A stretch of DNA of 64,000 nt from Hydrogenophaga taeniospiralis CCUG 15921. Lineage in GTDB: Bacteria > Pseudomonadota > Gammaproteobacteria > Burkholderiales > Burkholderiaceae_C. A program made the translations under genes and the position numbers. Shown piece after piece: positions 1 through 64,000 of this stretch. The notes under the pieces are model-generated. The model had not been told where the DNA came from. It saw nothing but the letters and a program-made list of their open reading frames with translations, and did no database searches. Position 1 is the first letter of the stretch. Each line of letters opens with the position of its first letter. The stretch is from positions 186,001 to 250,000 of the forward strand of contig NZ_BCWR01000006.1 of the NCBI RefSeq assembly GCF_001592305.1. Reading direction: 5' to 3'.

Positions 1-414
1 GCGGGCTGCGCCCGGCTCGTGGTGGACACGGTGTTCGGCTCGGAAAACTGCGCGCAGGACATCCTCTGGCACACCCCGCCCTCGCCGCGCATGGCCAGCG
101 CCGCCCTGCGCCACGGCATGGTGCATGTCTACGCCAAACACCGGCGCCGCGTCGAGCCCGTCCTGCCCGGCCCGACGGTGCCCTGGGGCCCGTCGTCCAG
201 CCCGGCCGAGGCCATGCTGCGCCACCTGCTGGCCGTGTCCACCGCGCCGGGCGACACCGTGGTGGCGTTCAACGCCGGGGCCGAGATCGCCGCGGTGGCC
301 GCGCCCTCGGCGCGCCAGTGGGTCATCACCGCGCCGGACACGCCGGCTTGCGACACCCTGCACCAGCGCCTGAGCGCCCGGGGCGCGCGGCCTTTTCTGC
401 GGCAGGCCGTGTAG
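1..414 (+). CDS. C-terminal part of an unknown protein (cut by window edge)
   Basis: The reading frame is open from the first base to a TAG at 412-414, so only the last ~137 residues of a longer protein are visible. The third-codon-position GC bias matches neighbouring real genes. I recognise no domain. The fragment has an N-terminal half rich in His/Arg/Pro and a C-terminal half of alternating hydrophobic strands (VVAFNAGAEIAAVAAP; RQWVITAPDTP) that looks like a mixed alpha/beta fold. No signal peptide or membrane segment can be judged because the N-terminus is missing. It converges on the HIT-like gene that follows. Confidence 0.55.
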   Translation, partial: AGCARLVVDTVFGSENCAQDILWHTPPSPRMASAALRHGMVHVYAKHRRRVEPVLPGPTVPWGPSSSPAEAMLRHLLAVSTAPGDTVVAFNAGAEIAAVAAPSARQWVITAPDTPACDTLHQRLSARGARPFLRQAV

Positions 415-460
415 TGAAGCCCCCCGGCGGCGCTCAAGGCGGTCTGGAACCTGGAGACGC

Positions 461-976
461 TCAGGGCGCTGATGCCACAGGGCCCATCCCGTACCGGGTC
501 GTCAGCAGCACCTGGATCCTTGCGGCAATGGCCGCACATTCACCGGGCTCCAGAGCACTGAACTGCGCGCACCAAGCCTCCGACTGGGCAAACGCCGGAA
601 ACCGGGGCGGCTCGCCCCATTGCCAATCGGGATGCATCGCCTGCGGGCTTCTGCCAAACACATGCAGGTGCATCTTGCGGTGCAGCCGAGGGGTTTTGGG
701 CCCCACAGGCTGGGCCAGCGCATTGAGCGCGTTGTTGCCGGCCTCCCAATAGTTCAGGCACCCGCCATCGAGCTGCGGCAAGGTGTCCAGCATGGCCTTT
801 CCGGTGGCCGCCACCAGACAGGCCCAACGAACCAGCTCATCGGGTGTCAGCTCGCTTCTTTCCCAGACCGGTCGGGGCGGGTTGACCAGCAGGTGCCCGC
901 CGTCCCTGCCATGGTTCATCGGCCGATTCGGCAGACCCACGGTGCCGCCGGCACAAACAACGAGGGTGTGATGCAT
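461..976 (-). CDS. HIT-like protein (possible dinucleotide polyphosphate hydrolase)
   Basis: A protein of about 171 residues with the histidine-triad-like segment KMHLHVFGRSP near residue 105, preceded by GGHLLVNPPR and a conserved-looking GCLNYWEAGNNALN stretch. HIT proteins cleave phosphoanhydride bonds of nucleotide conjugates such as Ap4A, using the HxHxH loop. Here only H-L-H is clear, so catalytic activity is inferred. The ATG at 976 gives MHHTLVVCAGG. A TTG two codons upstream (982) sits better spaced behind a GGAG, so the true start could be there. It converges on the partial gene at 1-414. Its neighbours do not reveal a pathway. Confidence 0.6.
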   Translation of the reverse strand: MHHTLVVCAGGTVGLPNRPMNHGRDGGHLLVNPPRPVWERSELTPDELVRWACLVAATGKAMLDTLPQLDGGCLNYWEAGNNALNALAQPVGPKTPRLHRKMHLHVFGRSPQAMHPDWQWGEPPRFPAFAQSEAWCAQFSALEPGECAAIAARIQVLLTTRYGMGPVASAP

Positions 977-1054
977 GTCCAATTCGAGGTCTCCAAAACA
1001 AATGGGGTAAAAAAAGCCGGTACCGGTTTTCCATGGCGGCGGAGGTGTTTCACT

Positions 1055-2191
1055 TCAATCGCGGCGCCGCTTCACGCAGGCCAGCGCCGTGCCAGCCAGC
1101 AGCAGTGCCGCGCCGCCATAGATCCACGGCGCCGGCGCGATGGGCAACAGCAGACCCGCCAGCACGGGGCCGCCGCCCGCCCCCATGTCCCGCCAGACCG
1201 ACCGCGTGGCCAAGGCCTGTATGCGGCCGGGCCCCGGTGTGCGAAGCGCGACCAGCGGTGGCAGCAGCGGCAGCAACAGGGCGCGCAGGATCACGATGGC
1301 CAGTGCGCTGGTCCACAACCAGCCGAAACCAAAGCCCACGAGGGCGACGGAGGTCAGCACCGAGAAGACCAGCAGCAGGACCTCCGGGCCATGCCTTTCG
1401 GCCATGTGTCCGCCCGCCGAACTCAGCACGATTTCCGCCAGGTAACGGACCGACAGCAACAGGCCCGCCACGATGACCGGTTGGCCCGGCAGCAGGTCAC
1501 GGCCCAGGTACGACAGGCCGATGATGAACAGGCCGTCCAGCACCAGGCCTTCAACAAAAGAAAAGCGGTCCAGGCTGCTCGGGCGCCTGGCCCCTTTTTT
1601 TCCGGACGGCGGCTCGGCGTGGGGGGCGGTGGGCAGCTGGCGCGCGACCCGCACCGCCGCCAGCGCGGCGATCACGAACAGGAAAAAGATCGCTTTGGGG
1701 CCCAGCCACAGCGCACACACACCGCCCAAGGGCAGCGCCAGCATCGGCCCCAGGGCCGTCACCGCGCGGGAGCGCCCGGCCCGGCGCGCGGCGCCCGCCG
1801 GTTCGGCCGTGGCCAGGGCCTGCGTGGCCAGGTTCAGCGCGGCGAAGGCCAGCCCCCACAGCAGCCGAAGACACAACAAGGCGACGAAGCCGGTGACGGT
1901 GGCGTAGCCCAGCGCGCACACCGCAGCGGCCAGCGCCGCCAGCGTGCAGGTGAGCCGCTCACCGTGGCGGGCGTAGAACCGTGCCACCGCGCCGTACCCG
2001 GCGATGCGCACCAGGCGGTTCGCGGCCAGCAACATCCCCGCTTCGGGCAGGCTGACGCCAAACGCGGGCGCGAACATGGGCAAGAGCAGGTGGAGCACCG
2101 TGTCTCCCGGCAGTGACAGCCCGAGCACCCAGGCCGCCAGGCGCGCATCGCGGTCGGAAGCTGAGGCAGAAGGGGTGGTGGGCGCGGGCAT
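1055..2191 (-). CDS. MFS-type membrane transporter
   Basis: About 378 residues with some eleven or twelve hydrophobic segments. The first begins around residue 20 (AAWVLGLSLPGDTVLHLLLP), and a hydrophilic central loop (residues ~195-215, rich in Lys/Arg/Ser) splits two six-helix halves as in the major facilitator superfamily. The substrate cannot be predicted. The start at MPAPTT is preferred because upstream codons in the same frame run into the region shared with the divergent LysR gene and lack hydrophobic or conserved character. It is divergent from the LysR-type regulator at 2266 with 74 bp between starts, the arrangement expected if that regulator controls this transporter. Confidence 0.8.
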   Translation of the reverse strand: MPAPTTPSASASDRDARLAAWVLGLSLPGDTVLHLLLPMFAPAFGVSLPEAGMLLAANRLVRIAGYGAVARFYARHGERLTCTLAALAAAVCALGYATVTGFVALLCLRLLWGLAFAALNLATQALATAEPAGAARRAGRSRAVTALGPMLALPLGGVCALWLGPKAIFFLFVIAALAAVRVARQLPTAPHAEPPSGKKGARRPSSLDRFSFVEGLVLDGLFIIGLSYLGRDLLPGQPVIVAGLLLSVRYLAEIVLSSAGGHMAERHGPEVLLLVFSVLTSVALVGFGFGWLWTSALAIVILRALLLPLLPPLVALRTPGPGRIQALATRSVWRDMGAGGGPVLAGLLLPIAPAPWIYGGAALLLAGTALACVKRRRD

Positions 2192-2265
2192 GGGTGCATG
2201 GTGCGCAACGCCGCCACGCTCGACAAACGGTATTCCTGCGCGGTACGCGTGAGAAAATCGCACGC

Positions 2266-3156
2266 ATGTTGCCCCGCCTGCCTCCGTTGAACGCGGTCCG
2301 TGCTTTTGCGGCGGCCGCGCGCCATCTGAGCTTCACCCGGGCCGCGCTGGAACTGCACGTCACGCACAGCGCGATCAGCCGCCAGATCCAGGCGTTGGAG
2401 GCCCACCTGGGCGTGGCCCTGTTCGAGCGCAAAACCCGGCAGGTGCTTCTCACGGCCGCCGGCCACCAGTTTTATGCGCAGGTCGGCCCCGCCCTGGAGC
2501 AGATCGGCGCGGCCGCCGAATCGCTCAGGGGCGGTGCGCCACCGCGCACCGTGAAGATCAACGTCCGGCCGACGTTCGCGGTGCGTTGGCTGATCCCGAG
2601 GTTGCCGGGGTTTGTGGCCCAGCACCCGGACATCGAGCCGCAAGTGATGACCAGCACCCTGCCGCCAGACAAGGCGCCGGATCCATTCGACCTGGCCATC
2701 CGGCGCGGCACCCGGGGATGGCCGGCCGCGATGCAGGTCCACCCGTGCCTGGAAGACGAGGTCCTTGTCGTGGGATCGCCCGTGCTGTTTGCCCGGTCTC
2801 CGGTCAATGGCCCCGCGTCGCTGGCGTCCCATGTGCTGCTGCTGTCCAGATCGCGCAGCAACGACTGGGTGCACTGGACACAGCGGGCGAACGTGCCCGC
2901 GTTGAAGCCCGCCGGTTGCCTGCAGTTCGAGCACCTGCACTTTGTGCTTCAGGCCGCCGTGGATGGACTGGGCTTCGCCTTGGCGCCGACATCCCTGATC
3001 GCCCATGACGTGGCGTCGGGGCGCCTGGTCTGCCCTTTGCCCGATGTGCGGATGGCACTGAGCAGCCACTGCGTCGGTGTGGCCCCGAACGCGAGCCCGC
3101 AGACCCAGCAGTTTGTCCAGTGGCTCCTGGCCGAGATGAAGACCCCATCGGCATGA
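2266..3156 (+). CDS. LysR-family transcriptional regulator (GcvA-like)
   Basis: A protein of 296 residues. The N-terminal winged helix-turn-helix covers residues ~5-65 (PLNAVRAFAAAARHLSFTRA, then ALELHVTHSAISRQIQALE) and resembles the GcvA/AmpR branch. A periplasmic-binding-protein-like effector domain follows from ~90. The ATG at 2266 places the HTH at the standard distance from the N-terminus; longer versions of the frame add only Arg-rich, unlikely sequence. It is divergent from the MFS transporter and converges on the radical SAM gene. The inferred role is control of the transporter gene, and the effector is unknown. Confidence 0.88.
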   Translation: MLPRLPPLNAVRAFAAAARHLSFTRAALELHVTHSAISRQIQALEAHLGVALFERKTRQVLLTAAGHQFYAQVGPALEQIGAAAESLRGGAPPRTVKINVRPTFAVRWLIPRLPGFVAQHPDIEPQVMTSTLPPDKAPDPFDLAIRRGTRGWPAAMQVHPCLEDEVLVVGSPVLFARSPVNGPASLASHVLLLSRSRSNDWVHWTQRANVPALKPAGCLQFEHLHFVLQAAVDGLGFALAPTSLIAHDVASGRLVCPLPDVRMALSSHCVGVAPNASPQTQQFVQWLLAEMKTPSA

Positions 3157-3222
3157 GCTGAGAGGCTGAGCGCCTTTCGGGCGCGTCCAGCCACCCGCCG
3201 CAGCCCTGGCCCGGGCGGCGGC

Positions 3223-4263
3223 TCAGCTTCCGACGGGAACGATGGAAATGTTCCGGCGCACGACCGGCATCGAAGCCCGCGCACGCAGCTGGCCACACCC
3301 ACCGTCCACGTCCTGCCCGGCGGACTGGCGCAGCTTGGTGAGGATGCCGCGGCGGTGCAGGCGGCGCGCGATGTCGGCCGCCTTTTCCCAGCTCGGGCGC
3401 TGGTAGGGCATGCCTTCGACGCTGTTGAACGGGATCATGTTGAGGATGGCGTACTTGCCCGTGAGCAGGCGCACGATGCCGTCGAGTTCTTCGTCGCTGT
3501 CGTTGATGCCGTCGAGCAGCGTCCACTGGTATTGAATGGGGTAGTCGGTGGCGCGGGCATAGATCTCGCCCGCTTCCACCAGCGCTTCGGGCGACAGACG
3601 CGGCGCGCGCGGCAGCAGTTGTTCGCGCAGATCGGCCCGGGTGGTGTGCAGCGAGAGCGCCAGCGCCGGCTTCACGCGGCCCAACGGCAAGGCCTCGAAC
3701 ACGCGCGGATCGCCCACGGTGGAGAACACCAGGTTCTTGTGGGCGATGTTGCCCACCGTGCCCAGCAGGTCGATGGCTTCGAGCACGTTGTCCAGGTTGT
3801 GCGCGGGCTCGCCCATGCCCATGAACACCACCTTCTTCACCGGGCGCAGGCTGCGCGCCAGCGCCACCTGCGCCACGATCTCGGCGCTGCCCACCTGGCG
3901 GATCAGGCCGGTGGTGCCGGTCATGCAGAACACGCAGCCCACCGCGCAACCGATCTGCGTAGAGACGCAGACCCCGTCGCGCGGCAGCAGCACGGTCTCC
4001 ACCATCTGGCCGTCGCCCAGCTTCACCAGCAGACGCGCCGAGCCGTCTTCGCCCGGGTGTTGCGATTCGAGTCGCGCCAGCGCGGCCAGCTCGTCGGCAA
4101 TGGCCGGCAGCTCGGCCACCAACGCGGACGGCAGGAAATGTTCGATCTGGCGCCGGCCACTGGTCTGCGGCAGTGCCTGACTCCACAGGCGCAGCACGCG
4201 CTGCTCGTGGCGGGGGTTGGCGCCGAGCGCGCGCAGGCGCTCGCGCAGGGTGTGAATACGCAT
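3223..4263 (-). CDS. RlmN/Cfr-family radical SAM rRNA methyltransferase paralogue
   Basis: 346 residues. The radical SAM cluster motif CxxxCxxC is at residues 106-113 (GCAVGCVFC), followed by GxGEP as VFMGMGEPAHN. The C-terminal cysteine that carries the methyl group in RlmN/Cfr is present near residue 323 (DVDGGCGQL). RlmN/Cfr enzymes methylate C2 or C8 of adenosines in 23S rRNA/tRNA by a two-SAM mechanism. The flanking residues (CMTGTTG rather than the CST/CAS of housekeeping RlmN) suggest a paralogous clade, so I assign no symbol. The start is the ATG at 4263 (MRIHTLRERL); the upstream in-frame extension is hydrophobic and overlaps the divergent pirin promoter. It shares a 99-bp divergent region with pirin. 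Confidence 0.82.
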   Translation of the reverse strand: MRIHTLRERLRALGANPRHEQRVLRLWSQALPQTSGRRQIEHFLPSALVAELPAIADELAALARLESQHPGEDGSARLLVKLGDGQMVETVLLPRDGVCVSTQIGCAVGCVFCMTGTTGLIRQVGSAEIVAQVALARSLRPVKKVVFMGMGEPAHNLDNVLEAIDLLGTVGNIAHKNLVFSTVGDPRVFEALPLGRVKPALALSLHTTRADLREQLLPRAPRLSPEALVEAGEIYARATDYPIQYQWTLLDGINDSDEELDGIVRLLTGKYAILNMIPFNSVEGMPYQRPSWEKAADIARRLHRRGILTKLRQSAGQDVDGGCGQLRARASMPVVRRNISIVPVGS

Positions 4264-4362
4264 GAACGCGATTGTCCCAGCAAGTACCACAAGCACCATG
4301 TCCACGTCGGTGGAAGAATCCGCCACTGCGGCGGACAATGCGCTTCCTTAGGAGACCCCACG

Positions 4363-5223
4363 ATGAAATCCGTGTCCCACATCCAGCGCAACCCGCACGG
4401 CCATTGGGTCGGCGACGGCTTTCCGGTGCGCAGCATCTTTTCGTACAACGACAACCCGGCCGCGTTCTCGCCCTTTCTGATGCTCGACTTCGGCGGCCCC
4501 ACCACCTTCGACCCAACCACGAAGCGCCGGGGCGTCGGCGCCCACCCGCACCGCGGTTTCGAGACCGTGACCATCGTCTACGACGGCGAGGTCTCGCACC
4601 GCGACTCCACCGGCGCGGGCGGCACCATCGGCCCGGGCGACGTGCAGTGGATGACGGCCGCCGCCGGCATCGTGCACGAGGAGTTCCACAGCGAGGCCTA
4701 CGGCCGCAGCGGCGGGCCATTCCAGATGGTGCAGCTCTGGGTGAACCTGCCCGCGCGCCACAAGATGGCAGCGCCCGGCTACCAGGGCATCACCGCCGCG
4801 CAGACGCCCACGGTGGACTTGCCCGATGGCGCCGGCACGGTGCGCCTGATCGCCGGTGAATTCATGGGCACCAAAGCCCCGGCCAAAACCTTCACGCCCA
4901 TGCAGGTCTGGGATGTGCGGATCAAGGCCGGCCACACCGTGACCCTGCCCGCGCCCGAAGGCCACACCACCGTGCCGCTGGTGCTCAAGGGCCGGGTGAA
5001 GACGCAAGGCGGCGCCGAAGCCACCGACGCCGAGATGATCGTCTACGAGCACGCGGGTGAGGGCGTGACGCTCACCGCGATGACCGACACCACCTTGCTC
5101 TGGCTGGCCGGTGAACCGATCGACGAACCCGTGGTGGGTTACGGGCCGTTCGTGATGAACACGCCGCAGGAAATTCAACAAGCCTTCGTCGACTTCCAGA
5201 GTGGACGAATGGGCAGGCTCTGA
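4363..5223 (+). CDS. Pirin family protein (first of a tandem pair)
   Basis: 286 residues, the usual pirin length. The N-terminal cupin carries the metal-binding pattern HPHRGFETVT (residues ~55-65) and the downstream H-x-E of IVHEEFH (~100), matching the four ligands of the pirin iron site. The second cupin runs from ~170. Bacterial pirins are metal-dependent, some with quercetinase or regulatory activity; the substrate is not predictable. The ATG at 4363 is preceded by TTAGGAGACC. The second pirin starts 23 bp after its stop, so the two are probably co-transcribed. The pair may have arisen by duplication, but they are quite divergent. Confidence 0.88.
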   Translation: MKSVSHIQRNPHGHWVGDGFPVRSIFSYNDNPAAFSPFLMLDFGGPTTFDPTTKRRGVGAHPHRGFETVTIVYDGEVSHRDSTGAGGTIGPGDVQWMTAAAGIVHEEFHSEAYGRSGGPFQMVQLWVNLPARHKMAAPGYQGITAAQTPTVDLPDGAGTVRLIAGEFMGTKAPAKTFTPMQVWDVRIKAGHTVTLPAPEGHTTVPLVLKGRVKTQGGAEATDAEMIVYEHAGEGVTLTAMTDTTLLWLAGEPIDEPVVGYGPFVMNTPQEIQQAFVDFQSGRMGRL

Positions 5224-5246
5224 GCAACCACAGACCGGAGAACACG

Positions 5247-6116
5247 ATGCTCGAAATGGTGATCAATGCCCGCGCCGCCGACCTCGGTCATGGCCTCAAG
5301 GTGCGGCGCGTGCTGCCGTTCGCGAAGCGCCGCAACGTCGGCCCCTTCGTGTTCCTGGACCACGCCGGCCCGGTGCCGCTGCCACCGCAGTACGACCGCG
5401 CCGCCGACGTGCGCCCGCACCCGCATATCGGCCTGTCCACAGTGAGCTATTTGCTCAGTGGACAGATCACACACCGCGACAGCCTGGGCACGCTGCAGAT
5501 CATCCGACCCGGCGAGGTGAACTGGATGACGGCCGGGCGCGGCATCTCGCACAGCGAGCGCTTCACCCACCCCGACTCCTACGCCGGTGGCGGGCTGGAG
5601 CTGATGCAGCTCTGGGTGGCGCTGCCCGAGGCCGACGAAGAAACCGAGCCCGCCTTCACCCACTACGCCGCAGACGCCTTGCCCGTGATGGAAGCGGAGG
5701 GTGTGTGGATGCGCCTGGTGGCTGGCAGCGCCTACGGCAAGACCAGCCCGGTGCGCACGCATTCACCGCTGTTCTACCTGCACACCGAGTGGCAGGCCGG
5801 CGCCAGCAAGGCCCTGCCGGGCGGCCACAAGGAGCAGGCGGTGTACGTGGCCAAAGGCGAAATCGAATACGCGGGCGAACTCTATCAACCGGGCCAGCTG
5901 CTGGTGTTCGGCGACGACGCGGACGCCGTCCTCACCGCGCGCACGCCGGCCACGCTGATGCTCTTCGGCGGCGAGCCGCTGGGCGAACGCCACCTCTTCT
6001 GGAACTTCGTGTCCTCGCGCAAGGAGCGCATCGAACAGGCCAAGGCCGACTGGGCGTCCGGCCGCATCCCGCTGCCACCAGACGACAAGGACGAGTGGAT
6101 TCCGTTGCCGGGATAA
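5247..6116 (+). CDS. Pirin family protein (second of a tandem pair)
   Basis: 289 residues of bicupin type. The N-terminal metal site reads RPHPHIGLSTVSYL and ISHSERFTHP, again giving His-x-His plus His-x-Glu. A GGAG lies upstream of the ATG at 5247. It follows the first pirin by 23 bp and ends 6 bp before the convergent DUF1348 gene. Its sequence (PFAKRRNVGPFVFLDHAGP) is clearly distinct from the upstream pirin, so this is an old paralogue and not a fresh duplication. Function beyond the family is unknown. Confidence 0.88.
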   Translation: MLEMVINARAADLGHGLKVRRVLPFAKRRNVGPFVFLDHAGPVPLPPQYDRAADVRPHPHIGLSTVSYLLSGQITHRDSLGTLQIIRPGEVNWMTAGRGISHSERFTHPDSYAGGGLELMQLWVALPEADEETEPAFTHYAADALPVMEAEGVWMRLVAGSAYGKTSPVRTHSPLFYLHTEWQAGASKALPGGHKEQAVYVAKGEIEYAGELYQPGQLLVFGDDADAVLTARTPATLMLFGGEPLGERHLFWNFVSSRKERIEQAKADWASGRIPLPPDDKDEWIPLPG

Positions 6117-6122
6117 GACCGC

Positions 6123-6590
6123 TCAGAGACCCAGCTCGGTCAACCCGGGATGGTCGTCGGGCCGCCGCCCCAGCGGCCAGTGGAACAGGCGCTCGCTTTC
6201 AGGGATCGGCCGGTCGTTGATGCTGGCGTGGCGTTGCTCCATATAGCCCAGCGGATTGAACTGCCAGTTCTCGTTGCCGTGCGAACGGAACCATTGCCCC
6301 GAATCGTCGCGCCATTCGTAGACAAAGCGCACCGCGATGCGGTGACCGTCAAAGGCCCACAGTTCCTTGATGAGCCGGTAGTCCAGTTCCTTGGACCATT
6401 TGCGCACCAGAAACGCGTGCACCTCGGCCCGGCCCACCGGGAACTCCGCGCGGTTGCGCCAGCGCGTGTCCTCGGTGTAGACCTTGACCACCCGGTCCGG
6501 GTCGCGTGAATTCCACGCGTCCTCGGCCCCGCGCACCTTTTGCGCGGCGGTCTCAGCGGTGAAGGGCGGCAGCGGTGGGCGCGGTTCCAT
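6123..6590 (-). CDS. DUF1348 / NTF2-like protein, last gene of the cyanate operon
   Basis: 155 residues with the pattern of the DUF1348 nuclear-transport-factor-2-like fold: an N-terminal helix ([20 protein letters not shown]), [27 protein letters not shown], then a beta-rich half containing [22 protein letters not shown]. The family is small, soluble and cytoplasmic, with no established reaction. The ATG overlaps the stop codon of cynS by one base (TGATG), which implies translational coupling and a link with cyanate use. It is the promoter-distal gene and converges on the second pirin. Confidence 0.82.
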
Positions 6591-7033
6591 CAGTACTGCT
6601 TGTAAGGGAGGAACTTGCCCGACATGACGATGTTCACGCGGTCACCGTTCGGGTCGGCCTGGCGCTGCATGTCCATCTTGAAATCGATCGCGCTCATGAT
6701 GCCGTCGCCGAACTCTTCGTGGATCAGTTCCTTGAAGGTGGTGCCGTACACGTTGACCAGTTCGTAGAAGCGGTAGATCAGCGGGTCGGTGGGCACGGTG
6801 GTGGGCAGCGAGCCTTTGTAGGGCACGACCATCAGCCACTTCTGCTCTTCCACGCTCAGGCCGAAGAGTTTGCCCAGCGCCTTGGCCTGGGCTGGCGTGG
6901 CCGTCATCTGGCCCAGGCACAGGGCCGTGGTCCATTCCTTGGACTGGCCCACTTTCTTGGCCACGTCGGCCCAGCTCAGGCCTTTGCTGACTTTGGTGGA
7001 GATGATTTTTTCGGTGACGTCGAGTCGGCTCAT
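6590..7033 (-). CDS. cynS: Cyanate hydratase (cyanase)
   Basis: 147 residues, close to the 156 of E. coli CynS. Cyanase converts cyanate plus bicarbonate into carbamate, which decays to ammonia and CO2. The catalytic triad of the E. coli enzyme (Arg96, Glu99, Ser122) maps with a constant offset of eight to Arg88 and Glu91 in [11 protein letters not shown] and Ser114 in DGIMSAIDF. The N-terminal helical domain includes [20 protein letters not shown]. It lies 33 bp after the ATPase gene of an ABC importer, so uptake and detoxification are encoded together. No carbonic anhydrase gene (cynT) is visible nearby to recycle bicarbonate. Confidence 0.95.
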
Positions 7034-7066
7034 GGTGTTGCCTCTTGGTGGTGATGAAGAAAAGGT

Positions 7067-7948
7067 TCAGTGCGCTTTTGCGCGGGAAACGAGGAAATCA
7101 ACAATGTGATTTCTGAGGTCGTAATAGCCGTCCAGGTGGTGCAACTGCGCCCGCGTGCGGCTGCGTGGCAGCGGGTTGACCACCACCTCGGCCATGCCAC
7201 CGGGGCGGTAGCCCTGCTCGGTCTCCTGGCCGTTGGTCATGAGCAGGATGCGGTCGGCCAGAAGGATGGCTTCGTCCACGTCGTGCGTGATCATGAAAAC
7301 GGTCTGGTGTGTCTCGCGCACGATGGCCATCAGCTCGTCCTGGATGGTGCCGCGTGTGAGCGCGTCCAGCGCGCCGAAGGGCTCGTCGAGCAGCAGCATC
7401 TTGGGACTGATGGCAAACGCGCGCGCGATGCCCACGCGCTGCTTCATGCCGCCCGAGAGCTGGCTCGGCTTCTTGTCGATGGCGGGCAGCAGCCCCACCA
7501 TGGCCACGTGTTTTTCGACCTGCTGGTTGATCTGCGCCTTGCTCCATTCGGGCCAGCGCGACTTGACGGCGAAGGCGATGTTCTGCCGCACCGTGAGCCA
7601 GGGCATGAGCGCGTGGCTCTGGAACACCACGCCGCGCTCCAGGCTGGGGCCGCTGATCTCGCGACCGTCCATGAAACAGTTACCGCTGGTCGCGGTGTCG
7701 AGCCCCGCGAGCACGTTGAGGATGGTGGTCTTGCCGCAGCCGCTGTGGCCGATGATGCAGACGAACTCGCCCTGGTCGATGGCGAAGGAGACATCGGCGA
7801 ACACGGGCTTGTCCGCCTGGTAGGCCTTGGCGAGCTGTTCGACTTTGAGGAAACCGGACATCGGGGAGGCCTTTTCGGTTGCAGCGGCCACCGGGGCCGC
7901 GTGGGCTGCGAGCGCCGTGCTCTGACGCACGCTGGTGTCACTCCACAT
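7067..7948 (-). CDS. ABC transporter ATP-binding protein (nitrate/cyanate type)
   Basis: 293 residues. Walker A is GHSGCGKTT, the signature is LSGGMKQRVGIARAF and Walker B is MLLLDEPFGALD, followed by the switch histidine in MITHDVDEA. This is the NrtD/SsuB/TauB group that energises nitrate, cyanate or sulfonate import. The ATG at 7948 overlaps the permease gene by 11 bp. A second ATG at 7861 begins directly at the conserved MSGFLKVEQL and may be the functional start, since the first ~29 residues are low-complexity Ala/Ser. The link to cynS downstream makes cyanate the likely substrate (CynD-like). Confidence 0.9.
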   Translation of the reverse strand: MWSDTSVRQSTALAAHAAPVAAATEKASPMSGFLKVEQLAKAYQADKPVFADVSFAIDQGEFVCIIGHSGCGKTTILNVLAGLDTATSGNCFMDGREISGPSLERGVVFQSHALMPWLTVRQNIAFAVKSRWPEWSKAQINQQVEKHVAMVGLLPAIDKKPSQLSGGMKQRVGIARAFAISPKMLLLDEPFGALDALTRGTIQDELMAIVRETHQTVFMITHDVDEAILLADRILLMTNGQETEQGYRPGGMAEVVVNPLPRSRTRAQLHHLDGYYDLRNHIVDFLVSRAKAH

Positions 7949-8801
7949 AGGTCACCGCCTTCTGCAGTTGCGCAAACATCAGGTCGAGCAACATGCCGAC
8001 CACGCCGATCACCAGCACGGCAAAGATCACGTTGGTCAGCGAGAGGTTGTTCCACTCGTTCCACACGAAGTAGCCGATGCCCGTGCCACCCACCAGCATC
8101 TCGGCCGCCACGATCACCAGCCAGGCGATGCCCATGCTGATGCGCATGCCCGTCAGGATGGTGGGCGCCGCGGCCGGCAGGATCACCTGGAAGGCCTTGC
8201 GCAGCGGGTTCACTTCCAGCGTGCTGGCCACGTTGAGCCAGTCGCGCTTGACCGCCGCCACGCCGAAGGCGGTGTTGATCAGCATCGGCCAGATCGAGCA
8301 GATGAAGATGACGAAGATGCCGCTCACGTCGGAGTCTTTCAGCGCGTAGAGCGCCAGCGGCATCCAGGCCAGCGGGCTGATGGGCTTCAACACCTGCACG
8401 AAGGGGTCGAGCGCCTTGCGCATCAGCGGCGACATGCCGATCAGGAAGCCCAGCGGGATCGCCACCACCATGGCCAGCAGGTAGCCCGCCGCCACGCGCG
8501 CCAGCGAATGCCCGAGCTGGATGCCGATGCCCTTGTCGTTCGGGCCCTTGTCGTAGAACGGGTCGGACAGGTGCACCCAGCTCGCCTGCGCCACGGCCAG
8601 CGGCCCCGGCACACCGGCGGTCTTTTCGGCGCCCGGGTCCTTGCCCATCATCTGCAGGTATTCGATCTCTTCGGCCGTCATGCCGGCCGACGAAGCACCG
8701 ACCGACGGGCCGCTGGTCGCCAGCTCCCAGACGCCGAGAAAGCAGACCAGCAGCAGCAGCGAGACCACCGCCGCGCGTGCGTTGAGGCTGATGCGTTTCA
8801 T
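7938..8801 (-). CDS. ABC transporter permease (nitrate/cyanate type)
   Basis: 287 residues. An N-terminal signal-anchor helix (VVSLLLLVCFLGVWELA) is followed by a ~60-residue polar periplasmic segment and then a BPD_transp_1 core of about five helices. The EAA-like loop region reads ASTLEVNPLRKAFQVILPAA. This layout matches NrtB/CynB-type permeases that pair with the NrtD-type ATPase. It starts one base after the stop of the binding-protein gene and overlaps the ATPase gene, so it is firmly in the operon. It acts in the inner membrane as the translocation channel. Confidence 0.9.
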   Translation of the reverse strand: MKRISLNARAAVVSLLLLVCFLGVWELATSGPSVGASSAGMTAEEIEYLQMMGKDPGAEKTAGVPGPLAVAQASWVHLSDPFYDKGPNDKGIGIQLGHSLARVAAGYLLAMVVAIPLGFLIGMSPLMRKALDPFVQVLKPISPLAWMPLALYALKDSDVSGIFVIFICSIWPMLINTAFGVAAVKRDWLNVASTLEVNPLRKAFQVILPAAAPTILTGMRISMGIAWLVIVAAEMLVGGTGIGYFVWNEWNNLSLTNVIFAVLVIGVVGMLLDLMFAQLQKAVTYVE

Positions 8802-8802
8802 G

Positions 8803-10206
8803 TCAGGCTTTCGAGATCGCGAAGCTCTTGGCGTACGCCGAGGCCTTGGCAGGATCGAACTCCTTGCCCATGATCTGGTGCTTGGTGTAGGTCGGGCCGG
8901 CCTTGAACTCGTGCCCCAGGTCCTTCATGTGCTTGCGCGCGTCGGTGATCAGGAACACCTTCTCGGCGATCGCCTTGTAGTCGACGTCGCCCTTCACGTA
9001 GCCCCAGCGCTGCATCTGCGTGAGCATCCACACGGCCATGCTCTGCCAGGGCATGGGGTCGAAGTCGGCGCGGTCGGGCACCTTCTGGATCTTGCCCAGG
9101 CCGTCGGCGTAGGTGCCGGTGAGCACCTGCCTGACCACGATCTCGGGCTGGTTCAGGTACTGCGCAGGCGCGATCACCTTGGCGATGAGTTCGCGGTTCT
9201 TCGGCTGGCGCGCCATGGCCGCAGCGGTGAGCACGGCGCGGTAGAGCGCGGCGAAAGTGTTCGGGTTCTTCTGGATGAACTCGGTCGTGGTGCCAAAGGC
9301 GCAGCAGGGGTGGCCGTGCCACAGGTCTTTGGTGAGCGTGTGCAGGTAGCCGACCTCTTCGTAGACCGCGCGCTGGTTGAAAGGGTCGGGGCCGAGGAAG
9401 CCGTCGATGTTGCCGGCGCGCAGGTTGGCCACCATCTCGGGTGGCGCGATCACGCGCAGCTGCACGTCGGTGTCGGGGTTGATGCCGTGCTCGGCCAGGA
9501 AGTAGCGCAGCAGGAAGTTGTGCATCGAGTAATCGAACGGGATGCCGAACTTCATGCCCTTCCAGTTCTTCGGATCGCGGTTGTCCTTGTGGCGGATCGA
9601 CATCGTGATGGCCTGGCCATTGATGTTCTGGATCGTCGCCACGTTGGTGGGTATGGCGCTGGAGCCCAGGCCCATGCTCATGGCCAGCGGCATGGGGGAA
9701 AGGAAGTGCGAGGCGTCGTATTCCTTGTTGATCACCTTGTCGCGGATCAACGCCCAGCCCGCCGTCTTGGTGACTTCAACCTTGAGGCCCTGCTTCTCGT
9801 AGAAGCCCAGCGGGTGCGCCATGATCAGCGGCGTGGCGCAGGTGATCGGGATGAAGCCGATCTTGAGGCTGGTTTTTTCCAGCGCGCCCTTGTCCTGCGC
9901 CATGGCCTGCAGGCTCGCCACCGGCAGCACGCTGGCAATCGCCGCCATGGCGGTGCCCTTGCCGACCGCGCGCAGGAACAGGCGGCGCTGCTCGTCGTGC
10001 GGAAACAGCGCCTTCACGAGCGTGGCTTCGATGAACTGATTGCTGTAGGCCTCGAACTCGGCGCTCTCGCTGCGGCGGCGCAGCTCGGTGGCCGCGCTGT
10101 CGGCCGCGACCTCGGCGTGGTGGTCGGCCACGGTGTGGTCGCGCCCGCAGCTGCACTTCATCATGAGCGGACGGTCGGCGTTGTAGGGATCGAAGAATTC
10201 GGACAT
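8803..10206 (-). CDS. Substrate-binding protein of nitrate/cyanate ABC importer, Tat-type export
   Basis: 467 residues. The mature part from ~105 is NrtA/CmpA-like (KIGFIPITCATPLIMAHPLG, then an SBP fold). Unusually, a ~70-residue N-terminal extension with a possible metal-binding cluster (KCSCGRDH, residues 17-24) precedes the export signal. The signal has twin arginines at 74-75 (QRRLFLRAVGKG) and a hydrophobic stretch ending near LQAMAQ. The start at 10206 has a GAGGTG ribosome site; in-frame codons upstream are Arg-rich and unlikely. It is the first transporter gene, followed by permease, ATPase and cyanase, and sits 146 bp downstream of a response-regulator gene on the same strand. Cyanate as ligand is inferred from cynS; nitrate or nitrite remain possible. 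Confidence 0.88.
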   Translation of the reverse strand: MSEFFDPYNADRPLMMKCSCGRDHTVADHHAEVAADSAATELRRRSESAEFEAYSNQFIEATLVKALFPHDEQRRLFLRAVGKGTAMAAIASVLPVASLQAMAQDKGALEKTSLKIGFIPITCATPLIMAHPLGFYEKQGLKVEVTKTAGWALIRDKVINKEYDASHFLSPMPLAMSMGLGSSAIPTNVATIQNINGQAITMSIRHKDNRDPKNWKGMKFGIPFDYSMHNFLLRYFLAEHGINPDTDVQLRVIAPPEMVANLRAGNIDGFLGPDPFNQRAVYEEVGYLHTLTKDLWHGHPCCAFGTTTEFIQKNPNTFAALYRAVLTAAAMARQPKNRELIAKVIAPAQYLNQPEIVVRQVLTGTYADGLGKIQKVPDRADFDPMPWQSMAVWMLTQMQRWGYVKGDVDYKAIAEKVFLITDARKHMKDLGHEFKAGPTYTKHQIMGKEFDPAKASAYAKSFAISKA

Positions 10207-10317
10207 GGCGCACCTCGTGAGTTGATGACGGGGTGTGCATTGCAAGCGACGGGCCAGAACGCATGCCAGGCGGGGCCGATGGCGGGCCCTTGCCGCATTT
10301 CGCAGACGCCGCACCGA

Positions 10318-10345
10318 CCCCGTGTAGGGCCAGCCCTACACGGGG
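10318..10345. promoter_or_regulatory. Perfect 28-bp palindrome upstream of the cyanate transporter genes
   Basis: The arms CCCCGTGTAGGGC and GCCCTACACGGGG are 13 bp each, with a 2-bp centre (CA). It lies between the stop of the response regulator (10353) and the start of the binding-protein gene (10206). No T-run follows on either strand, which argues against a simple intrinsic terminator. The inner GTAGGGC-2-GCCCTAC is a 7-2-7 inverted repeat, the geometry used by NarL-type regulators, though the heptamer is not the NarL consensus. I infer an operator for the adjacent NarL-family regulator; a factor-dependent or hairpin role is an alternative. Confidence 0.6.
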
Positions 10346-10352
10346 GGCCGTT

Positions 10353-11036
10353 TCAGGGCGTTCTGGGCGCGCGCGCGTGGCGCTCGGCGTACAGCGCGAG
10401 CTCCACGTCGTTCTTGGTGCCGGTCTTTTCCAGGATGCGCGCACGGTAAGTGCTCACCGTGTTGGGCGCCAGCCCCAGCTGCGCACCAATTTCGCTCACG
10501 GTCTGGCCCTGGGTGAGCAGGCGGTAGACCTGGTGCTCGCGGTGCGACAGGGCTTCGGGCCCGGCCTGGGCGCCGGTCTGGCCCACGGCGGCGGCCAGGG
10601 CTTCGGCCGTGGCCTGCGTGAGGAACACCCCGCCCGCGGCCACCTTGCGCACCGCGGCGAGCATGTCGTCGGGGTCGGCGCTTTTGTTGAGGTAGCCCGA
10701 GGCGCCCAGGCGGATGCAGCGCACCGCGTACTGCTTCTCGGGGTAGGTGCTGAGCATGAGCACCGGCAGCCTGGGGTGCTCGCGCTTGAGCGCCTGCAGC
10801 ACGTCCAGCCCGTCCAGCCCGGGCATGGCGATGTCGAGCAGCACCAGGTCGAGCCCGTCGCGCCCCCGCAGCGCGGCCACCTGGCTCAGCACCTCGGGGC
10901 CGCTCTGCGCCTCGGACACCACCAGCACATCGGGCGCCTCGGCCAGCACCTGCTTGAGGCCTTCGCGCACGATGCGGTGGTCGTCGCCGATCAGCACACG
11001 GATGGTGTCGACGATCACGGCGGGTTCTGCGTTCAT
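10353..11036 (-). CDS. NarL/FixJ-family response regulator
   Basis: 227 residues. The receiver domain (residues ~12-130) has acidic residues DDH at 18-20, the phosphoacceptor Asp68 in LLDIAMPG, and a K in the YLNKSAD loop. The LuxR-type HTH covers ~160-220 (LSHREHQVYRLLTQGQTVSE, then IGAQLGLAPNTVSTYRARI). Phosphorylation would come from the histidine kinase encoded 61 bp upstream on the same strand. It precedes the cyanate importer genes, whose expression it probably controls, possibly through the palindrome at 10318-10345. Confidence 0.92.
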   Translation of the reverse strand: MNAEPAVIVDTIRVLIGDDHRIVREGLKQVLAEAPDVLVVSEAQSGPEVLSQVAALRGRDGLDLVLLDIAMPGLDGLDVLQALKREHPRLPVLMLSTYPEKQYAVRCIRLGASGYLNKSADPDDMLAAVRKVAAGGVFLTQATAEALAAAVGQTGAQAGPEALSHREHQVYRLLTQGQTVSEIGAQLGLAPNTVSTYRARILEKTGTKNDVELALYAERHARAPRTP

Positions 11037-11097
11037 TCGGTGGCCTTCGTGTGGTGTGCCGCGGTTCGATCTGGCCTGGGACGGCCCGGTGCGGTGT

Positions 11098-12300
11098 TCA
11101 TGGCGTGTCTTGTGTGGGCAGCGCGAGCGTGAGGCACATGCGCGTGCCCCGCCCTGGTGCGCTGTGGATGTCGATGCGGCCGCCGAAGTGCCGCGCGCGC
11201 TCGCGCATGCCCATCACGCCGTAGGCGTTGGCCGCCTCGAAGGCCTGGGCGGGCGCGCCCACGCCGTCGTCCTGCACCGCCAGGCTCAGTTCCGCGCCGC
11301 TCAGCGCGATGGCCACGCCCAGGTGCCGCGCCCGCGCGTGGCGCCCCACATTGCTGAGCATTTCCTGGAAGATGCGGAACACCGCCATGGCCAGCGGCTC
11401 GGGCAGCTCCAGGCTTTCGTCCACCGCCATGCGCCAGTCCAGCGCCAGCTCGGCCGAGGCCACGAACTCCTGCGCCTGCCACTCCAGCGCCGCCCACAGG
11501 CCCTGGTGGTCCAGGATGCTGGGGCGCAGATCGGTGATGATGCGACCCACGTTGTCCACCGCGTTCTCGATCAGGCGGCTCATGTTCTGGCACTTGCAAC
11601 GCATGCGGCTTCGCATGTCTTCGGCCGCGTCGGCGCTGCGCTGCTGCTGCTCGGACAGGCGCTTGTCCATCCAGTTCACGTCCATCTTCAGCGCCACCAG
11701 CAGGCTGCCGAGTTCGTCGTGCACCTCGCGCGCGATGCGCGTGCGCTCGTCCTCGCGCACGGTTTCGGACCAGGCCGCGAGCTCGCGCACCTGGCGCAGC
11801 GCGGTCTCCAGCGCGCCGGTGCGCTCGCGCACACGCTCTTCCAGCTCGTCCTTGGCGCGCCGCAGCGCGTCGGCCGCGCGCTTGCGCTCGGTGATGTCGA
11901 CGAAGGTGATCACCGCGCCGCGCACCCGCCCGTCTTCCACGATGGGGTGGCTGGAGTACTCCACCGGAAAGGCCGTGCCGTCGCGGCGCCAGAACACCTC
12001 GCTGTCGATGCGGCAGGGCAGGCCCTGGCGAAAGGCGTTGAAGATCGGGCACTCGGCCTCGGGGTAGTGGCCGCCCCCGGCGCGCGAGTGGTGGGTCAGC
12101 TCGTGCATGTTGCGCCCCAGCAGCTCCTGGGGTTCGTAGCCGATCATGCGCGCGCCCGCTTCGTTGATGAAGACACAGGCGCCGTCCAGGTCCACGCCGT
12201 AGATGCCCTCGCCGGTGGACGCCAGCAGCAGGGCCAGCGGGTCGCGCCAGGCGTCGGCGGCGACCGGGCGCTGGTGCAGGAAGGGGGCATCGACGGTCAT
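11098..12300 (-). CDS. Cytoplasmic PAS-domain sensor histidine kinase (NarX/HisKA_3 type)
   Basis: 400 residues with no membrane segment, so a soluble sensor. A PAS domain spans ~22-140 (LLLASTGEGIYGVDLDG, FINEAGARMIGY) and ends with the PAC-like VRGAVITFVDITERKRA. A coiled coil covers ~140-180. The HisKA_3 phosphoacceptor is His194 in RIAREVHDELGSLL. The ATPase domain has EMLSNVGRHARA (N box) and DDGVGAP. It contains two clustered cysteines in MRCKCQN (~232). The cognate regulator lies downstream. The signal is unknown, but the operon suggests cyanate or a nitrogen cue. It is divergent from a cyclic-nucleotide-binding protein gene. Confidence 0.92.
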   Translation of the reverse strand: MTVDAPFLHQRPVAADAWRDPLALLLASTGEGIYGVDLDGACVFINEAGARMIGYEPQELLGRNMHELTHHSRAGGGHYPEAECPIFNAFRQGLPCRIDSEVFWRRDGTAFPVEYSSHPIVEDGRVRGAVITFVDITERKRAADALRRAKDELEERVRERTGALETALRQVRELAAWSETVREDERTRIAREVHDELGSLLVALKMDVNWMDKRLSEQQQRSADAAEDMRSRMRCKCQNMSRLIENAVDNVGRIITDLRPSILDHQGLWAALEWQAQEFVASAELALDWRMAVDESLELPEPLAMAVFRIFQEMLSNVGRHARARHLGVAIALSGAELSLAVQDDGVGAPAQAFEAANAYGVMGMRERARHFGGRIDIHSAPGRGTRMCLTLALPTQDTP

Positions 12301-12359
12301 GGCGAAGACCTAGCAATCGATGTGCCACACGTGCGCAGCGGCCGCGAGGCGTTCACAAT

Positions 12360-12383
12360 AGGCGCCTTTGCGCTTTGGCGCCT
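12360..12383. promoter_or_regulatory. 7-bp inverted repeat in the divergent promoter region
   Basis: AGGCGCC and GGCGCCT are separated by 10 bp (TTTGCGCTTT), between the divergent kinase and cyclic-nucleotide-binding genes. A weak -10-like CACAAT abuts it. The repeat is 31 bp upstream of the ATG at 12414 and could be an operator for that gene. No regulator is implicated. Confidence 0.35.
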
Positions 12384-12413
12384 TTCCTCTTCGCGGCCCC
12401 ACCGCCGCTCCCC

Positions 12414-13025
12414 ATGGCCCTGTTCGACAAACTGTTTGCTGCCCGTCGCAAGTTCGACGCCCCCGAATCGCGGCTGCCCGAAGAGCGGCAGGCGATCGTG
12501 GCGGGGTCGGACATCGCGCACGAGGCCGCGCACATGCTGCGCGCCCCCACGGCGCTGATGCAGCTCAGCGAAGCCGAGGCCCTGACGGTGGTGGGCTTCA
12601 TGCGCCCGCGCCTTTTTCACAACGGCACCACCTTCATCCACCAGGGCGACGCCCGAGACACCGGCTTCATGGTGCTGGTGCTTGACGGCGAGGTGACGGT
12701 GGAGTCGATCTCGGTCAGCCGCACCGAGGCGGTGACGCTGCGGGTGCTGGGGCCGGGCAGCCTGATCGGCGAAATGGCGCTGGTCGACGGCGCCGCGCGC
12801 TCCGCCTCGTGCACCGCCAGCACCGACGTTCGCTGCGCCGTGCTCACGCGCGACGCGCTCGAAACCCTCATCCGGGAACAGCCCGCCACCGGCGCCAAGC
12901 TCATGACCGCCGTGGCCCAGCGCCTGAGCGAGCGCCTGCGCGAAAGTGGCGACAAGCTCCGGCTCTACATCCAGATGGTGCAGGCCATGCAAGAGGAAAT
13001 CGACCGGCTCCTGCCGGAGGACTGA
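12414..13025 (+). CDS. Cyclic-nucleotide-binding-domain protein without DNA-binding domain
   Basis: 203 residues. A cNMP-binding beta-barrel spans ~65-175: FIHQGDARDTGFMVLVLDGE, then PGSLIGEMALVDGAARSASC (the phosphate-binding cassette, GEMA...R-S-A). It ends in a helical tail (LSERLRESGDKLRLYIQMVQ) with no helix-turn-helix, so it is not a Crp-type transcription factor. The N-terminal 45 residues are polar. The ATG at 12414 follows CCCC; a longer start 13 codons upstream is less likely because it adds Pro/Ala-rich sequence. Its partner and ligand are unknown. It converges on the TerC-family gene. Confidence 0.82.
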   Translation: MALFDKLFAARRKFDAPESRLPEERQAIVAGSDIAHEAAHMLRAPTALMQLSEAEALTVVGFMRPRLFHNGTTFIHQGDARDTGFMVLVLDGEVTVESISVSRTEAVTLRVLGPGSLIGEMALVDGAARSASCTASTDVRCAVLTRDALETLIREQPATGAKLMTAVAQRLSERLRESGDKLRLYIQMVQAMQEEIDRLLPED

Positions 13026-13050
13026 TCCACGCCAGGGCCTGCGCTGGGCC

Positions 13051-14001
13051 TCAGGTGTTCGGCGCCGTCTTGTGGCTCCAGACCATGGTGATCGCCAGGA
13101 TGCCCAGCACCACACCGAGCGACACCGCCACCGGGATCTTGAAGACGTCGATCAGCAGCATCTTGCTGCCGATGAAGACCAGGATCACCGCCAGCCCGTA
13201 GTTCAGCAGGTGGAAGCGGCTGGCCGCCGCCTGCAGCAGGAAGAACATCGCGCGCAGGCCCAGGATGGCGAACACATTGCTGGTCAGCACGATGAACGGG
13301 TCTTTGGTGATGGCGAAGATGGCGGGAATGGAGTCCACCGCGAAGATCACGTCGGTGAGGCCCACGAGCGCGATCACCATCAGCAGCGGCGTGGCGATCC
13401 TGCGGCCGTTCTCCAGCGTCCAGAACTTCTCGCCGTCGTACCGCTGGCTCACCGGCAACACCCGGCGCAGCAGCTTCAAGGCAGGGTTGTCGCCCAGGTC
13501 GGGCTCCTGGCCGGCGGCCAGCCACATCTTCACGCCCGTGAGCACCAGGAAAGCGCCGAACAGGTAGAGCAGCCAGTGGAACTGCGCCAGCAGCCAGCCG
13601 CCCACCAGGATCATCACCGTGCGCAGCACGATGGCGCCCACGATGCCGATCATCAGCACCCGCTTCTGGTAGGCCGCGGGCACGGCGAAGTAGCTGAAGA
13701 TCAGCAGGAAGACAAAGATGTTGTCCACCGCCAGGCTCTTCTCGATCAGATAGCCGGTCAGGAACTCCAGCGACTTTTCATTCGCCAGCGCGGTCGAGCC
13801 CGTGCCGTCCTTCACCGCCCACCAGAGCAGGCCGTTGAACAGAAAGCTCAGGCCCACCCAGATCAGCGACCAGTTGACCGCTTCCTGGATGCCCACGGCG
13901 TGGGCGCCCTGCTTCTTGAGCACGACGAAATCGACGAACAGCGCCGCCAGCACGAAGCCGACGAACACCAGCCAGAGCCACAGGGGCGCGATGGTTTCCA
14001 T
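13051..14001 (-). CDS. TerC/Alx-family membrane protein under manganese-riboswitch control
   Basis: 316 residues with eight or nine hydrophobic helices. Typical TerC/Alx elements are ALFVDFVVLKKQ in helix 1, EKSLAVDNIFVFLLIFSYF and LTDVIFAVDSIPAIFAIT, each with the conserved membrane acidic residues. Alx/TerC proteins are linked to manganese export and homeostasis. The start ATG at 14001 (METIAPLWLW) matches the family N-terminus and has AAAAGG 11 bases upstream. An in-frame TTG at 14043 directly behind GGAGGG is an alternative. A yybP-ykoY riboswitch occupies the leader (14049-14195), which strongly supports a manganese role. Confidence 0.9.
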   Translation of the reverse strand: METIAPLWLWLVFVGFVLAALFVDFVVLKKQGAHAVGIQEAVNWSLIWVGLSFLFNGLLWWAVKDGTGSTALANEKSLEFLTGYLIEKSLAVDNIFVFLLIFSYFAVPAAYQKRVLMIGIVGAIVLRTVMILVGGWLLAQFHWLLYLFGAFLVLTGVKMWLAAGQEPDLGDNPALKLLRRVLPVSQRYDGEKFWTLENGRRIATPLLMVIALVGLTDVIFAVDSIPAIFAITKDPFIVLTSNVFAILGLRAMFFLLQAAASRFHLLNYGLAVILVFIGSKMLLIDVFKIPVAVSLGVVLGILAITMVWSHKTAPNT

Positions 14002-14048
14002 GGATGACAAGACCTTTTCAGAACGGACGGTGTTGATGAACAAACACC

Positions 14049-14195
14049 CTCCAAGGTCTGGCCGAAGCCGGGCATGGCGCCCGACCCGGGGTATCCGGCG
14101 GCCGTTTCCAGCTGGATCGGGCCGCGTACTGACGGAAACCCCACCCGCCGGGGCCGGGCTGTGCGTCCGGTGGCGGGCTGGTTACTCCCCTTGAT
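14049..14195 (-). ncRNA. yybP-ykoY (manganese) riboswitch upstream of the TerC/Alx gene
   Basis: Read on the minus strand, the leader shows the class hallmarks in order: CAAGGGGAGUAACC (loop L1 consensus GGGGAGUA), a long P2 arm pairing CCAGCCCGCC with GGCGGGUGG, then CCGUCAGUACG (L3), a CCCGA/UCGGG arm, and a closing CCUUG that pairs with the first CAAGG to form P1. GGAGGG and a small GGUGUU/AACACC hairpin follow immediately, offering an expression platform acting on translation. The family senses Mn2+ and controls alx/mntP-like genes, exactly the gene found 48 bases downstream. Confidence 0.92.
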
Positions 14196-14397
14196 GGGAA
14201 GCCGCGATTGTGCAGGCCCGGCCAAAGTCCGTCACCGGGAAGGTTCTTCTGGAAAAAGCAGAAAGTGGTTGCCCGTCACATCCGGTTTCGATTGCTGACA
14301 ACTTGCCGCTTCATTCCCCTGCGCCCCGGGCGATACAGCCAGAGACCCACCCACGGAAAAGGAGGCGTCAGATGATGTTCACCAACAGCACGGACGA

Positions 14398-14697
14398 ATG
14401 GCTGCAGAGGTCGATCTCTGGAACCGCCGGGAAACCGAAGACCTGCTCGCGGCACTGGAGCAACGGCAATCGGTCGGCATGTTCGAGTTTGCGTCCAGCG
14501 ACGACCGCGAGCGCAGCTTCGTGATGGCCCCCCATACCAACTGCGTTCTGGTCCTGGCCTCGGACACGGCGCGCCTGGCGCTGGCAGAGCGGCTACGCCG
14601 CTCCCTGCACGGGGAGTGGGACAGCTGCCTGATGGTCTACATGAACGCGGCCCCGACCTCCGGGGCTGCCGGCACGACCCGGTCCCGCCTGATGTAG
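14398..14697 (+). CDS. Small hypothetical protein, uncertain start
   Basis: 99 residues (MAAEVDLWNRRETEDLLAAL...), with strong GC bias at codon third positions and a plausible soluble fold; no domain recognised. No ribosome site precedes the ATG at 14398. Instead a good AAGGAGG at 14359-14365 precedes an ATG-ATG at 14372 in another frame, which reads MMFTNSTDEWLQR and then loses coding character. A one- or two-base indel near 14400 could have separated the native start from the body. It ends one base before the convergent metH module. Confidence 0.45.
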   Translation: MAAEVDLWNRRETEDLLAALEQRQSVGMFEFASSDDRERSFVMAPHTNCVLVLASDTARLALAERLRRSLHGEWDSCLMVYMNAAPTSGAAGTTRSRLM

Positions 14698-14698
14698 C

Positions 14699-15748
14699 TC
14701 AGGCGGCTTCGCGGTAGAAGCCTGCGTTGCGCCCCACCGCCCGCGGCGTCTGGCTCGCCACCGCCTCGTGGATCGCCCCGATGTGCTGCGGCGTGGTCCC
14801 GCAGCAGCCGCCCACGATGTTCACCAGGCCCTCGGCGGCGAACTCGCGCAGCAGGCGACTGGTCACGTCCGGCGTTTCGTCGAAGCCGGTGTCGCTCATG
14901 GGGTTGGGCAGGCCGGCGTTGGGGTAGCAGCTGATGAAGGTGTCGCCCGCGACCTTGGCCAGCTCCTGGATGTAGGGGCGCATCAGCGTGGCGCCGAGCG
15001 CGCAGTTCAGGCCCACGGCCAGCGGCTGGATGTGGCGCACACTGGCCCAGAAGGCGGTGACGGTCTGGCCGCTGAGGATGCGGCCCGAGGCGTCGGTCAC
15101 GGTGCCGCTGATGATGACGGGCAGGCGTTCGCCGCTGTTCTCGAAATACTCGTCGATGGCGAACAGCGCGGCCTTGGCGTTGAGCGTGTCGAAGATGGTT
15201 TCGACCAGCAGCAGGTCGGCACCACCTTCCACCAGCGCTTCCATCTGCTCGTAGTACGCGGCGCGCAGCTGCTCGAAGGTCACGTTGCGGGCGCCAGCGT
15301 CGTTCACGTCGGGGCTGATGCTGGCGGTCTTGGGCGTGGGGCCCAGGGCGCCGGCGACGAAGCGGGGCTTGTCGGGTGTGCTGAATTTGTCGCAGGCTTC
15401 GCGGGCGATGCGGGCCGAGGCCAGGTTCATCTCACGCGCCAGCGAGGCCATGTCGTAGTCTTCCTGCGCAATCGTCGTGGCGCCGAAGGTGTTGGTTTCG
15501 ATGATGTCGGCGCCGGCGGCGAGGTAGCCCTCGTGGATGTCGCGGATCACGTCCGGGCGCGTCAGACTCAGCAGCTCGTTGTTGCCCTTCACGTCCTTGT
15601 GGAAGTCCTTGAAACGCTCGCCGCGGTACTGCGCCTCGCCCAGCTTGAAGCGCTGAATCATGGTGCCCATGGCACCGTCGAGGATGGCGATGCGTTGCGA
15701 GAGGATGGCGGGCAGCGCCTGGGCGCGGGTGTAGACGGGCGTTTTCAT
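14699..15748 (-). CDS. metH: Homocysteine S-methyltransferase module of split methionine synthase
   Basis: 349 residues, equivalent to the N-terminal homocysteine-binding barrel of cobalamin-dependent MetH and not the full ~1,200-residue enzyme. It contains [26 protein letters not shown], the zinc ligand in GLNCALG and the adjacent Cys pair in [12 protein letters not shown]. Many Burkholderiales encode MetH as two polypeptides, with pterin, cobalamin and activation domains in a second gene; that second part is not in this window. The ATG at 15748 gives [10 protein letters not shown]; upstream codons in frame belong to the next gene's region. Its role is methyl transfer to homocysteine, forming methionine. 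Confidence 0.9.
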
Positions 15749-15807
15749 GCCCCGATTGTAGGAAGGCACCGGCGCACCCACGAGGCCTGCGGGCTTTGGC
15801 TGTGGCG

Positions 15808-16170
15808 TCAGGGCCCGGCCAGCGCGCCGAGGCGGTAGGTGGCGAGCAGCTGGGTCGCCTCGGGCGAATGGGGCCGGCCCTTGGTTTTGGTCCTGTAGGC
15901 CTCCGATGCTTCCTTGCCGCACCAGGGCACGATGACGCTGGGCCGGGTCGGGTGCTCGGGCAGGTAGGCGGTGAGGTCGTAGACCGAGCCGTCGATGGCC
16001 ATCCAGCAGTCCGTCTCCACCGCATGCCGGGCCACGTCGGCGAGCGTGTAGCGCTTCTCGGTCACCACGGGGGTTTTGGCGGGCGCGGGCGCGGTGGACG
16101 TGCCCGTGGCGGCAAACACCGCGACGGCGAGCCAGAAGAGAGCCGTGGCCACCAGAACCAGTTTGCGCAT
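15808..16170 (-). CDS. Exported cytochrome b5-like haem-binding protein
   Basis: 120 residues. An N-terminal signal sequence ([20 protein letters not shown]) is followed by a cytochrome b5-like domain: [36 protein letters not shown] (first axial His) and [12 protein letters not shown] (probable second axial His). It would sit in the periplasm or be membrane-tethered as an electron carrier. It lies six bases downstream of a ferric-reductase-like transmembrane gene, suggesting that the flavoprotein passes electrons to this haem or the reverse. The acceptor is unknown. Confidence 0.82.
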
Positions 16171-16176
16171 GATGAT

Positions 16177-17436
16177 TCACCTGAAGTCAAAGCATTCGAA
16201 ATGGATGTGGGATGCGGCCACGCCGCGCTCGCGCAACCGCTGGACGGCCGCCTCCAGCAGGCCGGGGGGGCCGCACAGGTGGCAATGCCGCCCGCGCAGC
16301 TCGCCCGCATCGGGCAAGAGCTGGCCGAGATCCGGCGCCGTGTCGCCGGTGTCGACGACCTGCAGGCGTAGCAGGGGCTGCGCCGTGGCCAGCGCGGCAA
16401 GCTCGGCCGCGTAGGGCGCGCCCGCGTGGTCGCGGTGCAGGTAGATCAGGTGCACCGGGTGCGCCAGGGGGCCGTTGCGCAGCGCGGCGACAAATGGCGT
16501 GATGCCGATGCCCCCCGCCAGCCACAGGCTGGGCCCAGCGCCTTCGGCCAGGAAGCGGCCAAACGGCCCCTGCACGCGGGCTTCGGTGCCGGGCTGGGCC
16601 TGCTGCAGCTGCTGGGTGCAGTCGCCCAGGGCTTTGATGCCCAGCACCATGCGGCCGTCGGCGCCCATGGCGCTGATGGTGAAGGGGTGGTATTCGCCGC
16701 AGCCCTGGAAGCGCGGGCCGGCCAAAAAGGCGGCCAACACGAACTGCCCGGGCTGTGCGCCCAAGGGACGGGCTAATGGCTGGAGCGTCACCTCGACGGT
16801 CGCCGGCGAGAGGTGTTCGACGCCCTGCACCACGTAGGGCTGCGCACCCAGCCCCTGGTCGGCACGGAACACCCGCCACAGCAGCAGCGCCAGTACCAGC
16901 GCCGGCACCGCCAGCAGCACGCCGTCCAGCCCCAGCAGCACCAGATGCGCGGCGCCCACGACGACGGACAGCGAGAGCAGGTGGTGCAGCTTGCGCCAGG
17001 CGGCGTACGACAGGCGAGGCCACAGCGCGATCAGCAGGCCGGCCATCAGGCACAGCAGCGAAACCCACCCCGACCAGACCGGCCAACCCTGTTGCCACGG
17101 CGCGAGCGTGGCCCACGCCAGCGCGGGCGATTCGCCCCAGGCGCTCGCCGCCAGGGCCAGCGGGTGCACCAGCAGCGCCAGGTAGGCCCAGACGCCCAGC
17201 CGGTGGTGCCAGCGGTACATGGGCTCCAGGCCACCCAGCCACCGCGCCAGCCACGGTTCGCGAACCATGAGCAGCAGGCTGGTGAGCAACAGGCCACAGC
17301 CCACCCAACCCGAGACGATGCCGCCAGCGCGCAGCGGCGGTACATCGGACGGAAAGGCCCAGAACACCAGCGTGCCGACCACCGCCACCCCGATCAGGGG
17401 GTTCCACAGGGAGGAAGGGCGAACCGGGCTGCGCAT
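16177..17436 (-). CDS. Ferric reductase-like transmembrane flavoprotein
   Basis: 419 residues. The N-terminal ~200 residues carry about six helices with paired histidines that would hold b haems ([10 protein letters not shown] with [15 protein letters not shown] with GAAHLVLLG). The C-terminal half is a ferredoxin-reductase-type module: FAD-binding EYHPFTIS, nicotinamide-binding [14 protein letters not shown], and a terminal [10 protein letters not shown]...HFECFDFR. Such NOX/FRE-like proteins move electrons from NAD(P)H across the membrane. The gene sits between a small periplasmic protein (nine bases upstream) and the b5-like protein, forming a three-gene redox operon with no obvious regulator. 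Confidence 0.85.
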
Positions 17437-17445
17437 CGGTGGGCC

Positions 17446-17733
17446 TTAGGGTTGGGCAGCCGGCGGGCGCAGGTGTTCGCAGATATCGCGGCGGCCCGGC
17501 TGCAGCGCCTGTCCGCTGGCGCGGGCCCGGGCCTCCATCTGCGCGTGGTGGCGCAACTGGTAGGCGCGGCACTCGGCGAGGTTCGTGAAGGCGCGCACCG
17601 TGGCCTGGTGTTCGAGCCGTTCTTTGGGGGTCATGAGCGCCCACCCACGGGTGTTGCGCTCGCTCGCACGCCACGGCCCGGCGGCGCTGGCCGTGCCGAC
17701 ACAGATCAGGAGCAGGAAGAAGAGCGGGCGCAT
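17446..17733 (-). CDS. Small periplasmic protein of the redox trio
   Basis: 95 residues. A cleavable signal peptide (MRPLFFLLLICVGTASAA) precedes a polar helical body with two cysteines (LAECRAYQL and RRDICEHL) that could form a disulfide. The start at 17733 puts the signal peptide at the N-terminus; the longer in-frame version begins with an implausible polar extension. I recognise no family. It is the first gene of the operon with the ferric-reductase-like and b5-like proteins, so a role in that electron path is inferred from position only. Confidence 0.7.
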   Translation of the reverse strand: MRPLFFLLLICVGTASAAGPWRASERNTRGWALMTPKERLEHQATVRAFTNLAECRAYQLRHHAQMEARARASGQALQPGRRDICEHLRPPAAQP

Positions 17734-17897
17734 GGTTCCACTTTCAACGAAGCCAGCATCGCAGACGCCTGGATTCTGATCTTGACGCGGCGCAAGAAGA
17801 CGGCAGATGCCGCCCGGGTTCCGGCTCCGCGGCCGATCCGCTTCCACCCGGTAGGCCCCGGGGATGGCGCACGGAGCATGCCCGACAATAGCCGCCT

Positions 17898-18317
17898 ATG
17901 AAACACCTGCTCCCGAAGGAAGCCTGGGCCTGGCTGCAAGCCGAGACCGAGCGCCGCACCGCGCTGGGCCAGGAACCGCCGCTGTTCCTGGACGTGCGCA
18001 TGGAGATCGAGTCGCTTTACGTGGGCCGCCCGCCCGGCGTGGAGAACATTCCCTGGTACGAATACCCCGACCTCACACCCGACCCGGTGCGCTTCGCCGC
18101 CGCCGTGCAGGCCGAAGCGGGCGCCAAGGACCGGCCGATCCTGCTGATCTGCCGCAGCGGCAAGCGCACACAGGACGCGGGCGCCGCGCTGGAAGCGGCC
18201 GGCTTCAACGACGTGTCGCACGTGGTGCACGGCTTCGAGGGTGACCTGAACGACGCTTTCAAGCGCTCCAGCCTGAACGGCTGGCGGTACGACGGCCTGC
18301 CCTGGGAACAGATGTGA
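17898..18317 (+). CDS. Rhodanese-domain sulfurtransferase
   Basis: 139 residues forming a single rhodanese domain. [11 protein letters not shown] is the N-terminal conserved strand, Cys85 in [10 protein letters not shown] is the active-site persulfide loop, and [15 protein letters not shown] closes the fold. Single-domain rhodaneses transfer sulfane sulfur in thiol metabolism. Cytoplasmic, no signal peptide. Its stop overlaps the GTG start of recQ by four bases (GTGA), so the two are translationally coupled, although no functional link with the helicase is known. Confidence 0.88.
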
Positions 18318-20221
18318 ACGGGCTGATCGACATTTCTCCCGACGGCGAAACCCTCGAAGCCTGCGCCGGTGTGCTGCAGGAGGTGTTTGGCTACGACGCC
18401 TTCCGGGGCCCGCAGGCCGACATCGTGCGCCACGTGAGCGAGGGCGGCGACGCGCTGGTGCTCATGCCCACGGGCGGCGGCAAGTCGCTGTGTTACCAGA
18501 TTCCGGCGATCGCGCGCGCGCGCGCCGGCCACGGGCTCACGGTGGTGGTCTCGCCGCTGATCGCGCTGATGCACGACCAGGTGGGCGCCTTGATCGAGGC
18601 CGGCGTGTCCGCCGCCTTCCTCAACTCCAGCCTCACGGGCGAGCAGGCCCAGCAGATCGAAAAGCAGATGCTGCGTGGCGAGCTGACCCTGCTCTACGCC
18701 GCGCCCGAACGCCTGACCACGCCGCGCTTCCTGGCGCTGCTCGATTCGCTGCACGAGCGCGGCAAGCTCAGCCTGTTCGCCATCGACGAGGCGCACTGCG
18801 TGAGCCAGTGGGGCCACGACTTCCGGCCCGAGTACCGCGCGCTGGTGGTGCTGCACGAGCGCTTCGCCGGCGTGCCCCGCGTGGCGCTCACCGCCACCGC
18901 CGACGACCTGACGCGCGAAGACATCGTGACGCACCTGCAGCTGCAGGACGCGCGCCGCTTCGTCAGCAGCTTCGACCGACCCAACATCCGCTACACCATC
19001 GTCGAGAAGAAGGACGGCTCTGCGCAACTGATGCGCTTCATCCGCGACGAACACACCGGCGCGCAGGGGCACGACGCGGGCATCGTCTACTGCCAGTCGC
19101 GCAAGCGGGTGGAGGAAGTGGCGGGCATGCTGAACGACGCGGGCTTCAACGCCCTGCCCTACCACGCCGGCCTGGACGCGGCCCTGCGGCAACGCCACCA
19201 GGACCGTTTCCTGCGCGAAGAGGGCCTGATCATGGTGGCCACCATCGCCTTCGGCATGGGCATCGATAAGCCCGACGTGCGCTTCGTGGCCCACCTGGAC
19301 ATGCCCAAGAACATCGAGGGCTACTACCAGGAAACCGGCCGCGCCGGGCGCGACGGCGAGGCCGCCAACGCCTGGATGGTCTATGGCCTGCAGGACGTGG
19401 TGAACCAGCGCCGCATGATCGACGAGAGCCCCGCGGCCGACGAGTTCAAGCAGGTGTTGCGCGGCAAGCTCGACGCGCTGCTCACACTCGCCGAGGCCAG
19501 CGACTGCCGGCGCATGCGCCTGCTGTCCTACTTCGGCGAAGCCAGCACGCCCTGCGGCAACTGCGACAACTGCATTTCACCGCCCGCGCTGGACGACGCC
19601 ACCGAGTCCGCGCGCAAGCTGCTCTCGTGCATCTACCGCGTGCAGCAGTCCAGCGGCATGGCGTTTGGCGCCGGCCACCTCATGGATATCCTGCGCGGCA
19701 AGGTGACGGAGAAGGTCACGCAGTACGGCCACGACAAGCTCAGCACCTTCGGCATCGGCGCCGACCTGAGCGAGACGCAGTGGCGCGCGCTGATGCGTCA
19801 GCTGATCGCGCGCGAGGCCATCCACGTGGACTCGGCCCACTTCAACACCCTGCACCTGGCCGACGCGGCGCGCGCCATCCTCAAGGGCGAGAGCCAGGTC
19901 TGGCTGCGCCAGCTGAGCGAGAAGAAGGCCTCGTCGCGCAGCAAGAGCGGGCGCGCCAGCCAGACCGCGCGGGCGCCGGACGGCCAGCCGCTCAGCCTGT
20001 CCGAACGCGACTGCCTGGACGCGCTCAAGGCCTGGCGTGGCGAGGTGGCGCGCGAACACAACCTGCCGGCCTTCGTGATCTTCCACGACAGCACGCTGCG
20101 CGCCATCGCCGCACAGAAGCCCCGCACGCTGGCCGATCTGGACGGCATTGCCGGTCTGGGCCAGAAAAAGCGCGAAGCCTACGGCGCGGACGTGCTGCGG
20201 GTGGTGAGTGCTTTCGATTGA
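18314..20221 (+). CDS. recQ: ATP-dependent DNA helicase RecQ
   Basis: 635 residues. Helicase motifs in order: motif [13 protein letters not shown] (~52), DEAH box as [19 protein letters not shown] (~160), motif III ALTATAD, motif [10 protein letters not shown]. The RecQ zinc site follows as [12 protein letters not shown]...CGNCDNC, then the winged helix and an HRDC domain ([20 protein letters not shown]). This is a 3'-5' DNA helicase of the RecF recombination pathway. The GTG start overlaps the rhodanese stop. A linker rich in Ser/Arg/Lys ([13 protein letters not shown]) lies before HRDC. Confidence 0.95.
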
Positions 20222-20409
20222 GCGGCAACGGCCCGCAGCGGCCGTTGTGTCAACCATCGTCTGAAGCCCGGGAAGCGACCCGACCACTCGTCGGGCGCGG
20301 CCGTGTTTTCGGGCAGCGCGAGCTCAAGGCGGGGCGCCGTTTGCCGATGTTTACGGTGAGCCCGGAAATATCACGTCGGGCAACCGAACACCCTGCGATG
20401 GAGCCCACC

Positions 20410-20763
20410 ATGTTTTTCAAACTGCCCTGGTTCAACAGCCACAAGGCCCGACGCGACGAGAAGTACCACGACACGCAAGTGCTCGAAATGGACTTTCTCG
20501 TGGACGAGTTTCACGATGCGATGGCGGACATCCAGGACCCGATGCGCACCCGACTGCACGCCGCGCTGATCTCGTGCGAGAACCCCAAGGACCTGTGGTT
20601 CCTGCGCGGCAAGCTGTTCAACCTGATCTCCAAGCACCACTGCGAGTTCGTGGCGAACGAGCGCGTGGCCCGCCTCGACCAGAAGCTGCGCTTTTTCGTG
20701 GGCCACCACCCGGACCATTCGCCGGAAGAGCTGCCGTCGGGGCCCATGGCGCTGATGCACTGA
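20410..20763 (+). CDS. Conserved hypothetical protein, about 117 residues
   Basis: A soluble, charged, helical protein (EMDFLVDEFHDAMADIQDPM, then WFLRGKLFNLISKHH). No signal peptide and no recognised domain. The start at 20410 is chosen because TGGAG lies six bases upstream; an in-frame ATG four codons earlier (20398) is possible. It follows recQ by 188 bp and is followed by a clear intrinsic terminator at 20799-20826, so it is probably a short independent transcription unit. Confidence 0.7.
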   Translation: MFFKLPWFNSHKARRDEKYHDTQVLEMDFLVDEFHDAMADIQDPMRTRLHAALISCENPKDLWFLRGKLFNLISKHHCEFVANERVARLDQKLRFFVGHHPDHSPEELPSGPMALMH

Positions 20764-20798
20764 GCCGGCGCACCGCCCCGGCCTTCGTGAGTCTCCCG

Positions 20799-20826
20799 CC
20801 GCCCGGTTTTCCGGGCGGTTTTTTTT
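20799..20826 (+). terminator. Intrinsic terminator
   Basis: A perfect 8-bp GC stem, CCGCCCGG and CCGGGCGG with a TTTT loop, followed by eight T residues. It ends the transcript of the hypothetical gene at 20410-20763 and stands four bases before the 3' end of the convergent vanB. Confidence 0.92.
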
Positions 20827-20830
20827 GGCC

Positions 20831-21826
20831 CTAGAGATCCAGCACCAGCCGGGCGCTGCGTGCGCGGGAACAGCAGGGCAGGAACTGGTCGTTGGCGGCC
20901 TGTTCTTCGGGGGTGAGGTAGTGGTCGCGGTGGTCGGGCTGCCCGCTCTTGACCCGCGTGAGGCAGGTGCCGCACACGCCCTGCTCGCAGGACATGGGAA
21001 TGTCCAGACCGGCGTCGAGCAGGGCCTGCAGGGCGGTGGTGTCGGCCCGCACCGGGATCACCCGCCCGCTGCTGGCGATTTCGATGTCAAAGGCGGCGTC
21101 CTGGTCGCTCGCCACGGGCGCGGCGCCGAAGAACTCGTAGTGCAGGCGCTCCTCGGGCCAGCCCCCGGCGCGCGCCGCGCCCAGCACCGCGTCCATGAAA
21201 CCTTGCGGCCCGCACACATAGAGGTGGGTGCCGGCGTCGCAGGTGCCCAGCAGGGCCGGGATGTCCAGCTTCTGCGCGGCGTCGCCATCGTCGTGGTGCA
21301 GCCGCACCCGGCTGGCATAGGCCGCCGCGCCCAGGCGCTCGACGAACGCGGTGCGCTCGCGCGAGCGGGTGCAGTAGTGCAGTTCGAAGGCCGCACCCTG
21401 CGCGCTCAGGGCCTCGGCCATGGCCAGCATGGGGGTGACGCCGATGCCGCCGGCCAGCAGCAAATGCCGCTGCGCCTGGGGGGCCAGCGGGAAGTGGTTC
21501 TTCGGCGCGCTGATGGTCAGCACGTCGCCCTCGTGCACGGCCGCGTGCACGGCCTGCGAGCCACCGCGCGACTGGGCGTCGCGCAGCACCGCGATCTGGT
21601 AGCGCTGCGTCTGGCCCGGCGCGTTGCACAGCGAGTACTGACGCACCAGCCCGCCGGGCAGGTGCACGTCGAGGTGCGCGCCCGCGGTGAACGCCGGCAG
21701 GGGCTGGCCCTGGGGGTGCTCGAGTTCGAGGCTGCAGATGTCCTGGGCTTCCTGGCGCTTGCGCGCCACGCGCACCGCGAGCGTGTCGCCGGAAGTGGTC
21801 ACTGGACTACCCTCCGCGCTGCGCAC
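20831..21826 (-). CDS. vanB: Vanillate O-demethylase-type oxidoreductase (reductase subunit)
   Basis: 331 residues in the class IA reductase order: FMN/NAD module first ([38 protein letters not shown]) and a plant-type [2Fe-2S] ferredoxin at the C-terminus (CEQGVCGTC...FLPCCS). It passes electrons from NAD(P)H to the Rieske oxygenase encoded 37 bp upstream (vanA). The start is a GTG at 21826; a second GTG at 21802 is possible. Oxygenase, then reductase is the standard vanAB order. The substrate might be vanillate or another methoxylated aromatic. Confidence 0.85.
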
Positions 21827-21863
21827 TGCGGGGCTGAGCGCCTTCGGATCGGCCGGGCGGTGC

Positions 21864-22919
21864 TCATGGGGTTTGCGCCGCTGGCGCGGCGCCCTCCCGT
21901 TCGGCCGCGATCACCCGGTCGATCACGCGGCGCGACTGCACGCCACCGGCGTCGATGTTGAGCTTGAGCAGCCCGCGCTGCGGCCAGGTCAGCAGGTTGG
22001 CCTGCTGGCGCTCCAGCATCTCCAGGTCTTCCGCGAAGATCTTGCCCTGCCCCTCGCGGATCTGCGCGGTGAGCGCCTTGTCCTGCGGGTTGAACTGGCG
22101 CGCCATGCCCCAGAAGTAGTGCATCGAGGTGTCGGTCTCGGGCGTGATGAAGTCCACCACCACGCTGTAGACCTTGTGCTCCTTGGGCGCGTTGTAGCCA
22201 CCGTGGCCGGCGTGGGCCACGCCCACTTCGATCATCACGTGGCTGGGCGGCGTGAAGCGGCAGATCTGCCAGCGGTCCACCGGCACGTCGTCGGCCAAGT
22301 GGTTGGCGCGCAGGGCCATCTTCCAGAACGGCGGCGCCATGATGTTTTCCATGTAGCGGCTGGTGATCACGGTGTCGCCCTCGACCACGGTCTTGCACGG
22401 CGTCTCGTCGATTTCTTTCTGGCCGATGCTGGTGGAGTGCACATAGGTCTCGTGCGTCAGGTCCATCAGGTTGTCGACCATCAGCCGGTAGTCGGCCTTG
22501 ACGTGGTACAGACCACCGCCATAGGCCCACTCGGGGTTGTCGTACCAGGCCATGTGGGGGATCAGGGCCGGGTCGGCGAGCGCGGCGTCGCCGGGCCAGA
22601 CCCAGATGAAGCCGTAGCGCTCCTGCACCGGGTAGCTCTTGATGGCCGGGAAGCCGCCCACGCGCTGGCCGGGCATGGCCACGGTCTTGCCGTTGCAGCC
22701 CATTTCCAGGCCGTGGTAGCCGCAGACCAGCTTGCCTTCGCTGACATAGCCCAGCGAGAGCGGCGCGCCCCGGTGCGGGCAGAAGTCTTCCACCGCCGCC
22801 ACTTCGTTGGCGGCCACGCGGTAGAACGCGATGCGCTCGTTGCAGATGGTGCGGCCCAGCGGCTTCACGTCGATCTCGTCGGGCGTGCAGGCCACGTACC
22901 AGGTGTTTTTCGGGAACAT
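21864..22919 (-). CDS. vanA: Vanillate O-demethylase-type Rieske oxygenase
   Basis: 351 residues. The Rieske centre is [20 protein letters not shown] plus GYH (C-x-H...C-x-x-H), and the mononuclear iron ligands lie in [13 protein letters not shown]. The length and the C-terminal [14 protein letters not shown] fit VanA, which demethylates vanillate to protocatechuate. The ATG at 22919 has AAGGAG eight bases upstream; an in-frame ATG further out lies inside the operator region and is unlikely. It is transcribed with vanB and lies downstream of a MarR gene on the same strand. Exact substrate specificity is not proven. Confidence 0.88.
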
Positions 22920-22933
22920 GAGGGTGTCTCCTT

Positions 22934-22970
22934 GTTCAGTATGCTGAATGTGATTCATTGTACTGAATGA
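22934..22970. promoter_or_regulatory. Twin operator-like repeats before vanA
   Basis: On the minus strand two related sequences, ATTCAGTACAATGAA and ATTCAGCATACTGAA, start 19 bp apart. Each is an imperfect inverted repeat with ATTCA/TGAA arms. They occupy the 83-bp space between the MarR gene and vanA, just upstream of the vanA ribosome site, where a MarR repressor would block transcription. Two sites spaced roughly two helical turns suggest cooperative dimers. Confidence 0.6.
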
Positions 22971-23002
22971 ATGGCCGCGGACACAAGCGATCCGGGCTCG
23001 GG

Positions 23003-23467
23003 TTAACCCTGAGCGGTGTCGCCGTCCGTCGGGTCGTTGAGCTGCACGAACTTGCGCAGCAGGCGCAGGAATTCGGCCTGTTCACCCGGCGTGAGCGAGC
23101 CCAGCAACTGGCTGTACATGGGGTTGACCTTGGGCAGCATGGCGTCGAGCACCGCCTGGCCCTCGGGCGTGAGCAGCAGGCGGCGCTGGCGCCGCGCCAT
23201 CAGCTCGCGCACGATCCAGCCCTTGCCTTCGAGGCGCGCGGCGATGTCGGCGGTGGTGGAGGTGTCGAGGGCCACGCGCTGCGCCAGCGTGACCTGGTCG
23301 ATACCCGGCTCGTCCTGCAGGGCGCGCAGGATGGCGTATTGCACGGGCGTGATCTGGCGCCCGTGCGTTTCGTGAAAGGTGGACACCGCGATCTGGTGCG
23401 CGCGGCGCATCAGGTGACCGGGCTCGTTGAAGAGTTCGATGACCTCGGTGGGTGTTCTGGCATTCAT
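23003..23467 (-). CDS. MarR-family regulator, probable controller of vanAB
   Basis: 154 residues with a MarR winged helix: TPVQYAILRALQDEPGIDQV, LAQRVALDTSTTADIAARLE, and the wing GWIVRELMARRQRRLLLTPEG. The ATG at 23467 gives MNARTPTEVI. It lies directly upstream of vanA in the same direction, separated by a region with two MarR-like operator repeats. It probably represses vanAB and is relieved by an aromatic ligand such as vanillate or its CoA precursor; the ligand is inference. Confidence 0.88.
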   Translation of the reverse strand: MNARTPTEVIELFNEPGHLMRRAHQIAVSTFHETHGRQITPVQYAILRALQDEPGIDQVTLAQRVALDTSTTADIAARLEGKGWIVRELMARRQRRLLLTPEGQAVLDAMLPKVNPMYSQLLGSLTPGEQAEFLRLLRKFVQLNDPTDGDTAQG

Positions 23468-23556
23468 GGCGAGGGCGGGCGGGTCGAAACGGGTCGGCGG
23501 ACTATAAACCGCGCGCTGCGCGGCACCCCTGTTGTCGCCTGGATGGCGAGTCCGTA

Positions 23557-25950
23557 TCAGCTGTCGAGGAAGCCGATGCCACGCGCCTCCCGCACCTCGG
23601 GTTTGATGCGGTGCTCGGCTTCGAGCTGGGCCATGAACTCGTCCGCGCCAAGCTCGGCCGCCAGGATCTCCATCTGGCGTTTGACGGCCGCGAAATCGCC
23701 CGGGCAGAGCTGGTCGAGCCGGGCCAGCCGCGCGGCCAGCGCCGCGTCCAGCCGCGACGCATCGCCCCCCAGCGCTTCGACCACGAACATGGTCTCGCGC
23801 TGCGCCGCGGTGAGCGGCTTGAAGCGGATCTTGAAAGTGAAGCGCCGCAGCGCCGCCTGATCGATGCTGTCCATCAGGTTGGTGGTGCAGATGAAAACAC
23901 CCGCGAAGCGCTCCATGCCCTGCAGCATCTCGTTGACCTCGGTCACCTCGTAGGTGCGCTGGGCGCCGCGGCGGTCCTGCAGGAAGCTGTCGGCCTCGTC
24001 GAGCAGCAGCACAGCTTTTTCGGCCTCGGCTTCGCGGAACATCGCGGCCATCTGCTGCTCGGTCTCGCCCACGAACTTGCTCACCAGATCGCTGGCGCGG
24101 CGGATCATGAGCGGGCGCTCCAGCTGCTGGGCGATGTACTCGGCCAGAGCGGTCTTGCCGGTGCCGGGCGCGCCGTGGAAACACAGGCAACCATGGCCCC
24201 GCGCCTTGAGCGCGCCGATGATGCGCGCGGGCTCGTAGCGCGACTCGACGTTGAGCATGTCCAGGCTGTACTGCGTCACGCTGGGGCGCTGCACCGTATC
24301 GGGGGCGCGGCCCAGCGCGAGGTCGGCATTCTTGAGCTGGCGCTCGATCAGGTCGTCGAGCAGGGCCGGGCCCGCGCCTTTCGCCGGGGCTTTGGCCAAA
24401 CGCCGGGCCGCCGCCTTGGCCGGGTGCACCGCCAGCTGGGCGAAGCGCACCGCGGTGCGGATCTGCGCGGGCGTGAGGCCCTTGCGCTCGGCGAGCCGGC
24501 CCACCAGGGCGTCGGACACCGGCACGTCTTCCAGCGTCTTGCGCACCAGCTGTTCGCGTGCGCCGGGCGGCGGGCTCTTGAGCTCCAGGTGGTAGGCGAA
24601 GCGGCGGCGGAACGCCGGGTCGATCTGCTCGATGCGGTTGGTGACCCACAGCGTGGGCACGGCGTTGGTCTCCAGGATCTGGTTCACCCAGGCCTTGCCG
24701 CTGACGCTGCCGGTGTGGGGCGCGCTCACGTGTTCGGCGCGCGCCATGAGCTGCGCCGCCTCGCTGGAGATGGGCGGGAACACGTCTTCCACCTCGTCGA
24801 ACAGCAGCGCCGAGTGCGCCGTGCCCTTGAGGAACACCTGGGCGATCTGCAGCGAGCGGTAGCGGTCGCGGCCCGAGAGCGCGTTGCCGTCGCGGTCGGC
24901 GTACTCCACCTCGAACAGCTCCAGCCCGGCGGCCTGCGCCACCACGCGCGCCAGCTCGGTCTTGCCGGTGCCGGGCGGCCCGTAGAGCAGGACGTTGACG
25001 CCCGGCTCCTTGCGCGCCACGGCCTCGCGCAGCAGGCCCGAGAGCAGGCGCACGTCCTCGCCCACGAATTCGAAGTCCTTTTCGCTGAGCGCCGAGCGCG
25101 CGGCCGGCCGGGTGAACACCGCCATGAGCTCGCTTTGCGTGCGGTACTCGCGCATCAGCACCGGGGGCAGCTTCTCGCTGACCTTCATGAGGTCGGCCAG
25201 GTCGGTGATGTTGTGCTCGGAGATCAGGTTTTCCACCATGCCGATGCGCTCCAGCCGCGAGCCCGCGCGCAGCGCCTCGCCGACTTCGCTGGCTTTCACG
25301 CCGGCCACGTCGGCAATGGCCGCATAGGCCTCGGGTGCGTTGTTCACCTTGAACTCGACCAGGATGGAGCGCAGGTCGCGCTGGTAGCGCGCCAGCGTGC
25401 CATACAGCAGCAGCGCGCGCTCGGCGCGGTTGAGCTGCAGCAGGCCGGCCAGGGCGTCGATGTTCTTTTCCACCAGGGTGGACTGTTTCTTGAGCGACTG
25501 GCTCAGCCAGTCACCGGTCACGGCGAGCACCGCCAGCAGGTCCTTGGGCGACTCCTTGGCGTATTCGTCGAGGTAGAAGAACAGCGTGCCCTCTTCGTAG
25601 GGGCCGCGCCAGACGCCGTAGCGCTCCATGAACGCGCCCATGGCCAGGCGGTCGTGCCCGCTCCAGAGCTCATTGTCCTTGCAGCGGCGTTCCAGGAACT
25701 CGCGCAGGCGCGCCAGCACGGTCAGCGGCCAGACCAGGTGCCGCCCCGCCAGCGACAGCAGGGTGTTGAGGTCGCGGCGCACGTTGAAGCGCGGTCCCTG
25801 GCGCGCGGCCAGGGTGAGCACGAAATGCGAACACATGAGGTCGAGCACCGGCGCCTGGCGCAAGCCATGCGGCACGAACACGCGCCCTTCGCGGGCGTCG
25901 GGCACGCCGCGCACCATCGGCGCCGCGTGCTCCCCCGTGCGTTTGTTCAT
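23557..25950 (-). CDS. Large protein with two AAA ATPase domains, function unknown
   Basis: 797 residues. An all-helical N-terminal region (~1-290) is followed by two AAA modules: Walker A LLYGPPGTGKTELA (~321-334) with Walker B ALLFDEVEDV (~381-390), and Walker A FHGAPGTGKTALA (~591-603) with Walker B AVLLLDEADSFL (~645). Both have downstream NR-like sensor strands and arginine-finger-like FRRRF and LRRFTF. The tandem domains suggest a hexameric remodelling or unfolding machine, but the N-terminal domain matches no family I know. It is 90 bp upstream of the MarR gene on the same strand and divergent from the threonine dehydratase gene. No partner protease or substrate is evident. Confidence 0.8.
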   Translation of the reverse strand: MNKRTGEHAAPMVRGVPDAREGRVFVPHGLRQAPVLDLMCSHFVLTLAARQGPRFNVRRDLNTLLSLAGRHLVWPLTVLARLREFLERRCKDNELWSGHDRLAMGAFMERYGVWRGPYEEGTLFFYLDEYAKESPKDLLAVLAVTGDWLSQSLKKQSTLVEKNIDALAGLLQLNRAERALLLYGTLARYQRDLRSILVEFKVNNAPEAYAAIADVAGVKASEVGEALRAGSRLERIGMVENLISEHNITDLADLMKVSEKLPPVLMREYRTQSELMAVFTRPAARSALSEKDFEFVGEDVRLLSGLLREAVARKEPGVNVLLYGPPGTGKTELARVVAQAAGLELFEVEYADRDGNALSGRDRYRSLQIAQVFLKGTAHSALLFDEVEDVFPPISSEAAQLMARAEHVSAPHTGSVSGKAWVNQILETNAVPTLWVTNRIEQIDPAFRRRFAYHLELKSPPPGAREQLVRKTLEDVPVSDALVGRLAERKGLTPAQIRTAVRFAQLAVHPAKAAARRLAKAPAKGAGPALLDDLIERQLKNADLALGRAPDTVQRPSVTQYSLDMLNVESRYEPARIIGALKARGHGCLCFHGAPGTGKTALAEYIAQQLERPLMIRRASDLVSKFVGETEQQMAAMFREAEAEKAVLLLDEADSFLQDRRGAQRTYEVTEVNEMLQGMERFAGVFICTTNLMDSIDQAALRRFTFKIRFKPLTAAQRETMFVVEALGGDASRLDAALAARLARLDQLCPGDFAAVKRQMEILAAELGADEFMAQLEAEHRIKPEVREARGIGFLDS

Positions 25951-26126
25951 CCGGTCACCTCCAGACGGCGTTCCATTCCAGCGATGCGATACCGGGGACC
26001 CCCGGCATTCAAGCGGACCATAACCCAGCTTGATCTTTCATGGAAGAGCGTGATGGAGCGCGTTCGTGCAATTTATCGGGCTTTCCCCAAAGCCATTTAG
26101 TGCTAACGACAGGCCACAATCGCCCC

Positions 26127-27326
26127 ATGCTGGAACGACACGATATTGAAGCCGCCGCGCAACGGCTGACCGGGCAGGTGCTGGACACCCCCTGCGTCGA
26201 ATCGCGCACCCTTTCGCAGCTCACCGGCTGTCAGGTGTTCCTCAAGTTCGAGAACCTGCAGTACACCGCCTCGTTCAAGGAACGCGGCGCCTGCAACAAG
26301 CTCGTGCAGCTGACGCCCGAGGAGCGCGCGCGCGGCGTGGTCGCCATGAGCGCGGGCAACCACGCCCAGGGCGTGGCCTACCACGCGCAGCGCCTGGGCC
26401 TGCGCGCGGTCATCGTCATGCCCCGCTTCACGCCCGGCGTGAAGGTCGAGCGCACGCGCGGCTTCGGCGCCGAGGTGGTGCTGCACGGCGACACGCTCGA
26501 CGAAGCCCGCGCCCACGCCCGGGAGCTCTCCGCCAACGAGGGCCTGGTGTTCGTGCACCCCTACGACGACGAGGCCATCATCGCCGGCCAGGGCACGGTG
26601 GCGCTGGAGATGCTGCGCGTGCAGCCCGATCTGGACTGCCTGGTGGTGGCGATCGGCGGCGGCGGGCTGATCGCGGGCATGGCCACGGCCGCCAAGGCGA
26701 TCCGGCCCGGCATCGAGGTCATCGGCGTGCAGACCGAACGTTTCCCCTCCATGTACAACGCCATCAAGGGCACGCACCTGCCCATGGGCGTGAGCACGAT
26801 CGCCGAGGGCATCGCCGTGGCCTCACCCGGCCAGATCACCCAGGCCATCGTGCGGAACCAGGTGGACGACCTGCTGCTGGTCGACGAGGGCGACATCGAG
26901 CAGGCAATCGTGATGCTGCTCGAAATTGAAAAGACCCTGGTCGAGGGCGCGGGTTCGGCCGGACTGGCCGCGCTCCTCAAACACCCGCAACGCTTCGCGG
27001 GCAAGAAGGTGGGCCTGGTGCTCAGCGGCGGCAACATCGACCCGCTGCTGCTGGCCTCCATCATCGAACGTGGCATGGTGCGCGCCGGCCGGCTCGCGCG
27101 CATCCAGGTCAATGCACGCGACGTGCCGGGCAACCTGGCGCGCATCACCGCCATCGTGGCCGAGGCCGGCGCCAACATCGACGAGGTGCACCACCAGCGC
27201 GCCTTCACCCTGCTGGCGGCTCAGAACGTGGCGGTTGAACTGGTGCTGCAGACCCGCGGGCGCGAGCACATCGCCGAGGTGATCCGGCAGTTGCAGGCGC
27301 ACGGCTTCGAGGCGGCGCTGGTCTGA
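26127..27326 (+). CDS. ilvA: Threonine ammonia-lyase (threonine dehydratase) with C-terminal ACT domain
   Basis: 399 residues. The PLP-binding lysine is Lys51 in YTASFKERGA; the substrate and phosphate loops are MSAGNHAQGVAYHA and AIGGGGLIAG. The C-terminal ~75 residues (LARIQVNARDVPGNLARITA...) form one ACT domain. The size is that of the shorter catabolic-like class and not the ~500-residue biosynthetic IlvA with two ACT repeats. The reaction deaminates threonine to 2-oxobutanoate, feeding isoleucine synthesis. The ATG at 26127 (MLERHDIEAA) fits the family start; upstream in-frame codons are not conserved-looking. Divergent from the AAA gene. Confidence 0.9.
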   Translation: MLERHDIEAAAQRLTGQVLDTPCVESRTLSQLTGCQVFLKFENLQYTASFKERGACNKLVQLTPEERARGVVAMSAGNHAQGVAYHAQRLGLRAVIVMPRFTPGVKVERTRGFGAEVVLHGDTLDEARAHARELSANEGLVFVHPYDDEAIIAGQGTVALEMLRVQPDLDCLVVAIGGGGLIAGMATAAKAIRPGIEVIGVQTERFPSMYNAIKGTHLPMGVSTIAEGIAVASPGQITQAIVRNQVDDLLLVDEGDIEQAIVMLLEIEKTLVEGAGSAGLAALLKHPQRFAGKKVGLVLSGGNIDPLLLASIIERGMVRAGRLARIQVNARDVPGNLARITAIVAEAGANIDEVHHQRAFTLLAAQNVAVELVLQTRGREHIAEVIRQLQAHGFEAALV

Positions 27327-27429
27327 CGCAGCGGCCCCCAGACAAGCGGAATTGAACATCACCAGAAGCGATGCCGCACCGGCCATCGGCGGCCAGCGCT
27401 TCGCGGTTCGTGCGTCCGTCGCCATCGGT

Positions 27430-27469
27430 GCTCCACATCCGCCGCCGATCGTGTAACGAGATGTGGAGC
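27430..27469. repeat. 10-bp inverted repeat in the ilvA-channel gene interval
   Basis: GCTCCACATC and GATGTGGAGC form perfect arms around a 20-nt loop. It lies 104 bp after ilvA and 80 bp before the next start codon. No T-run follows, so it is not a classic intrinsic terminator. It may be an mRNA hairpin or operator. Confidence 0.5.
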
Positions 27470-27482
27470 CGCCCTCCAGAGG

Positions 27483-27512
27483 TTGACGCTGGGCCTTGCT
27501 CACTTGCATCAT
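27483..27512 (+). promoter_or_regulatory. Candidate sigma-70 promoter
   Basis: TTGACG at 27483-27488 and CATCAT at 27507-27512 are spaced 18 bp apart, 37 bp upstream of the ATG at 27549. The -10 match is moderate (CATCAT against TATAAT), so this is a suggestion only. Confidence 0.35.
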
Positions 27513-27548
27513 GGGTGCCCGACAGTGGTCAACCAACGGAGGAGCTGC

Positions 27549-29009
27549 ATGAACATGAATGCCTTGTGGGATTCGCTGCAAAGCGCGCTCGGGACGCACA
27601 TCCCTCAATTGCTGGGTGCGCTGGCCATCTTCATTCTGGGCTGGCTGATCGCAGTGGTGGTGCGCGCGGCGGTGCGCAAGAGCCTGGGCTTCGTCGGTGT
27701 GAACCACCGCTTCGGCAAGCTCACCGGCACCGGCGTGGACATCGAAGGCGCGGTCGCGCTGGGTCTGTTCTGGATCGTGATCCTGCTCACGCTGGTGGCG
27801 GTGTTCAATTCGCTGAACCTCGCGATCGTCTCCGGCCCCTTCTCGGCCTTCACCACCCAGCTCTTCGAATACGCGCCGCGCGTGCTCGGTGGCCTGGTGC
27901 TGGCCCTGGTGGGCTGGCTGGTGGCGAGCGTGGTGCGCGCCGTGACGCAGAAGCTGCTCGACAAGACCTCGCTGGACGAATCACTGTCCGAACACGCCGA
28001 CATGTCGCCCATGAGCGAGAGCCTGGCGGGTGCGCTGTTCTGGCTGGTGATCCTGCTGTTCGTGCCCGCCATCCTGGGCGCGCTGCAGATGGACGGCCTG
28101 CTCGACCCGTTGCGCGCCATGGTGACCAAGACGCTGGACATGCTGCCCAACGCGGTGGCCGCCTTTGTCATTGGTGGCGTGGGCTGGATCCTGGCCACGG
28201 TGCTGCGCAACCTCACCACCAACCTCTCACGCACCGCCGGGGTGGACAAGCTGGGCGGCCGGGCCGGGCTGGCCGACACCGTGCGGCTCTCCAGCGTGAT
28301 CGGTCTGCTGGTGTTTGTGGCGGTGTTCCTGCCCTCGCTGATCGCGGCGCTGGACGCCCTCAAGATCGAGGCCATCTCCCGGCCCGCCACCAACATGCTG
28401 GGGCTGATCATGGACGCGGTGCCCCACATCATCGCGGCCGGCCTGATCCTGGTCGTCACCTGGCTGGTGGCGTCCTTCGCCAGCAAGCTGCTCGCCAGCC
28501 TGCTGGCCACGCTGGGCTTTGACACCCTGCCCGCGCGCGTCGGCCTGGCGCACGCCTTCGTGAACACCAGCGCCTCCACCGCCGTGGGCCGTGTCGCGCT
28601 GTTTTTCGCTATGCTGTTCGCCACCGTCGAGGCGGCCGCGCAGCTCGGCTTCGTGCAGGTCAGCGACATCGTGTCCACCTTCATCCGTTTCGGCGGCGAC
28701 GTGCTGCTGGGCTCGGCCGTGCTGGTCATCGGCTTCTGGCTGGCCAATCTGGCCCACGACGCGATCGACCGCGCCAGCGGCCCCGACACCAAGGGCCTGG
28801 CCCGCGTCGGCCGCTTCGCCATCCTGGCGCTGGTGATCGCCATGGGGCTGCGCGCCATGGGCATCGCCGACGACATCGTGAACCTGGCCTTTGGCCTCAC
28901 GCTCGGCGCGGTGGCGGTCGCGGTGGCGCTCTCCTTCGGCCTGGGCGGGCGCGAGGCCGCCGGCAAGCTGATGGAGCACTGGCTGGCCCGCTTCCGGCGT
29001 GGAGAATGA
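27549..29009 (+). CDS. Multi-pass membrane protein of the mechanosensitive-channel (TM-helix repeat) family
   Basis: 486 residues with repeated units of one or two hydrophobic helices followed by an amphipathic Arg/Lys segment: LLGALAIFILGWLIAVVVR, LGGLVLALVGWLVASVVR, VAAFVIGGVGWILATVLR, HIIAAGLILVVTWLVASF. This is the conserved TM-helix repeat seen in MscS-related proteins. The C-terminal LTLGAVAVAVALSFGLGGRE resembles the MscS pore helix. A GGAGGAG precedes the ATG at 27549, which decides the start. It probably forms an osmotic or mechanosensitive channel in the inner membrane. The thioesterase gene begins five bases after its stop. Confidence 0.82.
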   Translation: MNMNALWDSLQSALGTHIPQLLGALAIFILGWLIAVVVRAAVRKSLGFVGVNHRFGKLTGTGVDIEGAVALGLFWIVILLTLVAVFNSLNLAIVSGPFSAFTTQLFEYAPRVLGGLVLALVGWLVASVVRAVTQKLLDKTSLDESLSEHADMSPMSESLAGALFWLVILLFVPAILGALQMDGLLDPLRAMVTKTLDMLPNAVAAFVIGGVGWILATVLRNLTTNLSRTAGVDKLGGRAGLADTVRLSSVIGLLVFVAVFLPSLIAALDALKIEAISRPATNMLGLIMDAVPHIIAAGLILVVTWLVASFASKLLASLLATLGFDTLPARVGLAHAFVNTSASTAVGRVALFFAMLFATVEAAAQLGFVQVSDIVSTFIRFGGDVLLGSAVLVIGFWLANLAHDAIDRASGPDTKGLARVGRFAILALVIAMGLRAMGIADDIVNLAFGLTLGAVAVAVALSFGLGGREAAGKLMEHWLARFRRGE

Positions 29010-29013
29010 GGGC

Positions 29014-29442
29014 ATGACCGAACCCGACACTCCCGCGCTCACCACCGATGCCCTGCAACAGCTCCTGTCCGACTGGTTCGCGCCCTGGGTCCAGGCGCTG
29101 GGCCTGCGGGTCGAGTCCTTCGCCGACGGCGAGGTGACGCTTCGCCTGCCGCAGAACGAACAGCTCAGCCGCGTGGGCGGCATGTTGTGCGGGCAGGCCA
29201 TGATGTCGGCCGCCGACACCGCCATGGTGCTGGCCATCGTCACGCAACTGGGCCCACAGCGCCCCATGACCACGGTGCAGCAAAACACCAGCTTTCTCAA
29301 GCCCCTGTCGGGGCAGGACGCGCGGGTCACGGCGCGCGTGGTCCGCGCGGGCAAGAGCCTGGTGTTCGGTGAAATCGACATCTGCGGCGCCACCGATGGC
29401 CGCAGCGTGTGCCGCGCCAGCACCACCTATGCCCTGCTGTAG
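29014..29442 (+). CDS. PaaI-type thioesterase (hot-dog fold)
   Basis: 142 residues. A hot-dog domain with SRVGGMLCGQAMMSAADTAM (the helix carrying the catalytic acidic residue) and TTVQQNTSFLKPLSGQDARV, ending KSLVFGEIDICGA. PaaI/YbgC-like enzymes hydrolyse acyl- or aryl-CoA thioesters; the substrate is not predictable. The ATG at 29014 (MTEPDTP) lies a few bases after the stop of the membrane-protein gene, with GAATGAGGG just upstream. It is likely co-transcribed with that gene. Confidence 0.85.
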   Translation: MTEPDTPALTTDALQQLLSDWFAPWVQALGLRVESFADGEVTLRLPQNEQLSRVGGMLCGQAMMSAADTAMVLAIVTQLGPQRPMTTVQQNTSFLKPLSGQDARVTARVVRAGKSLVFGEIDICGATDGRSVCRASTTYALL

Positions 29443-29497
29443 GCCCCCGGATCAACCCTGAGGACGGGCTGAACGCCGCCCCTCGGCGGCATCTGCC

Positions 29498-29505
29498 TAT
29501 AAAAT
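29498..29505 (+). promoter_or_regulatory. AT-rich -10-like element
   Basis: TATAAAAT stands alone in GC-rich surroundings, 36 bp upstream of the ATG of the 47-codon gene. No good -35 is visible at the usual distance, consistent with an activator-dependent or weak promoter. Confidence 0.4.
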
Positions 29506-29510
29506 CGGCC

Positions 29511-29524
29511 TTGATTTAGATCAA
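29511..29524. promoter_or_regulatory. Perfect FNR/Anr-type box
   Basis: TTGATTTAGATCAA matches the FNR consensus TTGAT-N4-ATCAA exactly. It ends 16 bp before the ATG of the small membrane-protein gene and starts six bases after the -10-like TATAAAAT. From that promoter a bound FNR-type protein would repress and not activate. An activating arrangement (centred 41.5 bp upstream of a start site) would put the start site inside the small gene. Confidence 0.7.
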
Positions 29525-29540
29525 ACCTTCCGGAGATTCC

Positions 29541-29684
29541 ATGTCGCACACCGATCACGCCAGCCCCACCGACCAGCCGCAGGATGTGGTCGAGTCCATC
29601 GTTCCCCTGATGCCGCTCGTGCTGCCCGTGGCCGGCGCGGTGCTGATCTTCCTGCTGGCTTTCATTGCCGTCTTCATGGCCTGA
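29541..29684 (+). CDS. 47-residue single-helix membrane protein
   Basis: ATG at 29541 and TGA at 29682-29684; CCGGAG lies seven bases upstream. The protein has a polar, acidic, His/Asp-rich N-terminus (MSHTDHASPTDQPQDVVES) and one C-terminal transmembrane helix (LPVAGAVLIFLLAFIAVFMA). Strong GC bias at third codon positions and the ribosome site support it as a real gene despite its size. The FNR-type box just upstream suggests oxygen-linked control, as for small subunits or assembly factors of terminal oxidases, but no family assignment is possible from sequence alone. An intrinsic terminator follows at 29703. Confidence 0.7.
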   Translation: MSHTDHASPTDQPQDVVESIVPLMPLVLPVAGAVLIFLLAFIAVFMA

Positions 29685-29702
29685 GCCCCTGGCCAGCCCA
29701 TC

Positions 29703-29736
29703 AGGCCGAACGCCCCCCGGGCCTTCGGCCTTTTTC
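29703..29736 (+). terminator. Intrinsic terminator after the small membrane-protein gene
   Basis: AGGCCGAA pairs with TTCGGCCT over a 13-nt loop that can fold further, followed by TTTTTC. It separates the small gene from the pckG leader. Confidence 0.75.
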
Positions 29737-30065
29737 TTGCCCGCACGGCACAGATCCGGCCCCAGATGTGCCGCCACGGCACATCAATCCATGCATCAGG
29801 TTATGCAGGTTTTGCATGTAACTTGCCGGTAACTGACCGGGTGCTTTCATAAAATTGAGGCACAGGCCGACACGCGGAACAAACACTGGGTCCACAGACC
29901 CCCTTTTTGCCCTTCGCGCTGCACCCGCAATCCGCACGCAGCCCCGAGCGCCGACCGCCCTTCTCGCACCAGAGACCTTCTACAGCCGCCCGCCTACTTC
30001 GCTGTGGCCCGCGGCTGTTGCCGTCTCTTGTGCCCGCCGATTGACAAACTTCTGGAGCCATTCCC
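29737..30065 (+). promoter_or_regulatory. Long upstream region of pckG
   Basis: No gene is visible here. A tandem imperfect repeat, TTGCATGTAACT then TTGCCGGTAACT (29812-29834), precedes a possible -10 (TTCATAAAAT around 29846-29855); TTGCCG at 29823 would serve as -35 with about 17 bp spacing. This leaves a ~200-nt untranslated leader before the pckG start. The tandem repeat could bind an activator or repressor of gluconeogenesis. Confidence 0.4.
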
Positions 30066-31943
30066 ATGAACTCTCCCGCGATGCAGGGCCTCAACCTCAA
30101 CCAGCCCGCCTACGTCAAGAACGCCCGGCTGGTCGCCTGGGTGGCCGACATGGCCGCCCTGTGCAAACCCGATGCCATCTACTGGTGCGACGGCAGCGAA
30201 GCCGAATACCAGCGCCTGTGCCAGCAACTGGTGGACGCCGGTACCTTCAAGAAACTCAACCCCGCCAAGCGCCCCAACAGCTTCCTGGCCTGCTCCGACC
30301 CCTCGGACGTGGCGCGCGTGGAAGACCGCACCTACATCTGCTCCGAAAAGAAGGAAGACGCGGGCCCGACCAACAACTGGATGGCCCCGGCCGAGATGCG
30401 CCAGACGCTGCAGCCGCTGTTTGACGGCTGCATGAAGGGTCGCACCATGTACGTGGTGCCGTTCAGCATGGGCCCCCTGGGTTCGCACATCGCCCACATC
30501 GGCGTGGAGCTGACCGACAGCCCCTACGTGGTGGTGAACCAGAAGCTCATGACCCGCATGGGCAAGGCCGTGTACGACGTGCTCGGCACCGACGGCGAGT
30601 TCGTGCCCTGCATGCACACCGTGGGCGCCCCGCTGGCCGAGGGCCAGAAGGACACCACCAGTTGGCCCTGCAACCCCACCGTCAAGTACATCGTCCACTA
30701 CCCCGAGACGCGTGAGATCTGGTCGTATGGCTCGGGCTACGGCGGCAACGCCCTGCTGGGCAAGAAGTGCCTGGCCCTGCGCATCGCCTCCAACATGGGT
30801 CGCGACCAGGGCTGGCTGGCCGAGCACATGCTGATCCTGGGCGTGACGAATCCGCAAGGCAAGAAGTACCACGTCGCCGCCGCTTTCCCCAGCGCCTGCG
30901 GCAAGACCAACTTCTCCATGCTGGTGCCGCCCGAGGCTGGTTTCGCGGGCTGGAAGGTCACCACCATCGGCGACGACATCGCCTGGATCAAGCCCCACGC
31001 CGACGGCAAGATGTACGCCATCAACCCCGAAGCGGGCTACTTCGGCGTGGCGCCCGGCACCAACATGCACACCAACCCGAACTGCATGCGCTCGCTGGAC
31101 AAGGACGTGATCTTCACCAACGTGGCGCTGACCGACGATGGTGACGTGTGGTGGGAAGGCATGGAGAAGGACACCGGCACGCTGCCCGATCACCTGATCG
31201 ACTGGCAGGGCAAGGACTGGACGCCCGCCATTGCCAAGGAAACCGGCGCCAAGGCCGCGCACCCCAACTCGCGCTTCACCGTGGCCGCCACCAACAACCC
31301 GGCACTCGACCCGCAGTGGGACGACGCCAACGGCGTGGCGATCGACGCCTTCATCTTCGGCGGGCGCCGCTCCACCACCGTGCCGCTGGTGACCGAGGCC
31401 CGCACCTGGATGGAAGGTGTGTACATGGCCGCCACCATGGGTTCCGAAACCACCGCCGCCGCCTTCGGTGCCCAAGGCGTGGTGCGCCGCGACCCGTTCG
31501 CCATGCTGCCCTTCTGCGGCTACAACATGAGCGACTACTTTCAGCACTGGCTCGACATGGAGCACAAGCTGGAGGAATCGGGCCACACGCTGCCCAAGAT
31601 CTTCTGCGTGAACTGGTTCCGCAAGAACGCCGAAGGCAAGTTCGTCTGGCCGGGTTATGGCGACAACATGCGCGTGCTCAAGTGGATGATCGACCGCCTC
31701 GAAGGCCAGGCCCAGGGGACGGACACCATGTTCGGCATTGCCCCGAACTACGCCGAACTGAACTGGACCGGCCTGGATTTCAGCGCCGAACAGTTCAAGA
31801 CCGTGACCAGCATCGACAAGGCCGCCTGGGTGGAAGAGCTCAAGCTGCACGACGCGCACTTCGAGCAGTTGGCCTACCACCTGCCCCAGGCGCTGGTGGA
31901 CACCAAGGTGGAACTGCAAAAGCGCCTGGCTTCGCTCGCCTGA
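30066..31943 (+). CDS. pckG: Phosphoenolpyruvate carboxykinase (GTP)
   Basis: 625 residues, the size of GTP-dependent PEPCK. Recognisable elements: [20 protein letters not shown], the P-loop with active-site cysteine [13 protein letters not shown] (~280), the metal-binding [10 protein letters not shown], the GTP-site [10 protein letters not shown], and [17 protein letters not shown] near the end. It converts oxaloacetate plus GTP to PEP, the first committed step of gluconeogenesis from organic acids. It is monocistronic, with a long leader and a strong terminator just downstream (32002-32033). Confidence 0.97.
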
Positions 31944-31945
31944 TC

Positions 31946-31998
31946 GGCTCCCCCGCAGCGCTTCGCGTCCCCCCAAGGGGGGACGCATGCCACGGGCC
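31946..31998. repeat. GC-rich palindromic intergenic repeat (copy A)
   Basis: It contains the perfect hairpin GCGTCCCCCC-AA-GGGGGGACGC (31965-31986), flanked by CAGCGCTTC and CATGCCACGGGCC. It resembles copies at 35533, 35664 and 43262, which share GCGCCGCTTCGCGTCAC-like left parts and a run of C then G. This suggests a dispersed family. Confidence 0.6.
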
Positions 31999-32001
31999 AA
32001 C

Positions 32002-32033
32002 AAAAAAGCCACCGGAACCCGGTGGCTTTTTTG
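32002..32033. terminator. Strong bidirectional intrinsic terminator
   Basis: AAAAAAGCCACCGG, loop, then CCGGTGGCTTTTTT. The A-tract and T-tract flank a 9-bp GC stem, so it can end transcripts from pckG and from the convergent membrane-protein gene at 32075. Confidence 0.93.
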
Positions 32034-32074
32034 TTGCGGTCGATGCCCGGGCCGGCGGCTCGCCGGCTGGAGCG

Positions 32075-32659
32075 TCAGACGTAATACAGATGGATGTTGC
32101 GGCTGCGCTGCTCGATCAGGCGGCTCACGAAGCGGTCCCAGACCCCGCCTTGCGTGGCGGCAGGCGTGGCCTCGGCCTCCATGCCCAGTGGCGCCAGGGC
32201 TTCGCTGAAACCGGCGGGCTCGGCCACCACCTCGGCGCTGGCCTCTTCGGCGCGCATGCGGGCACACAGCAGATCGTTCATCACACGCGGGTCCTGGCGA
32301 GCAATTTCCCACATGCGGGCCTCGGCGCGGGCTTCGGCCAGTGCCTGGGACCAGCCGTCGAGCGAGCGCAGGGCGCTGCGCGCCAGGTTGCGGGCGGCGC
32401 CGGCGAACAGGGCCAGCCCGGCAAAGACCACCACCCACAGGAACACCCAGGCCAGCAACAGGTGGCCGTCGGCCCAGGTGCTGATCAGCCGGTCAGCCAA
32501 CACCACCATCGCCGCCACGGCGGCGGCGAGCAAGAGGGCGGCGAGACCGCGCGAACCGTCGAAGTTGCGGCGGGCCTGGTAGGTACCCGTGTTGGCGCCG
32601 GCACCGGATGAAGGCAGGCCCAGGGGGGAGACAGAAGAAGAAGTTGCAATGCTGCTCAT
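32075..32659 (-). CDS. Two-helix membrane protein of unknown function
   Basis: 194 residues. A polar Ser/Gly-rich N-terminus is followed by two transmembrane helices (ALLLAAAVAAMVVLADRL and LLAWVFLWVVVFAGLALF) and a ~110-residue cytoplasmic helical domain rich in Ala, Glu and Arg (LAEARAEARMWEIARQDPRV). AAGGAGT precedes the ATG at 32659. No family recognised. It is divergent from the LysR regulator at 32762. Confidence 0.75.
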   Translation of the reverse strand: MSSIATSSSVSPLGLPSSGAGANTGTYQARRNFDGSRGLAALLLAAAVAAMVVLADRLISTWADGHLLLAWVFLWVVVFAGLALFAGAARNLARSALRSLDGWSQALAEARAEARMWEIARQDPRVMNDLLCARMRAEEASAEVVAEPAGFSEALAPLGMEAEATPAATQGGVWDRFVSRLIEQRSRNIHLYYV

Positions 32660-32737
32660 GGAAGACTCCTTGGAAAGGAAAGTGTCTTGTGGACAGGGGG
32701 AATATAGGGTAAACCCCCATATGGCGCCAATTTATTT

Positions 32738-32759
32738 TTGTGATGCATTACATTCACAA
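32738..32759. promoter_or_regulatory. LysR-type operator candidate touching the start codon
   Basis: TTGTGA and TCACAA arms are separated by 10 bp, ending two bases before the ATG of the LysR gene at 32762. An operator this close would block translation initiation or transcription elongation, which fits negative autoregulation. It also lies ~80 bp upstream of the divergent membrane-protein gene. Confidence 0.55.
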
Positions 32760-32761
32760 TC

Positions 32762-33751
32762 ATGATGAATGAGCCGAACTTCCGCACCCTGGATCTGAAC
32801 CTGCTGCGCGTCTTCGACGAGGTGATGACCGAGCGCAACCTCACCCGGGCCGCCCACAACCTGGCCATGACGCAGCCGGCCGTGAGCAATGCGCTCAAGC
32901 GGCTGCGCGAGACGCTGGGCGACGAACTGGTGCGGCGCTCGGGCTACGGCGTGGAGCCCACGCCGCTGGCCACGGCCCTGTGGCCCACGGTGCGCGACGC
33001 CCTGCAACAGCTGCGCGAGGTACTCGCCCCGGGCACCTTCGACCCGGCCACCGCACACAACGCCTTCGTGCTGGCGATGGCCGACGCCACCGCCGCCAAG
33101 CTCGTGCCCGGGCTGGTCGACATCCTGGAGAACGAGGCCCCGGGGGTGAACCTGCGCATACTGCCCCTGACCACGCGCGACCCGCGCGACCTGCTGGAGT
33201 CCGGCTCGGCCGACCTGGCCATCGGCCATTTCCCCGGGGTGCTGGCCGAACTCGGCGCGCTGCACCTGCAGGAAAGCAGCCCGCGTTTTCTGCACCAGCG
33301 CCTGTACGACGGCGAGTACGTGGTCGTGATGCGCCGGGGCCACCCGCTGTCCCAGGGGCCGCTGAGCCTGGACGACTACTGCCAGGCGCGCCACCTGCTG
33401 GTGAGCTTCTCCGGCCGGCCGTTCGGTTTTGTGGACGAAGCCCTGGCCGGGCTGTCGCGCCAGCGGCGCGTGGTGCTCACGGTCAACCAGTTTTTCACCG
33501 CGGGCCGGGTCGTGGCCACCACCGACCTGCTGACCGTGTTGCCGCGCCATTTCGTGGGCGCCACCGGCATGGAACACGAACTCGCCCTGCGCGAGCTGCC
33601 GCTGCCGGTGCCGGCGGTGCACGTGGACGCGCTCTGGCACCGCCAGGCCTCGCACAGCAGCGCCCACCGCTGGCTGCGGCAGACCGTGGAGCGGGCGTCG
33701 ATCCTGGGTTTCCGTGCCGATAATCCGGACGCAGGCACGAACACAGCCTGA
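32762..33751 (+). CDS. LysR-family transcriptional regulator (NodD/LinR-like)
   Basis: 329 residues. The HTH lies at ~10-70 (LDLNLLRVFDEVMTERNLTR, then AAHNLAMTQPAVSNALKRL), characteristic of the NodD/LinR/NahR branch that responds to aromatic compounds. The effector domain begins ~95 (AFVLAMADATAAKLVPGLVD). The start is one of two adjacent ATGs (32762/32765). It is divergent from the two-helix membrane protein, with an inverted repeat abutting its start codon, and is followed 11 bp later by a UspA gene. Confidence 0.88.
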   Translation: MMNEPNFRTLDLNLLRVFDEVMTERNLTRAAHNLAMTQPAVSNALKRLRETLGDELVRRSGYGVEPTPLATALWPTVRDALQQLREVLAPGTFDPATAHNAFVLAMADATAAKLVPGLVDILENEAPGVNLRILPLTTRDPRDLLESGSADLAIGHFPGVLAELGALHLQESSPRFLHQRLYDGEYVVVMRRGHPLSQGPLSLDDYCQARHLLVSFSGRPFGFVDEALAGLSRQRRVVLTVNQFFTAGRVVATTDLLTVLPRHFVGATGMEHELALRELPLPVPAVHVDALWHRQASHSSAHRWLRQTVERASILGFRADNPDAGTNTA

Positions 33752-33762
33752 AAGGCGCACCG

Positions 33763-34155
33763 ATGTCCATGAGATTCCTGCTGGCGGTGGACGGCAGCAA
33801 GTACACCCGACGCATGCTCACCTACATCGCGTCCAACGAACTGCTGTTCCGGCCCAGCTACGAGTACGTGCTGTTCCATGCCCAGCCTGGCAACGACCGT
33901 CCCCTGGATGTGGACGCCCTCGACACCGTGCTGGACGAACCCGCGCATTTCCTGCGAACCCAGGGCTTCAGGCCGAGGCGGGTGTTGCGGCAGGGGTCCG
34001 TGGCGCAGGAACTGGTGCAGGCCGCCAACGAGATGCAGGCCAACATGATCGTGATGGGTTCCCGCGGTCTGTCCGCCCTGGAAACCGTGATGCTGGGCTC
34101 GGTCACGGTCGAGGTGCTGGCCAGCGCCCACGTGCCGGTGCTGGTGGTGCGCTGA
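33763..34155 (+). CDS. Universal stress protein (UspA family)
   Basis: 130 residues. A single Usp domain with MRFLLAVDGSKYTRRML at the N-terminus and the ATP-binding-type loop IVMGSRGLSALETVMLGSVT near the C-terminus (G-2x-G-9x-G-S/T). Such proteins bind ATP and accumulate under stress. It is the first of two Usp genes separated by a phosphoesterase gene; the second is at 35108. Confidence 0.88.
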   Translation: MSMRFLLAVDGSKYTRRMLTYIASNELLFRPSYEYVLFHAQPGNDRPLDVDALDTVLDEPAHFLRTQGFRPRRVLRQGSVAQELVQAANEMQANMIVMGSRGLSALETVMLGSVTVEVLASAHVPVLVVR

Positions 34156-34209
34156 GATCGCCCACACCCGCCGGGCCACTGCCGCGCCCGCCTGTCCGAC
34201 AATGGGCGC

Positions 34210-35094
34210 ATGAACATCCAGTTGCTGAGCGACCTGCACCTCGAAGCCAATCCGGACTTCGTTGCCACCCCGGCGCCCGGCGCCGACCTGCTGGTGCTTG
34301 CGGGCGATGTGGGTTCGTACCAGACACGTCGGGACGGCAGCGTGATGGCCGAACCCGACTGGGGGCTGCAGCGCTTTTCCCCGCTGCCCCAGTACGCGGG
34401 CTGGCCGGTGCCGGTGCTGTTCCTGCCCGGTAACCACGAATACGACGCGCTCGACGTGGACGACGCGCACCGCGAACTGCGGCGCACCTGCGAGCGGCTG
34501 GGCATGGTCTGGCTGGAGCGCGAGACCCTGGTGCTGGACGGTGTGCGGTTCGTCGGCACCACGCTCTGGAGCGACTACGACGCGCTGGGCCAAGAGCAGC
34601 GCGACAAAGCGTTTCGCGCCGCCAACTTCTACCTCGGCAAGATGGCCGGCCAGCGCCACGGCCAGCTGTTCGACGCTGCCGCCATGCGCGAACTCGGGCT
34701 GGAGTGCCAGCGCTGGCTGCGTGAGGCCCTGGCCCAGCCGTTTCAGGGGCCCACCGTGGCGGTGACGCACTTTGCGCCCACGCTGCACAGCGTGGACCCG
34801 CGCTACGGCCTGAGCCCCGGCACGGCGGGTTTCTGCAACGCGCTCGACGAGCTCCTGCCGCTGGCCGACCTCTGGCTGCACGGCCACCTGCACCACGCGC
34901 TGGACCTGCAGGTGGGGCGCTGCCGCATCGTGGCCAATCCCCTGGGCTATGCGCACAAGAACGAGCAGGACGGCTTCCAGCCTGCGGGCCTGATCCAGGT
35001 ACCCCTGGCCGCCGAGTCGTCCGGCGCCGCTCAATCGGAAAGTACCTACGCTGGCCCGCCAGCCAAGACCCTACACTCGATCCAACCCAACTGA
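34210..35094 (+). CDS. Calcineurin-like metallophosphoesterase
   Basis: 294 residues. The metal-binding series is complete: LSDLHLE (D-x-H), LAGDVG (GD), LPGNHEYDALD (GNHE), VAVTHFAP and LHGHLHH. This is a dinuclear metal phosphoesterase of the calcineurin superfamily; the substrate (nucleotide, phosphodiester or protein) is unknown. Cytoplasmic, no signal peptide. It is flanked on both sides by UspA genes on the same strand with short gaps (54 and 13 bp), so the three may be one stress-responsive operon. Confidence 0.88.
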   Translation: MNIQLLSDLHLEANPDFVATPAPGADLLVLAGDVGSYQTRRDGSVMAEPDWGLQRFSPLPQYAGWPVPVLFLPGNHEYDALDVDDAHRELRRTCERLGMVWLERETLVLDGVRFVGTTLWSDYDALGQEQRDKAFRAANFYLGKMAGQRHGQLFDAAAMRELGLECQRWLREALAQPFQGPTVAVTHFAPTLHSVDPRYGLSPGTAGFCNALDELLPLADLWLHGHLHHALDLQVGRCRIVANPLGYAHKNEQDGFQPAGLIQVPLAAESSGAAQSESTYAGPPAKTLHSIQPN

Positions 35095-35107
35095 CAAGGA
35101 GACCCCG

Positions 35108-35530
35108 ATGAAAGTCCTGCTCGCGGTGGATGGCAGCCTCTACACCAAGAAGATGCTGGCCTACCTGACCACCCACGACGAGGTGTTCAGCGCCAAGAAC
35201 GAGTTCACCCTGCTCACCGTGCAAGCGGCGCTGCCACCACGCGCGCGCGCCGCCGTGGGGGCCGAGATCGCCAACAGCTACTACGCGGACGAGGCCACCA
35301 AGGTCACGGCCCCGGTGGTCAAGTTCCTGCAGCGGCACGGCATCGAACCCAAGGTGGTGCACAAGGTGGGCTCGGCGGGCGAGCTGATCGCCAAGACCGC
35401 CACCGCCGGCAAGTTCGACATGGTGGTGATGGGCTCACACGGTCACAGCGCCCTGGGCAACCTCGTCATGGGCTCGGTCACCACCCAGGTGCTGGCCCAT
35501 TGCCAGGTGCCGGTTCTGTTGGTCAGATAA
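35108..35530 (+). CDS. Universal stress protein (UspA family)
   Basis: 140 residues. MKVLLAVDGSLYTKKMLAYL at the N-terminus and VVMGSHGHSALGNLVMGSVT as the ATP-binding loop. AAGGAGACC precedes the ATG. Paralogous to the Usp at 33763, from which it is separated by the phosphoesterase. It is followed by a long inverted repeat region. Confidence 0.9.
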   Translation: MKVLLAVDGSLYTKKMLAYLTTHDEVFSAKNEFTLLTVQAALPPRARAAVGAEIANSYYADEATKVTAPVVKFLQRHGIEPKVVHKVGSAGELIAKTATAGKFDMVVMGSHGHSALGNLVMGSVTTQVLAHCQVPVLLVR

Positions 35531-35532
35531 GG

Positions 35533-35742
35533 AGCCCCCGCGCCGCTTCGCGTCACTCCCCAGGGGGCGATGCGAGTGGCCCGGCGTAGCCGGTTCCACC
35601 GCATCCTGGGTCAGGGCAGGCGCGCCGGAGGAGCATAGGAACAGGCGAGGGGGAGTTCACCCAGGGCACCGCGGAACCGGCTTTGCCGGGCCGCCAGTGC
35701 CGCCCCCCTTGGGGGGGTGACGCCGCAGGCGGCGCGGGGGTT
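35533..35742. repeat. Two GC-rich repeat copies in inverted orientation (copy B)
   Basis: The left arm ~35533-35612 and the right arm ~35664-35742 are inverted copies of one ~75-bp unit. Shared blocks are CCCCCGCGCCGC, a C-run/G-run hairpin, GGCCCGGC-AGCCGGTTCC and CGC/GCATCCTGGGT. The centre (~50 bp) differs. The unit recurs at 43262-43350. No gene lies in this 210-bp interval; it may act as a terminator for the converging Usp and TetR genes. Confidence 0.75.
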
Positions 35743-36379
35743 ACCTCTTCCTCAGTCCGTCGAAACAGGTGCTCAGCACCATCTCGATGATCTGCTCGTT
35801 GCTGTACAGCCCCGCGCCTTTGAGGAAACCCAGCACCGGGTCGCAGGCGCGGGCATACAGGGTGTAGAGCACCGCGATCGGGGGCAGGGCCGGGTTCAGG
35901 CTGCCATCGGCCTGGGCCGCGCTGATCCAGGCGCCCAGCCGTTCGCTCACCTCCATCAGCCCATCCACGTAGCCCTTGTGGGTCGTCAGGGTCGCGCGCA
36001 GACTGGAGTTTTCGCTCGGCAGGGACGGCATTTCGCCCGCCAGCTGCACCTCCATGGTCCAGCGCGCCGCGTCGCGCAACAGTTCCAGCGGCGCACGCGA
36101 ACCATCGAGTCCCTCCAGAAAGGCACGGGCCCGCTCCATCACGCGCGCCATGGCCGCCGCAGCCAGATCTTCCTTGCTCGGGAAGTGTTTGTAGAGGCTG
36201 GCCTTGGCGATGCCGACCTCGACCGCCACCTCGTCCACCGTCATGGCGTCGAACCCCTTTTCGGCCAGCAACCGGTTCACGGCCGAGACGATGGCGTCTT
36301 CGCGCGCGATGTGCATCTGCTCGCGAAAACTGCGTTTGGGCGGGGTGCCGGGTCGGGGGGTGGGGACGGCGCTGGCCAT
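35741..36379 (-). CDS. TetR-family transcriptional regulator
   Basis: 212 residues. The HTH is at ~25-75 (DAIVSAVNRLLAEKGFDAM, then EVAVEVGIAKASLYKHFPSK). The ligand-binding helical domain follows. The Pro/Arg-rich first 22 residues are atypical but contain no better start. Target unknown; the regulator stands alone between the repeat region and an ArgP-type gene on the same strand. Confidence 0.88.
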   Translation of the reverse strand: MASAVPTPRPGTPPKRSFREQMHIAREDAIVSAVNRLLAEKGFDAMTVDEVAVEVGIAKASLYKHFPSKEDLAAAAMARVMERARAFLEGLDGSRAPLELLRDAARWTMEVQLAGEMPSLPSENSSLRATLTTHKGYVDGLMEVSERLGAWISAAQADGSLNPALPPIAVLYTLYARACDPVLGFLKGAGLYSNEQIIEMVLSTCFDGLRKR

Positions 36380-36491
36380 GGGAGATCCTCTGGGTGGAGC
36401 GGGAATTCCGCCCCTGGGTCGACGATGAGGTCGATTATCTGACCAGCAAGTACCTTTGCAGCCGATCGGGTCTATTTTGAGACCTGATGAA

Positions 36492-37412
36492 TCAGATCTT
36501 GCCGGTCCGCAGGCTGTGGGTGGCCGCCTGGCGCAGGGCGCTGCTCAGAGCGTCCAGCACGTCCGAGCTCAGGTTCCAGCAGTGCCAGTACAGCGCCACG
36601 CCCAGCCGGTGGCGCGGGGCCAGGTTGACCAGCTCACCGCTGGCGATGAGCTCGCGCACCTGCAGTTCGGGCACCACGCTCACGCCCCAGCCCGCGCGCA
36701 CCGCACGCACCTGGCCTTCGCTGGACGGCACGAAGAGCTGCTTGAGCATGACGCGCGGCAGGCCGAAGGACTGGGTCACGAATTCGTGCTGCAGGTGGTC
36801 CTTGCGGTTGAAGGCCACGAACGGCACCTTGTGGAAGTTGTGCGCGTTCAGCCCCTTGGGGCAGTGGCTCGCGGCGTAGTCGGCGCGGGCCACCGCCACG
36901 TAGTCCATGGCGCCCAGCGGCTCCATCTTGCAGCCACGCAGCGCCTGGCCCAGCGAGGTGACGCAGCCCAGCACCTGGCCCTCGCGCAGCCACTCGTGGG
37001 TGAACTCCTGGTCGTCGGTGATGATTTCGATCGGCAGGCCGCCCTGGGCCAGGGCGTCCAGCGCGGGCAGCGCCCAGGTGGCGATGCTGTCGGCGTTGAT
37101 GGCGACCGAGATGCGCTCTTCCTCGCGCCCGTTGCCGGTGGAGCTCGGTGCGAGTTCCTTGAGGTCTTTTTCCAGGTCGGCGCGCAGCAGCCGCATCATC
37201 TTGGCGTGCTTGAGCATGAGCTGCCCGGCCGAGGTGGGCTTCAGGGGCCGGCTGCGCACGATCAGCACCGTGCCCACCTGCGCCTCGAGCGCGCGCAGCC
37301 GCTGCGAGACCGCCGACTGGGTGATGGACAGGCGCTGCGCGGCGCGCTCGAACCCCCCTTCTTCAATGATGGCGGCCAGGCATTCCAGGGCGTCGGGATC
37401 AAAAGTGCTCAT
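36492..37412 (-). CDS. argP: ArgP/LysG-type LysR regulator
   Basis: 306 residues. The N-terminus FDPDALECLAAIIEEGGFER, then AAQRLSITQSAVSQRLRALE is diagnostic of the ArgP (IciA)/LysG branch, whose members sense lysine or arginine and control amino-acid export or metabolism. The remainder fits the LysR effector fold. It is divergent from dadA with 137 bp between starts and not next to an lysE/argO exporter, so here it may control D-amino-acid oxidation. Confidence 0.82.
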   Translation of the reverse strand: MSTFDPDALECLAAIIEEGGFERAAQRLSITQSAVSQRLRALEAQVGTVLIVRSRPLKPTSAGQLMLKHAKMMRLLRADLEKDLKELAPSSTGNGREEERISVAINADSIATWALPALDALAQGGLPIEIITDDQEFTHEWLREGQVLGCVTSLGQALRGCKMEPLGAMDYVAVARADYAASHCPKGLNAHNFHKVPFVAFNRKDHLQHEFVTQSFGLPRVMLKQLFVPSSEGQVRAVRAGWGVSVVPELQVRELIASGELVNLAPRHRLGVALYWHCWNLSSDVLDALSSALRQAATHSLRTGKI

Positions 37413-37549
37413 GCGCGCAAAGGTGTTGGAGAGCGACCCGCTTTCATTAGCGAATCTGATGACAAAAATTTTAGGTTAATTACGCTTCACTTGCGTCGGG
37501 GTTTTTCCCATACTCGCGCCCAGTTGTCCCATTTTTTCTGGAGCGGATC

Positions 37550-38899
37550 ATGCAAGTCGTTGTATTGGGTGCAGGCATCATTGGTGTGAGCACCGCGTGG
37601 CATCTGCTGCAGCGGGGCCACGAAGTCACTCTGGTGGATCGCCAGGCCGATGCCGCGCTGGAAACCAGCTTTGGCAACGCAGCGCAGATTTCGGTGAGCT
37701 ATTGCGAGCCCTGGGCCAACCGCGAGGCGCCCCTGAAGGCGCTGAAGTGGCTGTTCGACCCCGAAGGCCCGCTCAAATTCCGTCCGCAGCTGGACCCGGC
37801 GCAGTGGCTCTGGGGCATGCAATTCCTGGGCCAGTGCAACGACGCCGCCTTTGAACGCAACGTGGCGCAACTGGTGGCGCTGGGCAGCTACAGCCACGCC
37901 GCGCTGAAGGACGTGGTGGCCAGCACCGGCCTGCAATACAACCGCCTGACCAAGGGCATCGCCCACTACTACACCAGCCAGAAGTCGTTTGACGAAGCCG
38001 GCAGCGCCGCCGAACTGATGCGCCGCCACGGCGTGAACCGCAAGGTGGTGAGCAAAGACGAGCTGCTGCGCATCGAACCGGCCCTGTGCGGCTTTGCCGA
38101 CCACATCGTCGGTGGCACCTACACCGAGAGCGACGAGTCCGGCGACTGCCTGGCCTTCACCCAGAAGCTCGCCCAGCTGTGCCGCGACAAGGGCATGCAG
38201 TCCCTGATGGGCCACGACATCCTGCGCATCCAGTCCCGCGGCGGCGAGGTGGACGCGGTGAGCGTGCGCGATCGCGCCACCGGCCAGACGCGCGAGCTCA
38301 AGGCCGACGCCTTCGTGGTGGCCGCCGGCTCCTACTCCACCGCGCTGCTGCAGCAGGTGGGTGTGCGCGTGCCGATCTACCCCGGCAAGGGCTACAGCGC
38401 CACGCTGAAACTGCTCAAGCCGGAAGCGGCGTCCCAGGTCAGCCTGCTCGACGACCAGCTCAAGATCGCCATCTCGCGCCTGGGCGACCAGTTGCGAGTG
38501 GCCGGCACCATCGAACTCGGCGGCTTCGACCTCTCGCTGGACACGCCGCTGGCGCGCACCCGCGCGCAGATGCTGGTCAAGCGCATCGAGCAGGTGTTCC
38601 CCGGCGTGGCCGACACCCGCACACCCGAAGAAGGTGGCGACCCGCAGTTCTGGTGCGGCCTGCGCCCGGCCACGCCAACCAACATCCCGCTGATCGGCCG
38701 CACCAAGGTGGGCAAGCTCTGGGTCAACGCCGGCCACGGCACGCTGGGCTGGACACACGGCGCCGGCTCGGGCAAGGCCATGGCCGAGCTCATCAGCGGC
38801 GAAGTGCCGGCCATGAACTTCGGCTTCTACGGCGTGGCGCCGCGCAGCGCCCCGATCCCCGCCGCCAGCGCCCCCGCAGGCCTGCCCAGCCAGGCCTGA
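37550..38899 (+). CDS. dadA: D-amino acid dehydrogenase
   Basis: 449 residues. The FAD-binding Rossmann motif is at the extreme N-terminus: VVVLGAGIIGVSTAWHLLQR with the terminal acidic residue in TLVDRQ. SFGNAAQISVSYCEPWA, GGTYTESDESGDC and YPGKGYSATL are typical of DadA, which oxidises D-alanine and other D-amino acids and passes electrons to the respiratory chain at the inner membrane. The ATG at 37550 follows CTGGAGCGG. Divergent from an ArgP-type regulator. A terminator follows at 38938. No alanine racemase gene (dadX) is adjacent. Confidence 0.92.
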   Translation: MQVVVLGAGIIGVSTAWHLLQRGHEVTLVDRQADAALETSFGNAAQISVSYCEPWANREAPLKALKWLFDPEGPLKFRPQLDPAQWLWGMQFLGQCNDAAFERNVAQLVALGSYSHAALKDVVASTGLQYNRLTKGIAHYYTSQKSFDEAGSAAELMRRHGVNRKVVSKDELLRIEPALCGFADHIVGGTYTESDESGDCLAFTQKLAQLCRDKGMQSLMGHDILRIQSRGGEVDAVSVRDRATGQTRELKADAFVVAAGSYSTALLQQVGVRVPIYPGKGYSATLKLLKPEAASQVSLLDDQLKIAISRLGDQLRVAGTIELGGFDLSLDTPLARTRAQMLVKRIEQVFPGVADTRTPEEGGDPQFWCGLRPATPTNIPLIGRTKVGKLWVNAGHGTLGWTHGAGSGKAMAELISGEVPAMNFGFYGVAPRSAPIPAASAPAGLPSQA

Positions 38900-38937
38900 G
38901 AGATCCGTTCCGGCCGGTGGCGCGGCCCAGTCAAAAG

Positions 38938-38957
38938 AGCCCGCATCGCGGGCTTTT
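38938..38957 (+). terminator. Intrinsic terminator of dadA
   Basis: AGCCCGC-ATC-GCGGGCT hairpin followed by TTTCC, with an A-rich upstream side (CAAAAG) that could make it work both ways for the convergent peptidase gene. Confidence 0.85.
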
Positions 38958-38983
38958 CCTTTTGGCAAAAGACGCCCGATCTC

Positions 38984-39916
38984 TCAGCCGGTCTTTTTCG
39001 CTTTCACCGGCACCACCTTGCCGGCCGGTTCTCCTGGCACGATGCGCTCGCTCATCCAGCGCAGCAGGTCGAGCCACATCTGGCGGACTTCCGCGTCCAG
39101 CGGGGTGCGGAACGCGCTGGGCAGCTCGATGGTGACGACCGGCATGCCTTTGTGCACACCGCCGTAGTTACCCAGGCTGCCGGGGAAGATGCCGACCTGG
39201 TCCAGGTACAGCCGCCCCAGCTGGGGCGGGGGCACGCCCGGGCCATCGAAATCGAGCACGCCGTAGGGCGCGTGGATGCTGACGATCAGGTCGGGCTGGA
39301 AGCGCTCCATCTCGTCGTGCAGGAAGCGCGACTCGGGCTCCGACAAGGGGCTCGGACCGGGCCAGCGGCGCGGGTCCTTGCGGGTGCGCTTTTCCCAGTA
39401 GACCTTGGCGTCGCGCACCCAGTTCGGCGTGGGGAAGTTGCGGTTCAGATCGACGCCGCGCGCGTTCATGCGGGTCGCGGGCCGGACCATCAGGCCGTCG
39501 GGGTTGAGCGCCGGGATGAAGCGCCAGTGGGCGTTGGACGGCGTCTCCAGCGCGCGCTGGATCCAGTGCAGCGCCACCGAGGCGGACGAGAGCTCGTCGC
39601 CATGCATGGCCCCGATCACCAGCACGCGGATGCGCGCATCGGGCGCGACCACGTCGCGTGCGTACAGGGTGCGGCCCTTGAAGGAGCGCCCCACCGTGGG
39701 CTTGAGCTGGGCGGCCGCGCACAGCGGCGCCTTGACGTTGGGCAGTCGGGCCACGAATTCGGCGCAGGGCTCGCTGCCGGCGATGTCGGCCGGTGGGTGC
39801 CCGGGGCCGCTGCGCACGGTCGAGGCCATGGCGGCGGCCGGCAGCCACAGCAGGCTCAAGGCCAGGCCCAGGCAGGGCAGGCCGCGCAACGATCGGGGCT
39901 GAAGGGAAAAACGCAT
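38984..39916 (-). CDS. Exported M14-type zinc carboxypeptidase (MpaA/desuccinylase-like)
   Basis: 310 residues. Signal peptide at 1-31 (GLALSLLWLPAAAMAS). The M14 zinc site H-x-x-E reads GAMHGDELSS, NRNF follows in MNARGVDLNRNFPTPNW, and the third ligand histidine lies in VSIHAPYG. The family includes the murein-peptide amidase MpaA, which cleaves the gamma-D-glutamyl-diaminopimelate bond, and succinylglutamate desuccinylases. Periplasmic export suggests peptidoglycan-peptide processing. It ends in a Lys-rich tail. Confidence 0.82.
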   Translation of the reverse strand: MRFSLQPRSLRGLPCLGLALSLLWLPAAAMASTVRSGPGHPPADIAGSEPCAEFVARLPNVKAPLCAAAQLKPTVGRSFKGRTLYARDVVAPDARIRVLVIGAMHGDELSSASVALHWIQRALETPSNAHWRFIPALNPDGLMVRPATRMNARGVDLNRNFPTPNWVRDAKVYWEKRTRKDPRRWPGPSPLSEPESRFLHDEMERFQPDLIVSIHAPYGVLDFDGPGVPPPQLGRLYLDQVGIFPGSLGNYGGVHKGMPVVTIELPSAFRTPLDAEVRQMWLDLLRWMSERIVPGEPAGKVVPVKAKKTG

Positions 39917-40002
39917 CCGGGCATTCTAGGGAGCGCCCCCGCCTGGCCGGGTGGTGCGGGGCAATGGCCCCGGGTCCATCCGCCCTTTTCACCCATCCTT
40001 GT

Positions 40003-41274
40003 TCACTCGTCCTTTTCGCCGGCTTCGTACAGCGTCTCGCGGCCCATGCGGTCCAGGATGAGTTCGGCCGTCCAGGGCAGCATGAGCGCGCCGCAGCGGC
40101 TGTCGCGGTACAGGCGCTCCAGCGGCAGGTGCTTGAGCATGCTCTGGCCGCCGCAGGTGCGGATCGCCAGGCGCGCGATGTCGTTGGCGCCTTCCATCAC
40201 GCTGTAGTGCGCGGCGTACAACCGCAGTTTTTCGTCCTTGCTCGGGTTGGGTTTCGCCTCGGCGATGGCGCGCGCGAAGATGCTCTTCATGTTCTCCAGC
40301 TGGATGCGCATCTGCGCCACCGCGATCTGTTTGGTGGGGAACTGGCGGCGCTTGATGGGTGGCTCGCCCGGCACCTCGCCACGCAGGTACATCACGGTGA
40401 AGTCGTAGGCGGCGTTGGCCACGCCCAGGTAGGTGGGCGAGAGCGTGAAGAACATGGCGGGCCAGGTCTGCGCGCCCTTGAAGTAGATGCCGCGCGGCAT
40501 GAGCTGCTCGGCGTCGCTCACGAACACGTCCTTGAACGCCAGGTTGCGGCTGACCGTGCCGCGCATGCCCAGCGGGTCCCAGTCGCCGCTGATGCTGAAG
40601 CCTTCGGCCGTGGCGGGCACGCTGATGTAGAGCGTGTCGCGCGCGTCGGGGTGCTGGTCGCCCTTGTCTTCGGTACAGAGCACGCCGTAGTAGTCGGCCG
40701 CGCCCGAGAGGCTGGCCCAGATCTTCCGCCCGTTGATGAGCCAGCCGCCTTCGACCTTCTTCGCCGTGGTGCCAAAGGGCGCGCGGCCGGCTGCGGCGGC
40801 CGTGCCTTCGCTGAAGGGCTGGGCGTAGAGCGCGCCGTCGTTGACGATGCGGCCGAAGTGCAACTCACGCCGCGCCGCGTGTTCGCGGCGCTCGGCGTCC
40901 GTCATGGGGATGCCATCGGCCAGCACGCCGGTCCACATGGTGCTGCAGATGTGCATGTTCCAGGTGAGCGCGGTGGCGCCGCAGAAGCGGCCGATCTCGG
41001 CCGCGACCATCATGTAGGTGGTGTAGTCCGCGCCCAGGCCGCCGTGCGAGGTGGGCACGCAGAGCTTGAGGAAACCGGCCCCGCGCAGGTCGTCGTAGTT
41101 GGCGAACGGGAAGCTGGCTTCCTGGTCCCATTGCTGCGCGCGCGCGGCGAATTTGTCGCGGCCCAGCGCGTGGGCTTTGGCCAGCAGTTCGCGCTGCAGC
41201 GGCGTGAAGGCCATGTCGCCCACGGCGGGGGTGAAGTCCAGGCCGGTGTTCGGGTTGACGGGGCGGGTGCTCAT
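40003..41274 (-). CDS. Acyl-CoA-dehydrogenase-fold flavoprotein, probable two-component monooxygenase oxygenase
   Basis: 423 residues. The acyl-CoA dehydrogenase layout is clear: helical N-terminus, FLKLCVPTSHGGLGADYTTY, the beta domain with WLINGRKIWASLSGAADYYG and DPLGMRGTVSRNLAFKDVFV, and a C-terminal helical bundle with RTCGGQSML. Where true dehydrogenases have the catalytic YEGT, this protein has LMLPWTAELI, so the usual base is absent. The same fold serves two-component flavin hydroxylases (HpaH/C2 of Acinetobacter, HsaA, DszC). Context supports that: a flavin reductase-MarR gene lies 2.2 kb away in the divergent half of the cluster, and this gene is downstream of a NicX-like dioxygenase and a hydrolase. 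GAGGAG precedes the ATG at 41274. Substrate is inference. Confidence 0.75.
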   Translation of the reverse strand: MSTRPVNPNTGLDFTPAVGDMAFTPLQRELLAKAHALGRDKFAARAQQWDQEASFPFANYDDLRGAGFLKLCVPTSHGGLGADYTTYMMVAAEIGRFCGATALTWNMHICSTMWTGVLADGIPMTDAERREHAARRELHFGRIVNDGALYAQPFSEGTAAAAGRAPFGTTAKKVEGGWLINGRKIWASLSGAADYYGVLCTEDKGDQHPDARDTLYISVPATAEGFSISGDWDPLGMRGTVSRNLAFKDVFVSDAEQLMPRGIYFKGAQTWPAMFFTLSPTYLGVANAAYDFTVMYLRGEVPGEPPIKRRQFPTKQIAVAQMRIQLENMKSIFARAIAEAKPNPSKDEKLRLYAAHYSVMEGANDIARLAIRTCGGQSMLKHLPLERLYRDSRCGALMLPWTAELILDRMGRETLYEAGEKDE

Positions 41275-41304
41275 GCGTTTGTCTCCTCTTCGGGTGTGTC
41301 GTGT

Positions 41305-42120
41305 TCAGTGCAGGTCGGGGCGCAGCTTCGGCGGTCGCTCGCGCAGGAAGTCGAGCAGGATTCGGTCGAACTCGTCTGGCGCTTCGAGGTTCATCAGGTG
41401 GCCGACGCCGGCCATCTCGACGTAGCGCGCGTTCGGAATCGCTTGCGCCATCTGCTTCATCACCGACGGCGCGGCCACGCGGTCGAACTCGCCGCCCACC
41501 AGCAGCGTGGGCACGCCGATCTGCGCCAGCGCGGCCTGGCGGTCGAAGGTGACCAGGCAGTCCAGCGCGCGGCGGTAGGTGGCGGCCGGCACACGCGCCA
41601 TGCACTGCTCGGCCAGTCGCACGCCCTCGGGCAAGGAGCCCGGCCCCACCATCTGCGGCACCAGCTTCGCGGCCATGTCGGCCATGCTCTGGCCGGCGTC
41701 CAGCGGCGCGGTGCGCTGCGCGATGAACTGCCGGGCCCAGACCTCGGCGTTGCGGCCATCGTTGCGTTTGCCGAAGGCGGCCGAGGTGCCGCAGAGGATG
41801 AGCTTGTTCACCTTGTCGGGCCGCCGCGCAATCACCTCTTGCGCCACCATGCCGCCCATGCTGTGGCCCAACAGAACCACGCTCTCGCACTGCAACGCAT
41901 CGATCAGGTTCACGCAGCTCTGCGCCAGCCCCTTGAAGGTGTAAGGCTCGATGGGCGCGCTGTAGCCGTAGCCCGGCATGTCCCAGGCCACGGCGCGGTA
42001 GCCGACCTCGCCCAGGGTCTCGACCTGGGGCGCAAAGGCCAGGTGCCCGCCGCCGATGCCGTGCAGCATCAGCACGGTGGTCTCGCCGTCGCCCAGGGTG
42101 GTGAAGGTCGGCAACATCAT
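41305..42120 (-). CDS. Alpha/beta hydrolase of the ring-cleavage cluster
   Basis: 271 residues. Catalytic nucleophile Ser in LLGHSMGGMVAQE, acid Asp in LVGGEFDRVAAP and His in AGVGHLMNLEAPDEF; the oxyanion strand is VLMLHGIGGGH. This family includes ring-cleavage-product hydrolases and N-formylmaleamate deformylase (NicD). Position between a NicX-like dioxygenase and a monooxygenase-like gene suggests it hydrolyses the ring-opened product. The ATG at 42120 (or 42117) is chosen over an upstream GTG. A repeat element separates it from the dioxygenase gene; the oxygenase gene starts 30 bp after its stop. Confidence 0.82.
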   Translation of the reverse strand: MMLPTFTTLGDGETTVLMLHGIGGGHLAFAPQVETLGEVGYRAVAWDMPGYGYSAPIEPYTFKGLAQSCVNLIDALQCESVVLLGHSMGGMVAQEVIARRPDKVNKLILCGTSAAFGKRNDGRNAEVWARQFIAQRTAPLDAGQSMADMAAKLVPQMVGPGSLPEGVRLAEQCMARVPAATYRRALDCLVTFDRQAALAQIGVPTLLVGGEFDRVAAPSVMKQMAQAIPNARYVEMAGVGHLMNLEAPDEFDRILLDFLRERPPKLRPDLH

Positions 42121-42129
42121 GATGCCCCC

Positions 42130-42205
42130 ACGCTCCACCGCTGACGCGGGTCGCTACCCCCCGAGGGGGCTGGCCTTGCTTGGGGCGGCCCTGCGCGGCG
42201 GCCGT
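42130..42205. repeat. GC-rich palindromic repeat (copy C)
   Basis: Pattern: GCTCCACCGCTGACGCGGGTCGCT, a CCCCCC/GGGGG hairpin, then CTTGCTTGGGGCGGCCC. The same order of blocks appears at 44446 and 45090, defining a second repeat subtype. It lies inside the putative operon, between hydrolase and dioxygenase genes. Confidence 0.65.
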
Positions 42206-43255
42206 TCACGCGACCACCTTTCCGGCGTCGACGACGACCGTCTCGTCCAGCATCACCGTGCAGCCGCGCATGGGCCAGTCAAAGTGGCCTCGCGTGTAGC
42301 GCCCGGCGGTTTCGTTGGCGCCCGTGCTGTAGAGGAAGTTGCCGGCGAAGGCGCGCAGTTCGGTACCGTTGAAATCGCGTTTGTCGTAGAGCGCCATGCT
42401 GTCCCAGCGCGCGGCGTCGCAGAGGCCATAGCCCACATGACTCACCGCATAAGCCTCTTGTTCGTTCCACGCGGCGAAGTACGAACGCAGCAGCTCGGCA
42501 TCGACCCCGCCGCCTTCGATGTGCGTCACGTAGTCGTGCTCGATGGTCAGCGTGATGGCGCGTTCGATGTAGCGCTTGAAGGTCAGGTTCACGTCGCCCT
42601 CGGCCAGCACCAGCGTGCCGTTCACGCTGCCCGCCGCCGGGAAGGCCAGCACCAGGCCTCCGGGCCAGTGGGTCAGCGTGCCCGGGCGGGTGGTGCTGCC
42701 CCAGTTGCCGCCGGCCACCGCGCCCTGCAGCGAGATGGACAGATCGGTGCCGGCGGGCGAGGTCACGCGCATCGCCTTGGCGCCGCGCAGGTGCTTCACA
42801 TGCGCCTTCACGCGCGCCTCGGTCGCGTCGTCGGGCAGCAGGCGCGCCAGCGCCTCGGGGTGCTCGTTGCTCACGTAGACGATGCGCGGCTGCGTGGTGC
42901 CATTGCCCTGCAGGATGGCGGGCAGCTCGGGCGCGTGCATCAGGCCTTCGACCGTACAGTCCACCACCAGGGTGCAGGCTTGCAGCGCCGCGATCACCGG
43001 GCCCAGTTGCTGGATGGCCGGTGTGGCGCCGGTGGAGCGCGTCACCGGCTCGCCGCGGGTGAACACCGAGGGCAGGGTGAGCGTGAAGGCATCGGCGCCG
43101 ATGCGCGCCGCCGCCAGCCGCGCCAGCTCCAGCAGCACCGGGCGGCTCTGGGTTTCGCCGAGAATGGCCACCGTGTCACCCGGTTGCAGCGCACAACGCC
43201 GCAACACGGCCTCGAAGGCGTCGATCCAGGCGGGTTCGGTCCGCTCCTGAAGCAT
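42206..43255 (-). CDS. NicX-like 2,5-dihydroxypyridine 5,6-dioxygenase (M29-peptidase fold)
   Basis: 349 residues against 350 in Pseudomonas NicX, with close similarity in the C-terminal half: THWPGGLVLAFP, GTLVLAEGDVNL, YAVSHVGYGLCDAARWDSMA, AFAGNFLYSTGANE and GHFDWPMRGCTVMLD. The iron ligands reported for NicX (a His, then His-x-Asp about 53 residues later) correspond here to His273, His324 and Asp326. NicX opens 2,5-dihydroxypyridine to N-formylmaleamate without using an extradiol-type fold. The start at 43255 has AGGAGA seven bases upstream; longer starts run into a repeat. First gene of a three-gene unit; divergent from the reductase-MarR gene. The true substrate may differ from the nicotinate intermediate. 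Confidence 0.85.
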   Translation of the reverse strand: MLQERTEPAWIDAFEAVLRRCALQPGDTVAILGETQSRPVLLELARLAAARIGADAFTLTLPSVFTRGEPVTRSTGATPAIQQLGPVIAALQACTLVVDCTVEGLMHAPELPAILQGNGTTQPRIVYVSNEHPEALARLLPDDATEARVKAHVKHLRGAKAMRVTSPAGTDLSISLQGAVAGGNWGSTTRPGTLTHWPGGLVLAFPAAGSVNGTLVLAEGDVNLTFKRYIERAITLTIEHDYVTHIEGGGVDAELLRSYFAAWNEQEAYAVSHVGYGLCDAARWDSMALYDKRDFNGTELRAFAGNFLYSTGANETAGRYTRGHFDWPMRGCTVMLDETVVVDAGKVVA

Positions 43256-43261
43256 AAAAAG

Positions 43262-43350
43262 TCTCCTGTCCCCCCGCGCCGCCTGCGGTGTCACCCCCCG
43301 GGGGGCGATGCCTGTGGCCCGGCAGAGCCGGTTCCACGGCATCCTTGACG
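43262..43350. repeat. GC-rich palindromic repeat (copy D)
   Basis: CCCCCGCGCCGCCTGCGGTGTCAC, a CCCCCC/GGGGGG hairpin, then GGCCCGGCAGAGCCGGTTCC and GGCATCCTTG, matching the unit at 35533-35742. It lies just upstream of the NicX-like gene's ribosome site, within the divergent promoter region. Confidence 0.7.
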
Positions 43351-43383
43351 AAGGCACGCGCGCTGAAAAAGTGGTTTGATCAA

Positions 43384-43446
43384 CCCTGCTCTTTTGATGG
43401 TGAGCAGGGGGTAGCGCCCATTATTCATGAATTTTCATATAAATTC
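43384..43446. promoter_or_regulatory. Cluster of palindromes before the flavin reductase-MarR gene
   Basis: Three elements sit in 63 bp: CCCTGCTC/GAGCAGGG with a 10-bp centre (43384-43409); the perfect palindrome ATTCATGAAT (43423-43432); and GAATTT-TCATAT-AAATTC (43429-43446), which overlaps the -10-like TATAAA just upstream of the ATG at 43452. MarR proteins bind such AT-rich palindromes, so the MarR domain encoded immediately downstream is the obvious candidate ligand-responsive repressor. Confidence 0.55.
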
Positions 43447-43451
43447 CACGT

Positions 43452-44516
43452 ATGTCCCCTGCCCGCTCCGCCGGCCACCAGGCACGGCCTCCCGACTTCT
43501 CCCCGCGCGACTTCCGCTCGGCGCTGGGCATGTTCGCCACGGGCGTGACCATCGTGACCGCGCGCACCGCGTCCGGTGAACTCGCGGGGCTGACCGCCAG
43601 CTCGTTCAATTCGGTCTCGCTGGACCCGCCGCTGGTGCTCTGGAGCCTGGGGCGTGCGGCCGGCTCGATGGCGGTGTTTGCGAACGGCCGGCACTACGCC
43701 ATCAACGTGCTCGCGGCCGACCAGCAGGCGCTGGCCGAGCGCTTCGCCGCGCGCGACGTGGACCGCTGGCAGGGCGTGGACTTCGTGGAAGGCGTCAGCG
43801 GCGCACCGGTGCTCACGGGCTGCGTCGCCACCTTCGAGTGCTTCAACCGCAGCCAGTACACCGAAGGCGACCACGTGATCTTCGTCGGCGAGGTCGAGCG
43901 CTGCACGCGCCGCGCCTCCGCCTCCCCCCTGCTCTACCACGGCGGGCGCTTCTACACCGAACACCCGCTGCAGGCCGACCCCAGCGCGCCCCAGCCCACC
44001 GACGGGCGCTTCGTCGGCAGCTACCTGGGCTACCTGCTCGGGCAGGCCAACCACGCCGTGTACCGCGACTTTGAAAACGCGATCACGGCCCAGGGCCTGA
44101 CACACATCGCCTGGCGCGTGCTCGCCGTGCTGCACGACGCGGCGCTCTCACCCGGCGAGCCGGCCGGCGTCGCCATCGGCCAGCTGGCCCACGACGTGCT
44201 CGCCAAACAGCCCACCGTGACCAAGCTGGTGCAGCGCATGGCCGAAGAAGGCCTGGTCGCGCTGCACGCCGACGCCGCGGATCAGCGGCGCACGCTGGTG
44301 GTCGCCACCGACACCGGACGGCGCATCGCCGCCGCCCTGATCGCCCAGGCGCGCCAACAGGAAACCACCCTGCTCGCGCGCTGGTCGCCCGGCGAAGCCG
44401 AAGCGTTCAAGCGGTACCTTCAAAAGCTCGTGAACGAGCCCCCACACTCCGCCGCTGCGCGGGTCGTTGCCCCGGCACGGGGAAGGGACCCGGTGCCTCC
44501 CGGGTCCGGGGGCTGA
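43452..44516 (+). CDS. Flavin reductase fused to a MarR domain
   Basis: 354 residues. Residues ~15-165 are an HpaC-type flavin reductase (RDFRSALGMFATGVTIVTAR, LTASSFNSVSLDPPLVLWSL, HVIFVGEVERC). Residues ~200-330 are MarR-like (THIAWRVLAVLHDAALSPGE, LAKQPTVTKLVQRMAEEGLV). The same architecture occurs in the C1 reductase of Acinetobacter p-hydroxyphenylacetate hydroxylase, where the MarR-like domain senses substrate and gates NADH oxidation. It would supply reduced flavin to the oxygenase at 40003. The last ~23 residues are encoded by a dispersed GC-rich repeat, so the native end is probably near residue 331. AT-rich palindromes abut the start. Confidence 0.88.
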   Translation: MSPARSAGHQARPPDFSPRDFRSALGMFATGVTIVTARTASGELAGLTASSFNSVSLDPPLVLWSLGRAAGSMAVFANGRHYAINVLAADQQALAERFAARDVDRWQGVDFVEGVSGAPVLTGCVATFECFNRSQYTEGDHVIFVGEVERCTRRASASPLLYHGGRFYTEHPLQADPSAPQPTDGRFVGSYLGYLLGQANHAVYRDFENAITAQGLTHIAWRVLAVLHDAALSPGEPAGVAIGQLAHDVLAKQPTVTKLVQRMAEEGLVALHADAADQRRTLVVATDTGRRIAAALIAQARQQETTLLARWSPGEAEAFKRYLQKLVNEPPHSAAARVVAPARGRDPVPPGSGG

Positions 44517-44545
44517 TCCGGCTTGGGGCGGCCCGGCGCCGGATC
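44446..44545. repeat. GC-rich palindromic repeat (copy E), partly coding
   Basis: It begins CTCCGCCGCTGCGCGGGTCG (44447-44466), has a central hairpin of CGGG/CCCG type, and ends with a 25-base block from 44518 identical to one at 45131. Its first part encodes the Pro/Ala/Gly-rich tail of the reductase-MarR protein. It is a close relative of copy F 640 bp downstream. Confidence 0.75.
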
Positions 44546-44602
44546 GCCAGTGATTCCCGGGCGCGACAGAGCGCGCCCCGACCCCGCGATACCCTCGACA
44601 CA

Positions 44603-45586
44603 ATGACCCCCGTCCAACGCAAAGACCACCTCGACACCCTCGCCATCACCCTGCTCGTGGCCTGTTGCGCCTTCTGGGGTTTTCAGCAGATCCTGATCAA
44701 GTTCGCCTCGCGCGAGATCCCTCCGCTGTGGCAGGCCTCGGTGCGCATGGCGGGCGCCACCGCCCTGCTCTGGCTCTGGTGCCAGCTGCGCGGCGTGAAG
44801 CTGTTCCAGCGCGACGGCTCGCTCAAGGGCGGGCTGCTGGTGGGCCTGCTGTTCGCGGGCGAGTTCTGCTTCATCTACCTCGGCCTCACGCACACCAGCG
44901 CCTCGCGCCTCACGGTGTTCCTCTACACCAGCCCGTTCTGGGTGGCCCTGCTGCTGCCGCGGTTTGTGCAGGCCGAAAAGCTGCGCCGCATCCAGTGGAT
45001 CGGCTTGACGCTGGCATTCACCGCTGTGGCTGTGGCCTTCAGCGAAGCCTTCCTGCACGCTTCGGCGCCGGCACTGTCGGGCCCCCTCGCTCCGCCGCTG
45101 CGCGGGTCGCTGCCCCCCGGGGGGGCCAGCCCGGCTTGGGGCGGCCCGGCGCCGGGCCAATGGATCGGCGACGCCATGGGCCTGGCCGCCGGCATGCTCT
45201 GGGGCCTGACCACGCTGGCGATCCGCACCACCCGGGTGGCCACGGTGGCGGCTGAAAAATCACTGTTCTACCAACTGGGCGTGACGGCCGTGGTGGCCCC
45301 GCTGCTCTCGCTCGCGCTGGGCGAGACCTGGGGCTTCGGTTACTCGGCCATGGCCTGGGGCTCGGTCTTCCTGCAGACCGCCGTGGGCGCCTTCGCCAGC
45401 TACCTGACCTGGATGTGGATGCTGCGCCACTACCCGGCCACGCAGATGTCCACCTTCACCTTCCTCACACCCGTGTTCGCGTTGGTGTTCGGCGTGGTGC
45501 TGCTGGGCGAGCCGTTGACGCTGCAGCTGGTGCTCGCGCTGCTGGGTGTGGCGGCGGGGATTGTGCTGGTGAGCCGCAGGGGGTGA
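44603..45586 (+). CDS. EamA-family (DMT) transporter carrying an in-frame repeat
   Basis: 327 residues with about ten transmembrane helices in two EamA halves (ITLLVACCAFWGFQQILIKF; later FLTPVFALVFGVVLLGE). DMT proteins export or import metabolites; next to the catabolic genes it may move the heteroaromatic substrate or an end product. Residues ~162-186 (PPLRGSLPPGGASPAWGGPA) are not typical of the family and coincide with repeat copy F, inserted in frame in the loop between the halves. It begins 86 bp after the reductase gene on the same strand. The gene's end abuts a remnant of another gene on the opposite strand. Confidence 0.82.
   Translation: MTPVQRKDHLDTLAITLLVACCAFWGFQQILIKFASREIPPLWQASVRMAGATALLWLWCQLRGVKLFQRDGSLKGGLLVGLLFAGEFCFIYLGLTHTSASRLTVFLYTSPFWVALLLPRFVQAEKLRRIQWIGLTLAFTAVAVAFSEAFLHASAPALSGPLAPPLRGSLPPGGASPAWGGPAPGQWIGDAMGLAAGMLWGLTTLAIRTTRVATVAAEKSLFYQLGVTAVVAPLLSLALGETWGFGYSAMAWGSVFLQTAVGAFASYLTWMWMLRHYPATQMSTFTFLTPVFALVFGVVLLGEPLTLQLVLALLGVAAGIVLVSRRG
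45080..45163. repeat. GC-rich palindromic repeat (copy F) inside a coding region
   Basis: Two long blocks are identical to copy E: 20 bases from 45090 and 25 bases from 45131, around a CCCCCC/GGGGGGG hairpin. It lies wholly within the EamA gene without breaking the frame. Confidence 0.8.
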
Positions 45587-45726
45587 CCGTCCAACCGGTG
45601 CTGCAGCACACAGCGGAGCCACGAGTCGCGGATCACCTGCTCATGCCCCGGCGTGGCCTGCGCCCCCGCGCCGTCGGCGGCCAGCTGCATCACGGTGGCG
45701 ATGTGCTGGTGCGGGGTGGTGGGCAT
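45587..45726 (-). pseudogene. N-terminal remnant of an AcoR-like sigma-54 activator
   Basis: From an ATG at 45726 the minus strand reads MPTTPHQHIATVMQLAADGA and continues to VIRDSWLRCVLQHRLD. This is the typical opening of AcoR/Fis-family sigma-54-dependent regulators (HI..V....., then I..SW.RC...H.LD). After ~46 codons the similarity stops where the 3' end of the EamA gene begins (45586), and the frame runs on as non-homologous antisense. The GAF, AAA and HTH domains are gone, so this is a deletion remnant whose breakpoint is at or near 45587. Confidence 0.6.
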
Positions 45727-45943
45727 GGCGCGACGCCGGGTGAAAGGCTGGCGGGCGGGCCTTGCACCTTCGGTGGAGCACGGGGTGGTGTCAATGGAGG
45801 TTCTACCCGGGGAGGGACCGGTGTCGGCCATTTGTTGACGTTCACGGGGGTGCGCTTGTGGGCGTCCTGCGGCTCGATGCCTCGAAGCTGCAAGTGAACT
45901 CCACAAGAGCTACCTCAACTCGTCGAGCGCTGGGTCAGCGTCC
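45727..45943. other. Interval without a supported gene
   Basis: Between the AcoR remnant and the IS remnant the six frames show no run with the local codon bias. The segment may include sequence that once lay upstream of the regulator gene and the inner part of the decayed insertion sequence. Confidence 0.5.
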
Positions 45944-47865
45944 TCAGTGGGGAAACTGGAGTTGACGGAATTCCGCCGGGTATGGCGGTCGTACATTGGA
46001 CATTTGAGACTCCTTGAGCACAAAGAATGATGTGTCCACGGAATCGGGTCACCTCCAAACGGAGCGGGGTTTGCCAAGTAGGCCTTGAACAGGCGGGCGA
46101 ACTGACCGCCGTCGGTCGTGATGGTTGCCGACGTGCTACCGCCTGCGCTGAACACGATGGCGAACGTACCGATCGCTGTGTACTGGGTCGGATGCGTCAG
46201 CATGTACTGCACTTGGTTGTCCCGGTAGTGTCCCGGCGTGCCGCCGGGAGTGGCCGAGGGCACCCCCATCGGCGTTTGCCAGAACAGGATGGGCAGATTG
46301 CCGAGGATGCTGCGCACGGTGCTCCACTGCGCGAGGCTCTCGTTGAAGTTGGGTGACGTGGTATTGGTCTCGTCCCAGTAGAAGGGTCCGCTGCCACGGC
46401 CAGCACACTCGTCCACCGGCGTTGGCATTTCGAAACAGCCGGCATCACGGTCGCTCGTCTGCGCCACGATGAAGTCGGCCTTGTCCGCGCCGACCTTCGC
46501 CATGAAATTGCCCACGCTGGTGGCAGTGCCTCCCCAGAAGGACGGCGGGAAGCCCAGCTTCGCCTTGGGCGCATACATGCGGCCGAGGGTCAGCAGGCAC
46601 CCCGCGATGCCTACGGCCGTATCCGGCTGGCTGGCGCACTCCGCGACCATGCTGACGCGCGCCGGCACCTTTGTCGGATCGCCGCCTGACTTGCCCTGCA
46701 GGAAGCCCCAGAAGTCAGGCTCGAGATTGACCAGGGTGGGCTGGCCGGTCGCTCCGATCTTCTGGTACATCAGCTTGGCTTGCGACCAGTAGCTCGTCAT
46801 GAACGCCACGTCGTTGACCTCGATCATGTCGGCTTCGCCAGGTTGGGCCATCTGATACAGCGTGAACATCGGCACAGCCCCGATCGCCTTGTTGTTGGCC
46901 GAGACGTAAGTCACATAGGCACCGTCCGGACTGTTCCAGTAGGGCCATGAGCCCGGGCCGACGCCAACGAGGTAGGTGTCGATGATGTCCGGATGAATCT
47001 GCTGGCTAATCATGTCCGAGATCGCATTGCCGGCGCCGAGGCCGCCGAGAAGCCGGCCGGGCATGCCGAGGGCTGTAGTGATCGACGGAGCTTGAAGGAC
47101 GTAGTAGGCGATGCCCTTATGGTTGTACTGTGGCAAGTTGTCGATGACGTTGTCGGGCTCGGTCGACCTGTTGGAATAGAAGTGAAAGCCCTTTGAGGCC
47201 AGGAAGAACCGGTACAGCGGTGTAAAACCGGCACCCGCCTGAGTGCTTGCGTAGTAGGCAATGCCCTCATAGGTGAACTGAGGCAGCGTGGCGGTCACAT
47301 GGGCGCGCTCGGTCTCGCTGATGGTGTAGAAATGCACACCAGTCTGTGTGTTGTAGAAGCGATGGACTGGGCTTAGGCCAGCGCCAGACGTGGTGCTGGC
47401 ATAGAAGGCTGGGCCTTCGTAGTTCATGATGGACGACAGCGTGTTGATGACGTTGTCGCGTTCGGCCACGCTGGTGGTGAAGAAATGAGCGCCGGTGCGG
47501 GTGTTGTAGAAGCGGTAGGCGACTGTGGGCGTGGCCGCCTTGGTCTGGCTCTGTGCTTTGGATGATGCAGCACCGCTGAGCAGCGGGCCATCAAATGGAT
47601 CAGGCAGCACACCGGTTTTGGCAATCTGAGCCAACTCCAATGCATTCAGGCGTCCGCCTTCTTTCTGCAGTTCAATGGGATCGGCGCTGGGTGGCTCTTG
47701 GCGGCTTGGCGTGACCGAAGACAGCGGTACCACTGCATTGGTGGTATCTGGGCTCGAAAGAGGCGACTGTGCTTGGTCCGATCTCTCTTGCCCTCCGCCA
47801 CAGGCTCCTAGCAACAATGCAAAGCAGCACGAAGCCGCCAATATGAGCCTACGGGGAAATATCAT
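45910..47865 (-). CDS. DUF5648-repeat lipoprotein with glycosidase-like domain, 3' end replaced by IS sequence
   Basis: 651 residues as it stands. The lipoprotein signal is MIFPRRLILAASCCFALLLG with lipobox LLGAC. After a polar linker come three DUF5648 repeats (residues ~115-260), each of the form YRFYN...GAHFFTTS...ER...V...L...EG.A.YAS. A larger domain (~265-600) has SWPYWNSPDGAYVTYVS, LEPDFWGFLQ and LPILFWQTPMG, suggesting a TIM-barrel-like carbohydrate-active enzyme, not proven. The last 49 residues, from about DPIPWTHH, are encoded by an IS3-family remnant starting at 46051, so the native C-terminus is lost. The start at 47865 is set by the signal peptide. Confidence 0.7.
   Translation of the reverse strand: MIFPRRLILAASCCFALLLGACGGGQERSDQAQSPLSSPDTTNAVVPLSSVTPSRQEPPSADPIELQKEGGRLNALELAQIAKTGVLPDPFDGPLLSGAASSKAQSQTKAATPTVAYRFYNTRTGAHFFTTSVAERDNVINTLSSIMNYEGPAFYASTTSGAGLSPVHRFYNTQTGVHFYTISETERAHVTATLPQFTYEGIAYYASTQAGAGFTPLYRFFLASKGFHFYSNRSTEPDNVIDNLPQYNHKGIAYYVLQAPSITTALGMPGRLLGGLGAGNAISDMISQQIHPDIIDTYLVGVGPGSWPYWNSPDGAYVTYVSANNKAIGAVPMFTLYQMAQPGEADMIEVNDVAFMTSYWSQAKLMYQKIGATGQPTLVNLEPDFWGFLQGKSGGDPTKVPARVSMVAECASQPDTAVGIAGCLLTLGRMYAPKAKLGFPPSFWGGTATSVGNFMAKVGADKADFIVAQTSDRDAGCFEMPTPVDECAGRGSGPFYWDETNTTSPNFNESLAQWSTVRSILGNLPILFWQTPMGVPSATPGGTPGHYRDNQVQYMLTHPTQYTAIGTFAIVFSAGGSTSATITTDGGQFARLFKAYLANPAPFGGDPIPWTHHSLCSRSLKCPMYDRHTRRNSVNSSFPTEDADPALDELR
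45944..46051 (-). mobile_element. IS3-family left-end remnant with start of orfA
   Basis: On the minus strand, TGACCCGATTCCGTGGACA (46051-46033) resembles an IS3-family terminal inverted repeat. AAGGAG then precedes an ATG at 46003 reading MSNVRPPYPAEFRQ, the standard N-terminus of a group of IS3 OrfA transposases, but the frame hits TGA at 45946-45944 after 19 codons. No orfB or opposite end is visible. The insertion interrupts the 3' end of the DUF5648 lipoprotein gene. Confidence 0.65.
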
Positions 47866-48441
47866 TTGGAGTCGTGCAGAAAGGGCCAAACCACAGGCAA
47901 GGCTCAGCCAAGGCTAAAGGGAATGCCCCTACGTCTAAAGCAATGCAGAAAATATGCATTGATCTTTTGGTGTTACAGGGAAGCAAATTTTGTGCCAAAA
48001 GTCACGCTATCAGTCTCAACCCTGACTACGCGAAATATAGTGCTGGAGGCCAAAGAATGTCATTTAAAGATTGTCAGATGACAATCTTTGACACTTGGGC
48101 AGCACACCTCCGAATACGGCGCATTTTGCTGGAGCTGAGACCTGGACCTAGTGCTGGTGCTGGAGCCGACGCGAACGTCGGGTCGGTGTTTGTCGATGAC
48201 GACCCGCCACGCCTGCACTCCGTGGATCGCCCCTAAATTGCAACAAGCTTTGTTACGCCTGCTACCTCTCGTTGCCAACCAGCGCTCCAGCGGTTGCGCG
48301 CCAGCGGTGACTTGAGGGAACGGTCGTTCGGTCCGGCTCGATTGCGGGCGTCGGCTGTCAGCTGTCGCAGGGACATCAGCATCGTCAACGCTTCTTTTTC
48401 TGCCAGCGAATCCATGGACCCGATGCCGTCCGCTGACCCGC
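47866..48441. other. Low-GC interval with no firmly supported gene
   Basis: This 576-bp stretch between the lipoprotein gene and the SnoaL-like gene is less GC-rich than its surroundings. A 60-codon frame on the minus strand (ATG 48415 to TAG 48233-48235, beginning MDSLAEKEALTMLMSLRQLT) lies just downstream of the SnoaL-like gene and could be a small co-transcribed gene, but it lacks a ribosome site and strong codon bias. The rest holds the upstream region of the lipoprotein gene; I see no clear promoter. Confidence 0.4.
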
Positions 48442-48861
48442 TCAAGCGTTGAGCACCGGGTTTGGCGCGTATTTGTCACCCACCCTCTCGCGCAGCGGAT
48501 GCGTGTCGTAAACGATGTGCATGCTGTTGATGCGGTCGCTGCCCGGCCGGAAGCCGAACACGTCTACGCAGGTGAAGTCGACCACCCTCCCGTCATTGAG
48601 CGTCCAGTCGTAGCGGAAATAGGCTGCGACACGCACGGTGTCTTCCGCAGGCTGCACGGACGCAAACAAATCGATCAGCGTGATCACGCTCTGCCTAGAG
48701 GCCTGCGCAAGCTTGGGAAAGAAGTCTCGCGCCTTCATCGTGCCGAGAAACGGGGAGTGCACAACGCCGTCGTCCTCGAAAGTGGAAATCAGCCCCGCCG
48801 TATCGCTCCCATGAAGGTGCCGTAGGTAGGTCCGCACCATGTCCAGTTGAAGTTGACTCAT
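48442..48861 (-). CDS. SnoaL/NTF2-like protein
   Basis: 139 residues with a cone-shaped NTF2-like fold pattern: MVRTYLRHLHGSDTAGLIST, FEDDGVVHSPFLG, YFRYDWTLNDGRVVDFTCVD, DRINSMHIVYD. These proteins act as isomerases, cyclases or ligand-binding domains; nothing fixes a reaction. The ATG at 48861 (MSQLQLDMV) follows AACCAAG and places the first helix at the N-terminus. Divergent from a LysR regulator whose start is 92 bp away, so it is the likely regulated gene. Confidence 0.78.
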   Translation of the reverse strand: MSQLQLDMVRTYLRHLHGSDTAGLISTFEDDGVVHSPFLGTMKARDFFPKLAQASRQSVITLIDLFASVQPAEDTVRVAAYFRYDWTLNDGRVVDFTCVDVFGFRPGSDRINSMHIVYDTHPLRERVGDKYAPNPVLNA

Positions 48862-48953
48862 ATCTTGGTTCCTTGTCAGTTCGCAGGCCAGATCGTTCCA
48901 GACACCGTGCCCGCCGACAAGACAGCGTGGCTGGAAATACATTAAAGTTGTTT

Positions 48954-49883
48954 ATGAATTTGCGCTACCTGCAATACCTCAGGCTGGTGATCGAGCACGG
49001 CAGCTTCGCTTCAGCGGCGCGGGCTGGTGGTGTGTCGCAGCCAGCGATCAGCCACGGCATGACACAGCTCCAGCGACGGTTCGACACTCCGCTGTTCGTT
49101 CGGTCGGGGCGCAAGCTACTGCCCACCGAGGCAGCATTGCATGCGGCGTTGAAGAGCTTGGATCTCGCTGAGCGGATGGACGCACTCACTGCGACAGGCG
49201 CCAACCCGGCCAATCGCGACACGTTGCTCGTCGGGGTAACGCCTTCAGCCGCCTTGGTCTGCGGCCCGGCCTTGCACGTCAGTTGGTGCCAAGGCCACCC
49301 TCGCCGCCGCCTGGACATGTCGAGCACTGATGAAGGACGCATGCTTGCCAGCTTGCAAGGCGGCGAACTTGACCTGGTGATCTCACCGCAGCCGCGTGGC
49401 CACCATGCCACCGGATTGGACTGTCAGCCGCTTTACCAGCTCACGCCGCTGGTTTACGCCCGCCGCGCCCACCCGTTAGTCAAGGCGCAATCACTGGTGG
49501 AACTTCAAGCAACGTCTTGGGCCATCGTCGGGCCCAGCGTGAGCGGGCCTGTGGACATGCTGCATGAAGCCTTTGCCGTCCGTGGAATGAAACCACCACC
49601 TGTAGCCGCATCGTGTCCCGACTACGCCAGCCTTCTCCATTTGATGACCCACAGCGACTTGCTAGGAGTGCTCCCTCACCCAGCTCTGCTGGGCAGCGCG
49701 CCGAAGGGCCAAGTCGTGCCCCTGCGCCTGCGCGAGGCCCTTCCGCGCTACGAGATGCATCTGTTCACGCCGATACGGTCGCGCCGCGACCTGGGGCCTG
49801 TCTTCGCCGGATTGCAGCGACAGGCCGCCTTGATCTCCGAGGCGCCAGGACTTGCGCAGAAATCAACCGAACGACAGGTTTAG
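48954..49883 (+). CDS. LysR-family regulator
   Basis: 309 residues. The HTH is at the N-terminus (MNLRYLQYLRLVIEHGSFAS, then AARAGGVSQPAISHGMTQLQ). The effector domain begins near 85. The ATG at 48954 gives the standard LysR spacing; a longer in-frame start would overlap the divergent promoter. The pair with the SnoaL-like gene is a common arrangement. Codon use is somewhat less GC-biased than in the housekeeping genes, in keeping with the accessory region. Confidence 0.85.
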   Translation: MNLRYLQYLRLVIEHGSFASAARAGGVSQPAISHGMTQLQRRFDTPLFVRSGRKLLPTEAALHAALKSLDLAERMDALTATGANPANRDTLLVGVTPSAALVCGPALHVSWCQGHPRRRLDMSSTDEGRMLASLQGGELDLVISPQPRGHHATGLDCQPLYQLTPLVYARRAHPLVKAQSLVELQATSWAIVGPSVSGPVDMLHEAFAVRGMKPPPVAASCPDYASLLHLMTHSDLLGVLPHPALLGSAPKGQVVPLRLREALPRYEMHLFTPIRSRRDLGPVFAGLQRQAALISEAPGLAQKSTERQV

Positions 49884-49983
49884 GCCGATCCAACAGGGCC
49901 GACGAAGTTATGCAGTGGGTCGACAAGTGCCAACGGCTGAAAATCCACCGTCAAGGCCCCGTCGGACAGTAGGAGGTGGTTCA

Positions 49984-50026
49984 TTCACCTGTTGCAAGCA
50001 AAAAAAAGCAACCCAACAGGTGAATT
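49984..50026. repeat. Perfect 12-bp inverted repeat (hairpin) after the LysR gene
   Basis: ATTCACCTGTTG and CAACAGGTGAAT flank a 19-nt A-rich loop; TCTTTT follows on the plus strand. It is 100 bp past the LysR stop. It may serve as a weak terminator for that gene or be the trace of a small mobile repeat. Confidence 0.6.
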
Positions 50027-50138
50027 CTTTTAAATCAACAAGGTATTCACTGCTCGGATCGCTCACTGCGACCAGTGGCGACAGCGGCGCCGGGCCATGC
50101 CCTTGGGGTCGCGCCAAGCGCTGCAGAGGCGTTCTATC

Positions 50139-50657
50139 TCAAGCGCCCTGCGGCCCGGCCAGGTAGTCCACCTTGCCCAGGTCCACGCCGTTGTGGCGCA
50201 GCAGCGCGTAGGCCGTGACGACGTGGAAAAACATGTTGGGCAGGGCGTAGTGCTTCAGGTAGGCCTCGCCCTGCATGCTGCGGGTCTTGTCGCGGCCCAC
50301 GGGGAACACGATCTCGGCCTCTTCGCGGCCGTCGATGGCGGTGGCGGGCACGGTGGCCAGCCAGTCCAGGGTTTTGCCGATGCGCGCCTTGAGTTCGGCG
50401 AAGGTGGTTTCGTTGTCTTCGAACTTCGGCGCCTCGATGCCGGCCAAGCGCGCGGTGCCGTTTTTGGCCGCGTCGCAGGCGATGCGGATCTGCGCGGTGA
50501 AGGGCAGCATGTCGGGCGCCAAGCGGGCGGCGCACAGCACGTTGACGTCGAACTTGCGCGCCGTGGCGCTGGCCTCGGCCTTCTCCAGGCAGTGCAGCAG
50601 ATTGCTCAGCGCGGTCTGGAAAACGGGCAGGCTGGCGGACGAGAAGGTGATGGCCAT
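50139..50657 (-). CDS. DUF1993 family protein
   Basis: 172 residues matching the DUF1993 pattern: SLPVFQTALSNLLHCLEKAE, RLAPDMLPFTAQIRIACDAA, KRLAG-like ARLAGIEAPKFEDNETTFAE, and the C-terminal NMFFHVVTAYALLRHNGVDL followed by GKVDYLAG. The fold is DinB-like helical; function unknown. The ATG at 50657 (MAITFSSAS) is chosen because TTCAGGAACCCCC precedes it and the family begins here. Its GC-rich codon use is like the core genome, so the accessory segment seems to begin upstream of it, near the direct repeat at 50740. Confidence 0.85.
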   Translation of the reverse strand: MAITFSSASLPVFQTALSNLLHCLEKAEASATARKFDVNVLCAARLAPDMLPFTAQIRIACDAAKNGTARLAGIEAPKFEDNETTFAELKARIGKTLDWLATVPATAIDGREEAEIVFPVGRDKTRSMQGEAYLKHYALPNMFFHVVTAYALLRHNGVDLGKVDYLAGPQGA

Positions 50658-50739
50658 GGGGGTTCCTGAAAGGGATGGGGGGATGAGCTCGGGAGCGCAT
50701 GCTACGCGCCCCCGCAATGCCTTGCAGGTGGCCGGGCAC

Positions 50740-50761
50740 TATAGATCCGGCCCTGTGAAGT
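50740..50761. repeat. 22-bp direct repeat, left copy
   Basis: CTATAGATCCGGCCCTGTGA plus AG, matching 21 of 22 positions at 53475-53496. The two copies bracket the lyase-like lipoprotein gene and its amber-separated tail, a segment of about 2.7 kb. Confidence 0.8.
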
Positions 50762-50806
50762 CTTCAGCCGCATAGCGAAAGTCCTGACGCCAATCGGGTA
50801 TTGGGT

Positions 50807-51223
50807 TCACTGTGGCCTGGAAACGAGCAGCTCGAATTCGCCAAGATCCGTGAAGACGACGTCGCCGTTGTTGGCTGTGACGTTGAGTCGGTAGTAACGA
50901 TAGAAGCTGGGATTCGCGATCGCGTAAGTCCTCAGCTCGAAGCGTCGGGCAAAGGCCTGGTTGCTTTGCGTGTCGAGCGTTGCCCAGGTGGCGCCGTCGT
51001 TGGAGCCCTGGAATTGCCAGTCCTTTGGATCGCGGGGGACCTGGCCGTTGGCGCTGCGGATGGCATAGCGCTGGACGCGCTCCGTGTGGCCGAGGTCATA
51101 CCGCAGCCAGCCGGTCGTGCCCTTGTAGAACCATCCCGTCCCCGTGTTGTGGTCGAAGGCCCTCATGGCGCCGCTCGTGTTCCCGCTGTCGCTTGCTTCG
51201 CCACCGGTCGCGACGTTCACCAT
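50807..51223 (-). pseudogene. F5/8-type C (discoidin-like) domain cut off by an amber codon
   Basis: The 138 codons (VNVATGGEASDSGNTSGAMR... to the stop) are in the same frame as the upstream gene and directly follow its TAG (51224-51226). They form a carbohydrate-binding F5/8C/CBM32-like domain: AFDHNTGTGWFYKGTTGWL, RYDLGHTERVQRYAIRSANG, WQFQGSNDGATWATLDTQ, YYRLNVTANNGD. The ATG that immediately follows the TAG has no ribosome site. The simplest reading is that this was the C-terminal domain of the lipoprotein encoded at 51224-53386 and a point mutation now separates it, unless the stop is read through. Confidence 0.75.
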
Positions 51224-53386
51224 CTAACGCGGTGTGGCGCTGTCCACGGGAGAACTACCGCTCGTTCCAGCGGCGTTGGTCGCCGTGACGGTGTAGTAGT
51301 AGGTGGTGCCATTGGTCACGGACTTGTCCGTGTAGCTACTGCCCTTGACGCCCGATGCGATCGTCTCGGAGGGCCCACCGCTGAAGGTGGAGCGGTGAAC
51401 GGTGTAGCTGGTGGCACCGAAGGACGCCTGCCAGCGCAGCGGCACGGCGCCATCGCCCGGCGAGGCCAGCAGCATGGCGGGCGGCTCGGGAATGACGCTC
51501 GGCGCACCACCGTCGCCACCGGTGATCTGGACATTGCTGAAGACGCTGTTGTTTAGCTGGCTTGAGACCGACGAGACCACCAATCCGACATAGATGGTGT
51601 CCGGAACCGGGGCGTTGATGCGGCCGACATTGGTGGCGGCCCAATTGGTGCCATCGGGAGAAACGTAGCCGGTGATGATGTTCCCGATGCGTTCTAGCTT
51701 CACCCAGTTAATGGGCCCGGAGCTCCCATTGGTTAATGCCTTGTTCGCGTAGTTCGCGCCGCCATACACCGCCAGTTTCGTCATGTTCTGTAAGACTTGA
51801 CCTTGGTAATTTATCGCCATCCAGGCGCGCGGAGCGCCTGGATCCAGGCTTGTGCGCATCATCACGCCCGCCACTGCGGACGGGTGGGTGTTCTGGAGCG
51901 ACTCGACTTTCGCGATGATGGCGCTGTTGCCGGTGAGGGCCTTGTGGGAGAAGTGGGAACTGTCGCGTTCGCCCCAGATATCCCAGCCTGCCCCAGCCAC
52001 GTTCCATTTGCCGGCGGCGTATGTGGCCGTGCCGGCCGGGCTCGCGCCCCCGATGTCAGCATTGCTGAACCCCGAGGTGATCGAGGTGGTCGAAGGAATG
52101 GGTAGCGGCGGCGGTGGCGTCGCCTTCGAGGTGTCGGACTCCTTGAGGAACATGAAACTGGTGCCGTCCACGGACGTCCCAAGGCGCCTCTGAGCGATGA
52201 AGGGTGCCTGGAGACCTTTGCGCAGGACGTAGGCGCCATAGAGCTGAGTGAGCGCCACGCTCCCGCGATTGGCGCCGTCCCAGCCGCGATTGGTGACGTC
52301 AGTGGTGTAGTAGCGATCGGTGGTGCCGAAAGGAAGGGCTGTCGTGGGAACGAGCTCGTTCACCCGCGCGAAATACTCACCCGCGGCCAGCAGGCGGTTG
52401 TCAAAGTCGGAATAGATGTCGATGCCTTGGGTCCAGAGCGCCTCAGCCAGCATGGTCAGTGACCTCAGCTGCCCATAGGCGTGCCCCTGGTCGCGGAGGT
52501 AGTCGCCGAGCATGCCGATGTCGTTGGTGTTTCGCAGTCCGATATGGGCCAGCGTGCGCGCCTGGTAGACGACCCGGTCCAATGTCTCGATGTCGTCGTT
52601 GTAGATCGCCATCAGTCCCAGCGCGACGAGGGACAGTCCGCCCTTGTTGGCGGCCCCGAACATGCTTTCGCCATAGGGGTTCGCTGCCGGCATCAGAACG
52701 TCTTTGAAATACTTCTTCACCGTCGCCGTGTCGGCCTCCGTCCAGCCCGGGTAGGTGCTGCGCAGGATTTCCGCACCGCCCACGAACGCGGCAGCGTAGT
52801 CGCCCAGATCCAGCATGGACTCGCGACCTGAGAACTCAACGTGGGTAGTGGCCCACCTAAGCAGCAGCCACTTTGCAGTCTTCGCGTATCGCTCGTCCTG
52901 AGTGAAATACCACATCAGTGATTGGTCCGAGATCGCGGCCATGTCGCTGCGCCAAGCATTGAGATTCTCGTCGGGGGCGCGGCTCACCTTCGCGAACGGG
53001 CCACCACGCCCTGCGTAGGTGAGCCTGGCGTTGGGACGGTTGGCCAGATTATTGAACCCAGACTTCCATGGCTCCCTGCCCTGATCTACGTTCGCCTTGA
53101 GCGTCTGGAGATCCGAGAGGGTGACTCCCGCGCCTGGATGTTTGATAGCGCGGACAACAGGGTCTACCGGGACAGTGGGCTCCGTAGGGGGGTCTACCGG
53201 GACAGTGGGCTCCGTAGGGGGGTCTACCGGGACAGCGGGCGCCGCAGGGGGGCCTCCGGCGACAACGGGAGCCTCGGGAGCATCTCCCGTCTCGGCATCT
53301 TCATCTCCAGGTTGTCCACCGCAACCCTGTAGCACGACCGCACTCAACACGAGTAACGCAGCAGCAAAATCGGTTCTGTCAAACAT
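51224..53386 (-). CDS. Alginate-lyase-like lipoprotein with beta-sandwich and Fn3 domains
   Basis: 720 residues. Lipobox at VVLQGC (Cys22). The linker at ~50-76 is a repeated PVDPPTEPTV. An alginate-lyase-type alpha-helical toroid follows (~82-410: WKSGFNNLANRPNARLTYAG, YFTQDERYAKTAKWLLLRWA, ANKGGLSLVALGLMAIYND). Next come a concanavalin-like sandwich (~440-630) and an Fn3 domain (~635-720, SYTDKSVTNGTTYYYTVTAT). It ends at TAG, directly followed in frame by an F5/8C domain. It is a surface-anchored polysaccharide lyase candidate acting on uronate-containing glycans; substrate unknown. Flanked by 22-bp direct repeats and facing the same way as the rhamnose genes. Confidence 0.78.
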   Translation of the reverse strand: MFDRTDFAAALLVLSAVVLQGCGGQPGDEDAETGDAPEAPVVAGGPPAAPAVPVDPPTEPTVPVDPPTEPTVPVDPVVRAIKHPGAGVTLSDLQTLKANVDQGREPWKSGFNNLANRPNARLTYAGRGGPFAKVSRAPDENLNAWRSDMAAISDQSLMWYFTQDERYAKTAKWLLLRWATTHVEFSGRESMLDLGDYAAAFVGGAEILRSTYPGWTEADTATVKKYFKDVLMPAANPYGESMFGAANKGGLSLVALGLMAIYNDDIETLDRVVYQARTLAHIGLRNTNDIGMLGDYLRDQGHAYGQLRSLTMLAEALWTQGIDIYSDFDNRLLAAGEYFARVNELVPTTALPFGTTDRYYTTDVTNRGWDGANRGSVALTQLYGAYVLRKGLQAPFIAQRRLGTSVDGTSFMFLKESDTSKATPPPPLPIPSTTSITSGFSNADIGGASPAGTATYAAGKWNVAGAGWDIWGERDSSHFSHKALTGNSAIIAKVESLQNTHPSAVAGVMMRTSLDPGAPRAWMAINYQGQVLQNMTKLAVYGGANYANKALTNGSSGPINWVKLERIGNIITGYVSPDGTNWAATNVGRINAPVPDTIYVGLVVSSVSSQLNNSVFSNVQITGGDGGAPSVIPEPPAMLLASPGDGAVPLRWQASFGATSYTVHRSTFSGGPSETIASGVKGSSYTDKSVTNGTTYYYTVTATNAAGTSGSSPVDSATPR
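53161..53250. repeat. Three 30-bp tandem repeats coding the lipoprotein linker
   Basis: Units at 53161-53190, 53191-53220 and 53221-53250. The first two are identical and the third differs at a few positions. They encode the Pro/Val/Asp/Thr linker of the lyase-like lipoprotein. Length variation here would only lengthen or shorten the tether by ten residues. Confidence 0.9.
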
Positions 53387-53474
53387 GGGCCACCAGCGTT
53401 CCTCGAAGCGTTAATTTCATTGATAAGCCCGCGATCCGCTTTGAATGCTTTTCGGCTCGCGAGGCAGGCGAATT

Positions 53475-53496
53475 CTATTGATCCGGCCCTGTGAAG
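53475..53496. repeat. 22-bp direct repeat, right copy
   Basis: CTATTGATCCGGCCCTGTGA plus AG, one mismatch from the copy at 50740-50761. Confidence 0.8.
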
Positions 53497-53510
53497 CATC
53501 GGGTATCAGC

Positions 53511-53582
53511 CGTTCGCCCTGCGCCTGTCAAAGGGTTTGCCAGAGTGTGGGTGAGGGCTTCGACAAGCTCAGCCCGAACGGA
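53511..53582. repeat. Dispersed REP-like element, two inverted arms
   Basis: GCTTCGACAAGCTCAGCCCG followed by AACGG is a short sequence I recognise as widely repeated in proteobacterial intergenic regions. A degenerate opposite arm (CCGTTCGCCCTGCGCCTGTC) precedes it. The pair can fold into a hairpin. Confidence 0.55.
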
Positions 53583-53607
53583 CCTTACGGTAATAGCTGA
53601 ACCCGAG

Positions 53608-53635
53608 CAGGAACCCGAGCCGGCTCGGGTTCCTG
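53608..53635. terminator. Perfect 28-bp palindrome downstream of the secreted lyase-like gene
   Basis: CAGGAACCCGAGCC followed directly by GGCTCGGGTTCCTG. It lies 58 bp after the stop of the gene ending at 53694, where a transcript would end. No T-run follows, so termination is uncertain; a regulatory or repeat origin is possible. Confidence 0.45.
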
Positions 53636-53693
53636 AGGAGGCCGCGCATTTCTCACGGCCGTGAACGGACCATGTTCTGCCCACTGTGACGGG

Positions 53694-56123
53694 TTAGAGC
53701 ACCTTGAACACAATGCTGCCATTGCGTTCTGACGCGGACACTCTCTGGCCTGGCTGGACGGTGGTGGTGGCCGACACAAACGTTCCGCCCGAGCCCAGGA
53801 TGGTGACCTTGGTACTGACTGCGGTGCTTCCCGGATTGGTCAGCACGCAGGTATTGGACAGGCCACCCGTGACCGTCTGTGCAGTGCCCGCGCCTACCAC
53901 GCTGGCATAAGCGCGCAGCGTGTGCACCACCGACTTCTGCAGATCCTGTGTCAGCGTGGCGACGCCTTTGCTGCCGGTGACCTGCGATACCACTGGCAAA
54001 ACCGGTGCGCCCTCGTTGGTGGTCAGCTCGATGGAGGTGTCCCCGGAGCCATCAAAGTTGCTGGCCACCAGGAAGCGGTAGTTGCGCTCGTCCTGCACGA
54101 TGGAGGCGGACCATCCAAACTCCACCGGGGGACGCAACAGATTCGCGCTCAGCTGAGCGGTCTGTGCTGCCGTCTGGTTGACCGCAGCCACCACCACCTT
54201 GTCGGAAATGATTTCATCGGCCGCGGCAGCCTTGGAACCTGTGAAGTACGAACCATACATGCGCGAACTCGTGGCGCCGGCCTGTATGCCCTTGGATCCA
54301 AAGTTGAAGCCTTTGCCGCCTTTGACCACCACGCCCAGCTTGCCATCCACATTCATCCAGTCGCCGCTGTACGAGGTGAACTGCGTGGGCATGCTCGTGG
54401 TACCCGAAGCGGAATACACCGAGCGCGCCGCGCCCGACATGGCGTCGCGCTCAAAGTCAAACGCCCCGCCATATTCCTGAACAATGGTGACGGCCTCATT
54501 GGCCACGACCCTGTCCATGTAGACCACCAGGTTGTTGTCTGGCAAAGAGGTGAAGGACAGGTAGCGGGTCAGCTTGCCGGCGTTCTCCGACAGCACCCCA
54601 CCCGTGGTGAACCAGGTGGCCGCGGTCTGATTGGTGTGTGTGATGTAGGACGCATTGGTGGGCACTCCGTTGAGGTTGTAGTACCCCACGAACGACTTTT
54701 GGTAAGGCACCAGCACATAGGGTTCGTCCATATAGCTGGAGGGGTTGGGGCCGATGTAGCCCATGAACTTGCTCTGCCACGAGAAAGACGAATACTTCTG
54801 CGCGTTGCGGTGCAGCAGTACTTTGGTGTAGCTGAAGTCTGTCACGCCGCTTTGTGCGGTGACAAAGCTGCTGGGCGTGCTTGGCGTGGTGGAGCCAGGG
54901 CCAAAAAACTCGTGGTACAGAAACGCATCGGCCAGCCGCTGTGCCGCCACGGACTCCCGACGTGGGCCAATATCGATCAGGTTGCCAAAGTAGCTGCCGT
55001 TCGTTTGCAGGTTGGCCCGCGCGCGCATGTACTCCAGCGTGCGGCTCTCCAGCATGGTGGCGTCGGGGTCCTTGAAGTAGGCAGCCAGGAAGCTGTAGGC
55101 AGGCAAATGCTCGTAGTCATGCACCATCCAGTCCACGCCATTGGGGTACATCCATTCGCCCTCCGGAAGGGCGATTTTCTTGAGCACCTTGTTCCACACG
55201 TTGAGGATGTTGTGCTCAACCGCGGCGGGCGGGGTCAGGTTGCCCATCTTGTAGAAGACGGCGGAGGTTCCCAGCTCGTTGATGGGGACCATCTGGTAGA
55301 TGGGGTGGAAGATGTCGTGGTTTTCCGCCGTCAGGTCGGGGTGAAGGTTGGCACCGCGCACCCAGGTGCTAACAGCCTTGCCGTCGACCACCGTCGCATC
55401 GGATTTGTCAGCCAGCGTGGAGTAGGTGTTCATCATGTAGCTCTTCGCCATGTCGTCCCACTTGGCCGCATTGGCATGGTTGGGCTGCATGCTGCGGGCC
55501 AGCGACAGGATGTTGGTGTCCCAGCCGTTTTCTTCTGCCTTGGTGTCACTCCACTCCTTGTAGGGGGGCAGGGTTGCGGCCTTGAAGTCGGCTTCGCCGC
55601 TGACCAGCAGGTTCAGCTTGTGTTGCGTGTCGAGGTCCAGTTGTGCCCACACCATCCAGCCGCCCACGGCCGCATACGAAGACCACATGCTGGACTCCCA
55701 CACCTTGCCCCATCTGGCCCCCGATGTCGTGTTGTAGCTCCCCGACGACTTGTGGGTGTTCACGAGGTACTTCAGGTTGGCGACGAGATGGGCCTCCACC
55801 GTTGCGCGGGGAATGCCGTTGAAGGAAGCGTCGGTCGTGCGCGTCAGCAGCAGTGCATACAGGTAGGCGTAGTTCGCGGTGGTGCGGATGCCGTCTTCTG
55901 TGGCAGCACCCGAATGAAAGTAGCCTGCACCGGGAATACTGGCGGAGTAGTCGTGATAGATGCTCTCTGCATATTTCACGTGCTTCTTCAGCAGCTCCAG
56001 GGTGATCGATTTGATTTCAGACTCTTGCAAAGTCTGCGCAGAGATGCTCCCGGTGGGGTATGCATTTGCGGAAATTCCAGCGCAGGCGAGTGCGGCGGCC
56101 AGTACCAATGTCATTGCTTTCAT
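53694..56123 (-). CDS. Large secreted protein, polysaccharide-lyase-like
   Basis: 809 residues. Cleavable signal peptide (MTLVLAAALACAGISANA). The N-terminal ~380 residues are helical with conserved-looking aromatic and polar blocks (GARWGKVWESSMWSSYAAVG, NGWDTNILSLARSMQPNHAN, LTAENHDIFHPIYQMVPINE, WMVHDYEHLPAYSFLA), as in the toroid domains of polysaccharide lyases. The rest is beta-rich with Asn/Thr/Gly repeats, like the sandwich domains of PL8-type or heparinase-type enzymes. I cannot assign a PL family. The ATG at 56123 has AGGAG six bases upstream. It lies 132 bp downstream of rhaS on the same strand. Codon use is less GC-biased than in core genes. Confidence 0.65.
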   Translation of the reverse strand: MKAMTLVLAAALACAGISANAYPTGSISAQTLQESEIKSITLELLKKHVKYAESIYHDYSASIPGAGYFHSGAATEDGIRTTANYAYLYALLLTRTTDASFNGIPRATVEAHLVANLKYLVNTHKSSGSYNTTSGARWGKVWESSMWSSYAAVGGWMVWAQLDLDTQHKLNLLVSGEADFKAATLPPYKEWSDTKAEENGWDTNILSLARSMQPNHANAAKWDDMAKSYMMNTYSTLADKSDATVVDGKAVSTWVRGANLHPDLTAENHDIFHPIYQMVPINELGTSAVFYKMGNLTPPAAVEHNILNVWNKVLKKIALPEGEWMYPNGVDWMVHDYEHLPAYSFLAAYFKDPDATMLESRTLEYMRARANLQTNGSYFGNLIDIGPRRESVAAQRLADAFLYHEFFGPGSTTPSTPSSFVTAQSGVTDFSYTKVLLHRNAQKYSSFSWQSKFMGYIGPNPSSYMDEPYVLVPYQKSFVGYYNLNGVPTNASYITHTNQTAATWFTTGGVLSENAGKLTRYLSFTSLPDNNLVVYMDRVVANEAVTIVQEYGGAFDFERDAMSGAARSVYSASGTTSMPTQFTSYSGDWMNVDGKLGVVVKGGKGFNFGSKGIQAGATSSRMYGSYFTGSKAAAADEIISDKVVVAAVNQTAAQTAQLSANLLRPPVEFGWSASIVQDERNYRFLVASNFDGSGDTSIELTTNEGAPVLPVVSQVTGSKGVATLTQDLQKSVVHTLRAYASVVGAGTAQTVTGGLSNTCVLTNPGSTAVSTKVTILGSGGTFVSATTTVQPGQRVSASERNGSIVFKVL

Positions 56124-56255
56124 ATGTCTCCTAGGGTCCATTTAAATTAGCGTGGGGGGGGGAATCGTTGTACTTACTTGTGTGTTCGAAAAAGACACCG
56201 TGGGGGCTTGGGTTCGTCTGAAGGATCGGTACGCGTCTCATCCTGGACGCGGCAC

Positions 56256-57284
56256 TTAAAAATGAAATCGATCAATGTTGCTGACGTCAAAGGTCGTTGG
56301 CACACCCAGAATGACCTCGCCTTTTGATCCGACGATGTAATCGCCCAGGCGGCCCGCAGAAAAGCTATCGCCTTTCGTGCCGCTGATCTGCCCCTTTGTA
56401 AGACTGGCCGCTGCATAGGCCGCCAGGTAGCCCAAATCCACCGGGTTCCATAGCTGGAAGGCCCGCACCGTGCCGTCTTTCACAAACGGGCGCATCTGGT
56501 TGGGCGTACCCAGTCCGGTAACGTGGACCTTGCCCTTGAATGGTGATGAGGCCACGTACTCTGCGCTGGCCAGAATGCCCACGGTTGTGGGGGAAATGAT
56601 GCCGCGCAGGTTGGGGTTTTGTAGCAGCGCTATGCACTGTTCGCGTGACTTCACGGCATCGTCGTTGCCATAGAGCACCTTGGTCATCTTCATGTTCTTG
56701 TAGGCGGGGCGACGCAGCTCCTGCAGCATCCAGTAAATCCAGGCGTTCTGGTTGCTGGCCGTGACCGTGGCGGAAAGAATGGCGAATTCGCCTTGCCAAT
56801 CCATCAGCTTGGCCATCAGCTGCATTTGCGCGCGGCCCACGCCTTCCTGGCTGGCCTGGTTGATGAACAAATCGCGCGCGTCAGTGGCCAGATCCGCGTC
56901 CACCGCCACGATCTTGGTGCCCACGGCAATGAGCTCCCGCACTTTGGGCAGCAGCGCCACCGCCTCGTTGGCAGCCAAGATGACGGCGTTCAAGCGCTCC
57001 GCAATCAACTGATCGATGAATGGCACTTGGGCCAGTGCTTGGGCGGTGGTGGGTCCCAGCATGCGCGCCTGTGCCCCCATTTCGCGTGCCGCTTCCATCA
57101 CGCCCTGACCCAGCATTGCGTGGTAGGGGTTGTTCACCTGCTTGGGCAGGTAGGCCATCTTCAATGCACCGGATGGCCCAGCCGCAGCAGCCGCTCGATG
57201 GGTGCCCAAGACGTGGCAGAGGGCGGTCAGTAAAGTGGCTCGCCGAACCAAAGAGGGCCTAGGGCTGGCTTTTGTGTTTGTCAT
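56256..57284 (-). CDS. rhaS: Rhamnose-type sugar ABC transporter substrate-binding protein
   Basis: 342 residues. The export signal has twin arginines (SLVRRATLLTALCHVLG). The mature part is a periplasmic-binding-protein-like-IV sugar receptor: MAYLPKQVNNPYHAMLGQGV, INQASQEGVGRAQMQLMAKL, ILSATVTASNQNAWIYWMLQ, SPTTVGILASAEYV, and LGYLAAYAAASLTKGQISG. This matches RhaS of the rhizobial rhamnose importer (RhaSTPQ). The start at 57284 has GGAG ten bases upstream. It is separated from the transporter genes by a Crp-type regulator and a 584-bp gap, and precedes a secreted lyase-like gene. Confidence 0.82.
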   Translation of the reverse strand: MTNTKASPRPSLVRRATLLTALCHVLGTHRAAAAAGPSGALKMAYLPKQVNNPYHAMLGQGVMEAAREMGAQARMLGPTTAQALAQVPFIDQLIAERLNAVILAANEAVALLPKVRELIAVGTKIVAVDADLATDARDLFINQASQEGVGRAQMQLMAKLMDWQGEFAILSATVTASNQNAWIYWMLQELRRPAYKNMKMTKVLYGNDDAVKSREQCIALLQNPNLRGIISPTTVGILASAEYVASSPFKGKVHVTGLGTPNQMRPFVKDGTVRAFQLWNPVDLGYLAAYAAASLTKGQISGTKGDSFSAGRLGDYIVGSKGEVILGVPTTFDVSNIDRFHF

Positions 57285-57868
57285 GGGGCACTCGCTCCAG
57301 GTTGGCATGTCCTGTGCGTTAGCCCGCTGGACGATGACGGTCACTGTAGGGAGTGATCAACATCAGATCAATGCATGGCTTTTTATGCAATTCATCAAAA
57401 TCTGTGATGGATTGTTCGGCGTAGCTGCCGTGTGGCCCCAGTCCACCGAACTTGAGCCGCTCGCTTGTATGACTGCGAAGGATGAGGCTTTATCTGAGCG
57501 GGTTTTTGGATCAGGATCAGGTTGTCCGCCAGCACCTTGGTGGCCACGCTCCGCCTCCTGTTTTTTGCATCCGGCATGGCGAACCAGTTCTCAGGGGGTA
57601 AGTACTTAGCCGCTGTCAAATCGAGCTGCAGGGCCGGACTCCAAAAAAACAGGGTAATCCTGCATCTGTGAATGCAGCCAAGCACCCAATCGTTGCAGCC
57701 CGCTGGCGCGTTTCTGTTTTTCCTGTGGGTCTTTGATGGCGGCCGGCGGTATTTCCCGGGTCGCATGGGTCACCGAAAAAGACCCTTCAGAGGGTTGCCC
57801 TCCTTCCCTCTGAGCGGGTGAGGCGCCACCGCCATGCGCCAAGCTCAAGCCGCCAAGGTTTCAGCCTC
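57285..57868. other. Interval between rhaS and the Crp-type gene, possibly decayed coding sequence
   Basis: On the minus strand, near 57680-57610 a frame reads KRASGLQRLGAWLHSQMQDY, and then in another frame LTAAKYLPPENWFAMPDAK. Together they look like a frameshifted gene, but I cannot identify it. Nearer to rhaS, TGATC/GATCA arms with a 7-bp centre (57354-57370) sit about 70 bp upstream of the rhaS start and could be an operator. No other element stands out. Confidence 0.4.
57354..57370. promoter_or_regulatory. Operator candidate upstream of rhaS
   Basis: TGATCAACATCAGATCA, an inverted repeat with 5-bp arms and a 7-bp centre. The Crp/Fnr-family regulator encoded at 57869 is a possible ligand, but the half-site is not a standard Crp or FNR site. 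Confidence 0.35.
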
Positions 57869-58621
57869 TCAGAACACGGTCTCCGGCTCGCCTTGCACGC
57901 GTTTGAAGCGCCGCACCACGCAGCCTATCTGGGGCATCTCAATGGGTATGTGCACCGGAAGAGGTTCCTTCTGGGGCAATTCCACCGCGCCATAGCTGCG
58001 CGAAATGAGCCCCATCTCTTCCAGGGACTTCAGCGCCTTGTTGGCGCTCTGCCGACTGATGCCCATCATCTGTGCAATCACTTCCTGAGGCACCTTGACC
58101 CGCTTGGCGGGAACCACCCGAGACCCATAGCCTGTGGCGACCCGTTCCAGACGCTTGAGGATGCGCTGCTCCAGCGACAGGAACGAGATTTCCTGGAGCG
58201 AGTCCAGCGCCCCTCTGAGCTTCTGACACGCCAGGATGCCGATGTGTCGCCAGTACTGCGGATGCTGGTTGAGCCAGGGTTCGAGGGCATCACCCGGGAC
58301 AAAAAGCACCTCGGTGATTCCATTGGCATAAGCGCCCATGGCGCGCGGGCCACTGTCAAGGGTCGAGATCTCGCCCATCCACTGGCAGGGCTCGACCTGG
58401 GCAAGGACGTGGACCTTGCCCTCTTCATTCACGTTGCTCACCAGCAGTGAGCCACCCACGACGCAACACAGGCCGCTGCCTTTTTCGTCGGGCTCGAAGA
58501 GCGCCTGTCCATGGCGCAGCTGGATCAACCGCGACAGTTTCACCAGGGCCACCTGCAGCTCGGGCGGGCAGGACACGTACCACCTGTCGGCACTCAGACG
58601 GAGGCGCAGAGAGGATTCCAT
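57869..58621 (-). CDS. Crp/Fnr-family regulator of the rhamnose genes
   Basis: 250 residues. An N-terminal cyclic-nucleotide-binding-like barrel (LFEPDEKGSGLCCVVGGSLL, QWMGEISTLDSGPRAMGAYA), the long dimerisation helix, and a C-terminal winged helix (VPQEVIAQMMGISRQSANKA, then LKSLEEMGLISRSYG). It lacks the Cys set of FNR and the exact cAMP-pocket residues of Crp, so the effector is unknown. It lies 15 bp after rhaK on the same strand, the last gene of the transporter operon. The usual rhamnose regulators are DeoR or AraC types, so a Crp-type one here is noteworthy. Confidence 0.85.
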   Translation of the reverse strand: MESSLRLRLSADRWYVSCPPELQVALVKLSRLIQLRHGQALFEPDEKGSGLCCVVGGSLLVSNVNEEGKVHVLAQVEPCQWMGEISTLDSGPRAMGAYANGITEVLFVPGDALEPWLNQHPQYWRHIGILACQKLRGALDSLQEISFLSLEQRILKRLERVATGYGSRVVPAKRVKVPQEVIAQMMGISRQSANKALKSLEEMGLISRSYGAVELPQKEPLPVHIPIEMPQIGCVVRRFKRVQGEPETVF

Positions 58622-58636
58622 GTTGGGCCCAGCCGC

Positions 58637-60097
58637 TCACACCAGCGCTTCGTCCGCCACAGTGGACCACTGGCGAAAGCGCTGCAGCAGGCTGTGCGAC
58701 ACCTGGGCCGTGGGGGGCGGGACGCTGGCATAGGCGTCGCGGCCGTGCGAGGGCATGGCCCAGCGGGTACTCAGCCAGGCACCGCGCGCCGTGCCTTCGA
58801 CCTCGTCCTGGCTGCGCACCACCGCCAGCGGCGCGAGCAAGGCGCTGAGCGCGGCCGCGTAGGCCGGGTTGTCGGCCAGCGGCCCTTCGAGGATCACCAC
58901 GGACAGCGCGTCGCTGCGCTGCGGGTTGCCACGCAGCGCCAGGGGCAGCAGGTCGAACAGGATGCGGGTGGTCATCATGGCGCAGTACATCGCGGCCAGG
59001 GCCGGCCGCAGGTGCAGGGGCACCACCTGGGGAGCGCTGCCCATGGGCTGGTCGCCGCGCACGATCTCGCCGGCCTGGCCGAAGTTGGCCGCGGGCCCGG
59101 CATCGTGGCCGGGCAACACCAGCCAGCCGGCCTCCAGCACCTCGTGCAGGGCGCTCTCGGTGGCCAGCGCGGGGTCGGCGCCGTGGCAGAGGTGGGCGAA
59201 CTCGCGCCCGCCCATGAAGCGGGCGGTCGGCACAGGCCGGCCTTCGATGGACTGGTTGAACAGCTGTTCGCGCGCCGGGTCGAGCGCCTGCTCGCGGCCC
59301 GTCACGCCGGGCGTCATGACCACGCACCAGGTGCCGGTGGACACCACGCTGGCCCCTGGCAGGGCATGCAGGTGGCGCGCCAGGCAGGCGTTGCTGTCGT
59401 GCAGGCCGGCGTACACCACGCAGCCGGCGGGAAGGCCCAGGCGTTCGGCCAGGGCGGGTTGCACCGGGCCGATGGCCTCGTATGCCAGGCGCAGGGGGGG
59501 AAAGCGCTCGACCAGGCCCTCGCGCACGGCCCACGGCGCGAAGCGGTTGCGCGCCGGTTGCCAGAGGTGGGTATGGCAGCCCAGCGAGCTCACTTCGTAG
59601 GCGGCCACGCCCGTGAACCACCAGGCCCAGTACTGCGGGTAGGGCAGCCAGGCTTCGATGCCTTGCCAGGCCTCGGGCTGGGTCTGCTGGAGCCAGAAGA
59701 GTTGCAGCCCGGCGTTGAGCCCCAGGGGCAGCAGGGGTGTGCCGGTGGTCTCGAAACCGTCGATGCGGCTGGCGTAGTCCGCGCGCAGCTCGCCGTAGCC
59801 GTCCCATTCGTAGTCGATGGCGGGCAGGGCCAGGCCGCTGCCGTTCACGGCGCAGAAGGCCGCGCCGTGGGTGGTGATGCCGATGCGCCCGATGCGCGCG
59901 TGCTCGGGCAACGTTGGCACGCTCTCCTGCACCCAGGCCTGCAAGGCGTCCAAGCCCAGTGCGAGGTAGTGCGGGGTCTGCACCGAGTGGTTGGCGCGCA
60001 CACGGCGTGCGATCACGTCGCCCTCGGCGTTGAACAGCACCAGCTTGGCGTTGCTCTTGCCGACGTCGAGCACCAGGGTATGGGCGTTGCTGTCCAT
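58637..60097 (-). CDS. rhaK: FGGY-family carbohydrate kinase (rhamnose kinase)
   Basis: 486 residues of the FGGY/hexokinase superfamily: the N-terminal phosphate loop LVLDVGKSNAKLVLF, the catalytic region AAIDYEWDG-like PAIDYEWDGYGE, STGTWCVVMTPG, and a C-terminal ATP-site region (ALSVVILEGPLADNPAYAAA). It follows the mutarotase gene by two bases. In rhizobia the equivalent RhaK phosphorylates rhamnose and is also needed for transporter activity. E. coli RhaB would phosphorylate rhamnulose instead; which sugar this one uses is not decided by sequence. Confidence 0.85.
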   Translation of the reverse strand: MDSNAHTLVLDVGKSNAKLVLFNAEGDVIARRVRANHSVQTPHYLALGLDALQAWVQESVPTLPEHARIGRIGITTHGAAFCAVNGSGLALPAIDYEWDGYGELRADYASRIDGFETTGTPLLPLGLNAGLQLFWLQQTQPEAWQGIEAWLPYPQYWAWWFTGVAAYEVSSLGCHTHLWQPARNRFAPWAVREGLVERFPPLRLAYEAIGPVQPALAERLGLPAGCVVYAGLHDSNACLARHLHALPGASVVSTGTWCVVMTPGVTGREQALDPAREQLFNQSIEGRPVPTARFMGGREFAHLCHGADPALATESALHEVLEAGWLVLPGHDAGPAANFGQAGEIVRGDQPMGSAPQVVPLHLRPALAAMYCAMMTTRILFDLLPLALRGNPQRSDALSVVILEGPLADNPAYAAALSALLAPLAVVRSQDEVEGTARGAWLSTRWAMPSHGRDAYASVPPPTAQVSHSLLQRFRQWSTVADEALV

Positions 60098-60099
60098 GA

Positions 60100-60420
60100 T
60101 CAATCGAGGTGGAACAGACACGGCAGGTCCTCGGCCACGGGGGAGCCGTCGGGGTGGCAACGCATGATGTCGCTCATGTGCTGCCACCAGCGCTGCATCA
60201 CCGGGTGCTGCGGCAGGCTGGCCATGGTGTGGCCGGCGCGGCGGCGCAGCACGGCGAACAGCACCAGGTGTTCTTCGTCCAGGTAGATGCTGTAGTCCTC
60301 GATGCCCGCGTCCTTGAGCAAGGTCACCAGCTCGGGCCAGATGGCGTCGTGGCGGCGGTGGTACTCGGCCACGCAGCCGGGGTTGAGGAACATGCGGAAG
60401 GCGTGTTTTTCGGTGGGCAT
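60100..60420 (-). CDS. rhaM: L-rhamnose mutarotase
   Basis: 106 residues (E. coli RhaM/YiiL has 104). [20 protein letters not shown] carries the active-site Tyr/His, then [34 protein letters not shown], and the terminal [10 protein letters not shown]. It interconverts alpha and beta anomers of rhamnose. The ATG at 60420 has GGAG eight bases upstream within the end of rhaQ; a GTG three codons earlier would overlap that stop further. The permease gene rhaQ ends two bases downstream of this start. Its presence is the strongest indicator that the importer is for rhamnose. Confidence 0.93.
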
Positions 60421-60421
60421 G

Positions 60422-61411
60422 TCAGGCACTCCGTGAGGCCGGAGCCTTCTGGAAACGCGCCGCCAGGCGGCGCAGATATTGGGGCAGCACCATGGCCACG
60501 ATCAGCAGGCCGCCCACCACCATGGACACCACGATGCCGGTGACGTTGAGCATGCCCATGGCAAAGGTGAAGCTGCCCAGCAGCACGGCCGCCAGCAGGG
60601 TGCCGACCACGCTGCCGCGCCCGCCCTGGATGGACACGCCGCCCAGGATCACGATGGTCACGGCGTCCAGCTCCCAGCCCATGGCCAGGTTGGGCCGCGT
60701 GCTGCCGATGCGCCCGGTCAGCAGCACCGCGGCCAGCGCGGCCATGACGCCGGCGAAGATGAACAGGCCCAGGCGGTAGCGGTCCACCGCGATGCCGGAG
60801 AAGCGCGCGGTCACCGGATTGGCGCCGATGGCGTAGATGCGCCGCCCGTGCACGGTGGCGTGCAGGAACAGCCCCACCAGCAGCGCCGCCACCAACATCA
60901 CCGCGAACTCGATCGGCACGATGAACCCGGGCATGCCCATCAGGTCGCCAAGGTAGCCGTTGCCCCAGGTGACCAGTGTTTCGGGGTAGCCGGTGATGGC
61001 CTGGTCGCCCAGCACCACCTGCGCCAGCCCGCGGTACAGCGAGAGCGTGCCGATGGTGACGACGATGGAGGGCAGCTTCCAGCGCGTGACCAGCCAGCCG
61101 TTGAGCGCGCCGCAGGCCGCGCCGGTGGCCAGGGCCGCCAACACCATGGTGCCAACGCCCGCGCCGGCCTGCATGGCGAAGCCCATGGCCATCGAGGCCA
61201 GCGCCATGATGGCGGCGATGGACAGGTCGATCTCGCCGCCGATCACCAGCAGGGCCATGGCCAGCGCGATCAGCGCCTTCTCGGAAAAGTTGTAGGTGGT
61301 GTCGGCCAGCGCATAAGGCGTGAAGAAGCCTTCGATGCCCAGCCCGAAGCCGAGGTACACCAGCACGATCAGCGCGATGAGGATGCGCTCCCAGGTGTCC
61401 AGCGCCTTCAT
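60422..61411 (-). CDS. rhaQ: Rhamnose ABC transporter permease
   Basis: 329 residues with about ten helices of the BPD_transp_2 (RbsC-like) class: [51 protein letters not shown], the cytoplasmic-loop segment [20 protein letters not shown], and [20 protein letters not shown]. Its ATG overlaps the rhaP stop by four bases (ATGA). Forms the membrane channel with RhaP. Confidence 0.9.
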
Positions 61412-62403
61412 GGTTTGGCTCCTTGCGGGGTTTCAAGAATCTGGCGCCCGTGCGTGCGGTCGGCCCGCGCGTTGAGCACCACTGAGATCAGGATCACCGC
61501 GCCGGCAATGGCCTGCTGCCAGAACGGCGAGACCTGGATCACCGGCAGCGCGCCGTTGATGACCCCGATGAACAGCACGCCGAGCAGCGCGCCGGCGATG
61601 GTGCCCACGCCGCCGCCGATGCTCACGCCGCCGATCACGCAGGCGGCGATCACGGTGAGCTCGTAGCCCGAGGCCAGCTCGGTGAAGGCGATGGAATAGC
61701 GCCCCACCCACAGCAGCCCGGCGAGACCGGCCAGCAGGCCCGAGAAGGTGTAGGCCATGACCAGGCGCTGGCGCACCGGGATGCCGGCGTACAGCGCCGC
61801 GTGCGGATTGCCGCCGTAGGCGTAGAGCTCGCGCCCTTCGCGGCGCCAGCGCAGCAGGTAGGCGCTGGCCAGCAGCACGCCCAGCGCCACCCAGATCAGC
61901 GCGGGCAGGCCCAGCCAGTCTTCGCGCGGCAGGCCCTTGATGAGCGGGTGGATCTCGTGGTCGGAGATCCAGGCCCCGCCGCTGACGACGAAGGTGGCGC
62001 CGCGGTAGGCCGAGAGCGTGCCCAGCGTGACCACGATGGGCGGCAGCGAGAACCGCATGATCAACCAGCCGTTGACCGCGCCCAGCAGCGCGCCCACCAC
62101 GCAGGCCATGAGCAGCAGCGCGGGCAGCGGCATGCCCGGCCAGGCGCGCGCGGCCAGCGCGCAGAGCATGCCGGTGAGCGCGAGGTTGGACGCCACCGAG
62201 AGGTCCACACCGCGCGTGAGCAGCACCAGCATCTGGCCCATGACCAGGATCACGAGGATGGCCGAATCGTTGCCGATGTCCAGCACGTTGCGCCAGCTCA
62301 GGAACACCGGCGCGCGCCAGCCCACGGCCAGCACGATGAGCACGATGATGGCCGCGAGCAGCCACTCGCGGCGGCGTGTGTGAAAGTGGGAAGACAGGCT
62401 CAT
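61408..62403 (-). CDS. rhaP: Rhamnose ABC transporter permease
   Basis: 331 residues, RbsC-like: MGQMLVLLTRGVDLSVASNL, AVNGWLIMRFSLPPIVVTLG, TLSAYRGATFVVSGG, ELYAYGGNPHAALYAGIPVR and LTVIAACVIGGVSIGGGVGT. The ATG at 62403 overlaps the rhaT stop by four bases, which fixes the start. Heterodimer partner of RhaQ. The Pro/Lys-rich C-terminus ends inside the rhaQ start overlap. Confidence 0.9.
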   Translation of the reverse strand: MSLSSHFHTRRREWLLAAIIVLIVLAVGWRAPVFLSWRNVLDIGNDSAILVILVMGQMLVLLTRGVDLSVASNLALTGMLCALAARAWPGMPLPALLLMACVVGALLGAVNGWLIMRFSLPPIVVTLGTLSAYRGATFVVSGGAWISDHEIHPLIKGLPREDWLGLPALIWVALGVLLASAYLLRWRREGRELYAYGGNPHAALYAGIPVRQRLVMAYTFSGLLAGLAGLLWVGRYSIAFTELASGYELTVIAACVIGGVSIGGGVGTIAGALLGVLFIGVINGALPVIQVSPFWQQAIAGAVILISVVLNARADRTHGRQILETPQGAKP

Positions 62404-63971
62404 GCGGCCATCTCCAGAACGTGTTGGTGGAGCGCCTCGGACTCGATGCCCGAGGCCGCGGCCACGATGGTTTCGGCGTCGGCCTGGCCCTGTTCGTAGG
62501 TGGCTACCATGCGGCCCCGGCGCATGACCACGGTGCGGTGCGCAAGGTGCATCACCTCGGGCAGTTCGCTGGAGACCAAGATCACCGCCAGGCCCTGCGC
62601 CACCATCTCGGCGATCAGCTGGTACACGGCCTGCTTGGCGCCCACGTCGATGCCCTTGGTGGGCTCGTCCAGGATCACGATGCGCGGGTTCAGCCCCAGC
62701 CACTTGGCGATCACCACCTTCTGCTGGTTGCCGCCCGACAGCCCCGACAGCGGCGTGTCCTGGCTCTCGGTCTTGATGCGCAGGCGCGCGATCATGGACT
62801 CGGCCAGCGCGGACTCGCGCGCCCTGGACAACCAGGGACCGCGCGCGAGCGACGCGGCGTTCGTGACCGGGCCGGCCAGGCCGGCGAGCGTGATGTTGTG
62901 GCGCACCGAAAAGTCCAGGATGCCGCCCTGGCGCTGGCGCTCTTCGGGCACGTAGGCCAGACCGGCCGCGATGGCATCGGCCGGCTCGCGCACATTCAAC
63001 GCTTTTCCAGCGACGCGGATCTGGCCGCGCGCCTGCGGGTTCAGGCCCATCAGCGCGAGCATGGCTTCGCTGCGGCCCGCGCCGACCAGGCCGTAGAAGC
63101 CGAGGATTTCGCCAGCGCGCAGAGAAAAGCTCAGGTCGTCGAATTCGGTGGGGTGACTCAGACCCGATACCTCCAGCACCACGTCGCCCGCGCGGCGCGG
63201 GATGTGGGGGTAGATCTTTTCAATTTCCCGGCCCGCCATGAGCTTGACCAGCTCGCCCTCGTGGGCCTCGGCGATGCGGCCGTGGCCCACCGAGGCACCG
63301 TCGCGCAGCACCACGTAGCGGTCGGCAACGGCGAAGATTTCGTCGAACTTGTGGGTGATGAAGAGCACGGCCACGCCCTGCGCCTTCAGGCCCCGCACCA
63401 GGCCGTAGAAGTCGCGGATCTCGGCCTGCGAGAGCGCGGCGGTGGGTTCGTCGAGGATGACCACGCGCGCTTTTTGCGACAGCGCGCGGGCGATCTCGAT
63501 CAGGTGGCGCTGGGCCAGGCTCAATTGTTTGACCGGCGTGGTGGCGGCAAAGCCGGCGCCCACCTGGTCAAGCACGGTCTGGGCTTCGGTATTCATGCGC
63601 GCCCAGTCGATGAAGGACAGCGGCCCCAGCCGGCGCAGTGGCTGGCGGCCGATGAAGATGTTCTCGGCTGCGCTCAGCTCCTCGAACATCACGGTTTCCT
63701 GGTGCACGGCCACGATGCCGGCGGCCTGCGCGTCCTGCGCGCGGGCAAAGCGCACCGGCTGGCCGCCCAGCTCGATGCGGCCTTCGTCGGGCTGGTGCAC
63801 ACCCGTGAGCGTCTTGACCAGCGTGGACTTGCCGGCACCGTTTTCACCGATGAGCGCCAGCACTTCGCCCGGCACCAGGTCCAGGTCCACGCCCTTCAAG
63901 GCGTGGGTCGGTCCGAAGCGTTTGTGGATGCCGCGCAGCGAGAGCCACGCGGAGGGGGAATCAGGGTTCAT
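62400..63971 (-). CDS. rhaT: Rhamnose ABC transporter ATPase (two nucleotide-binding domains)
   Basis: 523 residues with two ABC domains, as in RbsA/AraG. The first has Walker A GENGAGKST, a signature replaced by LSLAQRHLIEIARAL, and Walker B VVILDEPTAAL. The second has a degenerate P-loop (FYGLVGAGRSEAM), the signature LSGGNQQKVVIAKWL and Walker B IVILDEPTKGID. This is normal for the family. The start at 63971 gives MNPDSPSAWLSLRGIHKRFG, 29 bases before the window's end. Any promoter or upstream gene (a regulator, or rhamnose catabolic genes) lies outside. Confidence 0.92.
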   Translation of the reverse strand: MNPDSPSAWLSLRGIHKRFGPTHALKGVDLDLVPGEVLALIGENGAGKSTLVKTLTGVHQPDEGRIELGGQPVRFARAQDAQAAGIVAVHQETVMFEELSAAENIFIGRQPLRRLGPLSFIDWARMNTEAQTVLDQVGAGFAATTPVKQLSLAQRHLIEIARALSQKARVVILDEPTAALSQAEIRDFYGLVRGLKAQGVAVLFITHKFDEIFAVADRYVVLRDGASVGHGRIAEAHEGELVKLMAGREIEKIYPHIPRRAGDVVLEVSGLSHPTEFDDLSFSLRAGEILGFYGLVGAGRSEAMLALMGLNPQARGQIRVAGKALNVREPADAIAAGLAYVPEERQRQGGILDFSVRHNITLAGLAGPVTNAASLARGPWLSRARESALAESMIARLRIKTESQDTPLSGLSGGNQQKVVIAKWLGLNPRIVILDEPTKGIDVGAKQAVYQLIAEMVAQGLAVILVSSELPEVMHLAHRTVVMRRGRMVATYEQGQADAETIVAAASGIESEALHQHVLEMAA

Positions 63972-64000
63972 GGTGGCGCTGTGGAGACAAGAGGCTCGGC

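Follow-up and report, generated by a model that had tools for sequence, protein, structure and literature searches.

A conserved NicX-like gene module in Hydrogenophaga and its relatives, a candidate upper pathway for indole-type compounds

Related systems and the Hydrogenophaga locus

The ring-opening enzyme NicX of Pseudomonas putida KT2440 (PDB 7cn3) cleaves 2,5-dihydroxypyridine between C5 and C6 to give N-formylmaleamate, and NicD then takes off formate. Glu177 of NicX hydrogen-bonds N1 and O1 of the pyridine, the E177A variant retains 2.7% activity, and phenols, hydroquinones and catechols are reported not to be opened (PMC7910607). The iif/ind gene sets for aerobic indole degradation in Acinetobacter and Cupriavidus pair an acyl-CoA dehydrogenase (ACAD)-like two-component oxygenase and flavin reductase with IifB, a short-chain dehydrogenase, and IifA, an oxygenase that needs no cofactor. 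According to PMC6221969, the ACAD-like proteins and two-component oxygenases known to act on indole include IacA, IifC and IndA, the iif/ind sets reach anthranilate without N-formylanthranilate, and Cupriavidus uses the 2-aminobenzoyl-CoA lower route. The paper also records that N-formylanthranilate was proposed as an intermediate of indole degradation in 1953, there via isatin.

Other systems share further features with the locus described here. HPAH of Acinetobacter consists of a reductase-MarR fusion (C1) and an ACAD-fold oxygenase (C2). Arthrobacter pAL1, which directs quinaldine to anthranilate, carries an N-heterocycle upper pathway, an AMP-binding ligase, an ABM-type gene and RidA on one plasmid; the 2,4-dioxygenase that opens the ring there (meqE) gives CO as one of its products. 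The Variovorax iad system, whose MarR protein IadR is homologous to MarR_73, takes an indole-type substrate to anthranilate with a Rieske-type oxygenase as the first step. Its C8H7NO3 intermediate is reported in a preprint not to be N-formylanthranilate (PMC12633357).

We analysed a 64,000-nucleotide stretch of the Hydrogenophaga taeniospiralis CCUG 15921 genome, referred to below as the window. An earlier note on this DNA had proposed a hydroxylase, a ring-opening dioxygenase and a hydrolase acting on a hydroxypyridine-like compound, and its five reading frames are borne out. The minus strand encodes an ACAD-fold flavoprotein that is probably the oxygenase of a two-component flavin monooxygenase (40003..41274; Pfam Acyl-CoA_dh domains), an alpha/beta hydrolase that we propose to be an N-formyl (amide) hydrolase (41305..42138; Abhydrolase_1) and a NicX-family non-heme Fe(II) ring-opening dioxygenase without Glu177 (42206..43255; phmmer, Foldseek). 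Divergently, on the plus strand, the expected Pfam domains are found in a flavin reductase fused to a MarR domain (43452..44516; Flavin_Reduct and MarR_2) and in an EamA-family transporter (44603..45586; EamA). An M14-family peptidase of uncertain relevance (38984..39916, minus strand; Peptidase_M14) is a conserved downstream neighbour in 22/80 related loci.

The neighbourhoods of these 80 loci were examined up to 10 kb either side. Near the NicX-like gene they hold the hydrolase in 75, the flavoprotein in 70, MarR in 67, the reductase in 63 and the EamA transporter in 37, and the module postulated in the earlier note is therefore co-conserved. The flavoprotein is missing from ten loci, seven of them contig ends and three genuine (L099, L111, L112). 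L100 and L113 retain the dioxygenase and flavoprotein, but a search of these loci gave no hydrolase; this counts against the indole route set out below. Among order-level relatives of at least 56% identity (n=15), the NicX-like gene is adjoined by the ACAD gene in 15/15 and by the hydrolase in 14/15. In the water and soil bacteria that share it, this gene set appears to encode a route, not described before, for hydroxylating and opening an N-containing ring.

The three catabolic enzymes

The NicX-like gene starts at MLQERTEP and encodes 349 amino acids, with which the residue numbers of the earlier note agree. The protein matches NicX with E 2.9e-58 (phmmer) and TM 0.88-0.89 (Foldseek). Its His273, His324, Asp326, Ser310 and Arg301 correspond to H265, H318, D320, S302 and R293 of NicX and are unchanged across a 25-row alignment. 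Among relatives (79 of the 80 loci were counted, since L105 yielded no usable reading frame), the four Fe ligands H265, S302, H318 and D320, with R293, H105 and H189, are kept in 79/79, and the His-His-Asp ligand pattern seen earlier is therefore invariant. By this likeness, cleavage of an N-CH=C(OH) unit is predicted for the module enzyme. Unlike NicX, however, it has Asn, Val or Gly at the Glu177 position in 79/79 (Asn in the window) and Trp at that of Tyr178. Glu177 is kept in 7/7 nicotinate-type NicX proteins, is Gln in two distant relatives and is Thr in three rhizobial loci. The NicX-like proteins form a clade apart from NicX (100/99) in a midpoint-rooted tree that carries a long-branch warning, and the operon partners and lower pathway also differ from those of the NicX system.

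In the flavoprotein, the YEGT-type motif, which we take to be the site of the ACAD catalytic Glu, is absent, as the earlier note had seen: the position is Leu, within LMLPW, in 33/33 sequences. The best PDB sequence matches, each with E 1.3e-33, are 5z8t (titled Flavin-containing monooxygenase) and 5gj7 (putative Acyl-CoA dehydrogenase), while Foldseek scores, headed by 5gj7, fail to separate true ACADs from the monooxygenase entry. In the profile search suggested in the earlier note, no ACAD model reaches its NCBIfam cut-off and neither does any monooxygenase model, yet FadE16 (an ACAD; 132 of 600 bits) outscores HsaA (68), DszC (57) and HPAH C2 (49 of 650), and this order counts against the indole route. 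HPAH C1 is likewise below cut-off (204 of 340 bits). The likeness to iif/ind is one of fold and partner.

The hydrolase triad (S93/D219/H247) is intact in 62/62 aligned sequences (61 loci and the window), in line with the earlier reading. With the NicD-like protein from a locus of the nicotinate type it shares just 24% identity over 250 residues, a value similar to that for another unrelated hydrolase, so we can only infer the specific reaction. The top curated NCBIfam models are those of the enol-lactonase PcaD, below cut-off, which counts against the indole route, and the alpha/beta hydrolase after meqE on pAL1 gave no match to the module hydrolase even at E 10.

Promoter region and anthranilate context

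The divergent promoter region contains an operator-like element, TATATGAAAATTCATGAATAATG (43419..43441, minus strand), with the palindromic core ATGAANNTTCAT at 43427-43438. The core occurs once in the window and twice in the 5.28 Mb genome. Within the 80 loci (1,366,752 bases), 65/65 copies lie upstream of the NicX-like gene, and because all copies in this 1.37 Mb are so placed, the genes form one regulated module. By locus, the palindrome is found in 64/67 that bear MarR and in 1/13 others (L107, where the contig is cut). It is exact in 54/69 upstream 220-base stretches (the window and 68/80 loci), against a mean of 0.0 in mononucleotide shuffles. The earlier note had suggested that, as in HPAH C1, the reductase is gated by the substrate itself via the MarR domain. 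Reductase and MarR were both found in 59 loci, where they are fused in only 5, separate frames on the same strand in 46 and on opposite strands in 8. Given the conserved palindrome between the divergent genes, ordinary control of transcription is the simpler explanation, and the gating proposal is weakened.

The best PDB matches of the MarR part are 3cdh and the MarR_73 entries 7kki/7kfo, a protein whose structure was solved with indole-3-acetate; unlike in HPAH, the MarR part is closer to MarRs of the auxin type than to HpaR. The indole-ring contacts of MarR_73 are kept at Y15 (66/67 loci), W45 (67/67) and R46 (67/67), and are Y, W and R in the window. A18 is Tyr in 66/67 loci and V65 varies, with neither kept in the window, so the pocket differs from that of MarR_73, which counts against the indole route. 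The carboxylate contacts S28 and H32 are Tyr and Glu in the window, with S in 20/67 and H in 29/67 loci.

The host genome encodes a nearly complete anthranilate-CoA cluster, in which ABM, MarR, hydratase, ACAD, ligase and RidA lie together. Near the module in the 80 loci, an ABM-type flavoprotein (naming calibrated on pAL1) is found in 12, its CoA ligase in 12 and RidA in 15; tryptophan dioxygenase, kynureninase or arylformamidase is near it in 3/80, all Pandoraea. In Shinella, about 28 kb spans the module, an anthranilate-CoA-ligase relative, tryptophan dioxygenase, kynureninase and an ABM cluster. Several observations count against the indole route. The ABM linkage is clustered by lineage, 9/12 ABM loci being one Limnohabitans-type group; among Hydrogenophaga/Ramlibacter-type loci ABM lies within 10 kb in L068 only, cut at the locus edge; and anthranilate genes are lacking around three of the four rhizobial loci (L157-L159). 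The CoA ligase beside the module in 32/80 loci is just 28-29% identical to the pAL1 anthranilate ligase, and no IifB-type dehydrogenase is among the ten window proteins scanned (35.7-49.9 kb), the SDR of related loci being part of the ABM cluster. Co-occurrence in genomes is not specific either, since ABM is present in 16/16 order-sample genomes with NicX-like and ACAD genes and also in 6/7 nicotinate-NicX genomes.

A xanthine-dehydrogenase-type gene, named by eye, lies near the module in nine loci; this class includes N-heterocycle hydroxylases.

Proposed route and competing readings

The ring opened by the module is most likely indole, with anthranilate passed to central metabolism. That the module is an upper pathway dedicated to an indole-type compound, most simply indole, is a proposition we hold at about even chances, the substrate being assigned from context. 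Indole would be hydroxylated at C3 to indoxyl by the ACAD-fold oxygenase, supplied with reduced flavin by the reductase. The NicX-like dioxygenase would cleave C2-C3 of the N-CH=C(OH) unit, on the model of NicX, to give N-formylanthranilate; the hydrolase, like NicD in the pyridine route, would release formate and leave anthranilate for the 2-aminobenzoyl-CoA pathway encoded elsewhere in the genome. Where iif/ind uses IifB and IifA, the module would thus use an Fe(II) dioxygenase and a hydrolase. The MarR protein may repress both divergent transcripts at the palindrome until released by an indole-like ligand. More tentatively, and a little short of an even bet, the NicX-like proteins may be indoxyl 2,3-dioxygenases, a non-heme Fe(II) branch of NicX that opens the pyrrole ring of indole to N-formylanthranilate, in a module with its own indole-sensing MarR and operator across Burkholderiales and some Alphaproteobacteria.

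The earlier note favoured a hydroxypyridine, 2,5-dihydroxypyridine or an analogue, that is hydroxylated, opened and deformylated. Homology to NicX in sequence and fold, the conserved Fe site with H105 and H189, the adjoining hydrolase and the nine xanthine-dehydrogenase-type neighbours all fit this. Yet the residue that contacts pyridine N1 and O1 is replaced in 79/79 loci and kept in 7/7 nicotinate-type enzymes, and the clade is separate (100/99, midpoint-rooted, with the long-branch warning). Genome-wide searches of the host with proteins of nicotinate-type loci, assigned to families by search, left the Amdase-family (maleate-isomerase-like) protein without a match and gave two weak partial matches to the NicF-like isochorismatase-family protein (33% and 40%) and matches of 29-36% at most to the NicC-like protein. 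NicC-, NicD-, NicE- and NicF-like clusters adjoin nicotinate-type NicX in L055-L061 only, and are absent beside the module in L034-L054. This agrees with the earlier note on nicC, nicE and nicF, and the substrate is probably an N-heteroaromatic compound that is not nicotinate. The case for 2,5-dihydroxypyridine is weakened because Glu177 is replaced, the lower genes lack a convincing match and the context is one of anthranilate. A pyridine route fits the module less well than an indole route and seems quite unlikely.

Another 2-aminobenzoyl heterocycle, such as a hydroxyindole or other substituted indole, or a quinolone, giving a substituted anthranilate or isatinate, is equally compatible with the anthranilate context. 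The variant cluster of Aminobacter, which includes an FAH hydrolase, a C-N hydrolase and a gentisate/5-aminosalicylate-dioxygenase-like bicupin, would fit a hydroxylated anthranilate, and variation at the Glu177 position (N, V, G, and T in three rhizobial loci) suggests that substrates may differ between branches. Plain indole is nonetheless the smallest substrate with a free N-CH=C-H unit, and the proposed chemistry would turn a quinolone into isatinate, not anthranilate; we consider this reading unlikely. The module might instead act below anthranilate: the flavoprotein would 5-hydroxylate anthranilate or the corresponding CoA thioester, and the carbocycle would then be opened by the NicX-like enzyme. 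The same linkage to ABM, CoA ligase and kynurenine genes would be expected, an MhpD-like hydratase adjoins the CoA ligase in four related loci, and ABM is reported to yield 5-hydroxyanthraniloyl-CoA under NADH limitation (PMC3534580). Such a second lower route would be redundant, because ABM is already encoded in 16/16 order-sample genomes with NicX-like and ACAD genes; moreover, NicX reportedly leaves phenols, hydroquinones and catechols unopened (PMC7910607) and the MarR resembles auxin-type MarRs. This makes it distinctly improbable. Hardly credible is a cluster in which an ordinary ACAD helps to break down some acid as its CoA thioester while the NicX-like protein works as a peptidase-like hydrolase. 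The ACAD fold, the top FadE16 score, the close Foldseek scores headed by 5gj7, the adjacent CoA ligase in 32/80 loci and the relation of the NicX fold to M29 aminopeptidases (Foldseek) speak for it. Against it are the catalytic Glu replaced in 33/33, a reductase partner in 63/80 loci, a monooxygenase entry among the two best PDB sequence matches, ACAD models that stay below cut-off as the monooxygenase models do, and the lack of a Pfam M29 match in the host genome at E 0.001.

Indole is widespread both as a signal and as a pollutant. Our searches found no gene for the ring opening of indoxyl to N-formylanthranilate, and Hydrogenophaga, Polaromonas, Ramlibacter and Pandoraea were unmentioned in the two indole papers searched for these names. 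If the indole route is correct, the formation of N-formylanthranilate would gain an enzyme, NicX chemistry would extend from pyridines to fused rings, and indole turnover would be predicted in freshwater and soil Hydrogenophaga, Limnohabitans, Polaromonas, Ramlibacter and Pandoraea.

Composition and conservation of the module

Family searches of the window proteins returned Flavin_Reduct plus MarR_2, EamA, alpha/beta hydrolase and acyl-CoA-dehydrogenase (ACAD) domains. All five genes that an earlier note had described are present at 40003-45586: an ACAD-fold flavoprotein, an alpha/beta hydrolase and a NicX-like dioxygenase on the reverse strand, facing a flavin reductase fused to a MarR domain and an EamA transporter on the forward strand. 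The NicX-like gene likely starts at 43255.

The gene-neighbourhood survey proposed in that note bears out the association. Among relatives at no less than 56% identity (n=15), an ACAD gene adjoins in 15/15 and the hydrolase in 14/15. In an order sample of 399 Burkholderiales genomes, a NicX-like match at E <= 1e-20 occurs in 27. We also surveyed a named set of loci around NicX-like genes, the best 80 of 571 relatives, which is biased toward close kin and shares genomes with the order sample (e.g. L037/L113, L036/L119 and L034/L079 are the same genomes). There, tblastn recovered the hydrolase at 75 of 80 loci, the ACAD gene at 70, MarR at 67, the reductase at 63, EamA at 37, a CoA ligase at 32 and an M14-family peptidase at 22; the hydrolase was not found by this search in L100 and L113. 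The peptidase gene (38984-39916 in the window) is thus a conserved downstream neighbour, with no evident role. Many neighbour families were named by eye, and those bearing the argument were verified separately. The best 80 of 571 loci come from Hydrogenophaga, Ramlibacter, Polaromonas, Limnohabitans, Caenimonas and Pandoraea, with further ones from some Alphaproteobacteria, a single Methylomirabilota bin and other sources. Two papers on indole, checked for Hydrogenophaga, Polaromonas, Ramlibacter and Pandoraea, name none of these genera.

Some individual loci deserve mention. A record titled Akkermansia muciniphila (L138) carries a locus resembling the Limnohabitans type, and this bin is probably contaminated or mislabelled. 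Plasmid pDol_DET69_01 (L152), assigned to Dolichospermum from a metagenome, carries an orphan ACAD-type gene at 7998-9245 (56% identity); xisHI-like and hypothetical genes lie nearby, and no other module gene is among the annotated features. Two further gene types, named by eye as a xanthine-dehydrogenase-type molybdenum subunit and a Rieske-type oxygenase, each lie near the module in 9 loci, mainly from Ramlibacter and Caenimonas.

The dioxygenase and the flavoprotein

The NicX-like protein falls into no Pfam or NCBIfam family at the limits applied, but it matches NicX (PDB 7cn3) at E 2.9e-58 across residues 46-383 of the longer frame. Its AlphaFold model (mean pLDDT 89.4) superposes on NicX with a TM score of 0.88-0.89, M29 aminopeptidases being weaker matches. 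The NicX study (PMC7910607) gives H265, S302, H318 and D320 as Fe ligands, with D320 positioned by R293; it describes E177 contacting the pyridine N1 and O1, with H189 and H105 also bonding the substrate, and reports the His105 to Ala variant of P. putida NicX as inactive. Across 79 module proteins from the best 80 of 571 loci, no variation is seen at the Fe ligands, R293, H105 or H189. At the E177 position 40 of these proteins have N, 25 have V and 14 have G, and W takes the place of Y178. E177 is retained in 7/7 nicotinate-type NicX relatives and is Gln in two more distant ones. H105 is not diagnostic, because the Burkholderiales nicotinate-type relatives (L055 to L061) have Phe there, where P. 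putida NicX has His. In a midpoint-rooted tree, to be read with a long-branch warning, the module proteins group with a rhizobial branch and with another whose loci carry a different hydroxylase (100/99), and NicX and its nicotinate relatives are set apart (99/99). We rejected a literal 2,5-dihydroxypyridine dioxygenase because Glu177 is replaced and the lower pathway was not found; in the host genome a maleate-isomerase-like protein is unmatched and NicF-like matches are weak only.

The class of the flavoprotein is less sharply defined by similarity. Its top PDB matches by sequence are 5z8t (titled Flavin-containing monooxygenase) and 5gj7 (a putative ACAD). In the profile comparison that the earlier note had suggested, the best NCBIfam score goes to an ACAD model (132 of 600 bits); the monooxygenase models score lower, and no NCBIfam model of either kind reaches its cut-off. 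Foldseek with the predicted structure (mean pLDDT 85.9) returns both ACADs and a flavin monooxygenase entry, and does not separate the classes. The ACAD catalytic Glu is replaced in 33/33 aligned relatives; from this loss and the reductase partner we infer that the flavoprotein is probably a monooxygenase. IifC likewise has the ACAD fold. Searches of the open-access literature for ACAD-type hydroxypyridine oxygenases and for the 5gj7 entry gave nothing useful.

An operator-like palindrome and the MarR regulator

The divergent region contains an operator-like palindrome, ATGAANNTTCAT, at 43427-43438 of the window. It occurs exactly in 54/69 upstream stretches of 220 bases (the window and 68 of the best 80 of 571 loci), whereas mononucleotide shuffles average 0.0. 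Within 1.6 kb upstream it is found at 64/67 MarR-bearing loci of the same best 80 of 571, and at 1/13 without a visible MarR gene, this one (L107) being cut by its contig end. The 1,366,752 bases of these 80 loci contain 65 copies in total, every one of them an upstream copy. In the host genome the palindrome occurs twice, the second time downstream of a putative ABC-type binding-protein gene. We infer that the MarR protein binds the palindrome.

Among solved structures, the MarR domain comes closest to 3cdh (2.2e-18) and Variovorax MarR_73 (1.3e-16), with HpaR well behind (5.6e-6). MarR_73 was solved with indole-3-acetate (PMC9613470). Of the five residues by which it contacts the indole ring, the module MarR domains retain three, Y15, W45 and R46; of the others, A18 is Tyr in 66/67 loci and V65 is variable (counts cover 67 of the best 80 of 571 loci). 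At the two positions that contact the carboxylate, S28 and H32, the window has Tyr and Glu, and the relatives vary. These residues are suggestive of a pocket that may fit an indole-like ligand lacking the acetate group, in the lineage of the window. Of the 59 loci among the best 80 of 571 with both reductase and MarR genes, 5 encode a fusion, 46 carry two genes in the same orientation and 8 have them on opposite strands; with fusion this rare, we rejected HPAH-like gating as a general mechanism.

Anthranilate genes and the likely substrate

In the ANTHRANILATE context of the Limnohabitans-type loci, the module is preceded by a cluster encoding a fused monooxygenase/reductase (ABM, of the anthranilate-CoA pathway), a short-chain dehydrogenase, an enoyl-CoA hydratase, an ACAD, a ligase and RidA. 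The fused protein matches NCBIfam PRK08255 (1314 bits, cut-off 1078) and the ligase, at 355 of 375 bits, comes near the benzoate-CoA-ligase model. NCBI names the fused protein salicylyl-CoA 5-hydroxylase, a label that on pAL1, the Arthrobacter quinaldine-to-anthranilate plasmid, sits on the gene directly after an AMP-binding protein. On another contig of the host genome, ABM, MarR, hydratase, ACAD, ligase and RidA form one cluster, in which the short-chain dehydrogenase has no match; identity to the pAL1 counterparts is 49% for its monooxygenase/reductase and 48% for its ligase. The host genome also has a kynureninase match at 61%. Up to 10 kb each side of the best 80 of 571 loci, ABM is found at 12, its ligase at 12 and RidA at 15. 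At 3/3 Pandoraea loci the MarR gene has tryptophan dioxygenase, kynureninase and arylformamidase as neighbours, all three above family cut-offs in L120. In Shinella, a stretch of about 28 kb contains the module together with the ligase, tryptophan dioxygenase, kynureninase and the ABM cluster (Shinella and Sinorhizobium plasmid genes were located by tblastn), and tblastn found no such anthranilate or tryptophan genes at three other rhizobial loci. The gene neighbourhood of the module points to anthranilate as the compound it handles.

Variant clusters were also seen. The extra CoA ligase at 32 of the best 80 of 571 loci, which we considered as a candidate anthranilate ligase, is just 28-29% identical to a proven one. 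In one family (L041, L044, L045 and L046) it adjoins a divergent MhpD-like gene of the 2-oxopent-4-enoate-hydratase type, the one copy scanned scoring below cut-off. Another family (L050 to L054, from G334, G276, G246, G109 and G386) keeps the NicX-like and hydrolase genes, but the ACAD-type oxygenase is replaced by a class A FAD aromatic hydroxylase. Here the pocket has Arg at the V175 position and Tyr at the H189 position, which suggests a different, perhaps carboxylated, substrate; these five genomes have no ABM match at E 1e-100. The rhizobial branch is accompanied by a glutamine-synthetase-like enzyme and an APC permease. On Aminobacter aminovorans pAA02 (L158, 11932-24045) both lie by the rhizobial variant, beside a bicupin, an FAH-family hydrolase and a C-N hydrolase. 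This bicupin is related to gentisate and 5-aminosalicylate 1,2-dioxygenases (score below cut-off), and the variant may handle a hydroxylated anthranilate. In L039 (G180:C4) the stretch 14550-18978 has a second NicX relative, a distant one, together with an ABM-type gene and a bicupin that clusters with the gentisate-dioxygenase-like one, about 7 kb off the module.

Genome co-occurrence does not settle the link to anthranilate. Both ABM halves are present in 16/16 genomes of the order sample with NicX-like and ACAD genes, and in 57/399 overall (of 63 ABM genomes, the 6 in which just one half matched were left out). This is not specific, because 6/7 nicotinate-NicX genomes carry ABM too (G314 belongs to both groups), and we rejected it as decisive evidence. 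Physical linkage within 20 kb is seen in 6 of these 16 genomes and in 1 of the 7 nicotinate-type ones (G237). The module could also act below anthranilate instead of supplying it, a reading we think improbable and retain because the module would be linked to anthranilate genes in the same way in either case.

The reading we prefer is that the module supplies anthranilate from indole. NicX cleaves 2,5-dihydroxypyridine between C5 and C6, leaving an N-formyl group and a carboxylate, and NicD has its role in the same pyridine route. Indoxyl, which the flavoprotein and reductase would form from indole, shares the N-CH=C(OH) unit with 2,5-dihydroxypyridine; NicX-like opening would yield N-formylanthranilate, the expected substrate for a deformylase, and the alpha/beta hydrolase would release anthranilate. 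What the earlier note observed is confirmed, and its proposal of an N-heteroaromatic ring-opening module stands in part; its pyridine chemistry fits less well, and substrate gating of the reductase is weakened. In summary, these genes appear to form a module that is widespread, shares an operator-like element and seems undescribed in the open-access literature searched. It would open an N-heteroaromatic ring, most likely that of indole, a reading to which we give an even chance.
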